NCBI RefSeq assembly: GCF_900890425.1
Contig: NZ_CAAHFG010000001.1
Span: 2,542,001-2,606,000 of the forward strand
From: Pontiella desulfatans
Lineage (GTDB): Bacteria; Verrucomicrobiota; Kiritimatiellia; Kiritimatiellales; Pontiellaceae
Length of the DNA: 64,000 bases
Direction: 5' to 3'
In this document: in pieces, positions 1 through 64,000 of the stretch
Position numbering within the stretch: position 1 is the first letter of the stretch
How the letters are laid out: each line of letters starts with the position of its first letter
Notes under the pieces: generated by a model
The model's database searches: none
The model's input: the letters and a program-made list of their open reading frames with translations, nothing else
What the model was told of the DNA's origin: nothing
Position numbers and translations under genes: made by a program

Positions 1-943
1 CTACAAGTTCATCGCGCACCTTCTGCACATAGTCCGGGAGGCTGCTGATATGGATTTTTCCGTAGTCAATGCGCTCATTGATCTGGTCGATCAGATCCGG
101 AACACAAGGGTCGGGGTTCTCCTGATCAAACCCCTGAAGGAACAACAGGTTGCTGGTCGATGACACCTCCTTCACGCTGTCGAGCAGCGTTTCCATCCCC
201 GCCATCGCGGCGTCAATGCTGTTGGACTTCGGCTGGTTGATGGTGTGGAAATTAATGTCGTCCTTGCTGTATTCATCGCCCATGTGCACCAGCACGCCGC
301 CGCCATCGCGGATGCTGTCGATGCTGAAGCTGCCGCTTGACGGCGATCCTTCCTGCGCCAGGCCTTTAATATACGGGCCGTACACATAAACCCAGAAGTT
401 GAGGCGGTGGTAGGAGCCGAACGTATGCCCCATTGCCCGCGAACCGTCGGGCGCTTCCCACCAGAATTCCAGCTTGTCGAGTTTCGACTGGTCGATGCCG
501 CGGTAGAAGAGGATCGTGTCCATGCCGAACTGGCGGTAGATCTGCGGGAGCTGGCTGACCTGCCCCCACGAAAAAATATTGTAGGCGCATTTCATCACGC
601 CGCCCATATCGCCTGCAATGCGGTGGCCCATCAGCAGGTTGCGCGTCAAGGCCTCGCCGCTGACCAGGAATTCGGCCGGCAGCGTATACCACGGCCCCGC
701 CAGGATCCGCCCTTCGGAAACCAGCTTATGGGCCCGCTCCTTGTTTTCCGGGCGCAGTTCCAAGTAATCCTCCAGGAACGAAGCCTGCGAGTCGGGGTGG
801 AAATATTTAAAGCGCGGATCCTTTTCCATCGTGTCGATGAGAATATCGCCCGCTTCCATCAGGCGCATTTGGGTTTCGCGGAACGACCAACGGTATTCGC
901 GATCCCAATGCGTGTTCATAATTAAATGCATGTCGTATTTCAT
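1..943 (-). CDS. GH38-type alpha-mannosidase-like protein, N-terminal part
   Basis: The reading frame is open from an ATG at 943 to the window edge, so the C-terminus is missing (314 codons visible). It starts MKYDMHLIMNTHWDREYRWSF. The THWDRE segment is the GH38 metal-binding signature, whose His and Asp bind zinc in characterised members. Further on are YNIFSWGQVSQLPQ, FYRGI and FWWEAPDGS, which align with the GH38 N-terminal barrel. The family usually has (P)DxFGH where this protein has NIFSWG, so the usual Asp nucleophile is not seen there. No signal peptide is visible, so a cytoplasmic place is inferred. An AGAGG site precedes the start. The gene follows the sulfatase stop by 25 bases, which suggests one transcript. 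The substrate is not determined. Confidence 0.75.
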   Translation of the reverse strand, partial: MKYDMHLIMNTHWDREYRWSFRETQMRLMEAGDILIDTMEKDPRFKYFHPDSQASFLEDYLELRPENKERAHKLVSEGRILAGPWYTLPAEFLVSGEALTRNLLMGHRIAGDMGGVMKCAYNIFSWGQVSQLPQIYRQFGMDTILFYRGIDQSKLDKLEFWWEAPDGSRAMGHTFGSYHRLNFWVYVYGPYIKGLAQEGSPSSGSFSIDSIRDGGGVLVHMGDEYSKDDINFHTINQPKSNSIDAAMAGMETLLDSVKEVSSTSNLLFLQGFDQENPDPCVPDLIDQINERIDYGKIHISSLPDYVQKVRDELV

Positions 944-968
944 AAAAACCTCTGTGTTGCCCGAAGGG

Positions 969-3218
969 TTACTTCCCTACGATCAATGTTCCTTCTAAAT
1001 TTCTGTATGCCAGACCGGACACCCCGGCCGCTTTTAAATCATCCGCCCGGTAGGTTCCGTTTGGCAACTTCACCATGCCTCCGTTTTCGCCCGGCATGGA
1101 GACTTCGGCAAACCGAAGGGTCTCTTTCAGTGCGAGCATGGGCATCCGGGATGAATTCCTGCTTTCAAAATTGAGCCCGGCTTTAGGAAACGCCGTCGCG
1201 AAGTCAACATCGAGCGCCACTTCGTCAGCCGCGGAATCGGACAGAACGAAGGTTCCCGTGTAGCCTTGGTCGGCTCCGCTGATGATCACCGATGTCCCCG
1301 CTTGCTGGAATGCGGAAAGGCTCAGATCTCCCTCGCCGGACAGCCCTGCTTTCAGCTCAAGGCTACCGTCAATGTTCAGGATTTTCGATGGGGCATCCAC
1401 CCGCACCCGGCCAAGCAGCACGGCATTGCGGCCGGAATAGCGATTCTGGATCTGTCCGCCGTCGAGAATGAGTTGTCCCTTTCCAAGCATTCCGCCGCCG
1501 GTCAGCCAGATCGAAGCATCGTTCTTCAGCGTGAGGGTTTTTCCGGGAAACGGCCCGTTGGTGCCAAGAGCCAGCAGCCACACATCCTTCTGATCATGAA
1601 CATAGTGGTTTCCAGACATTGGAACCTGCGCTGGATTTCCCCACACCGCATTATTCCAACTCACGGGTGCTTTCTTGGTAGCATTGGAGCTGGTTGAGAA
1701 CGTTGATCCATCACCCGGCGGGGTTTTCGGCGGGCCGATAAGTGCATCGAGCCGGGCCTTCATGGCGGAGATGCGCTCCGGATTCTGGCCGTAGACATTG
1801 GTGGTTTGCCCGGGGTCGCTCTTCACATTATAAAGCTGCGCTCCCGGCGCATTGGCTCTGAGCGTTCCATCGGCATGGTGGTCGCTGTTAGTCATCCCCG
1901 TGCTTTTATACGACTGTCCCCAGACTTGCGTCGGATGGGCGGTCATCCCCCCGGAACCCTGGAAGGGATAGTAGACCCATCCTTTGTAGTAAAGCCCCTG
2001 CCCAAAGATACCGGTATAGACCATTTCGTTGCGGATCGATTCCCCGGAAGGATTCGTCCAGACCGGCCACTGGTTCAAGCTGTCCTCCGCCGCGCCTTTG
2101 GGTAGCGGCACGCCGGTTGCGGCGGACACCGTTGCCATAACGTCGGTGTGCGACATAAAAGCATCCGAAGTTCTGTTCATCGGGATTTTTCCGGGCCAGC
2201 GGACAATAAACGGAACCTGGTTGCCGCCGCACCACGCATCCGTCTTCTGGCCGAGCAGCTCCCCATTCTGGCGATGCCCGGTCTCCACGGCACTGCGCAT
2301 ATACACCGCGCCGTTGTCGCTGGTAAAAATGACCAATGTATTTTTGTCGTACCCATTGTTTTTCAGCGCCTTCAGCACCGTGCCCATGGCCGCATCCAGC
2401 TGTTGGAGAAAATCTCCGTACACCCCCGCCTCGCTGGTTCCCTTAAATTGCTCCGAGGGGGAGAGCGGTACGTGCGGTGCAACGAAAGCGACATAGAGGA
2501 ACAGCGGGGTTTTCTTCGAGCGTTTTTTCAGGTAGTCAGCCGCACGCTCGGCAACAATCAGGTCAATCTCGTCCTCGGGACGCGCCTTGTGGGCGGCGGC
2601 GGCGCCTTCGCTCAATCCCCACCCCCAATCTTTCAAGCCGCGCTCTTCCACTTCTTTATGCTCGATGATCCGTAGCGGATCGTTTGGATCGAGTGCCACA
2701 ACCCGGTCGTTTTCAACAAAAACCTGGGGAGGCTCATTATGGCTGCGAGGCGTCCCGAAGAAATAGTCGAATCCGCTGTCGAGCGGCCCCGGGTTCAGGG
2801 TTTTGTTAAAATCCACCGGCCCGTGGCCAATCCCGTTGTGCCATTTTCCGAACATGACCGTGTCGTACCCCGCCTTGCCCAGCATTTGCTGGAGCGTCGG
2901 ATGTTTTTCGCTAAACATGTAGGTTCCGTCCCACGGCTTTCCGCGCCGCCAGTTGTAGCGCCCTGCCATGACGGCATAGCGCGACGGCTGGCAAACCCCC
3001 GACGGCGAATGCGCATCCGTAAACCGCACACCTTGTTGCGCAAATGCATCAATGTTTGGCGTTTTCACCTTCGTTGCGCCATAGCAGCCCAAATCACCAT
3101 ATCCCAGGTCATCCGCCAATATGACAACCACGTTCGGTTTCTGTGCCGCCAACGCGCCCAGCCCCATTACCGCAACCAGCGGAAACGCCTTCAAAAATCG
3201 ATTCATAACCATCTTCAT
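969..3218 (-). CDS. Secreted sulfatase with a C-terminal beta-rich module
   Basis: A type I sulfatase of 749 aa from the ATG at 3218, chosen because GGAAAG lies just upstream and a signal peptide (about residues 1-25) follows. An in-frame start further upstream would run through the operator. The formylglycine motif is CQPSR with Cys76, and LADDLGYGD supplies metal ligands. The sulfatase domain ends near residue 500. Residues about 517-749 form a separate beta-rich module (WNNAVWG, LILDGG, LSGEGDL, GTF), closely matched in the acetylesterase at 6430-10311. The enzyme is expected to hydrolyse sulfate esters on an exported glycan; the sugar is not known. A LacI-type operator lies 33 bases upstream, giving it its own promoter, probably shared with the GH38 gene downstream. 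Confidence 0.92.
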   Translation of the reverse strand: MKMVMNRFLKAFPLVAVMGLGALAAQKPNVVVILADDLGYGDLGCYGATKVKTPNIDAFAQQGVRFTDAHSPSGVCQPSRYAVMAGRYNWRRGKPWDGTYMFSEKHPTLQQMLGKAGYDTVMFGKWHNGIGHGPVDFNKTLNPGPLDSGFDYFFGTPRSHNEPPQVFVENDRVVALDPNDPLRIIEHKEVEERGLKDWGWGLSEGAAAAHKARPEDEIDLIVAERAADYLKKRSKKTPLFLYVAFVAPHVPLSPSEQFKGTSEAGVYGDFLQQLDAAMGTVLKALKNNGYDKNTLVIFTSDNGAVYMRSAVETGHRQNGELLGQKTDAWCGGNQVPFIVRWPGKIPMNRTSDAFMSHTDVMATVSAATGVPLPKGAAEDSLNQWPVWTNPSGESIRNEMVYTGIFGQGLYYKGWVYYPFQGSGGMTAHPTQVWGQSYKSTGMTNSDHHADGTLRANAPGAQLYNVKSDPGQTTNVYGQNPERISAMKARLDALIGPPKTPPGDGSTFSTSSNATKKAPVSWNNAVWGNPAQVPMSGNHYVHDQKDVWLLALGTNGPFPGKTLTLKNDASIWLTGGGMLGKGQLILDGGQIQNRYSGRNAVLLGRVRVDAPSKILNIDGSLELKAGLSGEGDLSLSAFQQAGTSVIISGADQGYTGTFVLSDSAADEVALDVDFATAFPKAGLNFESRNSSRMPMLALKETLRFAEVSMPGENGGMVKLPNGTYRADDLKAAGVSGLAYRNLEGTLIVGK

Positions 3219-3250
3219 TCCATCTTTCCAATGGGGGAAACCCGTATTTA

Positions 3251-3265
3251 TGCCAACGTTTGTAC
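3251..3265. promoter_or_regulatory. LacI-type operator upstream of the sulfatase
   Basis: TGCCAACGTTTGTAC, an imperfect palindrome centred on CG as in LacI-family operators. On the coding strand its TACAAA lies 17 bases after TTGCGG, so it would overlap the -10 region. Identical copies lie at 18839 and 20302, and a variant at 21326. Confidence 0.72.
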
Positions 3266-3301
3266 AAGAAGAGTTCAACCCCCGCAAGCCATTCCGTAAA
3301 C

Positions 3302-6300
3302 TTACCTCGATTCAGCGACTTGAATCGTCACCGGCCCAATCAGGCCGGACTCCAAAAGGGGGCTCGTTTTGTGCCATGCTTTAAATGTGGAAAAGGTTTT
3401 CCGCCCCGATGTGCGCGGCTTATTCTCGACATACCATTGCGGCCACTCCTTGAGCAAAGCCCACCCACCCGGCTTGTAGTCACAGTCGGCCGGCAGCTGC
3501 TCATCACCGATCATCCTGTTCGGCCACAGATTGACGACATCAATTTCCAGTTGGTTCTCTTTCGCACGAATGGCTTCTGAGATCTCGACCCGCCACGGTG
3601 CGCACCAAATCGTTCCAAGCTCTTTTCCGTTCAAACGGACTTCAGCCACATTCTTCACTTTACCCAAATCCAGATAGAGCGGTTTTCCCGAAACGGCCTT
3701 TGGCAGATCAAACGCTTTGGAATAGGTCGCCGTCCCCGAAAAATATTTCAGCTCGGGTTCCGGGCGTTTACACCAATCCTGCAAGGTTTGGAACGTCACC
3801 CTCTTTGAAGGACTGTCGCGAAAATGGAACTCGACATTCCAGCCACCTCCGAGGGCCGCAATGGGATTGAGTGCATAAAAGTTGTGTTCACCTGTTGGCG
3901 TAGTTTTTCCTTTTTTGAAGACCACGAAAAAGGATTGTTTAGGCGCAAACTGCATGGGCACCACCGTTACGCCCGAATGAGCCTGGAATTCCGGCAACAC
4001 ACGGATTTCGCCGGTAAGGGGGTTCCACAGTTCCGGCGCTCCTTCGACACGGAAGGTTGCGTTCAGCGTCAGCTGCTGCTCGCTCGGGTTGGCGATAAAG
4101 TAAACATCCTGCCCGGCGATCTGCTTATGGATGTGATGAATCGGCTGCCCGGAATCGGTGAAAAAGTCCGGTGTTAAGCCCATCTGACCGACCACATCAA
4201 CAACAGGTGTGTTCGTTACCACCATGGCCCCTTCCGCGACGAGCTCCTTGATCCGCGCCGCAAATCCAGGTGTCCGATACGGCTCATCAGGCAGGATCAG
4301 CATGCGATAGCGGACGCCGTCCGGCAGTACCAGGTCTCCGTCTTCAACCCGCAGGCGGTTCATAACAACATACGGGTCGCATACGTCATAATCATACCCG
4401 GGCGGCGGAGCCAACGGCCCCGCCAGCTCCAGCCCGGCATTCGGCACATTTTCACCGCTGCAGTATAGAAGATCCGCCATAAACCGGCCTTGCTGCAACA
4501 GTAGCTGCGCGCGTGAAATATAGCGGGTGAAGCCCGGCATCTGCCCCCACCAGGTATTGGATCGCTCAAAGTGTGTCCCGAAAACAGCCAGGGTCTGACC
4601 GGGCACCAAATCATCCCAGGGCTGATGCACATAAACATGGAAAACCATGCGGTTGACCCCACCGCAGAAGGTGGCATCGACATCCCGTTTCAGCGCCTCA
4701 AAATCGGAGTTCCAGTCCCCCCGGATGTCGGTATTCACTTCGCATTGAACAATCGGCTTGCCGTAAACATGGGCAGGGCTGGATGCAAGCTTGGTGCTCC
4801 AACGCCTGGAGGTGTACAGAAAAAGGTCGGGATTATGGGTAGTCCAGACTTCGCACATCGGCACGTCCGCAATGCCGCCGACGGTGACCGTGTTAAACTG
4901 GTGTTGGCCATAGTTTTCAATGGAGAGTTGCTTCCCGTTTTTTTCGCAGAGCTGCTGCATACGACCGAAATAATGTTCGTGCATCAGGCCAGTGACCGTC
5001 TTCCGGAAATCCCACAAAAACCGTTCGCTCTCCTGCAGGCCGCCCACCACGCGGCCCGTCAATGCCGGCAGGAACGGAGTAATTGCATAGCCGTTTCGCT
5101 CCTGGAACCAATCCGGCATGGCCGCCGTCCAGTTCTGGTTGTGCCGCTCGTAGCTGTCGATATGAACCGCCTGAAACAGATCGCCGACCTCTTCATCATC
5201 GATCCAAGGTTGCATGGCATTCTTCCAATGCAGGTCGAGAACATCAGGCCTGAGCTTATCGCACTCCAGTCCGCCGCCCTGCCCCTCCAGCGCCGGCATC
5301 AACCGCATCCCGGTTGACGTATGGCCAAACCGCAATAGCGTCCAGTTACCCGCGGGCACCGTCCAGTTGAGATGCCCTTGAGCATCCATCCTACCTGTCA
5401 GATCAATCATCTGCTCACGCGAAATCATCTCGCGATCCGTCGGAGCCAGCGCCGCATCGGTCTGCCCCGGCTTATCCAGCCCCCACCAGTCAAACATGGC
5501 CTTGCCAGTCCAGTCCGGAATCCGATAGGCCGGCCCCAGGTTGATTTCGGCCAACTCAACCTTGTCGGAAAACTCTATCCGCCAATACGGTTCGTGGCGC
5601 TGGGGAAACACATCGTTCACCTGAGCAAATTTTCTTTTGTCCGCTTGAAACGAAAGCACCTCGCTCCACTTTTTTCCATCATCCGAAGCAAACAGCTTTC
5701 CCGGTGGAATCGTGCGGTAAAAGCGCGGTGTCATGCTGAACGAGCGGATGTCCACCGGATGAGCGAACTCCAGTTCAACCCGGACGGCCTTTTTCCCCAT
5801 GGCCTTCAGTTCCTGCCAGCTGTTGCGATCGGAATCGAGCAACGCGCCGATGTCCGTCTCTCTGCCTTCCAGGCGAACAGCAGGTCGGTATACACCGGCA
5901 CACTCGTTTCCAGGGGTTGGAAAAGCCAGCACCGCGATGTCGCGGTAATAGCCCAACTTCGTTGCCGGTTGCGGAAGCTGCCCGGAAAAGGTCTTTCCGC
6001 CCTCCAGCTGGAGTTCGCTCCAGGTCACCTCCTGCATGGAGAGCTCCGGCGTGATCCACGGCCCACCGCTGGACGACCAACCCGCCGGCGAATTATAAAG
6101 GGAGATCTTTAGCCCAAGCTCGTTCGCACGTAGCATGGCAAACTTCATCAGCTCGCGCCATTCAGGGCTCATCACTCTGACCGGCCCGGCCGGACTGTGT
6201 CCGCCGATGTTAAAAATCATCGCCCCGCCGATTCCCGCCTCATGCATCGCTTCCAAATCGGCCGCCAGTCCCTCCCGGCTGATATTTCCGTTGATCCAAT

Positions 6301-6430
6301 ACCAGAACACATAAGGCTTCACCCCATCCGGCGGATTCTGAAACAGTTTTGCCAGATCGGCGATTTCAGCAGACAGAGCCCCACCCGCGAGCGCCATCAT
6401 CAAAACAACTGTTGCCGCAAACCTCTTCAT
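3302..6430 (-). CDS. GH106-type alpha-L-rhamnosidase
   Basis: 1042 aa with a signal peptide (about 1-20). The N-terminal block (FQNPPDGVKPYVFWYWING, DLEAMHEAGIGGAMIF, YNSPAGWSSSGGPW) is typical of GH106, whose known members release L-rhamnose. The C-terminus carries a jelly-roll-like sugar-binding fold with VVNLWPNRMIGDEQLP, shared with the GH106 at 25746-28622. Its ATG overlaps the upstream stop by one base (TAATG), so translation is probably coupled to the acetylesterase before it. It is expected in the periplasm or on the surface. The family is clear; specificity and linkage are inferred. Confidence 0.88.
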   Translation of the reverse strand: MKRFAATVVLMMALAGGALSAEIADLAKLFQNPPDGVKPYVFWYWINGNISREGLAADLEAMHEAGIGGAMIFNIGGHSPAGPVRVMSPEWRELMKFAMLRANELGLKISLYNSPAGWSSSGGPWITPELSMQEVTWSELQLEGGKTFSGQLPQPATKLGYYRDIAVLAFPTPGNECAGVYRPAVRLEGRETDIGALLDSDRNSWQELKAMGKKAVRVELEFAHPVDIRSFSMTPRFYRTIPPGKLFASDDGKKWSEVLSFQADKRKFAQVNDVFPQRHEPYWRIEFSDKVELAEINLGPAYRIPDWTGKAMFDWWGLDKPGQTDAALAPTDREMISREQMIDLTGRMDAQGHLNWTVPAGNWTLLRFGHTSTGMRLMPALEGQGGGLECDKLRPDVLDLHWKNAMQPWIDDEEVGDLFQAVHIDSYERHNQNWTAAMPDWFQERNGYAITPFLPALTGRVVGGLQESERFLWDFRKTVTGLMHEHYFGRMQQLCEKNGKQLSIENYGQHQFNTVTVGGIADVPMCEVWTTHNPDLFLYTSRRWSTKLASSPAHVYGKPIVQCEVNTDIRGDWNSDFEALKRDVDATFCGGVNRMVFHVYVHQPWDDLVPGQTLAVFGTHFERSNTWWGQMPGFTRYISRAQLLLQQGRFMADLLYCSGENVPNAGLELAGPLAPPPGYDYDVCDPYVVMNRLRVEDGDLVLPDGVRYRMLILPDEPYRTPGFAARIKELVAEGAMVVTNTPVVDVVGQMGLTPDFFTDSGQPIHHIHKQIAGQDVYFIANPSEQQLTLNATFRVEGAPELWNPLTGEIRVLPEFQAHSGVTVVPMQFAPKQSFFVVFKKGKTTPTGEHNFYALNPIAALGGGWNVEFHFRDSPSKRVTFQTLQDWCKRPEPELKYFSGTATYSKAFDLPKAVSGKPLYLDLGKVKNVAEVRLNGKELGTIWCAPWRVEISEAIRAKENQLEIDVVNLWPNRMIGDEQLPADCDYKPGGWALLKEWPQWYVENKPRTSGRKTFSTFKAWHKTSPLLESGLIGPVTIQVAESR

Positions 6431-9400
6431 TAACGCGTTTCCACGTCCAGACGAAGGAACAGGTTTTTATCGGCAGGATCAAATGCTTTGTCAATTTCCC
6501 GCAACGACCCGTCCACTTCGTTGGTTTTCACCGCCGGAAGGTCGACCGGAATCCACGAAGGCGAAATCAGATTGGTGGAGGCCAGAACGCGATAATTCGC
6601 GTCCAGTCCGCTGCGATTCGGATGCGTAAAAATCGCCTGCCCGTTCGCTATTGTCAGCCGGACCGGACGACCGGCATCCAGGATATCCGTCGGGTTGCCA
6701 CCCAGCGCATATTCCTTCCAGTTGCTCACGCCGTCGCCATCGGGATCTTCGGTCTCGGAACCCACCGGTGTCGGCCATTGGCCGGCCCAGTGATCGTAGG
6801 CCGACAGGCCGACGAGAAGCGTGCCGCCGAGATCGGCATAATAGTCGGAATGCACCCCGGCAGCGGCGAGCGCGACAGCATCGTAGCCGCCGTTCGGCAG
6901 ACTTATGAGCTGCGCCGGGTTGGCGGCCGACGGCATGCTGACCGCCGCGAAGGTGATGGTATTGACCAGCTGATAGACGGGAGCACGAACGGGGGTGGCA
7001 CCGCCCGTGAATGTGAGTGAGGCCTGCGGATAGCTCTGATTAAACTGAACCCCCAGATGCGCGTTATCGCCTCCTGAATTATGCAGTAAAAATGTCCCGC
7101 TGAATCCGTCGTCCGATCCGCCGAACACGACGCGCTGCCCATCGGTCGTGAACGCCTCAACGGTCAGTTGCCCCGTACCGCTCAGCGACGCATTCAAGTC
7201 GAGATCTCCGGTAATATTCGACAGCTTTGAATCGTTGGTAACCGTCATCTGGCCGGTAAGCACAGAGTGCGAACCGCCGGACCGATGCTGAAAAACTCCA
7301 CCATCCAGAATCAGTGTACCAATCGATCCGCCGCCTTTCACAAACAGCGAAGTACCGCTCATCAAACGAAGCGATCGGCCCTGGAATTCCCCCTTGTCTC
7401 CGAGCGCATTCAGCCAAACTCCACTTTTGTCATAGACATAATCATTGGTGGAAACCGGAACAGCGGCGGACGTGCCCCAAATGGCGTCGTTCCAGCCAAG
7501 GTGGGTTGCGGTGGGCGTCGCCGGATTCATTGAAACCGGTCCATTCGGCTCGGGATCAACCGCCTCATCCGGAATGGTGCACACATTGGAATAATAGACA
7601 TCCCGCGGAGCCTCGATGCGCAGGTCGGCCCCATAGAGCCCGCCGCCAAGCCGGGCATCATCGAGCGGAATCGAAATACGCCGCCAGGTTTCGGTTCCCG
7701 TCATGTGGATGAGCCCGGCGGTTCCATTGCCGGCGGTTCCGTTGTACAGCACGGCGATCACCCCGGGGCCGTCATCATAAAAGTCGATCGAAATCGTCTG
7801 GCCCGGCGCCTGGCCGTTGCGTAAATCTACGTGTCCCGCAAAAAAGTGGATTGCACGCGTTCCATAATCGCCGAGAGAGGCCCGGATAGCTTCACGCCCT
7901 CCAATGATCTCGGTGGTTACCACGCTGTATTCCGGTTGGTCGTCCAGCGTTGCGGTCACGGCATGGGCGGGAAGATCTTCCGTGGCGACACTGTCGATGA
8001 ACGGCCCCCGGAAGATCGGCATATCAAAGGTATCGGTGCGGAACGGCGCGGCCGGCAACCCATCGCTGTTGGCGAGGTTCGCCAACGGAAAGTTGGCCCA
8101 GGCATAACGGACAGCGACCGGGGCGGGAACGGAATCGCTCCAGACCTCGACGGTGTTCGCATCCGTAATAACCGCATTGGCTTCGACAAAGTTCTGGTCT
8201 GCGCCGCAAATCATAAAGCCGACCAGCTCGTTGGTATTGGCCACATGAGCATCCGGATCGGTTCCGGGTTCCAAACCGGTGTTGTCATTCATGGCCACAT
8301 ACGCCGACTTCAGCCCGGTTCCGACTTCGGAAAAATCGAGTTCAACGCGACTGCCGCTGATCTGCATCGACTCAAATTCCGGAAATGAATCCGTGCTCAG
8401 CAACCCCATATCCTGCAAAACCCTGTCGGCCAGGCGCTCGCCGACCGGAACCTTGTCGTGCGGATGAATATTTCGGAATTCGCCCAGGTCTGTCGTGACA
8501 ATGCGATGAACATTCGTTTCACCGGCGGCCTGCTCCTGCTCTTCGCGCAGCCAGGCCCACGACTCTTTCACCGGGTCATAAGGTACGATTCCATATGGCG
8601 CCAGCTGCACGGTGTAGAACGGCAGATCGGGCTGACCGAAACGCTCACGCCAGGATGAAACCAGCGCGCTGTAGAGTTCATCGTAGCGACTCATGGTCGG
8701 GTGCCCAGCATTAGACTCCCCCTGATACCAGATGACGCCTTTAATCGGTAGGCGGCGCAGCGCGTGAATCATGCCGTTGTAATAACCGCACGGTTGCCTG
8801 CGCGCATCCAACCCGCGGTCGGGCGGAGCCTGCAGGGCACTGAAGCCCAGCTCCGTCAGCGCCTCGGCCGGAATCCACGGCACAATCTGTGAGCCGCCGA
8901 CCGCGCTTTCGATCAGGCCGACCGGTACACCGACTTCCGGCTGCAAGCGGCGACCAAAACACATGCCGACTGCGGAGAAGGCGAAATAGGACTCATCCTG
9001 AGGAATAACCCACGATCCATTGAAGGCCGAGTTCAGCCCGGTCACATCCTCCTGTGGCGTCGCCGCAAAATCTCCCTTAACGGAATAGAGTCGAATCAGC
9101 GGATTGGAAAAGTTTTCGTTGGTGAAGCTGGCCTTTACGAATGAATACTGATTCACCGAGGTATCCATGTTCGACTGCCCGCCGCAGAGCCAGACGTCGC
9201 CGACGAGGACATCGGCTATTGACGATTGAAGATTGCCGACTGAAGACTGAACGCTCAAGGACTGCCCGGTTGCATTGGCGGTCATTGGATTAAGATCCAC
9301 CTGCCAATCCCCGTCCACATCCGCCACGGCCGCGTTGGTTTGCCCGTTAAACATCACCGTCACGGTTGCCCCGGTGTTCGCCGTTCCAAATACCGGAATG

Positions 9401-10311
9401 GATTCACCGCGCTGCAGCACCATATGTTCCTTGAACAGGGCGTCCACTTCCAACAGGGGCGCAACCTCATCCGACATCGCAACGACCGTACGATCCTGAT
9501 CCGCATCATAAGAAACCTGAAGCACCCCGCCCTGCGACGAGACCATGCCCGCCTCAATCCATCCCTCAGCCAGCGCAGTCCGGTCGCCGCTAAGGATCAT
9601 CTCAGAAGCTTCATCCGTAAAAATAATGCCGTCATCGCCGCCACTGAGCGTGATATTATTGGTCAAATAGCCGACCCCGCTCTGCAGTCCGCCATTAAAC
9701 CCCAGCTTTAGATCCCCGCCATTTAAATAGACCGCCGCCGACCCACCTGCCGTGCAGTACAGGTCGAGCTCCGAATAGATATTCAGCGTGCCGCCATTGA
9801 TGTTGTAGATAAAATCGACATTGAGGTTGTTCCGTCCTCCCTGGGCAATTTTCAGCACGGTATTGGCCGAGGTGTGGTTCACAGACAGGTTTCCACCTGC
9901 GATGAAGTTGCCGGTCGATTGTAGGTTACCGCTCACATTCATCGTTCCTGTGGCATCCCAACGATTACCCTGAGCATTGAATGTCCCAAAGACATTGAGG
10001 GTTCCGCCATTAACTTCCTGAGCGGTATCCGAACTCGCGATGGAAAAAGAGTCCCCTACTGAAACCGTTAGTGCGGATCCGCTCTTGACCTCGAAATCAC
10101 CGACATTGAAGCTGGATCCTCCTGTTCTAACCGATGCATTACCATCAATAGAAAAAGAATCAGCCGTTGTATAAAGTGAAGAGTCAGGATTCCAGTTGTC
10201 CGCATCCCCGAAATTAATCGTACCGGCTCCTCCGTCCCACGTATACACCTCTGCCTGAACACCGGTGGCGGCCAGCATCACCATCAGCCCGATCATCATT
10301 CGCTTCATCAA
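6430..10311 (-). CDS. Multimodular surface sialate-type O-acetylesterase
   Basis: 1293 aa, unusually long for this esterase family. Order: signal peptide (1-20); N-terminal beta-rich module (about 22-285, ending DGIIFTD and a WI-containing strand); SGNH-type acetylesterase of the SASA family (about 290-800; GQSNMD near 378 with the nucleophilic Ser, QGESNAGHP, and NIHPHDK as the likely Asp-x-x-His); a jelly-roll-like stretch; a C-terminal module (about 935-1168) matching the sulfatase at 969; a calcium-loop-like DPDGDGVSNWKEYALGGNP (about 1185); and the conserved tail YRVLASTNL...LFLRLDV. The esterase would remove O-acetyl groups from the glycan. The first module is nearly the same at DNA level as the PEP-CTERM gene at 15960. 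It is coupled to the GH106 downstream. Confidence 0.88.
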   Translation of the reverse strand: MMKRMMIGLMVMLAATGVQAEVYTWDGGAGTINFGDADNWNPDSSLYTTADSFSIDGNASVRTGGSSFNVGDFEVKSGSALTVSVGDSFSIASSDTAQEVNGGTLNVFGTFNAQGNRWDATGTMNVSGNLQSTGNFIAGGNLSVNHTSANTVLKIAQGGRNNLNVDFIYNINGGTLNIYSELDLYCTAGGSAAVYLNGGDLKLGFNGGLQSGVGYLTNNITLSGGDDGIIFTDEASEMILSGDRTALAEGWIEAGMVSSQGGVLQVSYDADQDRTVVAMSDEVAPLLEVDALFKEHMVLQRGESIPVFGTANTGATVTVMFNGQTNAAVADVDGDWQVDLNPMTANATGQSLSVQSSVGNLQSSIADVLVGDVWLCGGQSNMDTSVNQYSFVKASFTNENFSNPLIRLYSVKGDFAATPQEDVTGLNSAFNGSWVIPQDESYFAFSAVGMCFGRRLQPEVGVPVGLIESAVGGSQIVPWIPAEALTELGFSALQAPPDRGLDARRQPCGYYNGMIHALRRLPIKGVIWYQGESNAGHPTMSRYDELYSALVSSWRERFGQPDLPFYTVQLAPYGIVPYDPVKESWAWLREEQEQAAGETNVHRIVTTDLGEFRNIHPHDKVPVGERLADRVLQDMGLLSTDSFPEFESMQISGSRVELDFSEVGTGLKSAYVAMNDNTGLEPGTDPDAHVANTNELVGFMICGADQNFVEANAVITDANTVEVWSDSVPAPVAVRYAWANFPLANLANSDGLPAAPFRTDTFDMPIFRGPFIDSVATEDLPAHAVTATLDDQPEYSVVTTEIIGGREAIRASLGDYGTRAIHFFAGHVDLRNGQAPGQTISIDFYDDGPGVIAVLYNGTAGNGTAGLIHMTGTETWRRISIPLDDARLGGGLYGADLRIEAPRDVYYSNVCTIPDEAVDPEPNGPVSMNPATPTATHLGWNDAIWGTSAAVPVSTNDYVYDKSGVWLNALGDKGEFQGRSLRLMSGTSLFVKGGGSIGTLILDGGVFQHRSGGSHSVLTGQMTVTNDSKLSNITGDLDLNASLSGTGQLTVEAFTTDGQRVVFGGSDDGFSGTFLLHNSGGDNAHLGVQFNQSYPQASLTFTGGATPVRAPVYQLVNTITFAAVSMPSAANPAQLISLPNGGYDAVALAAAGVHSDYYADLGGTLLVGLSAYDHWAGQWPTPVGSETEDPDGDGVSNWKEYALGGNPTDILDAGRPVRLTIANGQAIFTHPNRSGLDANYRVLASTNLISPSWIPVDLPAVKTNEVDGSLREIDKAFDPADKNLFLRLDVETR

Positions 10312-10353
10312 ACTGCTCCTTAATTCAAAATAAATTTTATCGTCTGCGTCACG

Positions 10354-12309
10354 TTACTCAGGAATCACATACACACCGCTCACATGGAAATCCCGGAAGC
10401 TTTCCAGACGAATGTCGGCACCATTGCAGCGACCGGCAAATCGGGCGTCTTCCAGCTCGACCGAGAAACGCCTCCACTCCCCGCTGCCTTTTATCTCGAT
10501 TATCCCTGCAGATTTCCAAGGTTTGGAAATCGAATCATATTTGAGTTCGATGGTGCCGGGGCCGTCGTCCAGATAGTTCACCACAATCGTCTGCTTCGGA
10601 TGCTTCCCTTGACGCAACGCGCTGTCGCGATCCTCCGCGTAGAAATACGCCATCCGCATCACCGTTTCCACATGGTTCACCCGCAGGGCATCACGCCCCT
10701 GGATAATCTCCGGCGTCAACAGGCTTTCGTCCGATTTTTTCATGGCGGCACACCGCACGGCACCGGCAGGCAACGGCTCATCGGCCGAACGACGTTCCAG
10801 AATAGGTGCGCGAAAAATCGGCATCGGGAAATCGTCCGTACGGAAGGGCGAAGCAGGCAATCCGTCGCTGTTCGCGAGGTTGCACAGCGGAAAATTTTCC
10901 CAACCATACCGAACAGCAATCGGCTCGCTGACGGCATCGCTCCAGACCTCCACGGTATCCGCATCCACAATACGCGCCTGCGCCGGAACAAACTTTTCAT
11001 CCGCACCGCAAATCGTAAAGCCGGCCACTTCACCGGCCTCAACAACGAACGCCTCCGGGTCGGTTCCGGGAGCAAGTTTCGCCTTATTATTCATGGCAAC
11101 TCGCTCGGGTTTCAATCCGTTCCCGACGTTGGAAAAGCTAACCTGAACGCGCCCTTCGCTGATCCGAAAGTTTCCAACCATTGGAAAACCGGGGGAGTCG
11201 ATCAGGCTCATGTCACGCAGGGCAATGTCCGCCAACCGTTCACCGACCGGCCGTTTATCCGCAGGATGAATATCAACGTATTCGCCCAGATCCGTAATCA
11301 CCGCGCGACCGGTATGCGGCATGGAGAGCACGGACTCCTGGGCCTCGCGAATAAACGCCCACGACTCACCCGACTGATCCCATCCCGTGCGGCCATACGG
11401 CGCAAGCTGAACAAAGTAAAACCGCATTTCGGACAGACCGAAGGCCTCGCGCCATGAAGAAATCAATCCTTTGAACAGCTGGTCGTAACATACAATGGAC
11501 GGATGCCCCGCATTGCTTTCGCCCTGATACCAAATGACGCCTTTGATTGGCAAACGGCGCAACGCGTGGATCATTCCATTGTAGTATGCACAAGGCTGAT
11601 TACGCCCGTCCACGCCCCGGTCTTGCGGCGCCTGAATTGAACCGAAGCCCATCGACTCCAGCTTTTCCGCCGGAATCCAGGGCTGAATCTGCGATCCACC
11701 TACCGCACTTTCAATCAACCCGATCGGCACCCCGCTCTCTTGCTGGAGCCGCAGCCCGAAACACGTCCCCACGGCTGAAAAATGAGAAATCGCTTCGCTG
11801 TCCGCCTCTTTCCAGGTCGAAAAAACAGGATCACTGCTGACTGTATCTTTCGGACAGGGTTCAGCCTTCATCTCCACAACAAACAGGCGCAGTTTTGAGT
11901 TGGATACCCCGGACAATTCTTTTTTCAAAAACGGATAGCTATTGATCGGCGTATCCATATTCGACTGGCCTCCGCACAGCCAAACATCACCGATCAGGAC
12001 ATTGGAAATTTGAGACTTGAGACTTGAGGCTTGAGAAAAAACGGATAGCGGCTGCCCTGTTGCATCGGCCTTCATCGGAGCCAGTTCCACCTGCCATTCG
12101 CCATTAGCACCCGCGAGCCCTGATTGCTTTTGGCCGTTGAATTCAACCATTATCTCTTGGCCGGGTGTTGCGGTTCCGAATACAGGAATCGGTTTATTCC
12201 GCTGCAGCACCATGTTATCCATGAACAGCGAATCGAGCTTTAGAGCGGAATCGCTGTAGCCCCCTATTGCAGCCAATACAATCGTCCAGATAAAAACGTG
12301 TCGTCTCAT
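10354..12309 (-). CDS. Sialate-type O-acetylesterase
   Basis: 651 aa with a signal peptide (about 1-20). It is a stand-alone paralogue of the esterase domain in the next gene downstream. It has VLIGDVWLCGGQSNMDT with the nucleophilic Ser, GVIWYQGESNAGHPS, and DIHPADKRPVGERLAD as the probable Asp/His pair. A C-terminal jelly-roll (DDGPGTIELKYD, GSGEWRRFSVELEDARF) is also shared with the paralogue. It lacks the beta-rich modules and the conserved tail of that protein. The 42-base gap to the next gene suggests one operon. Tandem duplication followed by fusion or loss of modules is inferred. Confidence 0.9.
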   Translation of the reverse strand: MRRHVFIWTIVLAAIGGYSDSALKLDSLFMDNMVLQRNKPIPVFGTATPGQEIMVEFNGQKQSGLAGANGEWQVELAPMKADATGQPLSVFSQASSLKSQISNVLIGDVWLCGGQSNMDTPINSYPFLKKELSGVSNSKLRLFVVEMKAEPCPKDTVSSDPVFSTWKEADSEAISHFSAVGTCFGLRLQQESGVPIGLIESAVGGSQIQPWIPAEKLESMGFGSIQAPQDRGVDGRNQPCAYYNGMIHALRRLPIKGVIWYQGESNAGHPSIVCYDQLFKGLISSWREAFGLSEMRFYFVQLAPYGRTGWDQSGESWAFIREAQESVLSMPHTGRAVITDLGEYVDIHPADKRPVGERLADIALRDMSLIDSPGFPMVGNFRISEGRVQVSFSNVGNGLKPERVAMNNKAKLAPGTDPEAFVVEAGEVAGFTICGADEKFVPAQARIVDADTVEVWSDAVSEPIAVRYGWENFPLCNLANSDGLPASPFRTDDFPMPIFRAPILERRSADEPLPAGAVRCAAMKKSDESLLTPEIIQGRDALRVNHVETVMRMAYFYAEDRDSALRQGKHPKQTIVVNYLDDGPGTIELKYDSISKPWKSAGIIEIKGSGEWRRFSVELEDARFAGRCNGADIRLESFRDFHVSGVYVIPE

Positions 12310-12346
12310 TAATATTTTTCCTTAATGCTATCCCTTGCTACGGGAA

Positions 12347-12366
12347 CACCGAATTGGAATTCGGTG
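12347..12366. repeat. Short perfect hairpin between two glycan genes
   Basis: CACCGAATT and AATTCGGTG form a 9-bp stem with a 2-base loop in the 93-base gap between the GH-A gene and the acetylesterase. No T run follows on the transcribed strand, so an mRNA-processing or repeat hairpin is more likely than a terminator. Confidence 0.5.
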
Positions 12367-12402
12367 CTACGCTCTTCCACAACATGGCTGTCGCCTCTGA
12401 CA

Positions 12403-15400
12403 TCAGCGGTCGATGCGCAGGCGGATAAACTGTTCATCTTCGCCCGCTGGAATGGAGTTCGTGACTGAAACAAAAGCCCCGTCCATGGAGCCGGTCTCGA
12501 TTGATGAGGGCAACAGCTGAATCCAATTGGTGGAAGTCAGATCACCGGTCGCTTCCAAGCGATAGGATAACGCGGGATCGTTCGTGCGCTGGACATGCAC
12601 ATACTGGAACTGCGATCCCTCATAAGCGAACTCAGGCACGATGCCCCTGCATTCGAAATCAACGGGAATGCCGCCCAATGCGTATTCGCTGAAATTGATC
12701 TCCCCGTCACCATCATAGTCGTTTGTCCATGATCCAATGTCCCCATTCCAGCCGGCCGCCCAAAAAGCATAGGCATCCTGCTCGCCAACCAACTCGAGAA
12801 TGACGACCGTGTCAGGTTCCATACTGAATTCAATGGTGTATTCATCCGAACCGGCATTCGTGACCGTCACTTCCGGCGCAGCGGTCAAATTGAAGTTCGC
12901 CTCAGCCAAAGTTTTGTAACTCTTCCCGCTTGTCCAGTTATCGTAGATGTAATTTTTCCCGGGAACCCCAGCCATCTGGTAGAGCTGGCCTACCGGCTTG
13001 TGCGGCAGGTCATACGCAGCGTACAGGAACCCTTCCTCATCGTAATCATCCCGGACAATATCGTAGATGGCGGTCGAACGGTTGTATTTGATCCATTGGG
13101 CATCCGGGGTTTCCGCCAGGGTACAGAAGGACTTCGGCAGGGTGATGCGGACGGTTTCCGCCGTCTGCTCAGCGCGGTTGGTATTAAAGGCCGAAACCCC
13201 CAGCAAGAGGCGTGATCCATCGGGGCTCCGCGATGCAACCGCCTTGCGTACGGTTCCAACGGCAGAGCCGCCGGTTTCCTCAAGAAGTGCAACTTCGCCA
13301 TTATCAAAAACCTGCTTGAGCATGTGCATCGACCAAAGTTGTCCGGCCATCAGTTTGTGTTGCTCGTCCTTGAACTTTTCCAGTTCGCCACGCCACCACG
13401 TGCCCGATTTTTCCACGTTCATAACCGTGAAGTTAAGCAGCGCGTTGAAATGCATCACCGCACCGCGGGCACCTGATTCGTAGCTGGACAACCCGGTCTC
13501 ATCGGCCGTGGTTCCATATTCATGAACTTCGCGGATGAGGTCTGGGTGATACTCCTCGGATGCCTGGTAGAACCGATTGAGATTGGCGGCCATGATGTCA
13601 GGATCCTGCGCGTCCTGAACAAAGTAGAACGAAGCGCTCGCCCAATCAAAGGCCGTGCCGGTCTTACCGGTTTTTGCATTCACTTCATCACGGCAGTGCT
13701 GCGCCAATACATCATAATTGACATTGCCAAATGTTCCGCTGAATTTGGCCGCCCCCAGCTCATTGTAGGCCCCAACCTGTGCACCCGGAAGCACACTCTT
13801 TACGGCTGCGGCGGTATAGTCGTAGTGATCGAAAAACTGGGCTTCTGTGCCGCTCCAGCGCTGCGGCCAGTCCGACTCTGTTCCAACCCGGAACCGCAGA
13901 CGGTTGGCCGCCTCTTCGCCCAACAGATTTCGGAGATGCACACAAGCCGCCTGCACGACCACATACCACTCATCAAAACTGGCTTCGGGCGCACGCTGGC
14001 CATAGGAACCCCCGTCCGGAACAGTCGGCAGGCACCAATTTACGTTGTCGAGCACGATCATCATGTTGGCGTAACCCTGGTCGATATACGGTTGCAGCCG
14101 GGCGGTGATCCGATCCGGACGGCAAACCAGCGTGCCATTTGTGCGGACAACAAAATCCTCATCATACATCGGGTTGCCGTCGCCATCCTGCAGGCCACCG
14201 AGCACACGGACAAAAATGATTTCGTCCACCCCCGGAACCTCTTCGGCATACGGTCGTTTTTCAAATGGTAAGGAAAGCGACAGATCGGTCAAGTAATCGG
14301 GAATGACCGTAAGGCGCCATCCGTCAGCGGAATTCGGCGCCACCGAGGCCGACACCCGCCAAAACGGCTCACGGCTTCCCAGATAATGAAAGCCGTTCCA
14401 TCCATCAGTTTCCACAACCGTCAGGCCGGATGAATATGAAACCTGAAGCATGCCGCACTCGGAAGAGAGAGCACCATCGGCAATCCAGGTTGCAACGTCG
14501 CTACTGCGGTCACCTTCAAGCTCCAACCGCGAAAGGCTGGACTTAAAAATGATCCCATCATTTCCATCCAAGGGGAGTGCGGAGTAGTCATAGGCCACTC
14601 CGCTTTTAATCTGCATAAGCCCACCGCCAAGGTGAATCGCGGTTTCGTTCAGCGTATGACCACGCAAGGTTATTCCACCGGTTGCAACGTACGTCCCGCC
14701 GCCATTGATACGAAGCACCTGCCGAACCGGCTCCAGGGAGCCTGCCGTTGCCCCGAATCCGGTAAGCTGGTGCTCCAGCAAACCGTTCACCTCGAGCCGC
14801 AGCCCCTGCTGGGTGCCGGAATCAAAGTTGCCGGAACCAATGAGCCGTCCGTCTATGGTAACCAACCCGCCGTCCATCGTTACCGTATCCGTTGATTCCG
14901 TCATCAGGACAGCGCCGCGCTCAACCGTGAACCCGTCGGGAAGGTGAAAGGATTCAACCTCCGGCGGCACGGAGACCGCCGTTTCATCTGCATCGGAGTC
15001 ATAGTGAACCCCCATTGCGCCGACTTCCGAAGAGAGCGCACCATCGGCAATCCACAACGCCACATCGACCTGGCGGTCGCCCTCCAGCACCAATGTGGAA
15101 CCGGGGCTTTTAAAAATGATGCCGTCGTCGCCATTCATCACCAGATCGGTGTAGGTGTAGCTGACGCCGGCCTCCACAACCATGGTTCCGCCGCACAGCT
15201 CAATAGCTGCAGTGTTGTTTGTATGCGAACGCAGCACAATGGCTCCAACCGCGCGGTAGGTTCCACCATCCAGAACCCGCATTCGCTGAACACGGGGCGA
15301 GGATCCGGCAACGGTTGCGCCAAAGCCGGACAGTTTGTGCCGGAACAACCCCGTCACATTGATTTCCGTGTTCACCTGCTGGCCGCCATAAAAATTTCCA

Positions 15401-15801
15401 CTGCCGGTCAATTCACCTTCGACGTTTACAATGACCTGTCCACCCACCCCGCTTGTATCCCATCGGTTGCCCCCGAAATCGAGCGTTCCATAGACGTTCA
15501 ACCGCCCTGATTTCAGATCGGTGGCATTGTTCTGGTTAATCGTCAGCGTACTGCCCCGATCAACCTGCAGCACGGAACCGCCATCCACGTTGAACGCAGC
15601 CACAGAAAGGTTGCTGCCGATAATTGCATAGGCTCCGCCGTCGAGCTGGAACTCATCAGCCGCGGCAAAGGCGGATCCGCCCGGCACCCAGTTCATCTGA
15701 TCAGCAAAGACGGCCGTATTCGCTTCACCGTCCCATGTGTACACAGCAGCACCGGCACTAATTGCCAAGCAAACCAAATATACTGGAATCCAAATCTTCA
15801 T
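12403..15801 (-). CDS. Modular clan GH-A glycoside hydrolase (GH39-like), secreted
   Basis: 1132 aa. Signal peptide (1-18) is followed by two copies of the beta-rich module (about 19-265 and 290-460; both contain DGIIFKS and WIADGALSSE). A TIM-barrel-like catalytic part (about 465-1000) follows, with AYNELGAAKFSG and LIREVHEYGTT as candidates for acid/base and nucleophile Glu. The end carries DYDGDGEINFSEYALGGIP and the conserved tail YRLEATGDL...FIRLRIDR. The barrel resembles GH39 or a related clan GH-A family, but I cannot fix the family by eye. It is 93 bases upstream of the acetylesterase and probably cotranscribed with it. The substrate is unknown; context suggests a deacetylated rhamnose-rich glycan. 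Confidence 0.72.
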   Translation of the reverse strand: MKIWIPVYLVCLAISAGAAVYTWDGEANTAVFADQMNWVPGGSAFAAADEFQLDGGAYAIIGSNLSVAAFNVDGGSVLQVDRGSTLTINQNNATDLKSGRLNVYGTLDFGGNRWDTSGVGGQVIVNVEGELTGSGNFYGGQQVNTEINVTGLFRHKLSGFGATVAGSSPRVQRMRVLDGGTYRAVGAIVLRSHTNNTAAIELCGGTMVVEAGVSYTYTDLVMNGDDGIIFKSPGSTLVLEGDRQVDVALWIADGALSSEVGAMGVHYDSDADETAVSVPPEVESFHLPDGFTVERGAVLMTESTDTVTMDGGLVTIDGRLIGSGNFDSGTQQGLRLEVNGLLEHQLTGFGATAGSLEPVRQVLRINGGGTYVATGGITLRGHTLNETAIHLGGGLMQIKSGVAYDYSALPLDGNDGIIFKSSLSRLELEGDRSSDVATWIADGALSSECGMLQVSYSSGLTVVETDGWNGFHYLGSREPFWRVSASVAPNSADGWRLTVIPDYLTDLSLSLPFEKRPYAEEVPGVDEIIFVRVLGGLQDGDGNPMYDEDFVVRTNGTLVCRPDRITARLQPYIDQGYANMMIVLDNVNWCLPTVPDGGSYGQRAPEASFDEWYVVVQAACVHLRNLLGEEAANRLRFRVGTESDWPQRWSGTEAQFFDHYDYTAAAVKSVLPGAQVGAYNELGAAKFSGTFGNVNYDVLAQHCRDEVNAKTGKTGTAFDWASASFYFVQDAQDPDIMAANLNRFYQASEEYHPDLIREVHEYGTTADETGLSSYESGARGAVMHFNALLNFTVMNVEKSGTWWRGELEKFKDEQHKLMAGQLWSMHMLKQVFDNGEVALLEETGGSAVGTVRKAVASRSPDGSRLLLGVSAFNTNRAEQTAETVRITLPKSFCTLAETPDAQWIKYNRSTAIYDIVRDDYDEEGFLYAAYDLPHKPVGQLYQMAGVPGKNYIYDNWTSGKSYKTLAEANFNLTAAPEVTVTNAGSDEYTIEFSMEPDTVVILELVGEQDAYAFWAAGWNGDIGSWTNDYDGDGEINFSEYALGGIPVDFECRGIVPEFAYEGSQFQYVHVQRTNDPALSYRLEATGDLTSTNWIQLLPSSIETGSMDGAFVSVTNSIPAGEDEQFIRLRIDR

Positions 15802-15959
15802 AAATGCACACGAGCTAAGCAGGGTTAGCCGCTTTTGGGCAGAAAAATGTCAAGGAACCCTATCCGACACAATCGGTGCGGATATGATCAAAAAAAACTA
15901 TAACCATGGCCGAGGCCAGAAAAGGCACCGGTGAACGGCACCCTTTGCCCGGGGCATCT

Positions 15960-16889
15960 TTAGACCAGCATAAAGCGGCGAACCGTTAGAATGCCGATCC
16001 CTAAAAAAGAGATGAGCCCAATCGTCGCCGGTTCGGGAATCGTGACATAGGTGCGGTTGAGATCGGAATCGTATGAGACCGTCATATCCCCGACGGTGGA
16101 GGAAAGTGCGCCGTCAGATATCCATTGGTTCACCAACATCTGCTTGTCGCCATTGACAATAAGCTCGGAAGTCGCATCCGTGAAAATGATTCCGTCATCG
16201 CCGCCGTTCAGCGTCAGGTTATTATAAAGGTACCCCTCATAGCCGCTTACCCCCGTATTCATGCCCCCATTGAATCCCATCTTCAGGTCGCCGCCATTCA
16301 AATAAACCGCAGCCGAGCCATCCGTTGTGGAAAAGAGGTCGAGTTCGGAAAAAATATTCAGCGTTCCACCGTTGATATTATATCCAAAGTCCCGGGCGAA
16401 ATTTGAATTTCCCCCCTGGGCAATTTTTAAAACCGTGTTGGCTGACGTATGGTTCACAGTAAGGTTTCCACCTGCGATAAAGTTTCCGGTCGATTGCAGG
16501 TTACCGCTCACATTCATCGTGCCGATGGCATCCCAACGATTACCCTGGGCATTGAATGCCCCAAAAATATTGAGGGTTCCTCCGTTAACTTCCTGAGAAG
16601 TATCCCCACTCGCAATGGAAAAAGAGTCCCCTGCCGATACCGTTAGCGTTGATCCGCTCTTGACCTCGAAATCGCCGACATTGAAGCTGGCTCCTCCGGT
16701 TCTAACCGATGCGTTTCCATCAATAGAAAAAGAATCAGCCGTTGTATAAAGTGAGGTATCGGGATCCCAGTTTGCTGCATTGCCGAACAGATCGGTTACT
16801 GCTCCGCCGTCCCATGTATAGGGCGTAGCGTTTACCATACCCACCGCAAAGATGCCAACGATTGTACTTAGACATGTCCATTTTTTCAT
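15960..16889 (-). CDS. PEP-CTERM protein with one beta-rich module
   Basis: 309 aa: signal peptide (1-21), one beta-rich module (about 22-280: TWDGG, NGGTLNIFG, YLNGGDLKMGFNG, DGIIFTD, WISDGALSS), then the sorting signal PEPATIGLISFLGIGIL followed by RR (285-309). PEP-CTERM signals are cut by exosortase in bacteria with exopolysaccharide systems; no exosortase gene is in this window. The module is nearly identical at DNA level to the start of the acetylesterase at 6430-10311. It has no enzyme domain, so a structural or glycan-binding surface role is inferred. Confidence 0.85.
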   Translation of the reverse strand: MKKWTCLSTIVGIFAVGMVNATPYTWDGGAVTDLFGNAANWDPDTSLYTTADSFSIDGNASVRTGGASFNVGDFEVKSGSTLTVSAGDSFSIASGDTSQEVNGGTLNIFGAFNAQGNRWDAIGTMNVSGNLQSTGNFIAGGNLTVNHTSANTVLKIAQGGNSNFARDFGYNINGGTLNIFSELDLFSTTDGSAAVYLNGGDLKMGFNGGMNTGVSGYEGYLYNNLTLNGGDDGIIFTDATSELIVNGDKQMLVNQWISDGALSSTVGDMTVSYDSDLNRTYVTIPEPATIGLISFLGIGILTVRRFMLV

Positions 16890-16946
16890 CTGTTTCTCCT
16901 TTTAAAATTTAAGCAGAAGCCGGCCGCCATGACCGGCCTGACCCAA

Positions 16947-18803
16947 CTAATCTTCCAGAATTACCCTGAAGAATTCCTGCAGTTCGTCCGTGCTGTTCGT
17001 AACACACATGGTTACGCCCATGCCCACGACATTACTGTAAACCGGCGTCCAGGATCCGTTTACCAGATCAGGGGTTGATTCCACGGCATAAGAAGCCCCA
17101 TTCGATGCACCCCAGCACAGGACATAGTCGCCGCCCGGCAGGATCCCGAAATCAACATCGCCGATTTCCGTAGGCGCGGTGTAGATTTCGACTACCGTTT
17201 CGTCTTCAACCGTGTCATACGAAACCAGCATATCGCCAACTGTAGAAGAGAGAGCTCCGTCGGCAATCCACGTCGCAACCAGAGTCGCATTACTTCCGTT
17301 CACATACAGAGTGGAGGCGGTATCCGTAAAGATAATGCCGTCATCCCCGTCATGAAACGTAAGGGCACCATAGTTATATCCCAATCCCCCGCTGTATCCC
17401 ATGGTCAGATCACCGCCGTTGAGATAGATGGCTGCCGCAGCGTTGGTCACAGAGAGAAGCGTTACGCTATGATGAATATCGAGCGACCCCTCATTGAGGT
17501 TATAGACAAACTGTTGCGGAAATGCAGGATTCCCACCACCGGCAGAAGCAATCTTCAACACGGCATCATCCGATGTGTGGTTGACCGTCAGCGTATTTGC
17601 AAAAAAGTTTCCCTTCGAAGCAAATTTGCCGTTGATATTCAATACATTGGCACCCTGCCCGAAAATATCCCACTTCAACGTGCCGGAATTCCATTCCCCG
17701 TCAATCGTCAGCGTGGATCCGCCCTTTATGACGGTCTCGGCATTCTTGTCGATACTGAGGAAACCACCTTCTGAAACCGCCAGGGATGCACCGTTATCCA
17801 TGTCGATCTGACCAATAAAGAACGCGTTGCTGCCCGTGGCAACACTCACCCCGGAAGTGATTGCATAATCATCATCAATCAGGAACGCGGCTCCGGCCGG
17901 ATCCCAGTTATCGGCATCGCCAAAGCTCTGGGCATCACCACCGCCATCCCACGTATAGGAACCGGACAAGGCTTCGAAGGTCGTCACAATCGTATTGGTT
18001 CCGTTGTAATTAACATCAAGCGCTCCGACCTGGGTAGAAAGCGCGCCATCGGCAATCCAGGTATTTACTGTGGTGGTCTTGTTGCCTTGAACAATCAGGG
18101 TTGAATTCGTGTCTGTGAAAATAATACCATCATCGCCGCCCGTAAAATTCAGGCCGGAATAATTGTAAACATCTCCGATCGATGGACCGTTGAATCCAAT
18201 CTTCAAATCCCCGCCGCTCAGATAGATGGCTGCAGAACCGCCGGCGGTTGACTGCAGTTTCAACTCCGAGTAGATGTTCAGCGCACCTTCGTTGATCGTG
18301 TATTTAAAAATCCGGTTGGCACCGGGACTGCCGGCCGCCGAAAATTTCCAGATCGTATTTGAAGAGCTGTGATTGACCGTCGTATCTCCGGCGGTCGCGA
18401 AATGGTTACCCCGCGAAAAAAAGTTGCCGGTCACATTAAAGACATTTGATCCAGACCCAAGATCCCAGCGCTTACCATTCGTATCAAACGTCCCATCCAC
18501 ATTCAGCGTGCCATCCGACATCGATGTCGCAATATTATCATTGATTTTAATCGAACCTCCGGCAGCAATAGTCAGTTCCGCCCCGTTTTCGAGGTCAAAC
18601 TGGCCAATATCGAAACTGTTCGTTCCCGTTGTCACCGAAACGGCGGTATCGATCAGAAAATCATCGGTAATCCCGTAGGAAGCGCTCGGATTCCAGTTGT
18701 CGGTATCACCGAAGCTCGCCCCATCACCGCCGCCATCCCACGTAAACTGAGCCTGAGCCGCTGAAACCACCAATATGAATGTATATATGATCCACTTTTT
18801 CAT
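16947..18803 (-). CDS. Secreted protein with two tandem beta-rich modules and conserved tail
   Basis: 618 aa. A signal peptide (1-18) precedes two tandem copies of the module found in the neighbours (about 19-265 and 285-540; each starts TWDGGGD and ends with WIADGALS). The C-terminus is not PEP-CTERM but the alternative tail SYAVESTPDL...WTPV...EFFRVILED. No catalytic motif is seen. It is the first gene after an operator, 36 bases upstream of the ATG, with TTGACA and TACAAA 16 bases apart as promoter boxes and AAGGAGAG as ribosome site. It probably heads the unit running down to 3302. A surface glycan-binding role is inferred. Confidence 0.8.
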   Translation of the reverse strand: MKKWIIYTFILVVSAAQAQFTWDGGGDGASFGDTDNWNPSASYGITDDFLIDTAVSVTTGTNSFDIGQFDLENGAELTIAAGGSIKINDNIATSMSDGTLNVDGTFDTNGKRWDLGSGSNVFNVTGNFFSRGNHFATAGDTTVNHSSSNTIWKFSAAGSPGANRIFKYTINEGALNIYSELKLQSTAGGSAAIYLSGGDLKIGFNGPSIGDVYNYSGLNFTGGDDGIIFTDTNSTLIVQGNKTTTVNTWIADGALSTQVGALDVNYNGTNTIVTTFEALSGSYTWDGGGDAQSFGDADNWDPAGAAFLIDDDYAITSGVSVATGSNAFFIGQIDMDNGASLAVSEGGFLSIDKNAETVIKGGSTLTIDGEWNSGTLKWDIFGQGANVLNINGKFASKGNFFANTLTVNHTSDDAVLKIASAGGGNPAFPQQFVYNLNEGSLDIHHSVTLLSVTNAAAAIYLNGGDLTMGYSGGLGYNYGALTFHDGDDGIIFTDTASTLYVNGSNATLVATWIADGALSSTVGDMLVSYDTVEDETVVEIYTAPTEIGDVDFGILPGGDYVLCWGASNGASYAVESTPDLVNGSWTPVYSNVVGMGVTMCVTNSTDELQEFFRVILED

Positions 18804-18838
18804 CTGTCTCTCCTTGTATTATTAAGGCACCCATTCAG

Positions 18839-18853
18839 TGCCAACGTTTGTAC
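18839..18853. promoter_or_regulatory. LacI-type operator and promoter before the surface-protein unit
   Basis: TGCCAACGTTTGTAC, identical to the copies at 3251 and 20302. On the coding strand TTGACA is followed after 16 bases by TACAAA, which lies inside the operator. This is the best promoter of the set. Confidence 0.75.
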
Positions 18854-18901
18854 AGTATTGCAAAATAATGTCAATCAGTTTCTGCCCGCACCTGTGTAGC
18901 G

Positions 18902-20272
18902 TTATTCAAAATGGCCCCTCAACAACAGGCGATGCCGGTTTACAGCCCCCGCCCCTTCCGGATTTCCGATCTGGTTATGCCAGGCATCGGGGTCTGCTTT
19001 CAGGTTGTAAAATTCGGTGAACTCCCCGCCATCCCATTCCAAATAAGTCGCTGTTTCGGTCGTTACGGCTTTGCCTCGACCAAGATGAAGAATGCCCTGG
19101 GCATAGGTGGCAGGCCTCCCTCTCTTTGAAGGGTCAACCATCAACGGAACAAAACTAGCTCCATCGAGGCCGCCGGGCGTTGGCAGCCCGGCCATCTCCG
19201 TCAAGGTTGGGAAAATATCAAGTAACTCCACGAGGCCCTCAACCCGGATATCCCCACGCTTCATCCGAGGATCCCTGACTATGAGCGGCACACGCAAAAC
19301 CGCTGGATAGAGTAAATGCTTTGCCCAGCAATCGCGGTATCCCAGGCAATAACCCTGATCTGAAATAAACACCACAATGGTATTGTCGGCGATATCCCGT
19401 TCTTCAAGGAAATCCATGGCTCGGCCAACCTGTTCATCCAGGCCCGATACCGCCCCATAATAACCGAGAACAGCTTCCCGTTGCGCAGCCTCAGGAACCT
19501 CTACAGACCACCGTCTGAAACTCGCCGGGTACGGCTTCGTCATGGGCGTGGCGCCGGGCGGCGGAACAGAAATCGGCATCTCTTCCGCACAATAGAGATC
19601 ATAATGACGCCGGTTCGCCTCGTGCGGTTCGTGCGGTGCGTGGAAACCCAAAGCAAAAAAGAACGGCTTCGAACTATCCCATTGCTGATCTACAAATTTC
19701 ATGAACGCATCGGTACGGCTTTCATCCATGCTGGGCTGGTCATCCCGCCGAATATGGACATCCACCACCTGCCTGCCATCGTCGGAAACCAGCTTCTCCA
19801 CGACCTTCCCTTCATTCCCGGACGGGAACACTTCGGTCGTATTCATATTCAGATCCCAGTCCAGGGCGCCTTCGAAAGCATCCTTGTGCTGAACCTTTCC
19901 AACCTTGGCCGTCTGGTAACCATGCTCGCGGAACCACCGGGGCATGGTCATGGCATCCGGGTTGTCTATGAGGTAATTGTTATTGCCCCACCCAACGGTT
20001 CTGACGCCCATACCCGTCAGAAATGATTTCCGGCTCGGTGTACAGACCGTGCCACACGCATAGGCTCGTTCAAACAGTACGCCCTCACGGGCAAGCTGGT
20101 CAATTGCGGGAGTAATGGCCACGCGATCGCCGTAGCACCCCAACCGGGTAGATAGGTCGTCCGCAATCAGAAAGAGAATGTTGGGCATATCCGACACAGA
20201 AGGCTCAGCAGAGGCCATGACCTGCCCAGCACAGCAAACCATCAAAAAACAGAATGAAAACTGCCTAACCAT
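18902..20272 (-). CDS. Secreted sulfatase
   Basis: 456 aa from the ATG at 20272. A longer in-frame start at 20326 would translate through the operator and is rejected. A hydrophobic signal (MVRQFSFCFLMVCCAGQVMA) is followed by NILFLIADDLS and the formylglycine motif CTPSR (Cys77). DHxxLG-like and HAPHEPH segments fit the iduronate-2-sulfatase/choline-sulfatase branch of type I sulfatases. No accessory module or tail is present, so it is probably a soluble periplasmic or secreted enzyme. It has its own operator 30 bases upstream and lies next to the repressor gene, so it is probably a direct target. The sugar specificity cannot be told. Confidence 0.9.
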   Translation of the reverse strand: MVRQFSFCFLMVCCAGQVMASAEPSVSDMPNILFLIADDLSTRLGCYGDRVAITPAIDQLAREGVLFERAYACGTVCTPSRKSFLTGMGVRTVGWGNNNYLIDNPDAMTMPRWFREHGYQTAKVGKVQHKDAFEGALDWDLNMNTTEVFPSGNEGKVVEKLVSDDGRQVVDVHIRRDDQPSMDESRTDAFMKFVDQQWDSSKPFFFALGFHAPHEPHEANRRHYDLYCAEEMPISVPPPGATPMTKPYPASFRRWSVEVPEAAQREAVLGYYGAVSGLDEQVGRAMDFLEERDIADNTIVVFISDQGYCLGYRDCWAKHLLYPAVLRVPLIVRDPRMKRGDIRVEGLVELLDIFPTLTEMAGLPTPGGLDGASFVPLMVDPSKRGRPATYAQGILHLGRGKAVTTETATYLEWDGGEFTEFYNLKADPDAWHNQIGNPEGAGAVNRHRLLLRGHFE

Positions 20273-20301
20273 ACCGAACGTCCCAACCTTTTCTGATTTT
20301 A

Positions 20302-20316
20302 TGCCAACGTTTGTAC
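20302..20316. promoter_or_regulatory. LacI-type operator before a sulfatase
   Basis: TGCCAACGTTTGTAC, the third identical copy. On the coding strand TTGCAT is followed after 17 bases by TACAAA within the operator. It lies between the repressor gene stop and the sulfatase start. Confidence 0.73.
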
Positions 20317-20356
20317 TTGAGCGCATACCTCAATGCAACCGCATTATAAAAGAAAC

Positions 20357-21316
20357 TCAAAAACGCCCGTTGAGCACTTGGTACTCCGCGATCGGCAACG
20401 CCGCCGGGCAGCCCTGCCTTTCACCTCCATGCGCAGAAATGAGATGGTTCAGCGCCGCATCAGCCATGCCATCATAATCCTGAACCGCAACAATCACCTT
20501 TTTGGCGGGAGCCGGCTCCCCCGGCCAGGCGTCAAAGCAGCCCGCAATCAATTCTTTTCCACAGAAAACATCTGCATTCGCAAAAACCAGATCCTGAATG
20601 GGGCCCTGCCAGGAAGCCAATACACCAATGCGTTTTTCCCCATGGATCAACTGCCCCCAACCATCGCCCTGCGATGCATCAATATAGCGCACACCGGCGG
20701 CTGTAATCGCCTTGGCAGCTCCGTCAAAACGCTGCTGCTCCACCGGATTTTTCTCCCGGTCAAAGGCCAGCACGAACTCGTCGACCCCTTCGTTGAGACA
20801 ATTTTTCACTAATCCTTCCGAAGCGACCGAGTTTTCAGTAGTAATCACGCAGACATCGAGGGAACCAACGGGCACATCGATAAAGATGATCGGGAAATTC
20901 ATATCCAACAACCGACGGACTGCAGACACATCCTTAATGTCACGCCGGTTGATTACCGCCCCTGCCGCCAACCCCGACCCCATATTATCAATCAACCGGT
21001 TAAAGTCCTCCTGGCGGCCATGATGCACGGCAATAGCCGTGTCGAACCCATTTTTCGCCGCAGTAATACTGGCGCGCTCCGCAATTTTCCAGTCAATCGT
21101 CGTTCCCAAGGCAGGGACGACAAACCAGAAAATATGGGAATGCCCCTGCTTCAACAACCGGGCCGCAAGATTCGGCTGGTAGCCCATCTTGCGCGCCACC
21201 TCCTGTACCCGCTCGGTGGTTGCCTTACTGATGCGCGGGTCACCCTTGATCGCCCGCGAAACCGTCGAGGCGTCCACCCCGCACATCTGCGCCAAATCCT
21301 TCAACTTAACTTTCAT
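20357..21316 (-). CDS. LacI-family transcriptional repressor
   Basis: 319 aa from the ATG at 21316, where the canonical helix-turn-helix begins (MKVKLKDLAQMCGVDASTVSRAIKG, then the hinge GYQPNLAARLL near 50-60). A longer in-frame start adds a hydrophobic stretch unlike the family and is rejected. The rest is a periplasmic-binding-protein-like effector domain (FWFVVPALG, VINRRDIKD, FPIIFIDVP). Such repressors usually release DNA when a sugar or sugar derivative binds. Identical LacI-type palindromes before three neighbouring units and a variant 10 bases before its own ATG suggest local control and autoregulation. The inducer is unknown; an oligosaccharide or rhamnose product is inferred. Confidence 0.93.
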   Translation of the reverse strand: MKVKLKDLAQMCGVDASTVSRAIKGDPRISKATTERVQEVARKMGYQPNLAARLLKQGHSHIFWFVVPALGTTIDWKIAERASITAAKNGFDTAIAVHHGRQEDFNRLIDNMGSGLAAGAVINRRDIKDVSAVRRLLDMNFPIIFIDVPVGSLDVCVITTENSVASEGLVKNCLNEGVDEFVLAFDREKNPVEQQRFDGAAKAITAAGVRYIDASQGDGWGQLIHGEKRIGVLASWQGPIQDLVFANADVFCGKELIAGCFDAWPGEPAPAKKVIVAVQDYDGMADAALNHLISAHGGERQGCPAALPIAEYQVLNGRF

Positions 21317-21325
21317 ACTTAAAAT

Positions 21326-21339
21326 TCCAATCGTTAGCA
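21326..21339. promoter_or_regulatory. Variant LacI-type operator before the repressor gene
   Basis: TCCAATCGTTAGCA on the plus strand, matching the half-reversed consensus at 11 of 14 positions and centred on CG. It lies 10 bases from the repressor ATG, where bound protein would block transcription or the ribosome site. Bases 21340-21514 upstream hold nothing else convincing except a 6-bp inverted repeat ATGCAA/TTGCAT near 21379-21393. Confidence 0.5.
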
Positions 21340-21514
21340 CAAGTTGTAGAATCACTAACAAGGACAAACAACACCATTATGCAATTTTTGCATGAAGCCT
21401 GAATAGAGGTCGGCCTGATTTCTTGCGGAACTTCGACTTCTCACCCCTGCTGTTTCTGAAAGCTGCTAACGGGCGACAAAGCCCAACCGGCCGAGGACAC
21501 CGGCACCGAATATT

Positions 21515-21802
21515 TTAATGAACCATCCTCCCTATCCAGTGGAGATAATCGATGTCAACCAGGGATTTTTTGGACAGGATAATGGACTTGCCCCTGCATC
21601 ATTCCCGCATGCTTTCGTACTGCCTGATCTTCAAATATGGGAGAACATGGCCCTGCCACAATACCTGCGGCTACGCCTCGTCCGGCGACTCCAGCAGACC
21701 CGCTGCATGCACGGTTAAAACAAGGGAAGCAAGGAGGATGAGCTATAGTTTTTATATGAATAGTACGCAGCCGATGGCAAATCGCTTCACGGTTTTATTC
21801 AT
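21515..21802 (-). pseudogene. Decayed secreted-protein gene coupled to a sulfatase
   Basis: An ATG at 21802 overlaps the stop of the sulfatase at 21799 (ATGA) and has AAGGAAG upstream, a layout typical of a real coupled gene. It reads MNKTVKRFAIGCVLFI, then hits stops at codons 17 and 20. The same frame continues LILLASLVLTVHAAGLLES, which completes a signal peptide, then meets more stops (codon 44 and near codon 68) before ending at 21515. The frame is thus littered with stops but keeps protein-like stretches. The family of the lost protein was not recognised. Confidence 0.5.
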
Positions 21803-23235
21803 TTCGACTTCCTTTCTTCAGATGCCTTAAATGCTTTGTGCCCGGTCGAACTTTTACCCAGCACCGGGTGGTAGTCCGCAGGCAGTTGGTTGCGGTGCCA
21901 CTCAATCACCGCCTTCCGCTCGGGGGCATTCGACTGGTTGTTCCACTCGTGGGGATCCTTCTTCCGATCGTATAGTTCCTCGCTACCGTCGTTGTAGCGG
22001 ATGTAGCGGAAGCCCTCCGACACGATGGCCACATTGCCGGGGCCGAAGCTGCTACGCGCAACATGCGGCCAGTCGGCAGCCGGGTTGTTCAACAAAGGTT
22101 TCAGGGAATGCCCTTCGTGCAATGGGTTTGGGGCCAATCCACCGGCGGCCAGCAGCGTCGGGTAGATGTCCAGCAACTGAACGGGCTTGTCGCACATTGC
22201 GCCACTAGCCACGCCGGGGCCCGCCACGATCAGCGGAACGCCCGCCCCATCCTGCCAGATGGTTCGCTTGGCCCAATGCTCCTTTTCTCCTAGGTGGAAG
22301 CCGTGGTCGCTGAAAAACACAATCAGGGTATTGTCCGCATACGGGCTTTTTTCCAATGCGTCGAGCACCCGCCCAACCTGCGCATCCATGAACGACACAC
22401 ACGCCAGATAGGTCTGCACCAACGGCTTCCATTGATCGTTTTCCTCGACCCACGCATGGGTCGGCGCAACATGGTTCAGGCTGGTAAGATTAATGGCATA
22501 TTGCGAAATGTCCTCCAGATCGTCTTCCCGGATTTCCGGGCATTGCAGGTCTTCGAGCGGATAGAGATCGATCCATTTTTGCGGCGTGTATTGCGGGACG
22601 TGCGGAGTTACAAAGCCGACCGCCAGGAAAAACGGGCGGTCAAACTCCTGCTTCAGTTGCCCGACCGCCCAGTCCGCGACTTTGTGGTCCGGCATTTGGT
22701 CATCGCGTTCAGGAAACGCGCCCCAATCCCAGAGCTTTACCCCCGGGAACGAAGAAAGCTTCTTTTTGGGGAACGGCCCAAACCCGCCGAATGATCCGCC
22801 ATAGTTCGGCACATACGTTTCATTCTGCTTTCCCCCGTTGTGGAACAGCTTGCCGGCTCCCGACACGAAATAGCCTTCCGTCTCGAAACGCTGCGGCATC
22901 ATCACTGTTTTTTGGAGCACCGGGGATTCCTTCGGCGGCGGGTTCAGGAAATAGATGCCGGTGGTTTCCGGATAGAGCCCGCTCATCATACTCGCTCGCG
23001 ACGGATTGCACACCGGCGACTGGCAATGGGCATTGGTAAACAAAACTCCGAGCTTCGCCAGTCGATCCATGTTGGGCGTCTGCGCCTGCGGATGCCCGCC
23101 CATGCAGCCGATCCAGTCGTTCAGGTCATCCACCGCAATCAGCAGTACATTGGGTCGGGTTTCTTCGATGGCATGGGCACAGGAGGCCATGCCCCACAGC
23201 AACAGTACAACCAGATGAGCCATATTATTTTTCAT
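21799..23235 (-). CDS. Secreted sulfatase (iduronate-2-sulfatase-like)
   Basis: 478 aa with a signal peptide (about 1-22). NVLLIAVDDLNDW gives metal ligands, and CNPSR with Cys76 is the formylglycine site. FFLAVGFVTPHVP and FFSDHGFHLGEKEHWAK are typical of the iduronate-2-sulfatase-like branch (sulfatase S1). It lies 27 bases from the GH106 upstream and its stop overlaps a decayed gene. It would desulfate the rhamnose-rich glycan before or during rhamnosidase action; specificity is inferred from context only. Confidence 0.92.
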   Translation of the reverse strand: MKNNMAHLVVLLLWGMASCAHAIEETRPNVLLIAVDDLNDWIGCMGGHPQAQTPNMDRLAKLGVLFTNAHCQSPVCNPSRASMMSGLYPETTGIYFLNPPPKESPVLQKTVMMPQRFETEGYFVSGAGKLFHNGGKQNETYVPNYGGSFGGFGPFPKKKLSSFPGVKLWDWGAFPERDDQMPDHKVADWAVGQLKQEFDRPFFLAVGFVTPHVPQYTPQKWIDLYPLEDLQCPEIREDDLEDISQYAINLTSLNHVAPTHAWVEENDQWKPLVQTYLACVSFMDAQVGRVLDALEKSPYADNTLIVFFSDHGFHLGEKEHWAKRTIWQDGAGVPLIVAGPGVASGAMCDKPVQLLDIYPTLLAAGGLAPNPLHEGHSLKPLLNNPAADWPHVARSSFGPGNVAIVSEGFRYIRYNDGSEELYDRKKDPHEWNNQSNAPERKAVIEWHRNQLPADYHPVLGKSSTGHKAFKASEERKSK

Positions 23236-23262
23236 GCTTTATATCCTATCGTTCATATCCAT

Positions 23263-25713
23263 CTATTTACCACGCACCACAACAAAGCAGGAATCATCCT
23301 TCTTCCCTACATCAAAGCCAACCCGGATTCCGCCGCTTTCCTTAGAAACCCGCTGCGGGGTGCTGATCGCGCCCGTAACGGGATTAAACAGCTCAACCCG
23401 CTCTCCGGATGCGCGCAGGGTAACTTCACACCTGCCGGTTTCACCGAAATTAGAGAGGAAGAAAACCATGCCATCTTCAAGGCGGCGAGCCGTCCAGCGC
23501 AGCGGAAAGCTTGCATTGGAAACCATCGGCGCAACACCGGCATCCTCCAGCATCGAAGCAGAGACCGGTACCGAATCAACCGTTCGGCCGCCTGCCCGCC
23601 TCAACTCTTCGAGCCGCGCCAGCACCTGGGGTCGAATATGTTTTACGGTTGGCATCGCCAATACGCGGTAACGGGCGGCAATCCGCTTGGGATCGTCCTC
23701 ATCAAAAACCACCCACTCGCCATCCACCACCTGCAGCCGCCGTAGAATGACGTCGGAATTGATGTAGTCATAATCATAACCGCCCGGCACCGGGTTGGCG
23801 GGGCCGGTCATCTGCGGAGCAAAGTCTCCGATGTATACCGCCACATCAGCAGCCGGATCCCCCTGCTGCAGCATATAGTGGCAGCGTCGCAGATAGGTGA
23901 TCCAATCCTTGGAATCCTTGAACCAAGGTGTGTTGCGATGGAACGGCGTGCCGAACCATGGATTCTTTCCCGGCTCACCATCGCGGGGCTGATGCACGTA
24001 GACATGCAGCACAAAATGGTTGATCCCCTCGCAGAACAGCTCCTCGCCCCGGGCTTTGAACGAAAAGGGCGGATCGGGCATCAGGCGGTTCGTGAAGGCT
24101 TCCGCATAGACCCGGCGTTTACCGTAAATGTGCGCCGCAGAGCTGGCCGCCCGGCACTCGATGGTGCCGCGATCCTTCGGGGTCACCCAGAATTCCCCCC
24201 CAACTTCATCGGCATGGCCGCCATAGAGCAGGAACTCGGCGGGGAATCCCCAGTGGCCGTAGTTTTCGCACCAAAGCGCCAGCCCATGTTCATGGGCGCA
24301 GTCCCGCAGTTCACCAACATAATTCTCCGCAATCATATCGGCGACCGTCCGGCGGAGATCCCAGAGAAAGCGATCCGACAGAGCGGCACTGTCGATCACC
24401 GCGCCGGTCATCACCGGCAGCAGCTTGATTGGATCATATCCGTTGCGTTTTTCAAATTCAGCGGCAAACCCATCCGTCCAGTTTTGCGCGCCGACTTCAT
24501 AACTGTCGATAGTGATCCCTTTGAACGCGGCCTTTTCTTCAGGCCCCATGTTTTTGATGAGCTCGCTGAACATACCGTTGAAGTGATGCCGCACATGGGC
24601 TTTGTTCATTTTATCAACTTCGAGTCCCGTAGCTTCCGGCGGGGCGGGATGGTTCTGCTTGCCCGTGGTCTCCATGCCGAAATAGATGATGTTCCAGTTT
24701 CCTGCCGGCAGCTTGCAGCTCAGCATTCCATCTTCTTGAAGCTGATCAGTCAGATTGATGATCTGACATTGTTGAACCAACACCGACTGGTCCGAGGGCT
24801 CGACGGTATCTGTAAAAACATAGGATTCCCACGTTGGAGCCGGCGTGGGGTGCATACGCCCCATCTGCTTATTCGCAACCTGGGCAACGGTAGGTACAGA
24901 AGTCAGCACCACCTTTGCAGGCCCCGCCCCGGAACCTTTCTTCTTCGTTTTCTTTTTAGGCGACTTCTGAAGGATGAATTCAAAGGTTCGGGCTGCGGTG
25001 TCCGCAAAGCTGAACGTTTGATCTGCATCGGCCAAAAAATCGGTTTTCGAATTCCCCTTCTCAGCATGGATATCTGCGATCCATTTGCGTTCTCCGTCGA
25101 TCAACGCAAAGAGCTTTCCTTGCAGATCGCCATTTACCCGTAGCGCACGCGCCGTGAAGGGCTCATGGTGGGTAAAAAACAACTTTCCCTCCAGCATTTC
25201 GCCTTCGAGCGAAACCCCATCCAAATTCGGCATCGCCAACACCGCAATATCCTGGCCGGCGTCCATTCCTTTCGGGCGGATATTTTTGGAAAACGCGCCG
25301 CCTTTGGCAACAAGCTCATGCCAGGTTACGCGCCGCATCGACTGCTCCGGTTTGATCCAGGGGCCGCCGGACTGGCTCCAGCCCGGGCCGTTGAACATAT
25401 ACAGGTCAACGCCCACCCGCTTGGCTTCGGAGAATGCATGGCGGGTGGTTTCCATCCAATCCGGCGACAGCATTTTCAGCGGGCCCGTTTTTTTATTCAG
25501 CGTAACGTTGCCGATCATCACCCGACTGATCCCCACCTCGGCCATCGCTTCCAGATCCTTGGTGATACCCTCTTTCGTTACATCGCCATCGATCCAGTAC
25601 CAGTAGCACCATGGCTTGGTGGACTCCGGCGGATTCCGAAAAGATTGATCCAGCGTCTGCGCATTAACGTTGGAAAGAAGAAACGCTAGAACCATGCATA
25701 TATATTTAGTCAT
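23263..25713 (-). CDS. GH106-type alpha-L-rhamnosidase, short form
   Basis: 816 aa with a signal peptide (1-18). The GH106 N-terminal block is clear (FRNPPESTKPWCYWYWIDG, DLEAMAEVGISRVMIGNV, FNGPGWSQSGGPWI), and the family core continues through HIYGKRRVYAEAFTN and FVLHVYVHQPRDGEPG. Unlike the other two GH106 proteins here, it stops before the C-terminal jelly-roll with NRMIGDEQLP and is 140-230 residues shorter. A Lys/Gly-rich insert (KSPKKKTKKKGSGAGP) breaks the domain near residue 250. It is 32 bases downstream of the next GH106. Rhamnosidase activity is inferred from the family. Confidence 0.83.
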   Translation of the reverse strand: MTKYICMVLAFLLSNVNAQTLDQSFRNPPESTKPWCYWYWIDGDVTKEGITKDLEAMAEVGISRVMIGNVTLNKKTGPLKMLSPDWMETTRHAFSEAKRVGVDLYMFNGPGWSQSGGPWIKPEQSMRRVTWHELVAKGGAFSKNIRPKGMDAGQDIAVLAMPNLDGVSLEGEMLEGKLFFTHHEPFTARALRVNGDLQGKLFALIDGERKWIADIHAEKGNSKTDFLADADQTFSFADTAARTFEFILQKSPKKKTKKKGSGAGPAKVVLTSVPTVAQVANKQMGRMHPTPAPTWESYVFTDTVEPSDQSVLVQQCQIINLTDQLQEDGMLSCKLPAGNWNIIYFGMETTGKQNHPAPPEATGLEVDKMNKAHVRHHFNGMFSELIKNMGPEEKAAFKGITIDSYEVGAQNWTDGFAAEFEKRNGYDPIKLLPVMTGAVIDSAALSDRFLWDLRRTVADMIAENYVGELRDCAHEHGLALWCENYGHWGFPAEFLLYGGHADEVGGEFWVTPKDRGTIECRAASSAAHIYGKRRVYAEAFTNRLMPDPPFSFKARGEELFCEGINHFVLHVYVHQPRDGEPGKNPWFGTPFHRNTPWFKDSKDWITYLRRCHYMLQQGDPAADVAVYIGDFAPQMTGPANPVPGGYDYDYINSDVILRRLQVVDGEWVVFDEDDPKRIAARYRVLAMPTVKHIRPQVLARLEELRRAGGRTVDSVPVSASMLEDAGVAPMVSNASFPLRWTARRLEDGMVFFLSNFGETGRCEVTLRASGERVELFNPVTGAISTPQRVSKESGGIRVGFDVGKKDDSCFVVVRGK

Positions 25714-25745
25714 GTTGAACTCGGGACTTTCAGGTGATCGATTAT

Positions 25746-28622
25746 TTACTCTATTACTAGACGCACCGGGCCCAGCAGGCCGGAGGGCTGCAACGTTGAG
25801 TCTTTCTTGTAGTGCCGAGCGGTGGTGAAGGTGTAACGGCCGGATGGCCTTTCCTCGCCGTTAAGGAACCATTCCGGCCAGCCCGTCAGGGTTTCCCAAT
25901 CTTTCCATTCCGAATCCAATGGGAGTTGCTCGTCGCCGATCATCCGGTTGGCCCAGGTGTTGACCACATGGATTTCCAATTGATTTTTTCCGGGTTTGAG
26001 CGCATCCGCGGCCTTTATTCGATACGGCGGCTTCCAGACCATGCCGAGATCGTTGCCGTTCAGGATAACGCGGGCCATGACTTCGACGCGACCGAGGTCG
26101 ATCGAAGCTGCTCCAATCGACTCTTCATCGAGCTGGAAGGAGGTGCGATAGACGGCGGTTCCCGAATAATAGCGCACGAGCGGATCTTCGCTTTCTGTCC
26201 AGCTCTCCAGTGATGAAAGGTCGATGGTTTTATCCGTGCCCCAATCCGGGTCGAACGTCAGCTGCCAGGGGCCTTTGATTTCCTGAACCGTTCGATAGTC
26301 CGGGAAAGGATCGGCTTCCGGCGCTGACACGGCATCCTTGAAAACAACAAACCAGCTCTGCGCCGGATCAAATTCAATCGTCGCCCGCACACGCCGGTCT
26401 GCCAGACGCTCGAAGGGCAGCTTGAACCGCTCGCCCGTTTCCGGATTCCACAGCTCCGGCACCCGCTCTGCAATACGGAAGAGACAGGCCTTGCGAATGG
26501 ATTCATAGGAGGTGTTGGCCACAAAATAGATGTCGGCATCGGCGGTGCGGCGATGGAGCCAGCGAATGGAACCGCCCGTAAAATCGGGTAGGATCTGCTC
26601 AGAGGCAAAGACCTTGCTCCAGTCGCCTTTCGGTAGCACCGGCCATTGGGCCGCCAGCCGTTGCACCTCGATATTTGAGTCAGGAAATCCGGCCAACCCC
26701 GGCGTGCCTTCAACTTTTGAGCGGGTGTATATCGTTGCCCCGGCCTGGCGCAACGCCTCGATCTTTTTCGCGGTAGAAAGGGTCAGTTTTTCGGGCTGTA
26801 TTTCCAGATAGCGGTAGTGCACCCCCGTTGGCAAAACAAGATCACCGTCTTCCACCGACATCCGCTGAATGATCTCCGGCGTGCACAAATCAAAGTCATA
26901 ACCAGGCGGCAAAGAAAACTGGGTGTTTCTCAGATAGAGCGGTGCGCCCTCGTTATAGAGGACGGCGACATCCGCCACCCGCCGACCCGCCTGCAGCAGG
27001 GTTTGGCAACGGGCCAGATAGGTCATGTAGGGCTTGCTGAAATCCCACCACGTTTGGTGGCGGTGAAAATGCTGCCCCCATTTGCGGTGGGTGATGCCCG
27101 GTTTCATCTGGTCGTAGGGTTGATGAGCCGAAAGATGAAAAATGATATGGCTGACGCCCTCGCTGAAGGCATGGTCGCCCATGCCTTTAATCAAATATGG
27201 ATGGTCGCTCCAGCCGCGTTGCCCGGTAAAGGCCTCGGCACCGACCCGCGGTTTTCCATAGGTATTGGCAATGGAGGAAAAACCTTTCATGGTGAGGTTC
27301 CAGTTGTTTTCATTCAGCTGCGCCGGTTGCCCCGGAACCTCAGGAACCTTCTTGTCATTCGACCAGAATTCACCGACCGGAAAGGCGCCCCGGCCCGCCC
27401 AAACCAGACTGTCGGCACACATGCTTCCATAGGGTTCGAAAAAGAGCTTCGTTCCATAGGGCTTCAACCGTTCTTCGAGCTGATCGAGATAATTCACCAG
27501 CATGGTTTCGCCGATGGTCTGCCTGAAATCCCAGAGGAAACGTTCGCTTTGGTCGGCGTCCACCACCACCCGTCCCGCCAGAACAGGAAGCCAGGGGCGC
27601 AGGTCATAACCGCGTCGCTTGCGGAATTCTTCGTCAAAGTCCTTCGTCCAGTTCTGGCTGTGCGCTTCCCAGCTATCAATGAAAATATAGTCGATGAGGT
27701 TATCCGCTTTTGCTGCATCAAGCACCGGCTTGAGGCGATGGTCAAAATGCGCATCAATGCCCCGGGGATGCAGGCGGTCGCATTCCAACCCAACCTCCGG
27801 GGCAGGACAAGGCCGGGTGCATTTGAAGGTGCTTCCATAACCGAGCCGCACGACCGTCCAGTTGCCCATGGGCGCATCCCATTCCAACTCGCCGTTTTCG
27901 TTCACGTTGTCGGTCAGGTCGATAATCTCATCCCCCGCCAAAGCGGTAAGCTTTTTGTCCAGCGGCTTTTTCGGAGGCGTCCACGACATCCCGTCATACT
28001 GTTCCAACTGCTTTATGTTCGCTGTGTTTTCGGCAGGAACAGCAAAGATGGCGATATCCCGATAGGAATCCGTTTCCGACAACGCATCGAGCACCTTGGG
28101 ATTGAACCCATCGCCGGGACGAAACCACGCTTTCTTCAGCTCTTGCTTTTTCGTCGCCTCGAGGTTGGGACGCGGCAGTTTAACGTTGACCCTCTGGCCA
28201 CCGTTGACCGGCATCTCCGAACGATACAGCTGCTGCATCGATAGATCGGGCGTGATGTGCGGGCCGCCGCTGCCGTAGCCAAAATCAACGACCAACGAGA
28301 AATCGATTCCAAGCCGCCGTGCTTCTTGTGCTGCCCACTTGATCATCGGCACCTGGCTTTGCTGATCAAATTTGAGCGGCCCCGGTGGCGCCCACTTGGG
28401 CCCGCTCAACTGGAAGGTGATCACCCCGCCTATGCCCACATCCTTCATGGCTTCCAGATCTTTCGTGATGCCATCGCGGGTTACGTTCCCGTTAGTCCAG
28501 TGCCAGAACACCCACGGGCGCATCGCGTCGGGCGGCTCCCGGAAGGACTCACTCAATGTCTGTGCATTCGCACTGACTACCGATAAGGCTAAAATATAAA
28601 ACAGTGCTTTAAACATTCCCAT
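25746..28622 (-). CDS. GH106-type alpha-L-rhamnosidase, full length
   Basis: 958 aa with a signal peptide (1-20). It has the GH106 start block (FREPPDAMRPWVFWHWTNG, DLEAMKDVGIGGVITF, DFGYGSGGPHITPDLSMQQL) and ends in a jelly-roll-like domain (SIDLGRVEVMARVILNGNDLG, VVNTWANRMIGDEQLP). It probably removes terminal alpha-L-rhamnose in the periplasm or outside the cell. It lies 40 bases downstream of a GH78 gene in a run of four rhamnosidase genes, so several linkages or substitution states are probably handled in turn. Confidence 0.88.
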   Translation of the reverse strand: MGMFKALFYILALSVVSANAQTLSESFREPPDAMRPWVFWHWTNGNVTRDGITKDLEAMKDVGIGGVITFQLSGPKWAPPGPLKFDQQSQVPMIKWAAQEARRLGIDFSLVVDFGYGSGGPHITPDLSMQQLYRSEMPVNGGQRVNVKLPRPNLEATKKQELKKAWFRPGDGFNPKVLDALSETDSYRDIAIFAVPAENTANIKQLEQYDGMSWTPPKKPLDKKLTALAGDEIIDLTDNVNENGELEWDAPMGNWTVVRLGYGSTFKCTRPCPAPEVGLECDRLHPRGIDAHFDHRLKPVLDAAKADNLIDYIFIDSWEAHSQNWTKDFDEEFRKRRGYDLRPWLPVLAGRVVVDADQSERFLWDFRQTIGETMLVNYLDQLEERLKPYGTKLFFEPYGSMCADSLVWAGRGAFPVGEFWSNDKKVPEVPGQPAQLNENNWNLTMKGFSSIANTYGKPRVGAEAFTGQRGWSDHPYLIKGMGDHAFSEGVSHIIFHLSAHQPYDQMKPGITHRKWGQHFHRHQTWWDFSKPYMTYLARCQTLLQAGRRVADVAVLYNEGAPLYLRNTQFSLPPGYDFDLCTPEIIQRMSVEDGDLVLPTGVHYRYLEIQPEKLTLSTAKKIEALRQAGATIYTRSKVEGTPGLAGFPDSNIEVQRLAAQWPVLPKGDWSKVFASEQILPDFTGGSIRWLHRRTADADIYFVANTSYESIRKACLFRIAERVPELWNPETGERFKLPFERLADRRVRATIEFDPAQSWFVVFKDAVSAPEADPFPDYRTVQEIKGPWQLTFDPDWGTDKTIDLSSLESWTESEDPLVRYYSGTAVYRTSFQLDEESIGAASIDLGRVEVMARVILNGNDLGMVWKPPYRIKAADALKPGKNQLEIHVVNTWANRMIGDEQLPLDSEWKDWETLTGWPEWFLNGEERPSGRYTFTTARHYKKDSTLQPSGLLGPVRLVIE

Positions 28623-28662
28623 CCAGTCCTTGGCTCAATGCTTTGTTATTCCAACATTTTTA

Positions 28663-31620
28663 TTAATCATCCCATTTCGAAACAATGGTATAGGTGCCGG
28701 GTTCAACATTGAAGACAAACCGACCCTGCTCTTGCCTGATAAATGTTACATACGCGTTTTTTGCCACCGCCTTGCCGTTTACCATGACGGAAGCACTCGA
28801 AGTGGCCGGAACATAAACGGTGCCTGTGCTGTTGGGCGGAACAGTAACCTTCATGGTGAAGGAGCCCTCCTCCCGTTTCCAGTTGCTGACGATCCGGCCA
28901 TACGGAGAGTCATGATACGCCTTCACCCAGATGACGTCACCGACGATCTCCGGTTTGACAATAAATTTTTTAAAGCCCGGCCCCGCCGGGTCGGCCTGGA
29001 TTCCGCCAAGCCCCTGATAAAGCCAGTTGTTGGCCGATGGGAAACAGGAATGGATATGCGACCAGTGCCCGTTCCATTGCTCCCATACCGTCGTGGCGCC
29101 CTGCTCCAGCATGTAGCCCCAGCCGGGATAGGTTGTTTGGTTGAAGATGGTAAAGAGCAGGTCGCTCCGGCCGATTTCACGCAGGTATTCCAGCAGGAAG
29201 TAGGTGCCCAGCAGGCCGGTATCCAGATGGCCGTCCCGGGTAACCAGGATGTTTTTCTCCAGATCCTTGAGTACCTTTGACCTCAGGGCTTCGGGAACGA
29301 CGCCGGTCATCAGCGGCAGGATGTAGTAAGCCTGCTGGTCGTAGACATAGGTTCCCGAGTCGGCATCGTAGAATTGCTTGTGGATGATCGGACGGATTTT
29401 TTCGATCACCTTTTGGTATTTAGCGACTTCGGCATCTTTGCCCAAGGCGTGGGCCATCTTCATGTAGAGCTGCAGGTGGTAGATCCGGTAGCAGTTGTTG
29501 AAGATTTCCCGGGCCTCATGGCTGGGCATGTTTTTGGAGTCCATCCCCCGGCCGGGAGCAACCCAGTCTCCGATAAAACTGAACCTTCCCGTCTTTCCGG
29601 TAAGGATATCCCCATTGTTCCGGCTGACCTCCTCCATATATTCAACATATTTACGGACGGTATCGTAGTTTTCCTCCAATACCCTTCTGTCGCCGTAATA
29701 GAGATAATGGCGCCAGGTCACCGCCGCCACAAAGCCGCCCCACGCCGGCCCACCACCGCCAAATCCCTGCGGCGCAGTATTGGGTAGGCTGCCGTCCGCT
29801 TTTTGAACATGCTTCCAGTCCGTCAGCCATTTACGGAAAAAGCCGTCGGCCCTGAACCCGGTCATAACTCCCTCGACCGGCGTCTGGCCATCGCCGCCGT
29901 AACCCTTGCGCTCGCGGTGCGGACAATCCACAGACTGACCGCCGAGGTTCAGGCAGCGCAGCGTCCATTCGTTTAGGTCGAAGATCCGGTTCAGGAGCTC
30001 ATTGGAACACTCGAAAGCCCCAACCGGTTCCAGATCGGATTCAACCAACATGGCCGTGGCATCCGAAACCTTCGGTGCTGCGGGAAGCCCCTCAACAACC
30101 ACATAACGGAAAGCGGCGTAGTTAAACCGGTGTTGGAAGACTTCATCGGACTGGCCGGCGGAGATAAACCGACTGACCTGCCCGAAGGTCTGGTACCAGC
30201 CCGAGACGCCGAGCTTCTCCATCTTACTATCTTGGTCGGGGGATTTGTTATCGGCAAAGGTCATGGTCACCGTCGTCCCCGGTTGGAGCCGAGGCATCTT
30301 CAAGCGGCACCACCCCGTCAGTGCGGTACCGAAATCGATCTCATAGAGCCCCTTGCCGATGGCCTTAACGGAGACGGCGGGAATGACTTTTCCGATGCGG
30401 TTCAGGGGACAGGATTGGTTTTCGCTTTTGCCCATATCGCCCTTATCCACCACCGCCGGACTCCATCCTTTTGAGGTGCTGCCGGGCAAACTCCAGTCGG
30501 GCACGAGTTCGCGGGCGTCCACGAGTTCTCCACCAAAGCTGCCGCTTTTGGTGGTGTAGCGTCCGCTGTTGCGGGTTTCCCACGATTCATCGGTACTGAG
30601 GGCGAAGGGCTTGCCATTGACCACCGCGGCGAGCTGGGCACGCACCTTAACCTCATTAGAGAACGGCCCGTCCCAATGCCCCACCCATAACCCGATGCAG
30701 TTGTTTCCCTTCTTCAGATAGGGCTGTATATCGTAGGTGACAGAGAAGCTTCGTTTCTTTACGGCAGCAATAGCCGGGGTCAGGACATCCTGCCCAACCT
30801 TTTCCCCATTAACGAACAGCTCAAAAAACGCTGCCGCATTGACCGTGATCCGCGCTGAATCCGGAACGCCATTCAACACGAATGCCTTCCGGAAATGCGG
30901 AGCAGCTTTGCCCTTCCGGGATTGTTCATCGAAAGCAACGACATCCTTGGAATTGACCGTCAGCTTATGTTTTGTCCCCTTCAGTTCATACTCCACATTC
31001 AGCACATAATTGTTAGCCTTTTTGCCCCCGCCGAACGTCTTGGAGCTGACGGTGATCGGCTTGTTTTGCTCAAGCAGGGCCTCCAGCAACTCCTTCACAT
31101 CGATCGTCTCTTTGCCTTTGGAATCGCCGTAGGTGGCAGAGATAATCTTAAGGCCGTCGAGTTTGGGGTGCGGCGCTTTAATCCATTTGGCCGTCCAATC
31201 GCCTGGATTGAGCATGCCCATCACCCATTTCGATGGAGCACTCCACTCGCTTTGCGATCCGTCCTTGTCCCAAACCCGGACTTTCCAGTGGCACTCCATG
31301 CCGCTCTGTAGCTCGGAGCCTGAATACGGGATATGAAGAGTCTGTCCGGAGCTCACCTTGCCCGAGTCCCACAGGTCACCCTCGTCCCCTTTCAGCTTTT
31401 CCAGAGAGCTCGCAACCACGATTTGATAGGCCGTCTGCTTCTGCCCCATCCCATCCGACTCGATCCGCCAGCCCAGTCCGGGATGGGCAACATCAACCCC
31501 TAGGGGATCAACCGCATATTCGCAGCGCAAGTCCGCAACCTGAACCTGCCCGAATGCGCAGACCTGTATTATAAAAACCAGAACTGAAAGCCTGATTAGG
31601 CTGGATAACCTTAAATTCAT
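28663..31620 (-). CDS. GH78 alpha-L-rhamnosidase with an inserted domain
   Basis: 985 aa with a signal peptide (about 1-24). The N-terminal fibronectin-like domain (LRCEYAVDPLGVDVAHPGLGW) and later beta domains match GH78. In the (alpha/alpha)6 barrel, DCPHRERKGYGGDGQ (near 562) carries the acidic catalytic residues, and TTVWEQWNGHWSHIHS (near 842) the second catalytic Glu. Between WTAKWIKAPHP and PHFRKAFVLN about 110 residues are inserted (ISATYGDSKG, KTFGGGKKANNYVLNVEYEL), not usual for the family and resembling DUF3395-like beta domains. Its ATG overlaps the stop of the upstream GH78 (ATGA). Confidence 0.9.
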   Translation of the reverse strand: MNLRLSSLIRLSVLVFIIQVCAFGQVQVADLRCEYAVDPLGVDVAHPGLGWRIESDGMGQKQTAYQIVVASSLEKLKGDEGDLWDSGKVSSGQTLHIPYSGSELQSGMECHWKVRVWDKDGSQSEWSAPSKWVMGMLNPGDWTAKWIKAPHPKLDGLKIISATYGDSKGKETIDVKELLEALLEQNKPITVSSKTFGGGKKANNYVLNVEYELKGTKHKLTVNSKDVVAFDEQSRKGKAAPHFRKAFVLNGVPDSARITVNAAAFFELFVNGEKVGQDVLTPAIAAVKKRSFSVTYDIQPYLKKGNNCIGLWVGHWDGPFSNEVKVRAQLAAVVNGKPFALSTDESWETRNSGRYTTKSGSFGGELVDARELVPDWSLPGSTSKGWSPAVVDKGDMGKSENQSCPLNRIGKVIPAVSVKAIGKGLYEIDFGTALTGWCRLKMPRLQPGTTVTMTFADNKSPDQDSKMEKLGVSGWYQTFGQVSRFISAGQSDEVFQHRFNYAAFRYVVVEGLPAAPKVSDATAMLVESDLEPVGAFECSNELLNRIFDLNEWTLRCLNLGGQSVDCPHRERKGYGGDGQTPVEGVMTGFRADGFFRKWLTDWKHVQKADGSLPNTAPQGFGGGGPAWGGFVAAVTWRHYLYYGDRRVLEENYDTVRKYVEYMEEVSRNNGDILTGKTGRFSFIGDWVAPGRGMDSKNMPSHEAREIFNNCYRIYHLQLYMKMAHALGKDAEVAKYQKVIEKIRPIIHKQFYDADSGTYVYDQQAYYILPLMTGVVPEALRSKVLKDLEKNILVTRDGHLDTGLLGTYFLLEYLREIGRSDLLFTIFNQTTYPGWGYMLEQGATTVWEQWNGHWSHIHSCFPSANNWLYQGLGGIQADPAGPGFKKFIVKPEIVGDVIWVKAYHDSPYGRIVSNWKREEGSFTMKVTVPPNSTGTVYVPATSSASVMVNGKAVAKNAYVTFIRQEQGRFVFNVEPGTYTIVSKWDD

Positions 31621-34373
31621 TTACTTCTCCGCTGTTTGACGTTTCCTTCCGCCTCTTCGCCATCAAAGAATCCGGCTTCAAATCGGTATTCTCCACTGCC
31701 CACATGAACAATGACAAAATAGTCTTCTTCGTTGGCTCCCGTAATCCCGGGAACTCCATCCACGTAAACACCGTTCTTCCAGCAAACGCCCAGCCCTTCA
31801 TGGATCGCCCATTTGCGGTTTGCACATTCCGGTTTCGGGAGGTAAATATCGGCCGTCGTATTGCCGGGCACCGTCACGTTTAAGGTAAAGCGGCCGTCCT
31901 TCTCTTTTTTCCAGGCCGTGCGGATGGTTCCGTACATTGAAAACGCACTGCCCTGAGCCCAGTCCAAATCGCCGAACACGCCGGGCTTTACCTTAAAATG
32001 TTTAAACCCGACTGCGGACGCATCCGTCTGAATGCCGAGCGCGCCTTTCTGGAAAAACGCGGCGATCCCTGTATAGCAGGTATGGATTTTACTCGCCTTG
32101 TCGCTGCTCCAGTATTCCGGCCAGGTCGTCTCGCCCCGGCTCAGGAAGTATCCGTAAGAGGGATGTGTTGTTTTGTTCAGATGCGTGTAAACGATATCGC
32201 TCCGCTGCGCTTCCTCGATCAGGAATTTCAAGAGAACCGGAAGGCCGGAACTGCCCATATCCAGATACGGCGTGGTTTCGAGAATCTCCTTTTCAAAAAC
32301 CTTCATGACCGCCGCGCGTTTTTCAGGCGGCGTAACACCGGACAACAGCGGCAGAGCCTGATGCGTCTGAATCGTGTTGATGTAATGGTTTTGCTCTTCG
32401 TCGAAAAATGCCTGATGCACATGCGTTCGCAACGCGCTCAGCCGCGCCGCGTATTCTTCGGCATCGGCCCTGTTCCCAACGGCGTCGGCCATCTCCACAA
32501 ACATATCGAGAATCATGGCGTAGACACAGTTGTTGAACAGCACCGCTTCCTGAGTTTTCCCGTTGTTCTTGCGCCCGTTGGGGGCACTCCATTCGCCGAG
32601 AAAACGGTTGCCACCGTCGTAGACAGCCAGAATGCCTTCAGAAAGGTTCCCGTTCAGGAAATCGAGCCACTTTTTCATCGTCGGATAGGATTTTTCAATG
32701 ATGCCTTTGTCGCCATACGCCCGGTACAGCTCATAGGTGAGAGTCACCGGCGCGCTGCTCCACAGCGGGCCGCCCCAGGTTTTATTCGGCGTCGGAGCCA
32801 CAAAATAGATATTGCCGTCGGGGTGCTGCACATCCATCCATCCCTGAATCATTTTTGTATAGTAGGAGCCGGCCTCATAGTTGGGCAGTCCGATCCCCCA
32901 GCAGGTGGCAAACGCCACCTCTCCGTACCCGAGCCGCTCGCGGTGCGGGCAATCCATTGTCACGCCGTTCAACGTGTTCGCCCGGAAGGTCCATAGATCC
33001 GTTTCGTAGATTTTGTTCAGCAGCTCATTGGACGACTCAAACGCGCCGCGTTGCTTGAAGTCATTACTGACCGCAAACGCCTTGAGCTCCGGTTTTGCCG
33101 TCACCCTGCTGATTTCGATCTCGCAGCCGGCCATATAATTAAAGCGGTTGCGAAAAACGCCCTCGCCCTTCTCATCAAAAGTAAAATAACCCGTCTGTCC
33201 GAATTCGCCGTATTCGCCATTGGGATCATCCTTCCGGTCATCCTTGATTTTGATGACGGCGTCGGTATTCGGTTCGCCCTTGAGCGCAACCTCAATGAAG
33301 CCGGTGAAGTTTTTGGCCAGACTGATCTGATAGGAATCACCAACCTTTTCGACCGCTGTGACCGGAATGGTTTCAATCATCCGATCCGGATTAATCATCT
33401 CAGCGACCAGCGTTGTGTCAAAGTCTGACTCCGCAGCATGGCTCCATGAACCGTCGTCGTATCCAACCACATTCCAATCCGGCTCCAAACGGTTGGCCAC
33501 AACCTTATCGCCCCCCGCATGTCGATGGCCCCAGCCGCCGACATGCTCACTGGAGCTCAGCTTCCACTTCCAGCTTGCATCAGAAGGAATCGAAACCGTT
33601 TTGCCTTTGGACTCGATATTGATCTGGGCCCGGATGCCCCGGAACCCTTTTTTATAACTCCCGAAGGTCGTCCAGCCCGGCCCGTACCAGACGGCAATGA
33701 CATTCTCCCCTTTCTCTAAGAATTCCGAAATGTCGTAGGTTACGTAGTGAATCCGCTTATCCAGCGAGGTTAAAGTAGGTGCCATCAACCGGTCATCTAC
33801 CTTCTTTCCATTGACGTACAGCTCATGGAATCCGCGTGATGCCACATACGCAAACGCGGCATCGGCATCGCGGTCCAGAACCACCTTTTTCCGATACCAA
33901 ACATGCGCGGTGGCCGGAGCGCCTGCGGCGTGGATCCACGGCCCCTTCCAGGCCGACGGTTCCAGCAGTCCCATCGTCCAGGTCGCCTGCTCACTGATTC
34001 CGTGCGACGCGCCGTCTTTGCCAAAGGTTTCCACCGTCCAGTAGCAGCGCTGCCCGGACGTTAAGGGTTTTCCCCGGTATTTTACATGAATTGATTCGTC
34101 GGATTCCACCTTGCCGCTGTCCCACAAGTCGCCCTTGCCGTCCGGTGTGCTGGAAACATTGATTTGATAGGCCGTCTGCATGTCTCCTCGCACCATACTG
34201 GGCACCACCCAGCTTAAACGGGGTTCGCGGACGTCAATTCCCAGCGGGTTCTCCAGGTATTCGCAGCGAAGCGCCGAGGGTTGCGCATAAACCGACATTC
34301 CGCCGGTCAGTAAAAGCAGGATCCATTTCCAGCCCTCAATAGGCCAAAAAAGATGTGATAATTTCTTTCTCAT
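31617..34373 (-). CDS. GH78 alpha-L-rhamnosidase
   Basis: 918 aa with a signal peptide (about 1-30). It has the full GH78 layout: N-terminal LRCEYLENPLGIDVREPRLSW, the second beta domain (VWYRKKVVLDRDADAAFAYV), the catalytic barrel with DCPHRERLGYGE (near 473) and GETTWPEYWSSDKASKIHTC (near 744), and the C-terminal beta domain. It lacks the insert of its neighbour. It is the first gene of the rhamnosidase run; GGGAGA lies about 10 bases before the ATG. The promoter must lie within 34374-34676, next to the mobile-element island. No LacI-type palindrome was found there. Confidence 0.92.
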   Translation of the reverse strand: MRKKLSHLFWPIEGWKWILLLLTGGMSVYAQPSALRCEYLENPLGIDVREPRLSWVVPSMVRGDMQTAYQINVSSTPDGKGDLWDSGKVESDESIHVKYRGKPLTSGQRCYWTVETFGKDGASHGISEQATWTMGLLEPSAWKGPWIHAAGAPATAHVWYRKKVVLDRDADAAFAYVASRGFHELYVNGKKVDDRLMAPTLTSLDKRIHYVTYDISEFLEKGENVIAVWYGPGWTTFGSYKKGFRGIRAQINIESKGKTVSIPSDASWKWKLSSSEHVGGWGHRHAGGDKVVANRLEPDWNVVGYDDGSWSHAAESDFDTTLVAEMINPDRMIETIPVTAVEKVGDSYQISLAKNFTGFIEVALKGEPNTDAVIKIKDDRKDDPNGEYGEFGQTGYFTFDEKGEGVFRNRFNYMAGCEIEISRVTAKPELKAFAVSNDFKQRGAFESSNELLNKIYETDLWTFRANTLNGVTMDCPHRERLGYGEVAFATCWGIGLPNYEAGSYYTKMIQGWMDVQHPDGNIYFVAPTPNKTWGGPLWSSAPVTLTYELYRAYGDKGIIEKSYPTMKKWLDFLNGNLSEGILAVYDGGNRFLGEWSAPNGRKNNGKTQEAVLFNNCVYAMILDMFVEMADAVGNRADAEEYAARLSALRTHVHQAFFDEEQNHYINTIQTHQALPLLSGVTPPEKRAAVMKVFEKEILETTPYLDMGSSGLPVLLKFLIEEAQRSDIVYTHLNKTTHPSYGYFLSRGETTWPEYWSSDKASKIHTCYTGIAAFFQKGALGIQTDASAVGFKHFKVKPGVFGDLDWAQGSAFSMYGTIRTAWKKEKDGRFTLNVTVPGNTTADIYLPKPECANRKWAIHEGLGVCWKNGVYVDGVPGITGANEEDYFVIVHVGSGEYRFEAGFFDGEEAEGNVKQRRSK

Positions 34374-34409
34374 TGCATTTATCTCCCTGTCTGTAAGGTG
34401 TTTAAGTGG

Positions 34410-34520
34410 TTAAAATGATCGCCCGAACTCCTGACGCTTTCTTCGAATGGCATCAAGTGGAATCTTGGGTGATGTTGTTGTTCCGCCGAGGATATCAGGT
34501 AGGTCAAATTGGAAACTCAT
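34410..34520 (-). CDS. Small ORF of unknown function, coupled to a transposase remnant
   Basis: 36 codons, reading MSFQFDLPDILGGTTTSPK and on to RSF, with GGGAGG just upstream. Its ATG overlaps the stop of the Y1-transposase remnant (ATGA). No known family was recognised. It could be a real small protein linked to the REP transposase or the start of a truncated gene; evidence is only start, ribosome site and coupling. Confidence 0.3.
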   Translation of the reverse strand: MSFQFDLPDILGGTTTSPKIPLDAIRRKRQEFGRSF

Positions 34521-34676
34521 GCGAACCTCCCGGGAGCGCCGACGTCCCCGTCGGCTTCTTCATGACGTGTGCCGACAAGGACGTCGGCGCTCCCAGCACT
34601 CGACCAACGCCAATCTTCCGGAGCTGAACAGAGCGTGGCCGCAACGGGATTGTGGTGAATATACTCAACCGCTTTC
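34517..34676 (-). pseudogene. C-terminal remnant of a REP-associated (Y1) transposase
   Basis: From the IS21 edge the frame reads KAVEYIHHNPVAATLCSAPE and then DWRWSSAGS, the well-known end of REP-associated tyrosine transposases (YIHxNPV...PEDWxWSSA). It runs to a TGA at 34517. Everything upstream, including the HUH and catalytic Tyr regions, is missing, because the IS21 element begins right at the first codon. The far side of the IS21 element does not resume the gene, so deletion or rearrangement followed the insertion. Confidence 0.75.
34532..34594. repeat. REP-like long palindrome inside the transposase remnant
   Basis: GGGAGCGCCGACGTCC at the left is mirrored by GGACGTCGGCGCTCCC at the right, with a 15-base loop flanked by further matching GTCGGC/GCCGAC. 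It is a REP/BIME-type hairpin, which fits its place next to a REP-associated transposase, and it forms the last coding stretch of that remnant. Confidence 0.7.
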
Positions 34677-34810
34677 TGTAAACGCCGGTTGAAAAGTGCA
34701 CCGGGCGGCGGGGCGGTCTAAAAGTGTAACACTCCAACTAAAACTTCCGGATTTCCGGACGGATCGGGCAACGTGGTTGCCTAACCGTTTCGGAACCGGG
34801 AGGTAAAGGA

Positions 34811-36313
34811 GTGTACATAGACATGCAATGGTGGACCGATATCAGACGAAAGGTGCTTGTTGAAGGCGTCAGCAAGCGACAGGTTAAGGCCGAGTACAGG
34901 ATTCACACCAAGACGCTGGAGAAGATTCTGGCGCACCCCAAGCCTCCGGGATACCGGATGGCCCAGCCGAGGCCGAAGCCCATGATCGGGCCGTTTCTCG
35001 GTCGGATCGACGAGATTCTCCGGCAGGACCGGGAGTTGCCAAAAAAGCAACGGCATACGGCCAAGCGGATTTTTGATCGCCTGAAAGAGGAAGGATACAC
35101 CGGCGGGTATACGCAGGTGAAAGATGCCGTGCGCAACGCCCGGGTGCGTCTGAAGGATGTCTACATTCCGCTGGCCCATCGGCCCGGAGAGGCGCAGATG
35201 GATTTCGGCTATGCCCTCGCTAAAATAAACGGCCAGCTTCGGAAGGTCGCATTTTTTGTGATGAGCCTGCCGTATTCGGATGCGGTTTATGTGCAGGCCT
35301 ACGAAAAGATCTGCACGGAGGTTTTCTGGGATGGGCATGTGAGGGCCTTCACCTTTTTCGATGGCGTACCCTGCCGTATCAGCTACGACAACGAGCGGGT
35401 GATGGTGGCCAAGGTGATGAAGCGCCACCAACGCAAGCTCACCGACGGGTTCCTCCAGCTCCAGAGCCACTATCTGTTCAAGGAACACTTCTGCAACGTG
35501 GCCCGAGGTAACGAAAAGGGCGTGGTCGAATCGATGGTGCGCTATACTCGTTCCAACTTCATGGTTCCGGTGCCGGAGGTTCGTAGCTTTGATGAGCTCA
35601 ACCGCATGCTTGAAGAGCGTTGCCGGGAGGAGCTTGGGCGTAAACTGCGGGGCAAGGACGGAACGAAGGGGCAGTTGCTGGCCGATGAGCGTGGCCGTTT
35701 TATTGATCTGCCGGTCGTGCCGTTCGAGTCCTGCCGGGTGCGAACCTGCACCGCCAGCTCCTTGTCGCTCGTGCGTTTCGACGGCAACGATTATTCGGTG
35801 CCCGTGCGCTACGCCCACTACGAAACGGTGGTCAAGGGCTATATCGACCGGATTGTGGTCTGCCGGGGCGATGAATGCATCGCCGAACATCCCCGGTTGT
35901 GGGGCAAGGCCGGCGTCCATTTCAACCCCGTGCACTATCTCGCACTGCTCGAACGCAAGCCCGGCGGGCTCGACCACGCCCGGCCATTGGAAGACTGGAA
36001 ACTGCCATCCTGCTTTCGGGATCTGCGCAGCAGGCTGGAGGCCGATCTCGATGGCGAAGGAACCCGGGAGTACATCAAGGTGCTGCGTCTGCTCGAAAAG
36101 CATTCACCCAAGGAACTGGCCCGGGCCGTTGAGCAGGGGCTGCGTTGCGGGGCCTCCTCCCGAGACGCCATTGCCCAGTTCCTCATTCCCCGGCCGGAAT
36201 GGCGATGCACCCGGTTCAACCTGGATGGACACGAGCATCTACGCCACGTGCAGGTCGCCAGCGCAGATGTGGCCGATTACAATCGCCTGCTCGGACAGGA
36301 GGTGGGCGCATGA
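34811..36313 (+). CDS. istA: IS21-family transposase IstA
   Basis: 500 aa. An N-terminal helix-turn-helix (WWTDIRRKVLVEGVSKRQVK) is followed by the DDE integrase core: Asp131 in QMDFGY, Asp193 in SYDNERV and Glu in GNEKGVVE (235/240). It cuts and joins DNA at the IS ends together with IstB. Length is normal for the family. The stop overlaps the istB start (ATGA). Confidence 0.95.
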   Translation: MYIDMQWWTDIRRKVLVEGVSKRQVKAEYRIHTKTLEKILAHPKPPGYRMAQPRPKPMIGPFLGRIDEILRQDRELPKKQRHTAKRIFDRLKEEGYTGGYTQVKDAVRNARVRLKDVYIPLAHRPGEAQMDFGYALAKINGQLRKVAFFVMSLPYSDAVYVQAYEKICTEVFWDGHVRAFTFFDGVPCRISYDNERVMVAKVMKRHQRKLTDGFLQLQSHYLFKEHFCNVARGNEKGVVESMVRYTRSNFMVPVPEVRSFDELNRMLEERCREELGRKLRGKDGTKGQLLADERGRFIDLPVVPFESCRVRTCTASSLSLVRFDGNDYSVPVRYAHYETVVKGYIDRIVVCRGDECIAEHPRLWGKAGVHFNPVHYLALLERKPGGLDHARPLEDWKLPSCFRDLRSRLEADLDGEGTREYIKVLRLLEKHSPKELARAVEQGLRCGASSRDAIAQFLIPRPEWRCTRFNLDGHEHLRHVQVASADVADYNRLLGQEVGA

Positions 36314-37092
36314 GTGCACAGACCTCGTCACACGTACTGCTGGAGCACTACCTCAAAACGCTCAAGCTGCCGAGTATCCTGCGGGAGCACCGCAAGATGG
36401 CCTCGGTCTGCCAGGCCGAAGGGGCCGACTACTCGACCTACCTGCTGCGGCTCATCGAACAGGAGATTCATGACCGGGAACAACGGGCCGCCGAACGCCG
36501 GCTCAAGTCCGCCCGTTTCCCCGTCGTGAAAACCCTCGATAGCTTCCGGTTCGAGGAGCAGCCATCGATCAACCAGCCGCTAGTGCGGGAGCTTGCCCAC
36601 GGCGAGTTTATCAAGGAGCGGGAGAACGTATTGCTGATCGGCAACAGCGGAACCGGAAAAACCCACCTCGCCACCGCCTTGGCGTTCGCCGCCTGCCAGA
36701 TGGGCTTCAAGGTGCGGTTCTTCGGCGTCACCGCCCTGGTCACGCAGTTGCTCGAACGCCGGGAGGAAAGGCAGCTTGACCGGTTCTTCAAGCAACTCGA
36801 GCGCTCCGACCTGCTCGTTCTCGATGAACTCGGCTACGTTCCGTTCTCCAAGCTGGGGGCTGAACTGCTTTTCGAAGTCGTCAGCCGGGCCTACGAACGC
36901 ACCAGCCTCGTGGTGACCACGAACCTGCCCTTCGAATCATGGACGGAGGTGCTGGGCTCCCAGCGGCTTACCGGAGCCTTGCTCGACCGCCTGACCCACC
37001 GGGTCCATATCCTCGAGGCCAATGGTGAAAGCTTCAGGTTGCAGGACTCATTGCGCCGCCGGGGACAGCGGCAGAAAACAAAGAAACCGTAG
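36310..37092 (+). CDS. istB: IS21-family helper ATPase IstB
   Basis: 260 aa from the ATG at 36310, which overlaps the istA stop; a longer upstream frame has no family support. Walker A is GNSGTGKTH (111-119) and Walker B DLLVLDELG (167-175), followed by VVTTNLPF (sensor). IstB is an AAA+ protein that selects targets and activates IstA. Length is normal for the family. Confidence 0.95.
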   Translation: MSAQTSSHVLLEHYLKTLKLPSILREHRKMASVCQAEGADYSTYLLRLIEQEIHDREQRAAERRLKSARFPVVKTLDSFRFEEQPSINQPLVRELAHGEFIKERENVLLIGNSGTGKTHLATALAFAACQMGFKVRFFGVTALVTQLLERREERQLDRFFKQLERSDLLVLDELGYVPFSKLGAELLFEVVSRAYERTSLVVTTNLPFESWTEVLGSQRLTGALLDRLTHRVHILEANGESFRLQDSLRRRGQRQKTKKP

Positions 37093-37285
37093 GAGCAATT
37101 GACACCCGCAAGGAAGCGGGGTAATTAACGAAAAAGTGTTACACTTTTGGGCCGCCGCCCGGTGCACTTTTCAACCGGCGTTTACAGCTATTTGTGCCAA
37201 AACAGCAAAAAACGACATTTCAATGCATATTTTCGTACCCATCGAAGGAGGCTCGTATACCGTCAGGGAATAAACGTCGGGCATA

Positions 37286-37598
37286 TGACCGCGAAGGCGC
37301 GAAGGAAGGGAGATCTTTGTTTCTTAGGTTCTTCGTGGAATTTTGTGGGGATAAATGTGCCAACGGCACAAAACAATTTAGCATGGGGCGAAGCCCTATG
37401 GTTCGGGGCATCCCCCTGTTTCTGCCCTGTAGGGGCAGCACAACTGCCGTCTTGTGTTGCCCATTCAGGGCAAATATTTCTCTTTCGCCAGACCCCTTGG
37501 ACTGCGTCCAAGGCTAAGTTGTGTTGTGCCGTTGGCACATGAGCTATGGATTGCTCCCATAATCTACGTAGACCCGTTTCTTAGCGTCTTTGCGGTCA
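37286..37598. repeat. Outer inverted-repeat element, split by an inner one
   Basis: TGACCGCGAAGGCGCGAAGG (37286) is mirrored at 37575-37598 by the reverse complement TGACCGCAAAGACGCTAAG. The two arms are about 265 bases apart and enclose the 186-bp palindromic element below. The stretch 37185-37285 between IS21 and this repeat shows nothing recognisable. Confidence 0.6.
37355..37540. repeat. MITE-like element with 28-bp inverted ends
   Basis: 186 bp. The left arm (37355-37382) starts ATGTGCCAACGGCACAAAAC, and the right arm (37513-37540) is its reverse complement with few mismatches. The middle holds short hairpins (GCCCTATGG.., CTGCCCTGTAGGGGCAG) and no gene. Non-coding, inverted ends and nesting in another palindrome suggest a miniature transposable or REP-like element. 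Confidence 0.65.
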
Positions 37599-37611
37599 AA
37601 AAAAGTCATGA

Positions 37612-37642
37612 ACAAAAAAAGACCCCGCCTTAATGACGGGGC
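37612..37642 (-). terminator. Rho-independent terminator of the PEP-CTERM gene
   Basis: On the minus strand GCCCCGTCATTAAGGCGGGG is followed by TCTTTTTTT, 25 bases after the stop at 37668. It is a classic GC stem with a T run. Confidence 0.85.
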
Positions 37643-37667
37643 ATCTTCGAAGAGGTACGCGTTCGGT

Positions 37668-38072
37668 TTACAGCATGATCCGGCGGCGGACAAAGAGAAT
37701 ACCAAGCCCCGAGGCCGCAATCATCCCCAATGTCGCCGGCTCCGGGATGACGTCTACCGCTATGCTAGCCAGGCTGACATCGTCACTACTGCCGCTACCA
37801 CCATGTACGAAAGCAAACTGCATTCCATCTGTCAGAACCGTATTAACAGACACAGCCGTTGTATCCGTAGCTGAAGCCACAGCAGTTGCACCACCGGCCT
37901 GAGTGAACAACGACAGCGGTATGGAGGCGTTATCAACAATGCCGGCGGTAAACTCGGTAAGACGTAACGAGTAGCCATTAGAACTCAAGTAAGACTGCAA
38001 CGCAGAGTCTATGCTGACAGTATAAAGGAGCGCTTCACCCTTTCGCATTGCTCCATTGGAGGCGTCTACCAT
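37668..38072 (-). pseudogene. PEP-CTERM protein, 3' part (interrupted by IS3)
   Basis: The C-terminal 133 codons of a secreted protein, ending PEPATLGMIAASGLGILF and RRR: a PEP-CTERM sorting signal. The frame runs straight out of the IS3 end. Removing the IS and one CAT copy joins it in frame to the N-terminal part at 39454-39792 (NGLM then VDASNGAM), giving a 246-aa protein. It ends at a strong terminator. Function before interruption: small exported surface protein of unknown role. Confidence 0.88.
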
Positions 38073-38144
38073 TGCGCTTAACCCCGATTTTCGGACCACC
38101 GGCTTAAGTGGAACCTGCGTCCTCAACATGGTACAAAAGGACGC

Positions 38145-38429
38145 ATGGAAATGGGAAGAAAACGAAGAACATTCACGGACAAGTTCAAGGCCAAGGTGGC
38201 GATTGAGGCCATCAAGGGCGTGAAGACATTGGCGGAGCTGGCATCGGAATATCAGGTCCATCCGAACCAGATTTCGGATTGGAAGAAGCAGTTGCTTTCG
38301 AATGCGCCGGATCTTTTTGCATCGGGGAAAAAGAAGCAGGCTCAAACGGAAGAAGAGCTTACGGCTCCACTTTACGAAGAGATCGGGCGTCTGAAGATGG
38401 ACGTGAAGTGGCTCGAAAAAAAGCTATGA
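38145..38429 (+). CDS. IS3-family OrfA (helix-turn-helix)
   Basis: 94 aa: GRKRRTFTDKFKAKVAIEAI, LAELASEYQVHPNQISDWK (helix-turn-helix) and a C-terminal leucine-zipper-like helix. It ends with GAA AAA AAG CTA TGA. The heptamer A AAA AAG (38417-38423) is a classic slippery site for the -1 frameshift that makes the OrfAB transposase. OrfA alone usually acts as a DNA-binding regulator. Confidence 0.93.
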   Translation: MEMGRKRRTFTDKFKAKVAIEAIKGVKTLAELASEYQVHPNQISDWKKQLLSNAPDLFASGKKKQAQTEEELTAPLYEEIGRLKMDVKWLEKKL

Positions 38430-39271
38430 GCCTGCCGCTTTCAACGCGCCGCAGCTGGGTGGAGCCCGGCACCGATTATTCGGTTCGGCGGCAGTGTAGG
38501 CTCGCAGGCGTCCCCAGATCGGGCTTCTACTACGACCCCGCCCCGGAAACGCCGGAGAACCTGCTTCTGATGCGTTTGATCGACGAGCAGTATCTCCGGC
38601 ATCCGGAGTTCGGCTATCCACGCATGACGGACTGGTTGCGTGATCAAGACTATGATGTCAATCACAAGCGGGTCGCCCGCCTCATGCAGCTGATGGGGAT
38701 TCAGGCCATCACGCCCGGTCCGCACACGAGCAAGCCCGCCCCGAGGCACAAGATCTACCCTTATTTGCTGCGCAATGTGGACATCGAACGGGTGAACCAG
38801 GTTTGGAGTACGGACATCACCTACATCCCGATGCGGCATGGATACATGTACCTGACCGCCGTAATCGACTGGTACAGCCGCTATGTGCTCGCCTGGGAGC
38901 TCTCAAGCACCATGGAGAGCACGTTCTGCGTTGATGCGCTGGAGCGTGCGCTGACGCAGGGGAATCCGGAGATATTCAACACCGACCAAGGAAGCCAGTT
39001 CACCTCGAACGCCTTCACCGGTGTCCTGTTAAACGAGAACATCACCATCAGCATGGACGGGCGAGGCCGGGCGTTGGACAACGTATTCATCGAACGACTG
39101 TGGTGGTCGGTGAAGTATGAGAAAATCTATCCCGCATGCTATGCCGACGGGCATGCGTTGCATCGGGGCCTTGACAGCTATTTTAAATATTACAACCACG
39201 AGAGGAAGCACAGCGCTCTGGACAAACGCACCCCCGCCGAGGTATTCATGGAAGGAGCAGTCAGAACATGA
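38426..39271 (+). CDS. IS3-family OrfB transposase (DDE)
   Basis: 281 aa from the ATG that overlaps the orfA stop (ATGA); the frame is also reached by -1 frameshifting. The integrase core has Asp130 (WSTDITYIP), Asp187 (NTDQGSQFTS) and Glu223 (FIERLWWSVK), all three DDE residues intact. It is full length. Bases 39272-39453 carry GC-rich repeats and the right end. Confidence 0.95.
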   Translation: MSLPLSTRRSWVEPGTDYSVRRQCRLAGVPRSGFYYDPAPETPENLLLMRLIDEQYLRHPEFGYPRMTDWLRDQDYDVNHKRVARLMQLMGIQAITPGPHTSKPAPRHKIYPYLLRNVDIERVNQVWSTDITYIPMRHGYMYLTAVIDWYSRYVLAWELSSTMESTFCVDALERALTQGNPEIFNTDQGSQFTSNAFTGVLLNENITISMDGRGRALDNVFIERLWWSVKYEKIYPACYADGHALHRGLDSYFKYYNHERKHSALDKRTPAEVFMEGAVRT

Positions 39272-39453
39272 TCGCAAGTGATGCCGTCGCTGCGCTCCGC
39301 CCTCGGCCCTCCGGGCCGCCCCTTCGGGGACGGGCTCCGCTCCGCGACGGCATCATGGAAGGGCGGCTCGTTGGCCGCCAGAACACGGAACAGGGAACCG
39401 CAGGTTCCACCTTAAGTTCACCGATCCGTGGTTTAAGATTGGGGGTAGGCGCA

Positions 39454-39792
39454 CATCAAGCCATTAAACTTAAATCCCAAAGCATCTACGGTGCCCGGGT
39501 TCCAAGTTGCAGTGTTCATGGATAAATAGCCAGTTACTGAGAGCGTGAATGTTCCCACCGGGCTATAAGAAAGCGTATCTCTGGTACCATCCAAGGCTCC
39601 TGAGTTAGCGGTGCCCGGAGTCATTGTGACCGGGTCCGAACTCAAATCTGAGAACGTGTAGGTAAAGGAACTACCATTCGCAGATAAGGCACTCCCCCCG
39701 GAAAAATCCAACAACACATCCGCCTGCGCAGCGCCTGCCATCCCCAGCAACAGAGCCGCCGTCATGATTTTTGTACTTATACTTTTTTTCAT
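39454..39792 (-). pseudogene. PEP-CTERM protein, 5' part (interrupted by IS3)
   Basis: 113 codons from the ATG at 39792 (GGAG 7 bases upstream): signal peptide MKKSISTKIMTAALLLGMAG and on to QADV, then SFTYTFSDLSSDPV...FKFNGLM, where the IS begins. Left alone it would add CAYPQS and stop within the IS. It continues in frame at 38072 once the element is removed. The TTGCGCCA direct-repeat site upstream and the intact start suggest the gene was active until recently. Confidence 0.88.
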
Positions 39793-39922
39793 CTTTTTTC
39801 TCCGTTTTTATGCTTTTTCGTTGCCTGACTGATTTCCAGCCACCAAAACACCGGTTCTCACCGAATCGGTATTCTGCAACACACGGATAACATAGCACAT
39901 CTACACATACAGGCTTTGCAGA

Positions 39923-39952
39923 TTGCGCCAAATTGTATGGTCATTTGCGCCA
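39923..39952. promoter_or_regulatory. TTGCGCCA direct-repeat site before the PEP-CTERM gene
   Basis: Two TTGCGCCA boxes with starts exactly 22 bp apart, about two helical turns. They lie in a stretch of about 45 bases that is conserved at 42788-42832 before the fibronectin-type protein. They are about 130 bases upstream of the ATG, where a regulator could bind. Confidence 0.5.
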
Positions 39953-40011
39953 AAAGCAGGGAACCCATGGATTTTCTCTTTTTGCAGAACCTTAAATACA
40001 CAATCATTTAT

Positions 40012-40135
40012 TACCACCCGCTTCGCTAGAGGGCACAGAGGCACGGAGTTTTGAGGTGCCGTTCATACGTTGTTCGTTGCTGTTCTGTGAACAGCCTCGC
40101 ATCGCGTCTCTGTGCCTCAGTGCTCTGTGGTGAAA
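40012..40135. repeat. Interspersed CACAGAGG dyad repeat
   Basis: TTACCAC..CGCTAGAG..CACAGAGGCACGGAG at the left is mirrored by CTCTGTGCCTCAGTG..CTCTGTGGT at the right. A close relative in the other orientation lies at 54632-54712. It is non-coding and fills most of the gap 39961-40167. Confidence 0.55.
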
Positions 40136-40167
40136 ACCTGCTACGCAGCCATTCGAACGAGCCAACC

Positions 40168-40198
40168 AAAAACGGCTGCGGCATGTGCCGCAGCCGTT
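40168..40198 (-). terminator. Rho-independent terminator of the fibronectin-type protein gene
   Basis: A perfect 12-bp stem AACGGCTGCGGC / GCCGCAGCCGTT with a 4-base loop, followed by a TTTTT run on the minus strand, 27 bases after the stop at 40225. Confidence 0.88.
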
Positions 40199-40224
40199 CT
40201 GTACCTAAAGACCACTGTTTTAGG

Positions 40225-42690
40225 TTATTTTTCAACCTCGAGGTTAATGAACAGCGTGTCGTCGACGATGCTGTAGGTGTTGGTCACCGGGGCATAGTCA
40301 TCGACGACCGGTCCGGTGCCCGTTACAGTATTGTTGTTGGTGCCGAACGGTCCAACGGTCAGACTCGTGGTGTCGATCAAACGGTAGACCAAAGCGCTGT
40401 CGACCGAGTTCGAGGCATAGACATAGGTAAACGTCGTGCCATCCTGGCTGAGGCTGGTCTGTCCTCTGTCGGCCGCGTTGGTCGGGTTGCCGTTGATGGC
40501 ATACTCGCCGAGGTTGCTGACGCCGTCGTCGTCGTCGTCGCCTTCCGGCCCTTCATTCAGACCATACTGATCCGCGAAGGCATTGTAGCCGCTCAAGATT
40601 TCAACAATATCGATCGTCAAGGTTCCCAGACGGTCCGCATTCATCCATGCGAAGGTGTCGCCGTCTTCAACCACGATCGCCCCTTCCTCACCGCCCGTCA
40701 GAACGGCCTCGCCGGCGCCCGAAACGCCCGTCGCCACATCGAAGTTGCGCCGGTACAAGGTACCGGCTCCGCCGGTGACCTCCTTGATGACCAGGCTGGT
40801 TCCGGCCGCGTTGGTGAACCCGCTCAGGTCGAACTGGATCAGGATGGCTTCGCCAGGATTAATGGCAAGGGACCCCGAGACATCCTGGACGCCCGTTCCG
40901 TCATCCGACGAGTTGAATAAGCCGGTGGTGCCTTCAAAGGTATTGGTCAGGTCGCCGCCGCTCCAGGTCAGCGGCTGGAAATCGTCGCTTCCGTCGTTCA
41001 AGGGTCCGTCATCACTGTAGGCGCGCCCTTTGATCACGATCTTCCCGGTGGCGGTGGACACCGTGAAACTGTCCTTGGCCGCAGAGGAGAGGCCGGCCCC
41101 GCCGAACGAGGCAGAGGAGTTGGCATAGGAGACCGGATCATTTCCGAGATCGCTCAAGGTGATGGTCTGCGTCCCGCCGGCTCCGCCGCTTGCGCTCCGG
41201 AAGTCGATCAGTACCGGGCCGATGGCCGGTTCCGCGGCGACTGCCGCGCTCAGGGCGGATTCGTTGGCACCGGTGTCCAGTTGCGAAACTTTGTAGTAGT
41301 AAACCACGTTGTTCGTCACATCGTTGTCGGTGTAGGCGTTGGTCGTCACAGTGGCAATATTCGAGTAGTTGACACCCGACTCGAGGCTGCGCCAGACGTT
41401 GAAGCTGGCGAACAGGTCATCAATCGAGGCATCCCAATCCAAAGCTACCTCCTGATTGTCAGGCACCGCCGCCAGGCCTGTCGGCACGGGGACGGCCGGC
41501 GTGGCGGAAACTTCCGCACTCAGGGCGGACAGGTTGCTGTTGGAGTCCACCTGCTGAACTACGTAGTAGTTGGCGGTGCCGTTGATCAAGTTGGTGTGCG
41601 TATAGGCGCTGGCCGTCAGGTTGGAGGCGATGACCACGTAGTTCGTACCCGACTCTTCGCTGGACCAGACCATGAAGCTGGCGAACAGGGGATCGGTCGA
41701 GTTGTTCCAGTCCAACGCCACCTTCGTATTGAGCGGCGTTGCCGACAGGCCCGCCGGTACGGGAATGGACGGCGTGCCCGAAACCATGTTGCCGAAAGCG
41801 GTTTCGACACTGTTGGTGCCGACGGCTTTTGCCTTGTAGTAGTAAGTCACCCCGTTGGTGACAGCCAGATCGGTGTATGCGCTGTCGACCGGACTGGCCA
41901 GAAGCGCGAAATCCACTTCGTTGGAGGTCAGCGAGCGGTAGAGATCGTAGTGGTCGAGCATAATCGGGTTCGGATCGTCGTCCCAGTTGAGCGTAAGCCG
42001 GGAGTTGTTCGGGGTGATCGCGAGCTGTGGGGGCACGTTGGTCGACGGCAGGTCAACCACATCGACGGTCAGTCTGGTCACTCTGAAGCCTCCAGCAACT
42101 CCGGCATAGTACAGGCGATAACTGCTGTTCAGCACCTGCCAGTCTCCAAAACTGCCGGCTCCTTTGCTTACTCCATATTTGGACTGAACCACTTTATTCG
42201 CATTGGTATCGACGAGCACCCAGTCGCCGGAACTGCCGGACGCATTTGCAGTAGCTGTGGAAACCAGCGTGAGCACCGATCCGGCCTGCAACCCGCTCAC
42301 ATCGAAGTCAATAATCATCACTTCGCCTGAATTGATCTTGTTATCGTTGACTCCGCCAATATCACCCGCATCATAACCAACGTTCTGTCCGTACGTGAAA
42401 TTTGTCGCATAACTGTTAAAATCCGCGTGGCTTGCTTGGGCATTTGCCCTGCTCCACCCCGTGGCCCCGGTAAGGGTCCACGAAATGACATCGCCCGCCT
42501 GGGCATCGGTAAACGAGCCGGTGTTGGTCGCTATGCCGCCCGCCACTGTTACGTTTGTGCCGTCATAACCAAAGCTATATAACTGGCTCACGTCTCCTGA
42601 GCTACCCACAGTATACGTGGCGATTTGCGCCTGCGCGCCGATCGTTGTGGCCAACAGGGCCGCGAATAGTGCTATTCCTTTTATTTTCAT
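40225..42690 (-). CDS. Secreted protein with three fibronectin type III domains
   Basis: 821 aa. Signal peptide (1-21), an N-terminal beta domain (22-220), three fibronectin type III repeats (about 225-500; each with LDW and YYYK/YYVV strands), a second beta domain (about 505-690), an acidic calcium-loop-like GDDDDDGVSNLGEYAINGNP (about 700) and the alternative tail VYRLIDTTSL...LFINLEVEK. No catalytic motif is seen. It ends at a strong terminator and shares an upstream direct-repeat site with the split PEP-CTERM gene. A surface scaffold or adhesion role is inferred. Confidence 0.8.
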   Translation of the reverse strand: MKIKGIALFAALLATTIGAQAQIATYTVGSSGDVSQLYSFGYDGTNVTVAGGIATNTGSFTDAQAGDVISWTLTGATGWSRANAQASHADFNSYATNFTYGQNVGYDAGDIGGVNDNKINSGEVMIIDFDVSGLQAGSVLTLVSTATANASGSSGDWVLVDTNANKVVQSKYGVSKGAGSFGDWQVLNSSYRLYYAGVAGGFRVTRLTVDVVDLPSTNVPPQLAITPNNSRLTLNWDDDPNPIMLDHYDLYRSLTSNEVDFALLASPVDSAYTDLAVTNGVTYYYKAKAVGTNSVETAFGNMVSGTPSIPVPAGLSATPLNTKVALDWNNSTDPLFASFMVWSSEESGTNYVVIASNLTASAYTHTNLINGTANYYVVQQVDSNSNLSALSAEVSATPAVPVPTGLAAVPDNQEVALDWDASIDDLFASFNVWRSLESGVNYSNIATVTTNAYTDNDVTNNVVYYYKVSQLDTGANESALSAAVAAEPAIGPVLIDFRSASGGAGGTQTITLSDLGNDPVSYANSSASFGGAGLSSAAKDSFTVSTATGKIVIKGRAYSDDGPLNDGSDDFQPLTWSGGDLTNTFEGTTGLFNSSDDGTGVQDVSGSLAINPGEAILIQFDLSGFTNAAGTSLVIKEVTGGAGTLYRRNFDVATGVSGAGEAVLTGGEEGAIVVEDGDTFAWMNADRLGTLTIDIVEILSGYNAFADQYGLNEGPEGDDDDDGVSNLGEYAINGNPTNAADRGQTSLSQDGTTFTYVYASNSVDSALVYRLIDTTSLTVGPFGTNNNTVTGTGPVVDDYAPVTNTYSIVDDTLFINLEVEK

Positions 42691-42799
42691 CTGGTTCTCC
42701 TCGTCTCCGATTTCTCATTACTGGGCAGGCTCTCCACAAACCTGTTCCACCCATAACTTGATAAAACGTAACACTAAACGAAAACAGCGGCTTGGCGGA

Positions 42800-42829
42800 T
42801 TGTGCCAATTTTTATGGCCATTTGCGCCA
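42800..42829. promoter_or_regulatory. TTGYGCCA direct-repeat site before the fibronectin-type gene
   Basis: TTGTGCCA (42800) and TTGCGCCA (42822), starts 22 bp apart as in the site at 39923, with the bases between and beside them also conserved. It lies about 110-140 bases upstream of the ATG at 42690. Confidence 0.5.
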
Positions 42830-42880
42830 CAACCCGAAAACATCCCCTTGAACCTGCATATCATTATCCTAAAAAATGCA

Positions 42881-42978
42881 GTTGCCAAGTTTGCCTCAGG
42901 TACAAGGTTTGAGACTCGAAGGCGTAGACGCCTACTCCGAGGGGCTCAAACCGAAGTAGATGAGGTGAAATCGGCAAC
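42881..42978. repeat. 98-nt three-tier palindromic element
   Basis: The outer stem GTTGCCAAGTTTGCCTCA pairs with TGAGGTGAAATCGGCAAC (some mismatches), the middle stem GGTTTGAG with CTCAAACC, and the inner stem GGCGT with ACGCC. It could be a palindromic mobile repeat or a structured RNA. It is upstream of, and transcribed away from, the known gene only if read on the minus strand. Confidence 0.5.
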
Positions 42979-43171
42979 CCGAAGGGAAGGGTAGCGCAAC
43001 GCATAATTTTCAACGAAAATAGCGACCACGTCGCGGTTCAATGAAGAAAACAAAAAATAACCCAATGGGTTAAGGCCGAAATTCAACAATTGCACTGCAA
43101 TCCTTGTTCAAAACACCGTTTTCATTTCTACTGCGTTTTATACCATTTGCTAAATCTTTGCGGTATAATTT

Positions 43172-43247
43172 GGTCTCGCGCAGAGTCGCAGAGGGCGCAG
43201 GGAAATTTAATAGTAGTAACGCTGCGATCCCTGCGTCTCTGCGCGAA
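43172..43247. repeat. GCGCAGAG dyad repeat
   Basis: CTCGCGCAGAGTCGCAG..GCGCAGGGA is mirrored by TCCCTGCGTCTCTGCGCGA. It is similar in style to the CACAGAGG dyads at 40012 and 54632. Confidence 0.5.
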
Positions 43248-43704
43248 ATAATCAAGTCGTTTGGACCTGAATGTTTTAGAGACTGGTATTATAGGATTAG
43301 CGCTCGCTGGTGTTCTTTAGCAGTCCCATTTCCGCTTTATACCAAAGTGCCCTGACTCCTATTTATTAGCCACCCGCGTAGCGATAATTCCTGAAAGGAA
43401 TAACGTCGAAGGAGTGGTTCAAGAGGCACAAAAAGCACGAAGACCCTCTCGCCTGCATTTTTTGTGGTTCTTTGGTGCGCAATTGCTGCTCAATTGTGTG
43501 GCAATTCATTCTTCTGCTGGGCGGAACAACTCATTCTATTCCAATTAATTCCGTATGAGTCCCTCCCCATTATATCCAGTCAAGTTTGATTACAGAAGGC
43601 CGCAAAGTGCGCCAAGGAGACGGGTCCAGGCTTCGCGAGCTTTGCGGTCGACATTCCGTGTTCGATATTCTGCGGTTCAAAGCTGCAGCGAAGCCGCTCT
43701 GGGG

Positions 43705-43983
43705 TTATGGGTTCGTAATCCTCAAACGGCAAAAGTTCTGAGTTTCGTCCGCAGGAACCGAATGGATAACTTCATCGAAATCCCCTGCCGAGGTATCCAC
43801 ATTGTCCGTACCACCGGCGGGCACCCATCCGCCGGTTGTGAGATTCGTGGTGGATTCCACCACATAATCAAGGCCGGAGTCGTCGTTCCGTGCGCGGTAC
43901 AGATAGGAGAGCGTCCCGCCACCGTGCTCAAGAGAAGGAACATAGCCGACAATGGCTGCAGCTCGACAAGCTTGGTCTAAGCT
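43705..43983 (-). pseudogene. C-terminal remnant of a large secreted protein
   Basis: The frame runs from the IS630 fragment edge (LDQACRAAAIVGYVPSLEHG) through DYVVESTTNL..GGWVPAG to QNFCRLRITNP and a stop at 43705. This is the same tail that ends six full-length secreted proteins in the window. The rest of the gene is gone. No start codon with ribosome site fits, so it is called a remnant. Confidence 0.65.
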
Positions 43984-43987
43984 TTAA

Positions 43988-44593
43988 AAAAAAACGCTTC
44001 ACGCCAGCGAGCAAGATCGTGAAGATGTTCGTCTGGCGCGGCTGATCTGGAAAGCACAGCAACCGGAATGGCCGGCCGCTATGCTGGTATTCATCGACGA
44101 ACCCGGCCTGAATACCAAAATGACCCGAGGATATGGGCGGGCTCCGCTGTCAAAGCGTTGCATTTGCAGGGTTCCGCACGGCCACTGGCACACCAATACT
44201 TTCATTGCCGCGCTCCGGATTGATGGTCTGCATGCTCCGTGGTTGCTGGACGGGCCGATGAACGGGCATGCGTTCCTTGTTTATGTCAGACAGGTACTTG
44301 CGCCGGAACTTCAAGAGGGTGACCGTGTTGTTTGCAACAATCTTTCATCCCACCATGCCCCTGGAGTTCGCGAAGCCTTGGAGGAAGTCGGGGCTGAGCT
44401 GATGTATCTACCTCCCTACAGCCCGGATCTGAATCCCATTGAAATGGCCTTTTCAAAACTCAAGGCATTACTTCGCCAGCATATTGCAAGAGAGTACAGC
44501 GAGCTTTTTGATGCGCTCTCCGAAATCCTGCCAAGTTTTACAGCCGCACAGTGCTGGAACCTAATCCGTCATGCAGATTATGCGACAAATTAA
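43988..44593 (+). pseudogene. IS630-family transposase fragment, active site damaged
   Basis: 202 codons without the N-terminal helix-turn-helix: ..ASEQDREDVRLARLIWKAQQ, then the DDE_3 core with the first Asp (VFIDEPG), VVCNNLSSHH and YLPPYSPDLNPIEMAFSKLK with the Glu. The middle motif is normally VxxDNLxxH; the Asp has become Asn (AAC). The frame opens after a TAA in an A9 run. It is thus truncated and probably inactive. An ATG at 44081 gives a 170-aa frame. Confidence 0.85.
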
Positions 44594-44645
44594 ACAGTAA
44601 ATGCTCTAGTTATAGAGCGGGTGATGAATCATTTTCGTGAGGGAT

Positions 44646-45746
44646 CTATTTAGCGCTGAACCTGTAGACGGTGGTGGTTTTGTATTTATCACCCGGCTTC
44701 AGGATGGTGCTTGGGAATGCTGGTTGGTTCGGGCTATCGGGATAGTGCTGGGTTTCGAGGCAGAAGCCGCCGCGGTTGACGTAGGTTTTCCCAGCCTTGC
44801 CCTTCAGGTTTCCGGAGAGAAAGTTGCCGCAGTAGAACTGGATGCCCGGCTCTTCGGTGAAGACCTCCATGAAGCGCCCGGTGGTCGGTTCGTAGACGGT
44901 GGCCGCGAGGGTCAGCTGCCCGTCCTTGCCGCCCTTGTCGAGCACCCAGTTGTGGTCGTAGCCCAGGCCGTATTCGAGCTGCTGATCTTTTACACCGATA
45001 TCTTTCCCGATCGCTTTGGCGGTGGTGAAGTCGAACGGGGTTCCAGACACTGGAAAAATCTTTCCGGTTGGGATCAAGCCGCTGTCAACCGGGGTGGTGG
45101 CCTTGGCATTGAGCATCAGCTCGTGGCCGAGGATGTCGCCTTCGCCTTCGCCCTTGAGGTTGAAGTAGGTGTGGTTCGTCAGGTTGACCGGCGTCTTCTG
45201 GTCGGTCGTGGCCAGATAGTCGATCTGCAGCTCGTTGTCGTCGGTCAGCGTGTAGGTGACGGCGATCTGCAGATTGCCCGGATAGCCCTCCTCGCCATCC
45301 TTGGCGAGATAGCTGAATTTGACCATATTCTTATCGACCACTTCGGCGTCCCAGACCACCTTATCGAAACCGATCACGCCTCCATGAAGATGATTTTCGC
45401 CGTTGTTGGTGGCGAGTTCATATTCGGTACCCTCGATGGTGAATTTGCCTTTGGCGATGCGGTTGCCGTAGCGACCCACAATCGAACCGAAATACGGTTT
45501 ATCCACCGCATTCATGTACCCTGAAACATCATTATAACCGAGGGCAATATCAGCCATGTTTCCGTCGCGGTCGGCGCAGATGATCGAGGTGACGGTGGCT
45601 CCATAGTTGGTGATCTTGACCGTGGTGCCGACTTTGTTCTTCAGCGTGTAGAGTTTAATCTCGTCGAAGTCAACGGTCTTGACCGACGCGCATCCGGCAA
45701 TCAATCCTACAGCTCCAACCATTCCAACAAACATACATCTCTTCAT
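44646..45746 (-). CDS. galM: Aldose 1-epimerase, lipoprotein
   Basis: 366 aa. The lipobox LIAGC (Cys19) marks it as a lipoprotein, so it acts in the periplasm rather than in the cytoplasm as usual. Family motifs: NRIAKGKF, NHLHGG, LTNHTYFNL with the catalytic His192, and CLETQHYPDSPN with the catalytic Glu330. It interconverts alpha and beta anomers of free aldoses such as galactose released by the locus enzymes. The length is normal. It is 30 bases downstream of a sulfatase and is the last gene of this run. Confidence 0.93.
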   Translation of the reverse strand: MKRCMFVGMVGAVGLIAGCASVKTVDFDEIKLYTLKNKVGTTVKITNYGATVTSIICADRDGNMADIALGYNDVSGYMNAVDKPYFGSIVGRYGNRIAKGKFTIEGTEYELATNNGENHLHGGVIGFDKVVWDAEVVDKNMVKFSYLAKDGEEGYPGNLQIAVTYTLTDDNELQIDYLATTDQKTPVNLTNHTYFNLKGEGEGDILGHELMLNAKATTPVDSGLIPTGKIFPVSGTPFDFTTAKAIGKDIGVKDQQLEYGLGYDHNWVLDKGGKDGQLTLAATVYEPTTGRFMEVFTEEPGIQFYCGNFLSGNLKGKAGKTYVNRGGFCLETQHYPDSPNQPAFPSTILKPGDKYKTTTVYRFSAK

Positions 45747-45776
45747 TTCGTTATCTCCTGGTTAACTTTTCTTCGA

Positions 45777-47255
45777 TTACTTCCCGCCACCCGGCGCCTT
45801 AGCCTCCGGATGCTCTGCCAAAATGGCTTTCATCTTGGATAGCACTTCGGGGTTCGACTTCGCGATATTCTTTTTCTCCAGTTTATCCACTTTGTAATCA
45901 TAGAGTTCATACTCGGCTTTGGACTTCGGCGCGCCGGCAGGTTTCCACTCCACCATGCGGTACCGCTCGGTGCGGATCGCCCGTCCGATGCGGGGGCCGC
46001 GATTGAACGCGTGATAGGCATGGTTACGAACAGTTAGTTCCGGATCCTTCAAAACAGGAACCAAGCTCATGCCATCAAGCCCCTGCGGCACCTTCGGAGC
46101 AGACAGGCCGGCCAGTTCCACCAACGTCGGATAGACATCAACCGTCTCGGCAAATGCATCCGTATGGCTTCCCGGCTTCGCTACGCCCGGTGCAACAAAG
46201 ATCAGCGGAATACGGTTGTCCTGTTCATAGTTGGTGTGCTTCGTCCAGGTGCCGTGGTCGCCGAAATGCCAACCATGATCGCCCCAGAGCATGATTACCG
46301 TATCGTCGGCCATACCCAATCGATCGAGTTCATCAATCACCTTACCCAACTGGGCATCCATATAGGAAAGCGATGCAAAATAAGCGTGAATCAGTGTGCG
46401 CGCCAGTTCCTTGTCTTTGCCCACACCGGTCGCTTCCGGAACAGGAAAATAGTTGGCGATCTCCCCTTTAGGATTTTTGCTGGCATAAGCCGGCGCGCCG
46501 TCCGGTGGCGTGTCGCGCTCGGTCAGCCTGAACACGTTCGGGTCGTACAGATCCCAATATCTGGATGGCGCGTTGCACGGCAGATGCGGCTTGGTGAAAC
46601 CGAGGGAGAGAAAGAACGGCTCGCCGCTTTGCTTGTATTTCTTCAGCCGTTCGATGCCCTCCCGGGCAATGCGTCCGTCGGCATAGGCCTCGTCTTCCAC
46701 ATCGGCCTTTTCCCAGGCGGCTCCGCGCGGCAGGCTCTTGATGTCGCCCAACTTCTGGTTTGCAAAAAAGGCTTCCTCGCGGGTCAGTTGGCCGCCGGTG
46801 CTCTCTTCGAGCACATAATCCACCACCTTGTCCTTATGGAACGGCAGGCTCCACGAGGCGTCGTCGCCATAATTGCCATGGCCAATGTGGAAAATTTTCC
46901 CAACCCCCTCCGAGGTGTAGCCATGCTGCATAAAATACTGTGTAAGGGTAACCGCATCCGGCTCCACTTCCCGGAAGCCCTGACTCAGGCCGTAAAGACC
47001 CGTAGTGGTTGAACGAAGTCCTACCATCAGATTATTTCGCGACGGCGCACAAACGGCCTGGTTGCAATACGCTCGATCAAACCTCATCCCCCGCGCCGCA
47101 AGCTTATCCAGATTCGGCGAGACCACATAGTCCGCGCCATACGCCCCGAACGCAGGTTTCAGATCATCGACCAAAATCATCAGAACGTTTTTTTGTTTTG
47201 CTTGGGCGGACAACGCGCAAAGCACTGCTGCGGCTAAAAACCATTTTGTCTTCAT
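45777..47255 (-). CDS. Secreted sulfatase (iduronate-2-sulfatase-like)
   Basis: 492 aa with a signal peptide (1-20). NVLMILVDDLKP, the formylglycine motif CAPSR with Cys69, FFLSLGFTKPHLP and WGDHGWHFGDHGTWTKHTNYE identify the iduronate-2-sulfatase-like branch of type I sulfatases. Its ATG lies 1 base after the stop of the GH43/GH5 fusion, so the two are probably coupled and act on the same glycan. The sugar is unknown. Confidence 0.93.
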   Translation of the reverse strand: MKTKWFLAAAVLCALSAQAKQKNVLMILVDDLKPAFGAYGADYVVSPNLDKLAARGMRFDRAYCNQAVCAPSRNNLMVGLRSTTTGLYGLSQGFREVEPDAVTLTQYFMQHGYTSEGVGKIFHIGHGNYGDDASWSLPFHKDKVVDYVLEESTGGQLTREEAFFANQKLGDIKSLPRGAAWEKADVEDEAYADGRIAREGIERLKKYKQSGEPFFLSLGFTKPHLPCNAPSRYWDLYDPNVFRLTERDTPPDGAPAYASKNPKGEIANYFPVPEATGVGKDKELARTLIHAYFASLSYMDAQLGKVIDELDRLGMADDTVIMLWGDHGWHFGDHGTWTKHTNYEQDNRIPLIFVAPGVAKPGSHTDAFAETVDVYPTLVELAGLSAPKVPQGLDGMSLVPVLKDPELTVRNHAYHAFNRGPRIGRAIRTERYRMVEWKPAGAPKSKAEYELYDYKVDKLEKKNIAKSNPEVLSKMKAILAEHPEAKAPGGGK

Positions 47256-47256
47256 T

Positions 47257-49335
47257 CTATTTCTCGCTGGTTAAATGCTTGATAAAATCAACTTCACTCT
47301 GCCGGTACGGCGTACCGTCTTTCCTAAACACGTCATGGAACCACGGTTCCGGCTCGGCGGTGTATGTTTTCTTCCAGGAATCCCACGGATAAATCGTCTG
47401 CGACTTGCCGTCGACCAAACCCCAGTTGTAGGCACCGATCTTGTGTTGCTTGAACTGCGGCAACAGGCCTTCGAAGGTCGACTGCGTGCCGCGCGCCATG
47501 TATTCCGTGCAGAGCGCCGGGCGCTCCTGGGCGGCGATCTGCCCGATGACGGGCATGGCGTCGTTCGGGTTGTGGTAGGTATGGAATGAAAGGATGTCGG
47601 AGTTGCGTAGCGACACGAGGTCAATCCGACTCGGCTCCTTGAACCATTTCGGGTTGCCCCATACCCCGGCCGTGAGCGGTTGCGACGGGGCGACCTCGCG
47701 CGCCCAGGCAAACGACTTTTCGAGCAGCTCGGTGGCGCGGTAGCGCTTGAGCGGCGCGGGCAGTTCCTCGGCGGCGGAACCGCCCCACTTTCCCCCGTTG
47801 CCGTTATCGGGCTCGTTGAACAGATCCCAGATCAGCACGCGCGGGTCGTCCTTGTAGCGACGGATCACATCCTGCACATATCCCTTGAGCGCATCCTGTT
47901 TCGCCGGGTCAGCCAGGATGGCCTTGCCCGGCGACTGCACCCAGCCCGAGTTGTGCGTGCGCGGCATCGGCTCGGGCTGTTTTCCAGCCTTTGGAAGTGG
48001 ATACCAGACGCCGTCGAACAAAACAAACATGGTGCCAATTCCATGCCGGTCGGCAATTTCCAGATAGTGGTCGATGCGCTCGAAAAACCCTTCCTTGTCC
48101 TCGCGCCAGCAGATGTCGTGAAGAAAGACACGCATGGTGTTCATGCCGATCGCCGCCGCCCACCCCAGCTCGCGATCGATGGCCTCCGGATCGAAGGTGT
48201 CGGCCTGCCACATTTCCAGCTGGTTGATCGCGCTCGACGGCACGAAGTTGGCACCCACCAGCCAGGGCTGCCGTTCATGCCAGGCATGGGCCTGCTGTGC
48301 GCTCCAGCGGCCTGCGACCGGCGCAACCTCCAGATTCTCAACGGGCGAAACCACGGCGGCATCGCGGTCGCAGGTCAACACCCCGTCCTTCACCTGCAGT
48401 TCCGCAATCTGCAGGAACGAAATCTTCTGCTCCGGGGTGCGGTCTTCGGCCTTGGGCGTCGGGTATGGGCGGTTCGGCTCAACATGGTAGAACAGGAACG
48501 CGCGGCCGTTGATCACCGCCACGCTCGGATGCCGCGCCAGCGTGGCGTCCTGCGCTCCGGTACCGGGCTTTTCAAGAATGCGCTCCTGCTGCGTCCAGGC
48601 AATGCCGTCCTTGCTGCGGAAGACGGCCAGCCCCTTGTGAGGATCGGTCAGCATCCAGAACCAGTTCCTGAATTTAAAAACATACGGAGCCTCCTGATAG
48701 CCGAAGCCGCGCTCCGGGGCATTCACCGCCCCCGGGCACTTGCCCTGGTTTTCCCACGTTTCAAGATCCGTGCTGGTTGCCCACTGGATCCCGCCCCCCT
48801 TGCCAACGCGGTAGTAGGCGCGGAACCCGTCCTTCACCTTGATCAACGACGCATCGATCGGATCGGGCTGGTTGAAGTTCGGCACGCCCGCAAGCTTCCA
48901 GCCGTTGAGCAGGTCGGAGACCGGCGCAACATAGTGGCGGATCACGCCCTGGCCGCCCCACGGCGCAACCGCGTTGTCCTTATAGGTCACGAACATGTGG
49001 CAGGTGTCGCCGTCGCGGATGATGCCCGGCGCCCAGAAGGTCACCGGCATGTCCGGCCTGCCCGGCTCGCCATCGAACGAGCAATAGCCCTTGAACGTCC
49101 AGTCCACCAGATTCTTCGACGCCACCACGCCGATCGGCGTGCCGACATACGTCGCCTTCTCCAGCGTGGCGCGCCGCGCGGTGTAGAAGACCCACCACTC
49201 CTTCGCATGGTCGTTCCATACCACCTCCGGATCGCACGACCCATGGTAGTTCGGATCCGCAAACATCGGCTTCGGCACAAGCCCGGCCAGCGCCGTCATG
49301 GAAAACATTATCAACAGGACAATTAATCTGATCAT
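47257..49335 (-). CDS. GH43-like/GH5-like bimodular glycosidase
   Basis: 692 aa with a signal peptide (1-17). Residues about 20-335 form a five-bladed propeller of the GH43/GH32/GH117 superfamily (SCDPEVVWND, FWAPGIIRDGD, DPIDASLIK, YQEAPYVFKF). Residues about 345-690 are a clan GH-A barrel like GH5, with FNEPD (acid/base Glu508) and LCTEYMARG (nucleophile Glu611). Two catalytic domains in one chain suggest stepwise attack on a branched glycan. A short leader with CGAGG precedes the ATG. The dyad-type promoter at 49381 lies 46 bases upstream, so it heads the sulfatase and epimerase run. Confidence 0.82.
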   Translation of the reverse strand: MIRLIVLLIMFSMTALAGLVPKPMFADPNYHGSCDPEVVWNDHAKEWWVFYTARRATLEKATYVGTPIGVVASKNLVDWTFKGYCSFDGEPGRPDMPVTFWAPGIIRDGDTCHMFVTYKDNAVAPWGGQGVIRHYVAPVSDLLNGWKLAGVPNFNQPDPIDASLIKVKDGFRAYYRVGKGGGIQWATSTDLETWENQGKCPGAVNAPERGFGYQEAPYVFKFRNWFWMLTDPHKGLAVFRSKDGIAWTQQERILEKPGTGAQDATLARHPSVAVINGRAFLFYHVEPNRPYPTPKAEDRTPEQKISFLQIAELQVKDGVLTCDRDAAVVSPVENLEVAPVAGRWSAQQAHAWHERQPWLVGANFVPSSAINQLEMWQADTFDPEAIDRELGWAAAIGMNTMRVFLHDICWREDKEGFFERIDHYLEIADRHGIGTMFVLFDGVWYPLPKAGKQPEPMPRTHNSGWVQSPGKAILADPAKQDALKGYVQDVIRRYKDDPRVLIWDLFNEPDNGNGGKWGGSAAEELPAPLKRYRATELLEKSFAWAREVAPSQPLTAGVWGNPKWFKEPSRIDLVSLRNSDILSFHTYHNPNDAMPVIGQIAAQERPALCTEYMARGTQSTFEGLLPQFKQHKIGAYNWGLVDGKSQTIYPWDSWKKTYTAEPEPWFHDVFRKDGTPYRQSEVDFIKHLTSEK

Positions 49336-49380
49336 AAAACCTCGAAAAAATAAATATGGTCTAGGAACGCGGGAATGTCA

Positions 49381-49400
49381 TGTCACTAAAGTTAGCTACA
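49381..49400. promoter_or_regulatory. Dyad regulatory site and promoter, copy A
   Basis: TGTCACTAAAGTTAGCTACA. On the coding strand the dyad is followed by TGACA, 17 bases, then CATATT. It shares the GTCATGTC..GCTACAA layout with the sites at 52267, 58951 and 62069. Confidence 0.68.
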
Positions 49401-49413
49401 ACCGGGCGGGGTC

Positions 49414-50616
49414 TCACCGCCGTTGCCAATCGAGATAATCACGCATGAACCCTTCCGAAACGGCGGCGCGGCCCCGCGCCGCTGCAGTCCTGGTGGCGAA
49501 GATAGGATTGATGATCCATGGTGTATCGTCGGGTTCCAGCTTCCGCCCGCCGGAGCTCCCCTGCTGGAAAGCGAACGTGGCGAGCATCACGCCATAGTCT
49601 TCCATCACCTTGCAGGCGGAGGAAAGGAACTGCGGATCGTACCACGCCTGCGATTCGAGGAACGCGTTCCACTCCTTTTCCGGCACGGGTTTTTGGATCG
49701 CCTGGTTGATGTATTCGCGAACCGTCAGGCCATCGTGACTTTTCCCGTCCAGGTTTTCCTTGTATTTCCAGACCATGGAAAATTCGGTGACGATGTAGGG
49801 CTTGTCCGTCACGCGGGAGCGGATGAATTTGAGATAGTTTTCGAAGCCCTCGAATTCCGGCATGTGGATATGGAAGTTGGCGCCGGCCACGCGGTCGTCG
49901 GTTTCGATCCAGTCGAGCAGCGCCTGCACCCCGGGGTTGGACTGCATCCGCCGCTGCTCCAAGCGGGTAAAGCCGCCCGAGAACAGCGGCAAGGGTTTCG
50001 CGTTGGCTCCTGCATGCCCCTGTTCCGACAAGTGGGCAACCAGACGCTGCAAAAACCGGGGCATGGGAATTTCGCCGTCGGCACCCGGCAGCATATCTTC
50101 CGGCAACGTGTCGACCGTCACCTCATTCACCGTTTCCAGCGCCACCACATATCCATCCAGCTCGCGGATCAGCGCATCCGCCCAGGCAAAGCACTGCCGC
50201 TCGCGCGGGCTGTCCGGCTCCGGCACCCGCCACCTGGCCTTCTCGAAGTTCCACTTCAAACAGAGGATGATTTGTTGCCCGGCCTTTCCCGCGCGTTTCA
50301 CCGCCAGCAGGTCGGCATCCGTTTTTAAATCGCGCTTGCCAAGAATGAACGGCGTTGCCGGAAAAAAGGTGCGGCACACTTTCGTGCGGCTCAGCTCCAG
50401 CAATTCGGGATCGAGCGCCACGCCATGCTCGTTCACGTTGGCCCCCAGCAGCATGCGCGGTTGCTTGGCCTCGACCTTGAGGCCCCACGGCATCAGCAGC
50501 AGAGCCAGCAAAACAGCAGATGGCCTTTTCAGGGAAAAGAACCCCGTTCGACCACCAGGACAGGCAAGTCCAAACAGCCCTCCAGACTCTTTCGTATCGT
50601 TCGTGGTCAACGGCAT
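49414..50616 (-). CDS. Clan GH-A-like glycosidase, secreted
   Basis: 400 aa. A hydrophobic stretch (RPSAVLLALLLMPWGLKVEA, about 31-50) is the likely signal peptide after a long N-terminus; no better start is seen. The body looks like a TIM barrel with VALETVNEVT (acid/base Glu165 candidate) and YIVTEFSMVWK (nucleophile Glu278 candidate), the pattern of clan GH-A. The family within the clan was not recognised. It starts 7 bases after the sulfatase stop with GAGGA upstream, so it belongs to the sulfatase transcript. Confidence 0.62.
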   Translation of the reverse strand: MPLTTNDTKESGGLFGLACPGGRTGFFSLKRPSAVLLALLLMPWGLKVEAKQPRMLLGANVNEHGVALDPELLELSRTKVCRTFFPATPFILGKRDLKTDADLLAVKRAGKAGQQIILCLKWNFEKARWRVPEPDSPRERQCFAWADALIRELDGYVVALETVNEVTVDTLPEDMLPGADGEIPMPRFLQRLVAHLSEQGHAGANAKPLPLFSGGFTRLEQRRMQSNPGVQALLDWIETDDRVAGANFHIHMPEFEGFENYLKFIRSRVTDKPYIVTEFSMVWKYKENLDGKSHDGLTVREYINQAIQKPVPEKEWNAFLESQAWYDPQFLSSACKVMEDYGVMLATFAFQQGSSGGRKLEPDDTPWIINPIFATRTAAARGRAAVSEGFMRDYLDWQRR

Positions 50617-50623
50617 GCCGTCC

Positions 50624-52231
50624 TCATTTCTTCTTCTTTTTGCCTTTGGCGCTTATTTCCGCGTAGGGCACGGCGCCGACCTGTTCCGCCCAAGCGCCAT
50701 ATTCCTTCGCGAGCGCCGCGACCACCTCGGGATGGCTGGAGGAGAGATCGTGGATCTCGGTGGGATCGGCCTCCATGTCATACAGTTCCCATTCGACGGT
50801 TCTTCCAGCCTTTGGAAAGCCCCATGCCTGATAGAGCTTCACGTCGTCTTCATAGCGCGACATCAGCTTCCATTTGCCCTTGCGAACCGCACGGTTTCCT
50901 TCGTGTTCCCAGCAGAACACCTCGTGGCCTTTTCTCGTTCCGGTTTTGAAAACCGGATCGAGGCTGAGGCCTTCCATCGGGGTGATTTTTTTGCCGTTGA
51001 AGTTCCTCGGATACATGGCTCCCGAAACGTCCACGCAGGTGGCCATGATATCGACGAGATGCCCCAGCTCGCTGCTGGTACGCCCCGGCTTGGCAATGCC
51101 CTTCGGCCAGGCCGCAATCATCGGTGTGCGGATGCCGCCTTCGCCGGTGAAATGTTTATAGAGCTTGAACGGTGTGTTGCTAAGATTGGCCCACGGCATA
51201 TGGTAGGCCACATACGATTCGGGCGTGCCCGGCTCTTCCGCACGTTTTTGTCCGATCCCTTCAGGACAGGCTCCGTTGTCCTGCAGGAAAAAGACCAGCG
51301 TGTTTTCCAGCTGCCCCGTTTTCTTCAGATGCGCCACAATTCGACCGATGCTCCGATCCATGGCATCGATCTGCGCGCAATAGACCGCCATCTTCAGATC
51401 CCACAGCTCCTTTTCCTTCACCTCGTCCCAGGCGGGCACGGCGGGATCGCGCGGTTGGAGTTTCCAATTCCTGGAAACCACGCCCAGTTCCCTCTGCCGT
51501 TCGAAACGCTCAGCGCGCATTTTGTCCCAGCCTCGGTTGATGAAGCGGCCTCTATATTTTTCAATATCCTCCGGCCTGGCGTGGAGCGGCCAGTGGGCGG
51601 CGTCGTAGGCGGCATACATGAAAAACGGTTTGTCCTGTTTCCGCGCGTCGTCGATGAACCCGACCGCCTGCCGATCCATCTCCTCCGTCGAATAAAAGCT
51701 GCCCGGATCGGGGCAGACCCACGGCTTCCCGTCGAGTTCGTAGATGTCGTGCTTGAAATAATCCACCTTGCCCTCGCGCGTCCAGCTGCGGTCGAAGCCG
51801 CGCAGATCAGGCATCACCCCCTTTTTGCGATTGCCGACATGCCACTTACCGAGCTGGCTGGTGTGGTAGCCTGCCGTCCGCAACACTTCGCCGAGGGTCA
51901 CGCAGGTATCGAGCAGATGGCCGCTATAGGCCGGCGTTCCCCAGTCGCCCGCCATGTGGCCGATGCCCGCCTGATGCGGATGCAGGCCGGTCAGCAACGA
52001 GGCGCGCGTCGGCATGCAGCGCGCCGAGTTGTAGAATTGTGTAAAGCGGATGCCGCGCTTCGCCAGCCCGTCCAGCACCGGCGTCTCCGCATCGCCGCCG
52101 AAGCAGCCGATATCCGACCAGCCCATGTCGTCCGACAGGATCAAAAGGATATTCGGGCGGCCCGCCGACCGGGCCAAGGCCGATGCAGCCCATCCGCCCC
52201 CTAGTGCCATCATAAAATTCCGTCTTTTCAT
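50624..52231 (-). CDS. Tat-type arylsulfatase
   Basis: 535 aa from the ATG at 52231; an in-frame ATG at 52267 would start inside the promoter dyad. KRRNFMMALGG is a twin-arginine-like signal, unlike the Sec signals of the other sulfatases. NILLILSDDMGWSD gives metal ligands. The formylglycine motif is CMPTR (Cys72), which keeps Cys, Pro and Arg but has Thr for the usual Ser. Its C-terminus is Lys-rich (KGKKKKK). The ATG is only 7 bases after the -10 TATAAA and has no ribosome site, so the mRNA may be leaderless. Confidence 0.88.
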   Translation of the reverse strand: MKRRNFMMALGGGWAASALARSAGRPNILLILSDDMGWSDIGCFGGDAETPVLDGLAKRGIRFTQFYNSARCMPTRASLLTGLHPHQAGIGHMAGDWGTPAYSGHLLDTCVTLGEVLRTAGYHTSQLGKWHVGNRKKGVMPDLRGFDRSWTREGKVDYFKHDIYELDGKPWVCPDPGSFYSTEEMDRQAVGFIDDARKQDKPFFMYAAYDAAHWPLHARPEDIEKYRGRFINRGWDKMRAERFERQRELGVVSRNWKLQPRDPAVPAWDEVKEKELWDLKMAVYCAQIDAMDRSIGRIVAHLKKTGQLENTLVFFLQDNGACPEGIGQKRAEEPGTPESYVAYHMPWANLSNTPFKLYKHFTGEGGIRTPMIAAWPKGIAKPGRTSSELGHLVDIMATCVDVSGAMYPRNFNGKKITPMEGLSLDPVFKTGTRKGHEVFCWEHEGNRAVRKGKWKLMSRYEDDVKLYQAWGFPKAGRTVEWELYDMEADPTEIHDLSSSHPEVVAALAKEYGAWAEQVGAVPYAEISAKGKKKKK

Positions 52232-52266
52232 AACTGCATTTATATTCCATCCCGCTGTAAATGTCA

Positions 52267-52286
52267 TGTCCCTTGAATTGGCTACA
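52267..52286. promoter_or_regulatory. Dyad regulatory site and promoter, copy B
   Basis: TGTCCCTTGAATTGGCTACA. On the coding strand the dyad is followed by TGACA, 17 bases and TATAAA, the best -10 of the four. It drives the Tat-type sulfatase and the GH-A gene behind it. Beside it, a GGCCAAT/ATTGGCC hairpin (52349-52364) lies after the GH36 stop, without a T run. Confidence 0.72.
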
Positions 52287-52417
52287 AAGGATCCTTATTC
52301 GGTTTCAACCACTCCCGGCCACGCGGCTGATATAGTCCAGAGACCGCATCGGCCAATCCATTGGCCGCCATAACCGGACGCTGCTGCACAGAACCCCATG
52401 GTAATCCGGGAAAAACA

Positions 52418-54520
52418 TTAGTCACGGCGAGAAATGACAACACGTTCAGCCATGGAATCTGGAACCTCCGTTACCCAGAGCCCATCTGATCTTTCGAGAA
52501 AACTCAATCCGTCCGCATTCGGCATTCCGTTGTCCAAATAGAACGCCACCTTACCACCTTCAACCAAACTGAAGCTGATTTGATCCTGTGTGAATTCAGG
52601 ATTCAGCACCGTGGCCGGGCAAAGATATTTGTCGATGTTCCCGACCATCGCCCAACCGTTCTTAATCGGGCAGAGATGCACCAGCTTGTCGGAGAGCCCG
52701 GTCAGTTCCACTGGATACGCTGTATTCAGAACGGTACCGCTCTGTTCATACCAGTCGTAGAGGAACAACCCCTCAGCAGGAATTTTCCACGGCTCAACCG
52801 ATGGCTGGATAAATGAACCCGCATGGGTATAATCAGCCGCAGTGATCGATGCGATGACCGATTCGGCCTTCGAGAGGTTGTAGGAAACAATCGAAGCAGC
52901 ACCATGCGGCAGCGGCGCAATCACACGATAGGCCTGCGGAACTTCCAAGGCGGAAAGCATCACCGAATCCGGCAGCGGCACCGCCGGTGCCAACGGACGC
53001 AGCAGCCGGCCATCTTTCCAGCACAGCGGCGAAATCAGTTCCGGCACAAAATCCGTTGCAGCATCGGACACATAGATCGGTGCTCCTGCCACGGCCTTGC
53101 TAACCGCCATCATACGGCCGCATACTGGGTCGCAGGAGTGGAACATGTCGTGATCCGGCCAAACCAGTTGCCCCATCCAAAGCGTGTTCTGATAGGACTG
53201 GAACAAATGCGACTTCGCCTTGGGCTCGTTGTTGAGCAGATAGTCGACACTCACCCGCGATACCGCGCTATATTTGGTATTATAGACGCTCAGCAGGTCG
53301 GCGCAAAAACAGTTGACCAGACCACCGGAGAGTTTTTTTGCCGCCGCTTCTAGCGACTGCGCATGATTCGCAACGGTTTCCACCGGATTCCCTTTCCCGG
53401 CGTAAAACTCAATCTGACGATTCTGATTATCGATCTTCACAAAATCAAATCCGTGCTCCGTGGCTGAACCGATCAGCGCATCGTAAAACTTCTGCGACGA
53501 TGCCTTGTCGCCCTTCGGCATCATCAGCGGAAGGGGCTCGCCCTGCCACTTTTTCTTATCGATCGGCATCAGGTACGGTCGCAGTTCGTCAATCTCATGA
53601 TCGGGGTGAAGCCCTTGCCACTGCCCGTTCATCGCATGCCAAATACCCATCCATTTTATCTTTTCCGACTTCAGATCCATCAGCGGGTTGAAGCCCTGCG
53701 GAAAAGTCTCCGGATGCGCCTTAAAGGAGAGTATCCGGCTGTCGCCCATCTTGAAGCCGGTCTGGTGTTGGTGCCCGTCGTCCACCAGTACCCAGCGGAT
53801 CGGCACCTCACTGGCCTCGATCTGCTGCATCGACTCCACCAGCAGGTCGGAGCTGATGCTTCGGCGGTACTGCTCCCAGCTGCACCACCCCAGATAGTTG
53901 AACATTTCCGGATATGCCTTGGTGTGGCGCAGCGCCGCACGCCCCTTGACCGCGTCCGACTCCAGCACCGCTACGGCACCGTCATGGAATACGGAGTAGA
54001 TATCCTTGCCGCGCGACCAGGCCAGCAGCGGAAAATCGCCTTCCACCGAATCGGAACCGAAGGTCATCAGCTTGACGCTCAGGCTCCCGTCGTCCGCCAC
54101 CTCCAGTATGGACATGGTTTCCGGACCGCAAACGCCCTGCAGCTGCAGGTAGCTTCCGTCCTTGAGTTCGAACAGCGCCATCAGACCCTGCCGCGCCGGC
54201 TCGCGCGCCTTGGCATCCGGTTTATAATTTTCGTCCATCATGGTCGCCAGCGAATCCGCCGCCCATGGAAAAATACGGTTGGCCGAACTTAGAAAACGCT
54301 GGCGTCCATCCGTACTGAAATAGAGCACCGATTTATATTCCGGCAACTGAATCGAGCGACGCGCAAGTTCGCCGTTCTTCGGACTGTCGGAAAAATCCTT
54401 CAGCGTCTCAACGCCCGCCCCTTTGAGCGAACTCGTATCGATGACCGCAGGTGCCGCAGCCGTAACCCCCAATGCACACACAAAACTCGCAAAGCTGATA
54501 CCATATTTCCAAATTTTCAT
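52418..54520 (-). CDS. GH36 raffinose-synthase/Sip1-like alpha-galactosidase
   Basis: 700 aa with a signal peptide (1-22). GWCSWEQY (211-218), WVLVDDGHQ (243-251), FVKIDNQNR (360-368, likely nucleophile Asp364) and SRVSVDYLLNNEP (421-433, likely acid Asp426) match the raffinose synthase/seed-imbibition branch of GH36. Bacterial members are mostly thought to be alpha-galactosidases. It is exported, unlike plant members. The ATG has CAGGA upstream and lies only about 18 bases after the T run of a terminator-like hairpin, so its expression may be attenuated. Confidence 0.85.
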   Translation of the reverse strand: MKIWKYGISFASFVCALGVTAAAPAVIDTSSLKGAGVETLKDFSDSPKNGELARRSIQLPEYKSVLYFSTDGRQRFLSSANRIFPWAADSLATMMDENYKPDAKAREPARQGLMALFELKDGSYLQLQGVCGPETMSILEVADDGSLSVKLMTFGSDSVEGDFPLLAWSRGKDIYSVFHDGAVAVLESDAVKGRAALRHTKAYPEMFNYLGWCSWEQYRRSISSDLLVESMQQIEASEVPIRWVLVDDGHQHQTGFKMGDSRILSFKAHPETFPQGFNPLMDLKSEKIKWMGIWHAMNGQWQGLHPDHEIDELRPYLMPIDKKKWQGEPLPLMMPKGDKASSQKFYDALIGSATEHGFDFVKIDNQNRQIEFYAGKGNPVETVANHAQSLEAAAKKLSGGLVNCFCADLLSVYNTKYSAVSRVSVDYLLNNEPKAKSHLFQSYQNTLWMGQLVWPDHDMFHSCDPVCGRMMAVSKAVAGAPIYVSDAATDFVPELISPLCWKDGRLLRPLAPAVPLPDSVMLSALEVPQAYRVIAPLPHGAASIVSYNLSKAESVIASITAADYTHAGSFIQPSVEPWKIPAEGLFLYDWYEQSGTVLNTAYPVELTGLSDKLVHLCPIKNGWAMVGNIDKYLCPATVLNPEFTQDQISFSLVEGGKVAFYLDNGMPNADGLSFLERSDGLWVTEVPDSMAERVVISRRD

Positions 54521-54537
54521 ACGTATTCCTGTTTAAC

Positions 54538-54569
54538 AAAAAAATAAGCCCAAGGGATTCCGAGGGCTT
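54538..54569 (-). terminator. Terminator-like hairpin just before the GH36 start
   Basis: On the minus strand AAGCCC pairs with GGGCTT around a 12-base loop containing GGAATCC, followed by A and a run of seven T. The T run ends about 18 bases before the GH36 ATG. It would end the PEP-CTERM transcript or act as an attenuator of the GH36 gene. Confidence 0.65.
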
Positions 54570-54631
54570 GAAACGCTGTCCCATATATTTAGTCCCTCTC
54601 TATTCAAATCCTATCATGTTTGCGACGGATT

Positions 54632-54712
54632 TTTTACCACAGAGGACACGGAGGCACAGAGGAATGGGATCTCTCTGTGTCTCGGTGATCTCTAGCGTAG
54701 CGAGTGGTAAAA
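54632..54712. repeat. Interspersed CACAGAGG dyad repeat
   Basis: TTACCACAGAGG..GAGGCACAGAG is mirrored by CTCTGTGTCTCGG..AGTGGTAA. Same family as the element at 40012-40135. It lies in the 219-base gap between the PEP-CTERM and GH36 genes. Confidence 0.58.
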
Positions 54713-54739
54713 TTTGGTTCCGGCTCCGTCGGGTTAGGA

Positions 54740-55777
54740 TTAGATCAAAAACCTGCGGCGAATAAACAGCATCCCGCCGCCAAACGCGCTGATGAGCCCC
54801 AAGGTAGCCGGTTCAGGAATCGCAACCCAGAAATAGGTCGAGCCTCCGTCGGATTTCGCATAGAGGATGTCGCCATCGCCATCCGTCCATGAATTATCAA
54901 AATCCGCGTAAAGCATGATGGAGTTTTCACCTGCATCGAATGTGATCTCGCCCGATCCAATCAGCAAATCCACGGTACTGCCATCCTGCCATTTATTGCC
55001 GAAGTTCCATTGCAACACACCGGCATCGCTGATGTTGAGACCTGCACCGCCACTCAGATCCAAACGGTTGTTGTTGGTGCCGGTTATAACCAGCTTTCCG
55101 CCTGAAATGCTCACCCCAGTGGCCCCATCCAGCAGTACCCGATTGATCGCCAACTCGCCACCGGAAATGAGCACCTGCCCTCCACTGGCGCCATCCATCA
55201 GGTCTGCCGTTCCTGTATGGGTTCCTCCGGAGACGTTCAGCAATCCAGCGCCGGCGCCCCCCACCTGCCAGTTGACCACGTCAACTGATCCTCCCGAAAG
55301 GTTGGCAACGCCAGCCGGCCCGCTGTCATACGTTGTTCCGCCGAGAACCAGATTGGCCGTGGATGAATACGAGCCACTGTTTACGTTTAGTTCGCCGTAG
55401 ACGTTTGCACCGTTTCCTCCGAGTAGCAGATCGGAAGACGAGCTCAACGAGCCGCCGTTGATATTCAGATACCCCTTGGTATTGTTATTACTTCCGGCCT
55501 TGATCTGCGAGGCTCCCACGGTAATGGACGAACCGGCATTGATATTCAATACACTACCAGCTCCACCACCGCGCAGGATGATGCCGGCCACGGTATCCGT
55601 CGTTCCATCTGCGGCCGTGACCGTCTTATTGAGTCCGACCAGCGCGGTATCGGCATCGGTTATGGTTGGATACACCGTCATCCACTCTCCGGAACCGGTT
55701 GCATCAACCACTCCGCCCATTGCCGCCCCTGTCAGCAAGGTTGCAGACAGCAACCCGATCATCTTAGTTTTACTCAT
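54740..55777 (-). CDS. PEP-CTERM protein with short beta repeats
   Basis: 345 aa: signal peptide (1-22), then short Gly/Ser-rich beta repeats (LNINGGSLSSSSDLLLGG, LNVNSGSYSSTANLVLGG and so on) typical of autotransporter-like beta helices, then a block (ITGTNNNRLDLSGGAGLNIS, LQWNFGNKW, DSWTDGDGDILYAKSDGG) that reappears in the GH-A protein at 58990. It ends PEPATLGLISAFGGGMLF and RRR, a PEP-CTERM exosortase signal. No enzyme motif is seen. A surface structural or glycan-binding role is inferred. Confidence 0.85.
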   Translation of the reverse strand: MSKTKMIGLLSATLLTGAAMGGVVDATGSGEWMTVYPTITDADTALVGLNKTVTAADGTTDTVAGIILRGGGAGSVLNINAGSSITVGASQIKAGSNNNTKGYLNINGGSLSSSSDLLLGGNGANVYGELNVNSGSYSSTANLVLGGTTYDSGPAGVANLSGGSVDVVNWQVGGAGAGLLNVSGGTHTGTADLMDGASGGQVLISGGELAINRVLLDGATGVSISGGKLVITGTNNNRLDLSGGAGLNISDAGVLQWNFGNKWQDGSTVDLLIGSGEITFDAGENSIMLYADFDNSWTDGDGDILYAKSDGGSTYFWVAIPEPATLGLISAFGGGMLFIRRRFLI

Positions 55778-55802
55778 CTTCTTTCCCCTTATGCTCCGGA
55801 AA

Positions 55803-55828
55803 GGAATCCCGCACTGAAACGGGATTCC
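55803..55828 (-). terminator. Hairpin between two secreted-protein genes
   Basis: GGAATCCCG and CGGGATTCC form a 9-bp stem with an 8-base loop, followed on the minus strand by only TTT. It may be a weak terminator or a stabilising mRNA hairpin in the 66-base gap. Confidence 0.42.
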
Positions 55829-55843
55829 ACTTCCTTTTGAGAT

Positions 55844-58828
55844 TTACTCGCTGATTTCCAGTTTCAGAAACTTGGTGTCGACATCCACCGGAATCACATT
55901 CGTTACCGCTTCAAACAACACACCACGCCCCGGCCAGTCGCCACCGGAAGTGATGGTGTAGGCCGACTCGTTATCCCCCCAGCCGATGTTCACCAGATCA
56001 GTGGTTTCAAGAACCGTATAGTTCGGGCGGTCAGCGGATTTCAGGCGCGGGTAGATGTAGGTAATGGATGCACCATCGCAATCCATGTAGCGCTCCTTGA
56101 TACCCACATCGGCAGCATTCATCGGATTGCCGCCCAACCCCCACTCTTCAAGGTTGCTGGCATCATCCGAATCCGGATCATCCGCCATTCCCGCATCATC
56201 GTTATAGATGCCCTGGCTGTCGGTCCACTGTTCGAAGGCGGTCAGTGCTGTCTTTTGTAACAGTCCGAAGTAGAGCAGGTTTTTGTCTGCCGCGCCCGTC
56301 TGGGTATCGCCGAAAGCTCCGACTGCCGTGATGTTATCGAGGGTCCGGATGATGAAGGACGCTCCTGAAACGGTCATCATGCTGGTGGATGTCAGCGTGG
56401 CCGGCGTGAGGACAGCCCATTTTTCCGAGGCGATATCGACGATACTCGCTGTGCCGCCGGAATTGAATGTTGTTTCGCTGACATACCAGGTAGATCCGTT
56501 GCGCACCGCAGCCCGCAGGCCGTTGCCGTTCCATGCGTTATTGGCATCGACCTCCCATGTCGTCTGGGCGGCGGTCGCATCCACCGATGCGCCTTCGACC
56601 CACAACAGCGCCGAGTAGGCATCCAGGGCGGCATTGAGGGCATCGATCTTGATGTAGTCACCTGCCGCGTCATCACGGAACTTGTGGACGTTCGACCAGC
56701 GGTCGGTATTTTGGTCGATAACGCCACCAGGCAGATTATGCTGCATGATGCCATACACCAACGGATAGTTATTCGTATTGTACACGACCGCATCCTCGAC
56801 CAGCGAATCGTCGAAACCATCGCTCACATAGTTCGCGATACCGTTGGTGGCCACGGCTGCCGGATCCCGGAGATTGCAGCCGGCATAGTTCAAATGCGCA
56901 TTGACAATGTCTGTGGCATGACCCCACTCCATCAGCGCAGTTTTACCCAGCGCACGCAGAATAGCCTGCTCGGAACGCGGACTGTCGCCGCCGCTGTAAT
57001 GGGCAATGGTGGTGTAGAAGTAGGTGCGCTTGTCGGTCAGCCCCTCATCACCGTAGCTGAAAACCAAGTCATTGGTCAGCGACGTGTACGGACCCGCACC
57101 ATCGACTTCCGAGCGGAAGAGTTCCACGCTGTCGGCCTCATACGCTCCTTCCCACGAAACGAGTGCGGAAAGATCGCCGCCGTCCACCGCCATGTTGAAC
57201 GGCGGCAACGCCAGCGGATCTGCGGAGACCGCGTGCGTCATACTGAGCGAATCGATGGCTACATCCACCCGGGAAAAGGTTCCATCAATGTCTGATTCAT
57301 GATCATGACCCAAGGCAAATTTCAAGCCGTCGGAGGCATACGGAACCAGCTTTTCAAGCAGGATCGGTTTGCCTTGGTAGGTGGTTCCGCCGACGGTCAC
57401 GTCCACGACCGCCAGATAGGTGTCGGCAATAGTGGTTTTGCGGATGACATAGTCGCACACCATGAGGTCTGAATCATAGTCCGGCCCCGCCGTGGCGAAT
57501 CCATCTTCCCCGGAGGCTTCCCATTCCGGATCCCAGCCCAGGTCTGCTCGGCCAACCAAGTTCATCTGGTTGTCCCCGAATCCGGCACCGCCAAAGGTGA
57601 CCGCAAGGCCTTTGCCGCCATTGATGTGGAAGTTAATGTTGACGTCGTCGAGTTCCCCCTGCGCAAAGACCGAATCCGGATTGGTCGTCAGCCCGAGGTT
57701 CAGCACGCGGCGATTGTTGAGGTCGGCTACTTCAATGGTATTGGTCACGCCAGCCGCGATTTCGCGGGACTTGACCAAGTTGGTTCCAGAACCGGTTTGG
57801 AACGAAAAGGCGATGGTACCGCTCCACTGCGAGCCGATCCCGTTGGTGGTCCATTGGTCGCCGTCGTCAAATACCACCTGATTTCCGAGCGTGGTATCGA
57901 AACTGTTGGACACGCTGATCGTTTCAGCAAATCCGTCACCCGTTGAATCGACATTGAAGGCATTGGCGCCGGAATTGGTAATGGCCGCCCACCCGTTCTG
58001 CCCATCCAGATCGCCGTCGGCATAGACCGGGGAATCGGTAGCTGCAAAATCGGTATCGATCCGTGTGCCGGTCACAAAGTTCTTGGGCGGCAGCGGCGCT
58101 TCGACAAACTCGCCGGTAATGGCAAAATTATCGAGATTCAGAGAGTTGCTGGTATTGGTCTCTCCGATCACGATGAGTCCAAACTGCGCGGTTTCTCCGA
58201 AGGCCAGTTCCACATCGCCCATGGCGTTGAAGGTCGGGGATGCCGCCGTGCCGGTTTGCGTACCCTCGGTCGCGAGCGTCCAGTCCAAATCGTCAAAGTC
58301 GCCGGAAGCGTCAACACCGGCACTCATAAATTCATTGGTCTCAACCGTCAATTCATAAACGGTAATCGGCGTTCCCAGATCCCCGCCCAGATACTCCAGC
58401 TTGAACTGAGCCGGGACATCCGTCTGGCCGCGGTTTATGTCAAAATGAACCGCATTCAGCACCAGATTGCTACCGAAAGAGTTGTTACCTACCGCCATGA
58501 AAACCGTCTGTGTAAATACGGTCGTTCTATTGTTGAGTGAACCGCCGGGGATGCCATCGACGGAGGTCGGCGCATCCGAACCGAACGTTCCCCAGGAAAG
58601 ATCCGTGCTGGTCTCGGCACCATCCCGCGTCAGTTGGGTTCCGCTAAAATAATTACCGGCATTGGCTTCGCCGTTCAACGGGGCAATTACGCCCACATGG
58701 TTGGTGTCCCACCCAACGGTTCTATTCCCGTGGTGTCCGGCAAGCAGCTCGATGGCCGCTGTCGCCGGCATGATGCCGGCCGCCATCGCTGCCACGATGG
58801 ATGTGGATATGAAGTGCTTGAGTCTCAT
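55844..58828 (-). CDS. Large secreted protein of unknown function
   Basis: 994 aa with a signal peptide (about 1-24). N-terminal beta domain (25-250), a concanavalin-like beta-sandwich stretch (about 255-555), a fibronectin-like segment (VSWEGAYEADSVELFRSEVD, about 570-640), a region of unknown fold (650-860), then DPDSDDASNLEEWGLGGNP (about 890) and the alternative tail YTVLETTDL..FLKLEISE. No catalytic residues were recognised. A dyad site lies 123 bases upstream, leaving a leader of about 95 bases. A cell-surface or glycan-binding role is inferred. Confidence 0.7.
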   Translation of the reverse strand: MRLKHFISTSIVAAMAAGIMPATAAIELLAGHHGNRTVGWDTNHVGVIAPLNGEANAGNYFSGTQLTRDGAETSTDLSWGTFGSDAPTSVDGIPGGSLNNRTTVFTQTVFMAVGNNSFGSNLVLNAVHFDINRGQTDVPAQFKLEYLGGDLGTPITVYELTVETNEFMSAGVDASGDFDDLDWTLATEGTQTGTAASPTFNAMGDVELAFGETAQFGLIVIGETNTSNSLNLDNFAITGEFVEAPLPPKNFVTGTRIDTDFAATDSPVYADGDLDGQNGWAAITNSGANAFNVDSTGDGFAETISVSNSFDTTLGNQVVFDDGDQWTTNGIGSQWSGTIAFSFQTGSGTNLVKSREIAAGVTNTIEVADLNNRRVLNLGLTTNPDSVFAQGELDDVNINFHINGGKGLAVTFGGAGFGDNQMNLVGRADLGWDPEWEASGEDGFATAGPDYDSDLMVCDYVIRKTTIADTYLAVVDVTVGGTTYQGKPILLEKLVPYASDGLKFALGHDHESDIDGTFSRVDVAIDSLSMTHAVSADPLALPPFNMAVDGGDLSALVSWEGAYEADSVELFRSEVDGAGPYTSLTNDLVFSYGDEGLTDKRTYFYTTIAHYSGGDSPRSEQAILRALGKTALMEWGHATDIVNAHLNYAGCNLRDPAAVATNGIANYVSDGFDDSLVEDAVVYNTNNYPLVYGIMQHNLPGGVIDQNTDRWSNVHKFRDDAAGDYIKIDALNAALDAYSALLWVEGASVDATAAQTTWEVDANNAWNGNGLRAAVRNGSTWYVSETTFNSGGTASIVDIASEKWAVLTPATLTSTSMMTVSGASFIIRTLDNITAVGAFGDTQTGAADKNLLYFGLLQKTALTAFEQWTDSQGIYNDDAGMADDPDSDDASNLEEWGLGGNPMNAADVGIKERYMDCDGASITYIYPRLKSADRPNYTVLETTDLVNIGWGDNESAYTITSGGDWPGRGVLFEAVTNVIPVDVDTKFLKLEISE

Positions 58829-58950
58829 CTGTTTTCCTCCTGATTGCGGGGTTGACTATACTTTCTTTTTTACCACAGCCCTGATCCGTGCGAACGAACC
58901 ACAACCTTCCTCTGATGATCTATGTCTACACCCGACCTGAAAATCTGTCA

Positions 58951-58970
58951 TGTCGCCAATACTGGCTACA
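58951..58970. promoter_or_regulatory. Dyad regulatory site and promoter, copy C
   Basis: TGTCGCCAATACTGGCTACA, with 7 of 8 bases in each arm paired. On the coding strand it is followed by TGACA, 17 bases and TAGACA. It lies upstream of the large unknown secreted protein. Confidence 0.66.
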
Positions 58971-58989
58971 AGGCCTGTCACCGCTGTCG

Positions 58990-61900
58990 TTACTCCCCAT
59001 CCGCCGTGATTTTGTAGAAGATGGTTTTGCCGGGTATGGAGCCGGTATAAACATTCTCGGGCAGGCCGGTTTCCACCGGTTGGAAATTTTCATGGAGATT
59101 GGTTGTGCTCCAGACCGTATAGCTGGCATCCAGCACGTCTTCCCAATTCAGGAACGGATCGCCGGAAGGCAGTACAGCCGGATTGGCGGCCGCGTAGGAC
59201 GACTGATCCGACAGAGCGGCCGTCAGCACGGCCTTGCCGGGAACATCGGCGAGGAAGAGCGAAATGCGCACACGGCGCCGCCCCGAACCAGCCGTTGCCC
59301 AGCCCGCAGGCTTCCAGTCGCCGAGTGGCAGCAGCACCGAACCGCCCGCCAAAAAGTTCCAACCTTTGGAAACCGAAGCCGCTGCTTCGGCGAACCAGTT
59401 GACGTCGCCAAACGTGCTGCTACCGCCCAATGCGGCCTCGTTGATGGTGACGGATTTCACCGCATCCTCGCCGTCGAGATAATCGATGCGGATGCGCAGC
59501 GAACCCGAAGAGATTCCAAGCGATTCAAGATCGAGGCGGAGCAGATAGTCGTCGGTCACATCGCGCAGCACAACACCGGCGAGACCGACACCGGAGGCTC
59601 CGTCCGTACCGACCGTAAGCCGGCCATTGATCTGGTCGTAGTGCCCCATGCCCTTCGGGCGCGGAGGAACCGGCCGTCCAAACGGATCGATCTCCTGTGC
59701 GTTGATCCGCGGCACCAGCACGGCGTGCGATCCATAGTTCGCCGACAACACCTTGCGCGAGCGGGTACGGTCGCCGGGGAAATAGTTCGGATCGCCGGTG
59801 TTCGCCATAAAGACGATTTCGTTGGTCGCCGTGGTCAGCACCCAGCGGCCGGTGCCTGCCGGCATTGCGGTTTTGGCCTGCCAGATTCCGTTATCGGAGC
59901 CATCGAGCGCACAGCGGTAGAACACCGTATCGCCCGGATCAAAACCACAGTTGTCCACCTGCACCACATGCGAGGTTGCAACGCCGCTCGGATTCCAAAT
60001 AAAGGCGTACAAACCCAGATCGGGATCATACGAGGCCAACGTGTTGATATGCGCAGAGGAGGAGTCGGCCGCAACACGCATTTCGGGCATGTCGGCATAG
60101 GCTTCCAGCCAGCGGCGGCATCGATACGGCATAAAGTCATGCGGAACATCCTGCAACGTGGCATAGGCAATGTCGGGCTGACTTAATATATAAACCCAGT
60201 TTTCCGTGACCTCGCGGAACTTCGCGTCGTCGAGGTTATATTTGATTTCTGCGCTCCACTCGTCGTCCTGCTTCACATAGTTGTATTCAGTAATGAATAC
60301 CGGCGTGCGGTCGAAGCGGTTGGAATAGGCCGGATGAAGAACGGACATCAGGTTTTTCAGGGCATAGCGCGAATTGGGGATATGAAACTGCTCCATGTCG
60401 TTGCCCTGATAAAGCTGGAGCGAAAAATAGTCCAGCGGATAGGTTTCGTCGTGAAGTTTCTCCTGCATCACCCATTCGTCGAGGGTATGGCCCAGCCGCC
60501 CGCCGCCGATGCGCGGGCCGTTCTGGTCATAGTTCGTTAAATCCCATTCGGCGGCCGAGGAGTTCTGCGCAATCCCCGAAACCCTATAGTCCGGATCGGC
60601 GGCGCGTACTTCCAAGGCCAGGTGGCGGTACATATCCCGCACGAACATGCGGATATTCTGTTGCTTTTCCTCTTCCGTCAGATCCATGCCCTCCACGCCG
60701 TACGGCACGCCCGGGTCGCCCAGCGTGTGGTCGGGCTCCTGCCAGAACGACCAGATGGTCGGGCGGAATTCGGATTCGTTTGCATTGAGATGCGCGGCAA
60801 AGTCGCCGATGGCCTGGGTAAACCTGAGCCGGTCGTCCGCATGGGGCGGAGGAGAAGAATCGCCATCAGGATCCTTGCCGCCCTGGAAGATCGGGCTTCT
60901 GAACAACCCATCATCGGCCAGCGTCGCCATGTAGGGCGCACCGTCCCATCGGATATAATGAATCATGTCGTAACCGGCCATCTGCGCGCGCAGGGCGTCC
61001 AGACTGAGGTCGAAGTTGGGCAGCACATGGGTTCCATCCAGATAGAGCAGCCCGCGCGGATTGGAAGCGATGGAAGGATCGTTGCCGATATATGCGGAAG
61101 GGGCATTGTTCAAGGCGTAGTTTTCGCGGCAGTCGCGCATGTTGGCTCGATAGATCGGCATCTGAAGTTCGCCATCGCGGTCGATCCAGTCAACAACCTG
61201 ATTATCATCGCGAATAAAGAAGGAGCCGCCATGCAATTTCTGCACCAGCGGAGGGAACTCGGCGGCGGCACAGTTGATCGTCAAGGTGCCGGCCGTTTCC
61301 TGTTCGCTTGTCCAGGCATACACGATTCCGCCGTCGTTGCAGGCATACAACATCTCTCCATCCGTGTTCGTCCACGACTGATCCCAGACATCGTAAAGCA
61401 TGGTCGAACCGGGAGAATCCCAGGTGATCTTCCCGTCATCAATAAGCCCGGCAAGCGTCGCCACCTTGTTGCCCCAATGCCAGGCCAGTACGCCGTCGCC
61501 ACTGATTTCCAGAGCACTGCCGTTTTCGAGCTTCAGCTGGTTGTTGTTGGTGCCGAAGATATGCAGTTCGCCGCCGGACACGGTGATTGTTCCACCGCCA
61601 TCAAAGTCGATACCGCGCACTTCGAGGTATCCGCCGGAGACCGAAAGCAAAGCCGAGCACCCGACCGGGCCGTCCTCCACCCGCTGATGGACATACGCCG
61701 TCCCGCCGAAGAGGCCTACCTCCCCCGCGTCAGCAGCCGTTTCGGCAATCACCAGAGCATTACTGGCCACGAACGAAGCACCGCTTGTGATGGCGAGCGC
61801 CCCGCTTCCGGCAAACCCGACCACAACGCCATCAGCCCTTGCCGTTCCATCCAGCAGGACGTCGGCATCAGCTCCTAATCGGGCATTTTCTCCAGACGTT

Positions 61901-62034
61901 GGAACATGGCCGAGACTCCATCTGGACGGTTCATTCCAATTCCCGGAAGCATTCGTCCAGACATTGTCCATCGCCCGAGTTGCGGAAGAGGATAAAAACA
62001 ACAGTCCGACAAGGTATAGATCTCTTTTTCTCAT
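58990..62034 (-). CDS. Modular clan GH-A glycoside hydrolase with beta-rich N-terminus
   Basis: 1014 aa from the ATG at 62034 (a GTG two codons earlier is possible). Signal peptide, then a beta-helix-like N-terminus (about 25-250) whose block IFGTNNNQLKLENGSALEIS..WTNTDGEMLYACNDGG matches the PEP-CTERM protein at 54740. The TIM barrel (about 260-690) has IWSFWQEPDH (acid/base Glu, residue 433) and VFITEYNYV (nucleophile Glu, residue 583), as in GH39-like clan GH-A enzymes. A jelly-roll (about 760-930) and the tail YTVWSTTNL..IFYKI follow. It starts 6 bases after the -10-like TAGGCT and has no ribosome site. Confidence 0.78.
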   Translation of the reverse strand: MRKRDLYLVGLLFLSSSATRAMDNVWTNASGNWNEPSRWSLGHVPTSGENARLGADADVLLDGTARADGVVVGFAGSGALAITSGASFVASNALVIAETAADAGEVGLFGGTAYVHQRVEDGPVGCSALLSVSGGYLEVRGIDFDGGGTITVSGGELHIFGTNNNQLKLENGSALEISGDGVLAWHWGNKVATLAGLIDDGKITWDSPGSTMLYDVWDQSWTNTDGEMLYACNDGGIVYAWTSEQETAGTLTINCAAAEFPPLVQKLHGGSFFIRDDNQVVDWIDRDGELQMPIYRANMRDCRENYALNNAPSAYIGNDPSIASNPRGLLYLDGTHVLPNFDLSLDALRAQMAGYDMIHYIRWDGAPYMATLADDGLFRSPIFQGGKDPDGDSSPPPHADDRLRFTQAIGDFAAHLNANESEFRPTIWSFWQEPDHTLGDPGVPYGVEGMDLTEEEKQQNIRMFVRDMYRHLALEVRAADPDYRVSGIAQNSSAAEWDLTNYDQNGPRIGGGRLGHTLDEWVMQEKLHDETYPLDYFSLQLYQGNDMEQFHIPNSRYALKNLMSVLHPAYSNRFDRTPVFITEYNYVKQDDEWSAEIKYNLDDAKFREVTENWVYILSQPDIAYATLQDVPHDFMPYRCRRWLEAYADMPEMRVAADSSSAHINTLASYDPDLGLYAFIWNPSGVATSHVVQVDNCGFDPGDTVFYRCALDGSDNGIWQAKTAMPAGTGRWVLTTATNEIVFMANTGDPNYFPGDRTRSRKVLSANYGSHAVLVPRINAQEIDPFGRPVPPRPKGMGHYDQINGRLTVGTDGASGVGLAGVVLRDVTDDYLLRLDLESLGISSGSLRIRIDYLDGEDAVKSVTINEAALGGSSTFGDVNWFAEAAASVSKGWNFLAGGSVLLPLGDWKPAGWATAGSGRRRVRISLFLADVPGKAVLTAALSDQSSYAAANPAVLPSGDPFLNWEDVLDASYTVWSTTNLHENFQPVETGLPENVYTGSIPGKTIFYKITADGE

Positions 62035-62068
62035 GCTCACAGCCTATTGCGAGCCAGAGAATCCGTCA

Positions 62069-62088
62069 TGTCACCAAAAGTGGTGACA
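62069..62088. promoter_or_regulatory. Dyad regulatory site and promoter, copy D
   Basis: TGTCACCAAAAGTGGTGACA, a perfect 7-bp inverted repeat around 6 bases. On the coding strand it is followed by TGACG, 17 bases and TAGGCT. It lies in the 57-base gap between the regulator stop and the GH-A gene. Confidence 0.72.
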
Positions 62089-62097
62089 AGGGCATCC

Positions 62098-62742
62098 TTA
62101 GTGGAACCCGGTGAGTTTGGCGATGGCTTCCGTGCGGGAATGAACGTGGAGTTTTTCGTATATGCGGCGGATGTAGGTGTGAACGGTGTGGATGGAAATA
62201 TCCAGTTCGTCGGCAATCTCCTTGTAGAGCCGCCCGCGGGCGAGCAGATTCAGCACCTGCGTTTCCCGCTCCGAGAGTTCGTCAAGTTCGCTCGGGAGCT
62301 TGTTGCCATTCGGTTTCTGGAAAGACTGCACCACCTTTCGCGCAATGGTGCTGTCCATGGGCGACCCACCCGACGCCGCATCCTCCAAGGCCAGGAGAAG
62401 GTCGGTTACAATGGTACGCTTGAGCAGATAGCCGACCGCTCCGACTGCCAGTGCCTCAAAGATGTATTCCGCCTCGTCATAGACCGTCAGGATCACAAAG
62501 TTCGTCGCGGGCAACGATGGCTTGAGTTGCCGGATGCATTCGATGCCGTTCGCTCCCGGCATATTGATATCCATAAGTACGATATCCGGGGCGTCGGCCG
62601 GAAGCCCGGCAATGGCTTCCTCGGCATTGGGATAGAGGTTGAGGCAGGAGAACCGATCCTTTTCCTCGCTAATCAGCTCGGAAATCAGTTCCCGTGTTCC
62701 GCGGTCGTCGTCGACAATGCAGACGGTTATGTTTTTTTTCAT
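62098..62742 (-). CDS. NarL/LuxR-type response regulator
   Basis: 214 aa. Receiver domain (1-120) with acidic pair Asp11/Asp12, phosphoacceptor Asp58 (VLMDINMPG), Thr86 and Lys108. The C-terminal LuxR-type helix-turn-helix (about 150-212: [38 protein letters not shown]) binds DNA. The ATG overlaps the kinase stop by 4 bases. When phosphorylated it probably activates the glycan genes carrying the dyad sites at 49381, 52267, 58951 and 62069; this link is inferred. Confidence 0.95.
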
Positions 62743-64000
62743 TCGAAGTCCTTGTTGTTGCGGGGCAGTAGAAACTCCACATTGGTTCCACCCTCGCTGT
62801 TTGATCGGATTGAAAAACTGCCGCCGATCATTTTCATGCGGCGCTTCATGTTTTCGAGTCCGCGCTGGAAGCGTTCGCTTTTGAGGTCGCCGATTCCCCT
62901 GCCGTTATCGCTGATGGTGATGCGGATGCTCGCCGGCTGGATCGCCACCCCGAAAACCACCCGCTTGGCGGCGGCATGCTTCGTGATGTTGTTAAGCGCC
63001 TCTTTAATGGCCAGAAAAAGATTATGGCGGACTGGCCCCGGAACGGTTTGGGTCGGCAGCTCCATGGGAATATCCAGATCGCAGCCCATTTCGGTTTCAC
63101 GCAGGAAATTGCCCACATACTTGGAAAGGTAGGCCACCAGGCTGTCGAGCGTGTCGTTGATGGGGCGCACCACCCAGACAATCTCATCCAAAGACTGTAC
63201 CAGCTTTGCCGAGACGCGCTCCATCTCGCTGATGTGCCGCGGTGCGTTGGTGGAATCGTTCCTGCGCATCGCACTCGTGATGCGATTGCACAGCAGCGTA
63301 ATTCGGGTGAGCTCGGAGCCGATCTCGTCGTGGATATCCATGGCAATGCGCGTGCGCTCCTGCTCCACGGCGTGGAGGCTTTCGGCCCGGATCAGACGGC
63401 GGCGGTTGATGCGCTCGGCCACCCCCAGCGAAATCAGCACAATCAGGAAGAACCCGCCCATATACAGGGCCGTCTTGAACCACCAGGTTTCCCAGTAAAA
63501 AGCGGCTACCGAAAAAGAGAGAAATGCCGGTTCCGGATTCCAGACCCCGTCACTGTTTGAAGCCATCACCTCGAACCGGTACCGGCCCGGCGGCAGATGC
63601 TGGTAGCTGACGATGCGGCGCGTGCCCATGTTTACCCACTCGTCGCTGGCCCCCACCATCCGGTATTTGAAACGAATGCGCTGCGGGGCAATGTAGCTGA
63701 GCGCCGAATAGTTAATGTTCATGCGGTGAACCCCCGGTTCAAGCTCGATGGCATTGACGGTGTTGAGCCGGATCACCTCATCGTTAACCAGGGTATCTTT
63801 AATGACCACCGGCACCGCTTCCGTTCGCCGTTGGATATCCGATGGAACAACAATGGACAGATCACGACCGGAGGCAAACCATAGGCGCCCGTCGCTGCTG
63901 CGGCACGCGGTTGAAAACCCGGTGTCGACATACAGGGAGGGTTCCAACCCGTCGTTTGCATCCATAATGATCGGTGTACCGATGGCGCGCATCTCGCGCG
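62739..64000 (-). CDS. Two-component sensor histidine kinase, C-terminal part
   Basis: Open to the window edge, so the N-terminus is missing (420 codons visible). It begins in a beta-propeller sensor repeat ([15 protein letters not shown]), then a Y_Y_Y-type beta domain ([36 protein letters not shown]), one membrane span ([20 protein letters not shown]), the HisKA_3 box with phospho-His ([15 protein letters not shown]-like) and a HATPase domain ([19 protein letters not shown]). This is the periplasmic propeller type that senses oligosaccharides in glycan loci. It is coupled to the regulator gene by a 4-base overlap. Confidence 0.93.

Follow-up and report, generated by a model that had tools for sequence, protein, structure and literature searches.

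The window is a 64,000-nucleotide stretch of the genome of the marine bacterium Pontiella desulfatans. A module of some 255 residues is common to four neighbouring open reading frames on its minus strand (6430, 12403, 15960 and 16947, named by their lowest position; Table 1). One of them, 15960, encodes a PEP-CTERM protein, and two of its three module-bearing neighbours are enzyme-like. The module is N-terminal in 6430 and in 12403, makes up the entire ectodomain of 15960, and occurs as two tandem units in 16947. The enzyme part of 6430 matches PF03629 (79.9 bits against a gathering score of 24.8, E 3e-22), so that the acetylesterase label given in a preliminary description of this DNA can be specified as a SASA-type esterase. 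The match of 12403 to PF01229 (GH39) reached 15.4 bits, below the gathering score of 26, and the region is no more than GH39-like; all its matches to GH39-like and alpha-1,4-rhamnosidase-like models were weak, so that any catalytic label for 12403 is tentative. Since a paralogous SASA esterase between these two genes lacks the module, the module acts like a detachable accessory unit.

Table 1. Features of the module-bearing genes and of a second matched set, in window positions.
Feature	Position	Strand	Evidence
CTD ('EYALGGNP' type) of 6430	6433–6810	minus	profile A2, 199 bits
Module copy in SASA esterase (gene 6430–10311), residues 21–281	9469–10251	minus	blastp and profile, 395 bits
Paralogous SASA esterase without module	10354–12309	minus	54% identity with the esterase part of 6430; no module
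CTD of 12403	12406–12783	minus	profile A2, 216 bits
Second, truncated module copy in 12403	14416–14955	minus	189 bits
First, full module copy in 12403 (gene 12403–15801), residues 19–282	14956–15747	minus	370 bits
PEP-CTERM sorting tail of 15960	15963–16040	minus	TIGR02595, 17.2 bits (cut-off 16); also in genome scan
Module copy as the ectodomain of PEP-CTERM protein 15960 (gene 15960–16889)	16032–16826	minus	402 bits; structure model
Short C-terminal domain of 16947, like the second half of the CTD	16950–17159	minus	inspection of C-terminal ends, no profile
Second module of tandem protein 16947	17160–17966	minus	393 bits
First module of tandem protein 16947 (gene 16947–18803)	17979–18752	minus	377 bits
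Second matched set with another module: PEP-CTERM gene 54740–55777 and client 58990–62040	54740–62040	minus	41% over 180 aa, E 8e-28

The four reading frames lie where the preliminary description places them, and the sharing of one module among them, already proposed there, was confirmed by blastp and by a genome-wide profile search. Of the six copies claimed there all were recovered, five of them full and one partial, with E values of about 1e-12 to 1e-133. The partial one is the second of 12403, which is cut down to about 180 residues and lacks the TWDGG start. The copies of 6430 and 15960 are the closest, with 71% identity over 286 residues (E 5e-133) and 78% identity at the DNA level over 675 nt. 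Each half of 16947 is 46% identical to 15960 (E 1e-73), the first copy of 12403 35% (E 1e-44) and its second copy 31% (E 6e-15). The six-row alignment has 28 invariant columns, which include WI, DGIIF (the first D and GIIF) and many glycines.

The surroundings form a polysaccharide-degradation region with three GH106 and two GH78 genes, several sulfatases, an aldose epimerase, a GH43-like gene and a LacI-type regulator. Because GH106 and GH78 rhamnosidases lie close to sulfatases, the target is probably a sulfated rhamnose-rich polysaccharide. The description of P. desulfatans F1 (PMC7356697) reports 8.6 Mbp and 56 rhamnosidase genes and states that the 'substrate range may include rhamnans'. 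Elsewhere in the window, at 37668–38500, the reading frame of a PEP-CTERM gene is broken. ORF 37668–38345 has its first 92 residues within a repeated element with about 18 near-identical copies in the genome (94–100% identity), probably an insertion sequence, which stands between the PEP-CTERM gene and a CTD gene at 40225–42690. An Acido-Lenti-1 RNA match on the plus strand (37495–37539; 37.3 bits, just over the gathering score of 37) lies within an arm of an inverted repeat of 53 nt (37355–37407 / 37488–37540).

The module is confined to this locus. When the six-row profile was run against the whole genome (8,658,305 bases in 6 contigs), exactly six strong matches of 189–402 bits were obtained and the next scored 21 bits; strong copies were found neither elsewhere in the genome nor in 57 relatives. 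The expectation that the module would be widespread proved wrong, since among 388 genomes of the phylum a single full-length relative was detected (in genome G393, adjoining a SASA gene). The remaining matches in the phylum genomes mostly cover parts of the N-terminal half, and a pattern scan of contig sequences gave no relatives. In Pfam and NCBIfam, both searched to E 10, no family was found for the module beyond chance hits, and PDB sequences gave none either. The autotransporter-associated repeat PATR (PF12951) matched none of the six copies; it does match one unrelated PEP-CTERM ectodomain. The full-length relative in G393 ends in PPPYGTVIFIK and another relative (G246) in GPKGTLIEVW, and some small neighbours in the home genome end in degenerate PEP-CTERM-like tails. 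Judged by these sequences, such ends may represent an alternative short C-terminal tag.

Structure prediction was carried out with AlphaFold2 on the six copies and gave a model (pLDDT 80, pTM 0.82) that is mostly strand and has a single helix close to the conserved WI. The model supports a right-handed beta-helix, predicted with good confidence. The best structural matches are right-handed beta-helices, namely the adhesin Awp1 (Z 13.6 over 216 residues) and EspP (Z 13.6 over 196 residues), followed by SepA, Hbp, TibA (Z 12.0) and Ag43 (Z about 11). Foldseek returned no significant match in the PDB, re-alignment of its candidates led to the beta-helices, and the better alignments reach no more than 15% sequence identity, so the result gives a fold class and not a family. 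The beta-rich character noted in the preliminary description is thus supported, with adhesins and autotransporters as fold neighbours. The structure prediction called for there produced one beta-helix model for six copies; instead of the unrelated folds or mere linker named there as the adverse outcome, the copies align from end to end and keep W, G and DGIIF positions unchanged. A two-module model of the tandem protein, built on a shallow alignment to look for contacts between modules, had a pTM of 0.43 and no defined packing between the modules.

Protein 15960 consists of a signal peptide, a variable ectodomain and the PEP-CTERM tail with its PEP motif, transmembrane stretch and basic end. 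The genome encodes 98 PEP-CTERM matches and one exosortase (PF09721, 173 bits). The C-terminal domain (CTD) found in 6430 and 12403, where it has no Pfam or NCBIfam match, contains a calcium-site-like DxDxDG...EYALGGNP stretch and a short beta-rich end, and terminates more than 100 exported proteins. Profile A2 gave at least 135 CTD matches in the genome, with 150 of 308 candidates scored; the domain is also abundant in genomes G021 and G016. In 18 cases a PEP-CTERM gene starts immediately downstream of a CTD gene, compared to 0.6 expected.

This arrangement, one PEP-CTERM copy with module-bearing neighbours, is one case of a genome-wide rule that involves about 42 unrelated modules. Flanks of about 9 kb were taken to both sides of the PEP-CTERM genes, and each PEP-CTERM ectodomain was compared with all open reading frames in these regions. 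For 46 of the 98 ectodomains a homologue was found in a non-PEP-CTERM gene no more than 9 kb away; the count was 47 before overlapping self matches were excluded, and the permutation control run at 47 of 98 gave a mean of 1.2 and a maximum of 7. The 46 matched ectodomains fall into 42 families that are unconnected by blastp. There are 80 anchor–client pairs, 77 of them on the same strand, with a median gap of 90 nt, and 51 of 76 distinct clients end in a rough CTD-end pattern. The clients are largely polysaccharide-active enzymes; those examined comprise sulfatases, a sulfatase–GH43 fusion, SASA and GDSL esterases, AXE1, GHL15, laminin-G and cadherin-like proteins, and multi-module proteins. 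A second set with a different module is present in the window itself (Table 1). For about half of the home genome's PEP-CTERM genes no partner was detected by blastp, which would miss more distant homology. Curated carbohydrate-binding families matched neither the module nor any of the 41 matched ectodomains scanned.

The rule recurs in other genomes to a varying extent. In two congeners 23 adjacent CTD–PEP pairs were read, and a module was common to both members in 13 of the 23 (E<1e-4) compared to 6 of 506 mismatched combinations. In one set (C2_959569 / L149) the PEP-CTERM proteins of two species are 63% identical and each is 39–41% identical to its own client; since they are closer across species than to their clients, the pair was kept since before the species split. 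Outside the genus the rule is weak in one member of the Verrucomicrobiota (G312), where it holds for 5 of 17 PEP genes against a permutation mean of 0.3 and a maximum of 3. A class-level relative (G069) has 110 PEP-CTERM matches, many of them clustered, and 20 regions were sampled, in which no matched client was found for any of the 32 matches they contain.

The recurrence of matched sets suggests that each polysaccharide-degrading cluster has its own matched surface anchor. From this we infer the following scheme for surface anchoring, co-localisation and ligand, which we hold tentatively, at a little under an even chance. A locus-specific beta-helix would mark a co-localised set of exported proteins, in which anchor and clients gather through shared recognition, most likely of a glycan. 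Protein 15960 would be processed by the exosortase of the genome and placed on the cell surface or in exopolymer, as is deduced from the literature on the PEP-CTERM/exosortase system (PMC1569441). The SASA esterase, the GH39-like protein and the tandem-module protein carry the same module as clients. The modules of anchor and clients would recognise the same thing, most likely the target or the matrix glycan of the cluster, and the clients would thereby gather beside the anchor. The copy in 15960 would then serve to bind glycan at the surface, those in the clients would be the matching targeting modules, and dozens of other clusters may do likewise with unrelated modules. A beta-helix is, to our knowledge, not a usual CBM fold, which counts against the glycan part of this scheme, as does the failure of carbohydrate-binding families to match any of the 41 ectodomains scanned. 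The PEP-CTERM genes without a detected partner and the negative result in the sampled regions of G069 speak against the scheme as well. A surface-assembly role that brings enzymes together had been suggested in the preliminary description; it gains indirect support from the genome-wide pattern of an anchor plus neighbours with about 42 unrelated modules. A modular anchoring code in Pontiella-type bacteria, with one PEP-CTERM anchor per cluster and dozens of parallel, mutually specific enzyme assemblies per cell, is conceivable, with a probability somewhat below even.

The same genomic pattern would be expected if the modules of one cluster bind each other, with the exosortase-anchored copy capturing the clients and one specificity per cluster. 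Ag43 and TibA, which are known for self-association, are among the fold neighbours, and the tandem copies in 16947 would give multivalency. However, Ag43 is equalled in score by EspP, SepA and Hbp, for which no self-association role is implied, and many pairs have diverged to 28–45% identity. The two-module model shows no defined packing, but at a pTM of 0.43 and on a shallow alignment it says little either way. We consider such homotypic docking rather unlikely. A common ligand is favoured over it because the anchor has no other domain, because the modules differ between clusters with different enzyme sets, and because the members of a pair have often diverged strongly.

Two further explanations do without shared recognition. 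In one, N-terminal segments are exchanged within a cluster by unequal recombination, and local duplication and module shuffling alone account for the sharing, with no joint function. The local and lineage-specific character of the sharing and the persisting DNA identity between 6430 and 15960 agree with this, as does the presence of near homologues for 12% of size-similar control ORFs in the same regions. However, PEP genes whose C-terminal motif is clear reach 49%, a four-fold excess that shuffling must explain, as it must the pair maintained in two species with its anchors closer to each other than to their clients. Among 14 PEP–PEP gene pairs within 9 kb in the home genome no near homologues were found, which is weak evidence against duplication since only about one such pair is expected by chance; its use as a formal test was dropped for that reason. 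We consider shuffling without function unlikely. In the other explanation the beta-helix is a generic spacer that holds any attached domain off the cell without specificity. Beta-helices are common stalks in autotransporters, and EspP and SepA are among the fold neighbours, but a plain spacer would need no neighbour-by-neighbour matching, and the module is unique to its locus instead of being reused across the genome. We consider a generic stalk very improbable.

The components are of known kinds; their organisation by matched modules seems, as far as the literature searched goes, to be new. NCBIfam 'choice-of-anchor' domains combine one ectodomain with different C-terminal tails across species, whereas here the different tails stand side by side in one cluster; choice-of-anchor models did not match any of the PEP-CTERM proteins scanned. 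Pairing of an ectodomain with a client was not found in the literature searched, nor in the relevant sections of the PEP-CTERM paper (PMC1569441) and of two Pontiella papers. According to those sections of PMC1569441, PEP-CTERM ectodomains are numerous in a genome, highly diverse and rarely like anything known. A rule that ties the ectodomain to the module of an enzyme encoded next to it makes ectodomain function directly testable and offers a way of assigning ectodomains to substrates; the anchoring code, if true, would give them a general function. The rule might also explain how Gram-negative degraders of algal polysaccharides hold many enzyme sets on one surface, and could be a source of tethering modules that come in natural pairs.

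Several known systems resemble parts of this organisation. The tail, the exosortase and the dozens of PEP-CTERM genes are like those of the PEP-CTERM/exosortase (EpsH) system as presented in these sections of Haft et al. (2006, PMC1569441), which do not describe ectodomains paired with modules of enzymes encoded beside them. The passengers of autotransporters may be similar in fold (Z up to 13.6, for EspP, with no significant Foldseek match), but the beta-barrel translocator is absent from the proteins described here. Ag43 and TibA have the right-handed beta-helix that is predicted for the module (Z 11–12) at 8–13% identity, whereas the module proteins lack a translocator domain and use another anchor. 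The polysaccharide utilisation loci of Bacteroidetes may be similar in placing a non-catalytic surface glycan-binding protein beside the enzymes for one polysaccharide; here the anchor is another one and the putative binding protein is homologous to the enzyme module. The cohesin–dockerin system of cellulosomes is similar in principle, in that a code of modules brings enzymes to an anchored protein, but in Pontiella the partners of the putative binding are homologous modules and not two different domains.

Follow-up and report, generated by a model that had tools for sequence, protein, structure and literature searches.

Paired boxes with a 22-bp period upstream of two secreted-protein genes in Pontiella desulfatans: a likely XylR-type operator

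Operators made of two direct repeats next to the -35 element are known from several regulators. In the XylS system, the cited part of the source places two direct repeats upstream of the -35 element of Pm, the second overlapping that element by two bases (PMC4225500). For MtlR, the section on the Pseudomonas fluorescens mtlE promoter gives 15-bp blocks from -72 to -58 and from -50 to -36 (PMC4514859), and for XylRA of Vibrio the corresponding section describes two direct repeats before several promoters of the xylan locus (PMC12125979). Genomes of the type studied here contain very many sulfatases and glycosidases, the control of which is little described; the word AraC is absent from the available text of two Pontiella papers (PMC7356697, PMC10880615), and a literature search combining Kiritimatiellota, AraC and sulfatase found no paper. 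Here we describe a block of two boxes that stands before two secreted-protein genes in a 64,000-nucleotide stretch of the Pontiella desulfatans genome (the window). Judged from the letters of the block and of related sites, it very probably serves as operator for an activator of the AraC/XylS family, with the XylR-type subfamily as the likeliest source.

The block and its two genes

The copies of the block, the genes behind them and an inserted element have the following window positions.

39911..39952, minus strand: candidate operator copy 1, 42 nt, with box 1 TGGCGCAAAT at 39943-39952 and box 2 TTGGCGCAA at 39923-39931
42788..42829, minus strand: candidate operator copy 2, 42 nt, with box 1 TGGCGCAAAT at 42820-42829 and box 2 TTGGCACAA at 42800-42808
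39433..39792, minus strand: 5' part of the gene for a secreted PEP-CTERM-type protein (119 aa, signal peptide), cut by IS3
38108..39410, plus strand: IS3-family insertion with terminal inverted repeats and a 5-bp duplication, CTTAA
37668..38107, minus strand: 3' part of the split gene, with the PEP-CTERM signal at its end
40225..42690, minus strand: gene for a secreted 821-aa protein with fibronectin-type-like repeats

An earlier note on this DNA had reported two TTGYGCCA boxes 22 bp apart before both genes. Both pairs were recovered, at 39923-39952 and 42800-42829, with the spacing exact (0 pairs expected in the window from 100 shuffles). The boxes themselves stand; the direction in which they had been read needs correction because the genes lie on the minus strand, where the motif reads as TGGCRCAA repeats. 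In the gene direction the block is TGGCGCAAAT-N11-TTGGCRCAA, the full copies being TGGCGCAAATGACCATACAATTTGGCGCAATCTGCAAAGCC (copy 1) and TGGCGCAAATGGCCATAAAAATTGGCACAATCCGCCAAGCC (copy 2). The pattern TTGYGCCA-N14-TTGYGCCA matched twice in the whole genome (8,658,305 bases), both times in the window, against 0 matches of the reversed-pattern control, and a search allowing up to 3 mismatches across the 30-bp block still returned just these 2 places. Single TTGYGCCA boxes were not enriched (11 vs 7.2 expected), and the significance is confined to the pair.

A repeat finder reported the window copies as a 53-nt repeat at 79%. Compared in 20-nt steps, they are identical at 34 of the first 40 positions (18/20 and 16/20), and the likeness spans about 42 bp only, the flanks agreeing at 3-8 of 20 positions per step, near chance. 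Because identity is restricted in this way, we regard the block as a common operator and not as a duplicated region. The N11 spacers of the two copies are alike at 8 of 11 positions, a likeness that family members (below) do not require. Both copies are intergenic, starting 160 bp (copy 1) and 139 bp (copy 2) upstream of ATG codons, and with no further copies present the block does not occur chiefly in repeats or within genes.

The PEP-CTERM gene, which the earlier note had called split, is interrupted by the IS3-family element at 38108-39410 with its CTTAA duplication; the promoter at copy 1 now drives only the 119-aa stub. An IS630-family transposase remnant lies upstream of the second gene, at 43967-44593 of the window. 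The 821-aa protein had no Pfam match at E 0.1. That the two genes otherwise share little is largely true, with the reservation that the first protein has a weak local similarity to residues 493-530 of the second (43% over 40 aa, E 0.001 in a single comparison). P0001 had no homologue among 29 relatives and P0002 had partial ones only, making phylogenetic footprinting of the window promoters impossible.

The exact window pair is not conserved in relatives. The strict pattern occurs in 11 of 194 genomes, own genome included; the ten other genomes hold 11 matches, against 9 control matches over all 194, and the 27 other genomes of the genus hold none. Searching GTDB genomes with TGGCRCAAATN11TTGGCRCAM gave 58 stretches, which we take to be chance occurrences: they come from scattered phyla, many of them fall within ORFs and just 3 have an AraC-type gene nearby. 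The exception is L196 (same contig as genome G037), where a window-type site lines up with a degenerate stretch of AraC DNA-binding sequence and a transporter gene. When 319 upstream regions were searched de novo for exact 9-bp direct repeats, there was no general excess at 22 bp (2 at 22, 13 at 21 and 16 at 15).

A wider family of sites and its promoter geometry

By sequence and position, the block belongs to a larger promoter family in this genome and its relatives with the pattern T(T/G)NCGCAAAT-N11-ATTGCGCA and the same 22-bp period; the window box 2 (TTGGCRCAA) differs from the family box 2 (ATTGCGCA). With loosened letters and fixed spacing, the own genome gave 32 matches vs 5 in the control, many of them reading TTGCGCAAT and lying inside contig 1 (C1), 3.68-3.88 Mb. 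The pattern of this C1 group gave 20 match rows, representing 16 distinct places and including window copy 1, vs 0 control rows.

Seventeen sites were examined: 2 from the window, 12 from the cluster and 3 elsewhere. A same-strand gene of at least 150 aa begins 94-310 bp downstream of 16 of them (in a second count, of 11 of the 12 listed cluster sites and of the 3 elsewhere); window copy 1 is the sole exception, its 119-aa gene being under the length cut and its polarity having been read by hand. The sites point at the gene start, mostly from 95-160 bp away, and keep a fixed polarity toward the regulated gene. Eight of the 17 also have an ORF starting on their other side, in most cases lacking a suitable ribosome site, and a long overlapping ORF contains 2 of the 17. 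The Pfam-scanned targets were one sulfatase, two DUF2264 proteins and DUF4838 or DUF4955 proteins, with no or weak matches for the rest. A general link to PEP-CTERM or exopolysaccharide genes, for which the earlier note had proposed a check, is not upheld by these other members, which precede sulfatase, DUF2264, DUF4838, DUF4955 and unnamed genes; the exact block is found twice in the genome, once before a PEP-CTERM gene, and of the window genes only one carries a PEP-CTERM end. Two loci from other genomes of the same class, L128 (G133) and L129 (G182), have paired palindromic TTGCGCAA boxes on both strands in a different arrangement.

The family sites have a common promoter layout. Averaged over the 17 sites, including the 2 of the window, and with offsets counted from the start of box 2, the -10 score has a single sharp peak at offset 40 (-0.03, with -1.86 beside it and mostly -3 to -7 elsewhere), and the -35 score peaks at offset 17 (-0.02, the next value being -0.82). 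The summed -10 score at offsets 37-42 was reached by 0 of 5000 shuffles in a test that is independent of the boxes, as the sites were found by box pattern, and for which the offset window was picked after the peak had been seen; the doubtful sites L090 and L092 were included here and left out of the profiles. The -35 hexamer starts 17 bp past the start of box 2 and the -10 hexamer another 23 bp on. The peak at offset 17 puts the -35 hexamer immediately after the second 17-bp half-site, and this placement is the class II geometry of AraC/XylS-family activators. The corresponding hexamers of the window are as follows.

39889..39894, minus strand: putative -10 hexamer TATGTT of promoter 1, at offset 37, about 3 bp nearer than the family optimum
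42765..42770, minus strand: putative -10 hexamer TACGTT of promoter 2, at offset 38; TTTTAT at offset 42 scores higher

The -10 fit of the window copies is 1-3 bp off the family optimum and their -35 hexamers are poor, as would be expected of activator-dependent promoters. The suggestion that two protomers sit on one DNA face, about two helical turns apart, is well supported by the wider family, in which the 22-bp period, the fixed polarity and the abutment on -35 recur at many related sites.

Profiles built without the window were used on the two copies. A profile from 28 non-window sites of the own and other genomes ranked copy 1 first (25.7) and copy 2 second (13.8) in the 168 kb round the window, the next place scoring 9.6 and the reversed control 8.3. 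Model R1, built from 38 non-window sites, found 13 places in the own genome at E <0.001, followed by copy 1 in 14th position at E 0.0225 (E 0.00017 when the window was searched alone); copy 2 was absent from the 26 places found genome-wide up to E 10 and also from the window-only search. Copy 1 is thus a good family member, and the case for copy 2 comes mainly from its likeness to copy 1.

XylR-type regulators and alternative readings

Of 55 HTH_18 matches in the own genome, ten fall in proteins that are XylR-type as judged by length and sequence, and Pfam confirmed PBP1_XylR, Peripla_BP_3 and HTH_18 in two XylR-type candidates. Two related XylR groups, type I (C1:3703867-3705027) and type II (C1:3877043-3878278), both lie within the site cluster, and in other genomes, for members of these types, a site immediately follows or precedes the regulator gene. 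Using a profile of the 13 own sites only and up to 8 kb on each side, sites scoring at least 15 were found in 8 of 9 type I/II neighbourhoods (5 of the 9 coming from four genomes whose contigs were noticed for holding a site) vs 0 of 13 other XylR-type genes, with Fisher values of 2.8e-5 at cut-offs 15 and 18 and 0.011 at cut-off 12; reversed controls reached 15 in 2 of 22. Without the loci fetched because they bore a site, the result was 4/5 vs 0/13, G018 being counted as fetched by homology though the same contig had a pattern match 14 kb away. There are exceptions: no site occurs at the type I locus of G021, and the own-genome sites C3:1218903 and C4:1040887 have XylR-type genes from other groups at distances of 1.6 and 6 kb. 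The larger promoter family is associated with one XylR clade.

Spacing follows the same division. Where loci had been retrieved by XylR homology, every box pair in the type I/II ones (9/9) has the 22-bp period and none of 51 other spacings was seen, while the other XylR loci lack a pair; in the pool that includes pattern-chosen loci, the period holds for 30 of 31 pairs. Box 1 reads TGNCGCAAAT at type I sites and NTGCGCAAAT at type II sites, and box 1 of the window copies, TGGCGCAAAT, has the type I form. Copy 1 scores 16.9 against type I and 12.8 against type II, and copy 2 scores 9.2 and 9.5, favouring neither, so that assignment to one XylR group is not firm. Genome G037 has both a type I gene and a window-type site, and this site scores 17.9 (type I) and 8.6 (type II). 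There is no AraC-family gene in the window; the nearest, about 76 kb away, is from an XylR group that lacks these sites. In the divergent promoter of the XylR gene closest to the window (C1:2660660-2661835) there is an imperfect CGCAA pair with 21-bp spacing, and the stretch examined contains no family site.

Some further features were noted. Two paralogous proteins of about 705 aa starting FKIILRYGLDPFNGLEENL are each encoded behind a family site (L074:10130-12247, and L107 at about 8300, C3:86298); the first has no Pfam match and directly follows a type I XylR gene. TGCACGATC is repeated with a 21-bp period just before the AraC-family gene C1:3873770-3874576 (R2 region, L082), possibly as an autoregulatory site. 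ORFs of repeated RAPRVGRD/RAPCGAR units at G000:C1:3887111-3890477 (L083), beside a Cas-like gene at 3893100, are what we take to be, probably, a CRISPR array read as protein.

The window sites have the architecture of the XylR-type regulon found elsewhere in the genome. Since no regulator is linked to the window copies, we file the block as no more than a likely XylR-type operator; the sites could be part of the regulon at contig 1, 3.68-3.88 Mb, or answer to an unlinked paralogue, and the third regulator suggested in the earlier note may or may not exist. Regulators of this type combine a LacI-like sugar-sensing domain with an AraC DNA-binding domain. On binding sugar through its sensor, such a regulator would occupy, as a dimer, the two 17-bp half-sites, set with a 22-bp period on one DNA face, and the PEP-CTERM-type and FN3-like genes would be turned on together. 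With the second half-site ending at -35, the promoter-proximal protomer could contact RNA polymerase (class II activation). Binding at the window sites is inferred here, and so are activation, the sugar signal and which protein is responsible. It is possible, if somewhat doubtful, that a distinct unlinked XylR-type activator with its own box (TGGCRCAA twice) ties both window genes to the sugar signal of the neighbouring rhamnosidase/sulfatase cluster; it would then be one among several paralogous regulators with a common promoter geometry, told apart by a few letters of their boxes.

Among the alternatives, the one that fares best is that another AraC-family or a two-component regulator with a preference for similar tandem boxes reads the site. 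We consider this unlikely: box 1 agrees with the XylR-linked sites, as does the promoter geometry, although box 2 and the spacer differ from those of the XylR family, the genome offers 55 HTH_18 candidates and a Y_Y_Y histidine kinase lies at 62739, at the right end of the window. It is improbable that the copies are a recent local duplication or a mobile short repeat with no regulatory role. Such an origin would suit two copies only 2.9 kb apart with similar spacers and IS elements close by, but not the sharp drop in identity at the operator edges (flanks 3-8/20), its end where -35 should be, or the top ranking of both copies by a profile from unrelated genes and genomes. That a LacI-family or other dimer uses each single box as its operator, two dimers lying 22 bp apart, has very little probability. 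It draws on TTGCGCAA, the reading of many family boxes, being its own reverse complement and on a LacI-family gene in the window (20357-21367); against this, neither the window boxes (TGGCGCAAAT) nor the type I boxes (TGTCGCAAAT) are palindromic, polarity toward the gene is fixed and the sites track XylR-type genes. A sigma-54 promoter, suggested by the resemblance of TTGGCACAA in copy 2 to the -24 element of what we take to be the consensus, TGGCAC...TTGC, is refuted by the absence of TTGC at the required distance in both copies and by the vegetative-type -10 and -35 elements that fit the family.

Comparison with described operators

We conclude that the window block is a real and specific operator of a known kind, for which the evidence is good as regards geometry and fair as regards the regulator family. 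A defined operator with a matching regulator clade offers a way to predict genes that respond together, and the window and family sites are a clean case for how paralogous XylR-type proteins divide related sites among themselves.

XylS at Pm is alike in having two direct repeats before -35, the second touching that element; in the cited part of the source the XylS boxes are TGCAN6GGNTA with a 2-base overlap of -35, whereas the window family has another sequence and abuts -35 (PMC4225500). MtlR at mtlE shares the 22-bp period ending at -35, but its sequence differs from that of the window family and a LacI-like sensor is not reported for MtlR in the section cited (PMC4514859). XylR of E. coli and XylRA of Vibrio, as covered in the section cited, also have two direct repeats before polysaccharide-use genes and share their domain order with the candidate regulators; their repeats are AT-rich, in contrast to the TGNCGCAAAT-like family here, and the regulators are distant (PMC12125979). 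By analogy, the window element appears to work like the operators of XylS, MtlR and XylRA.
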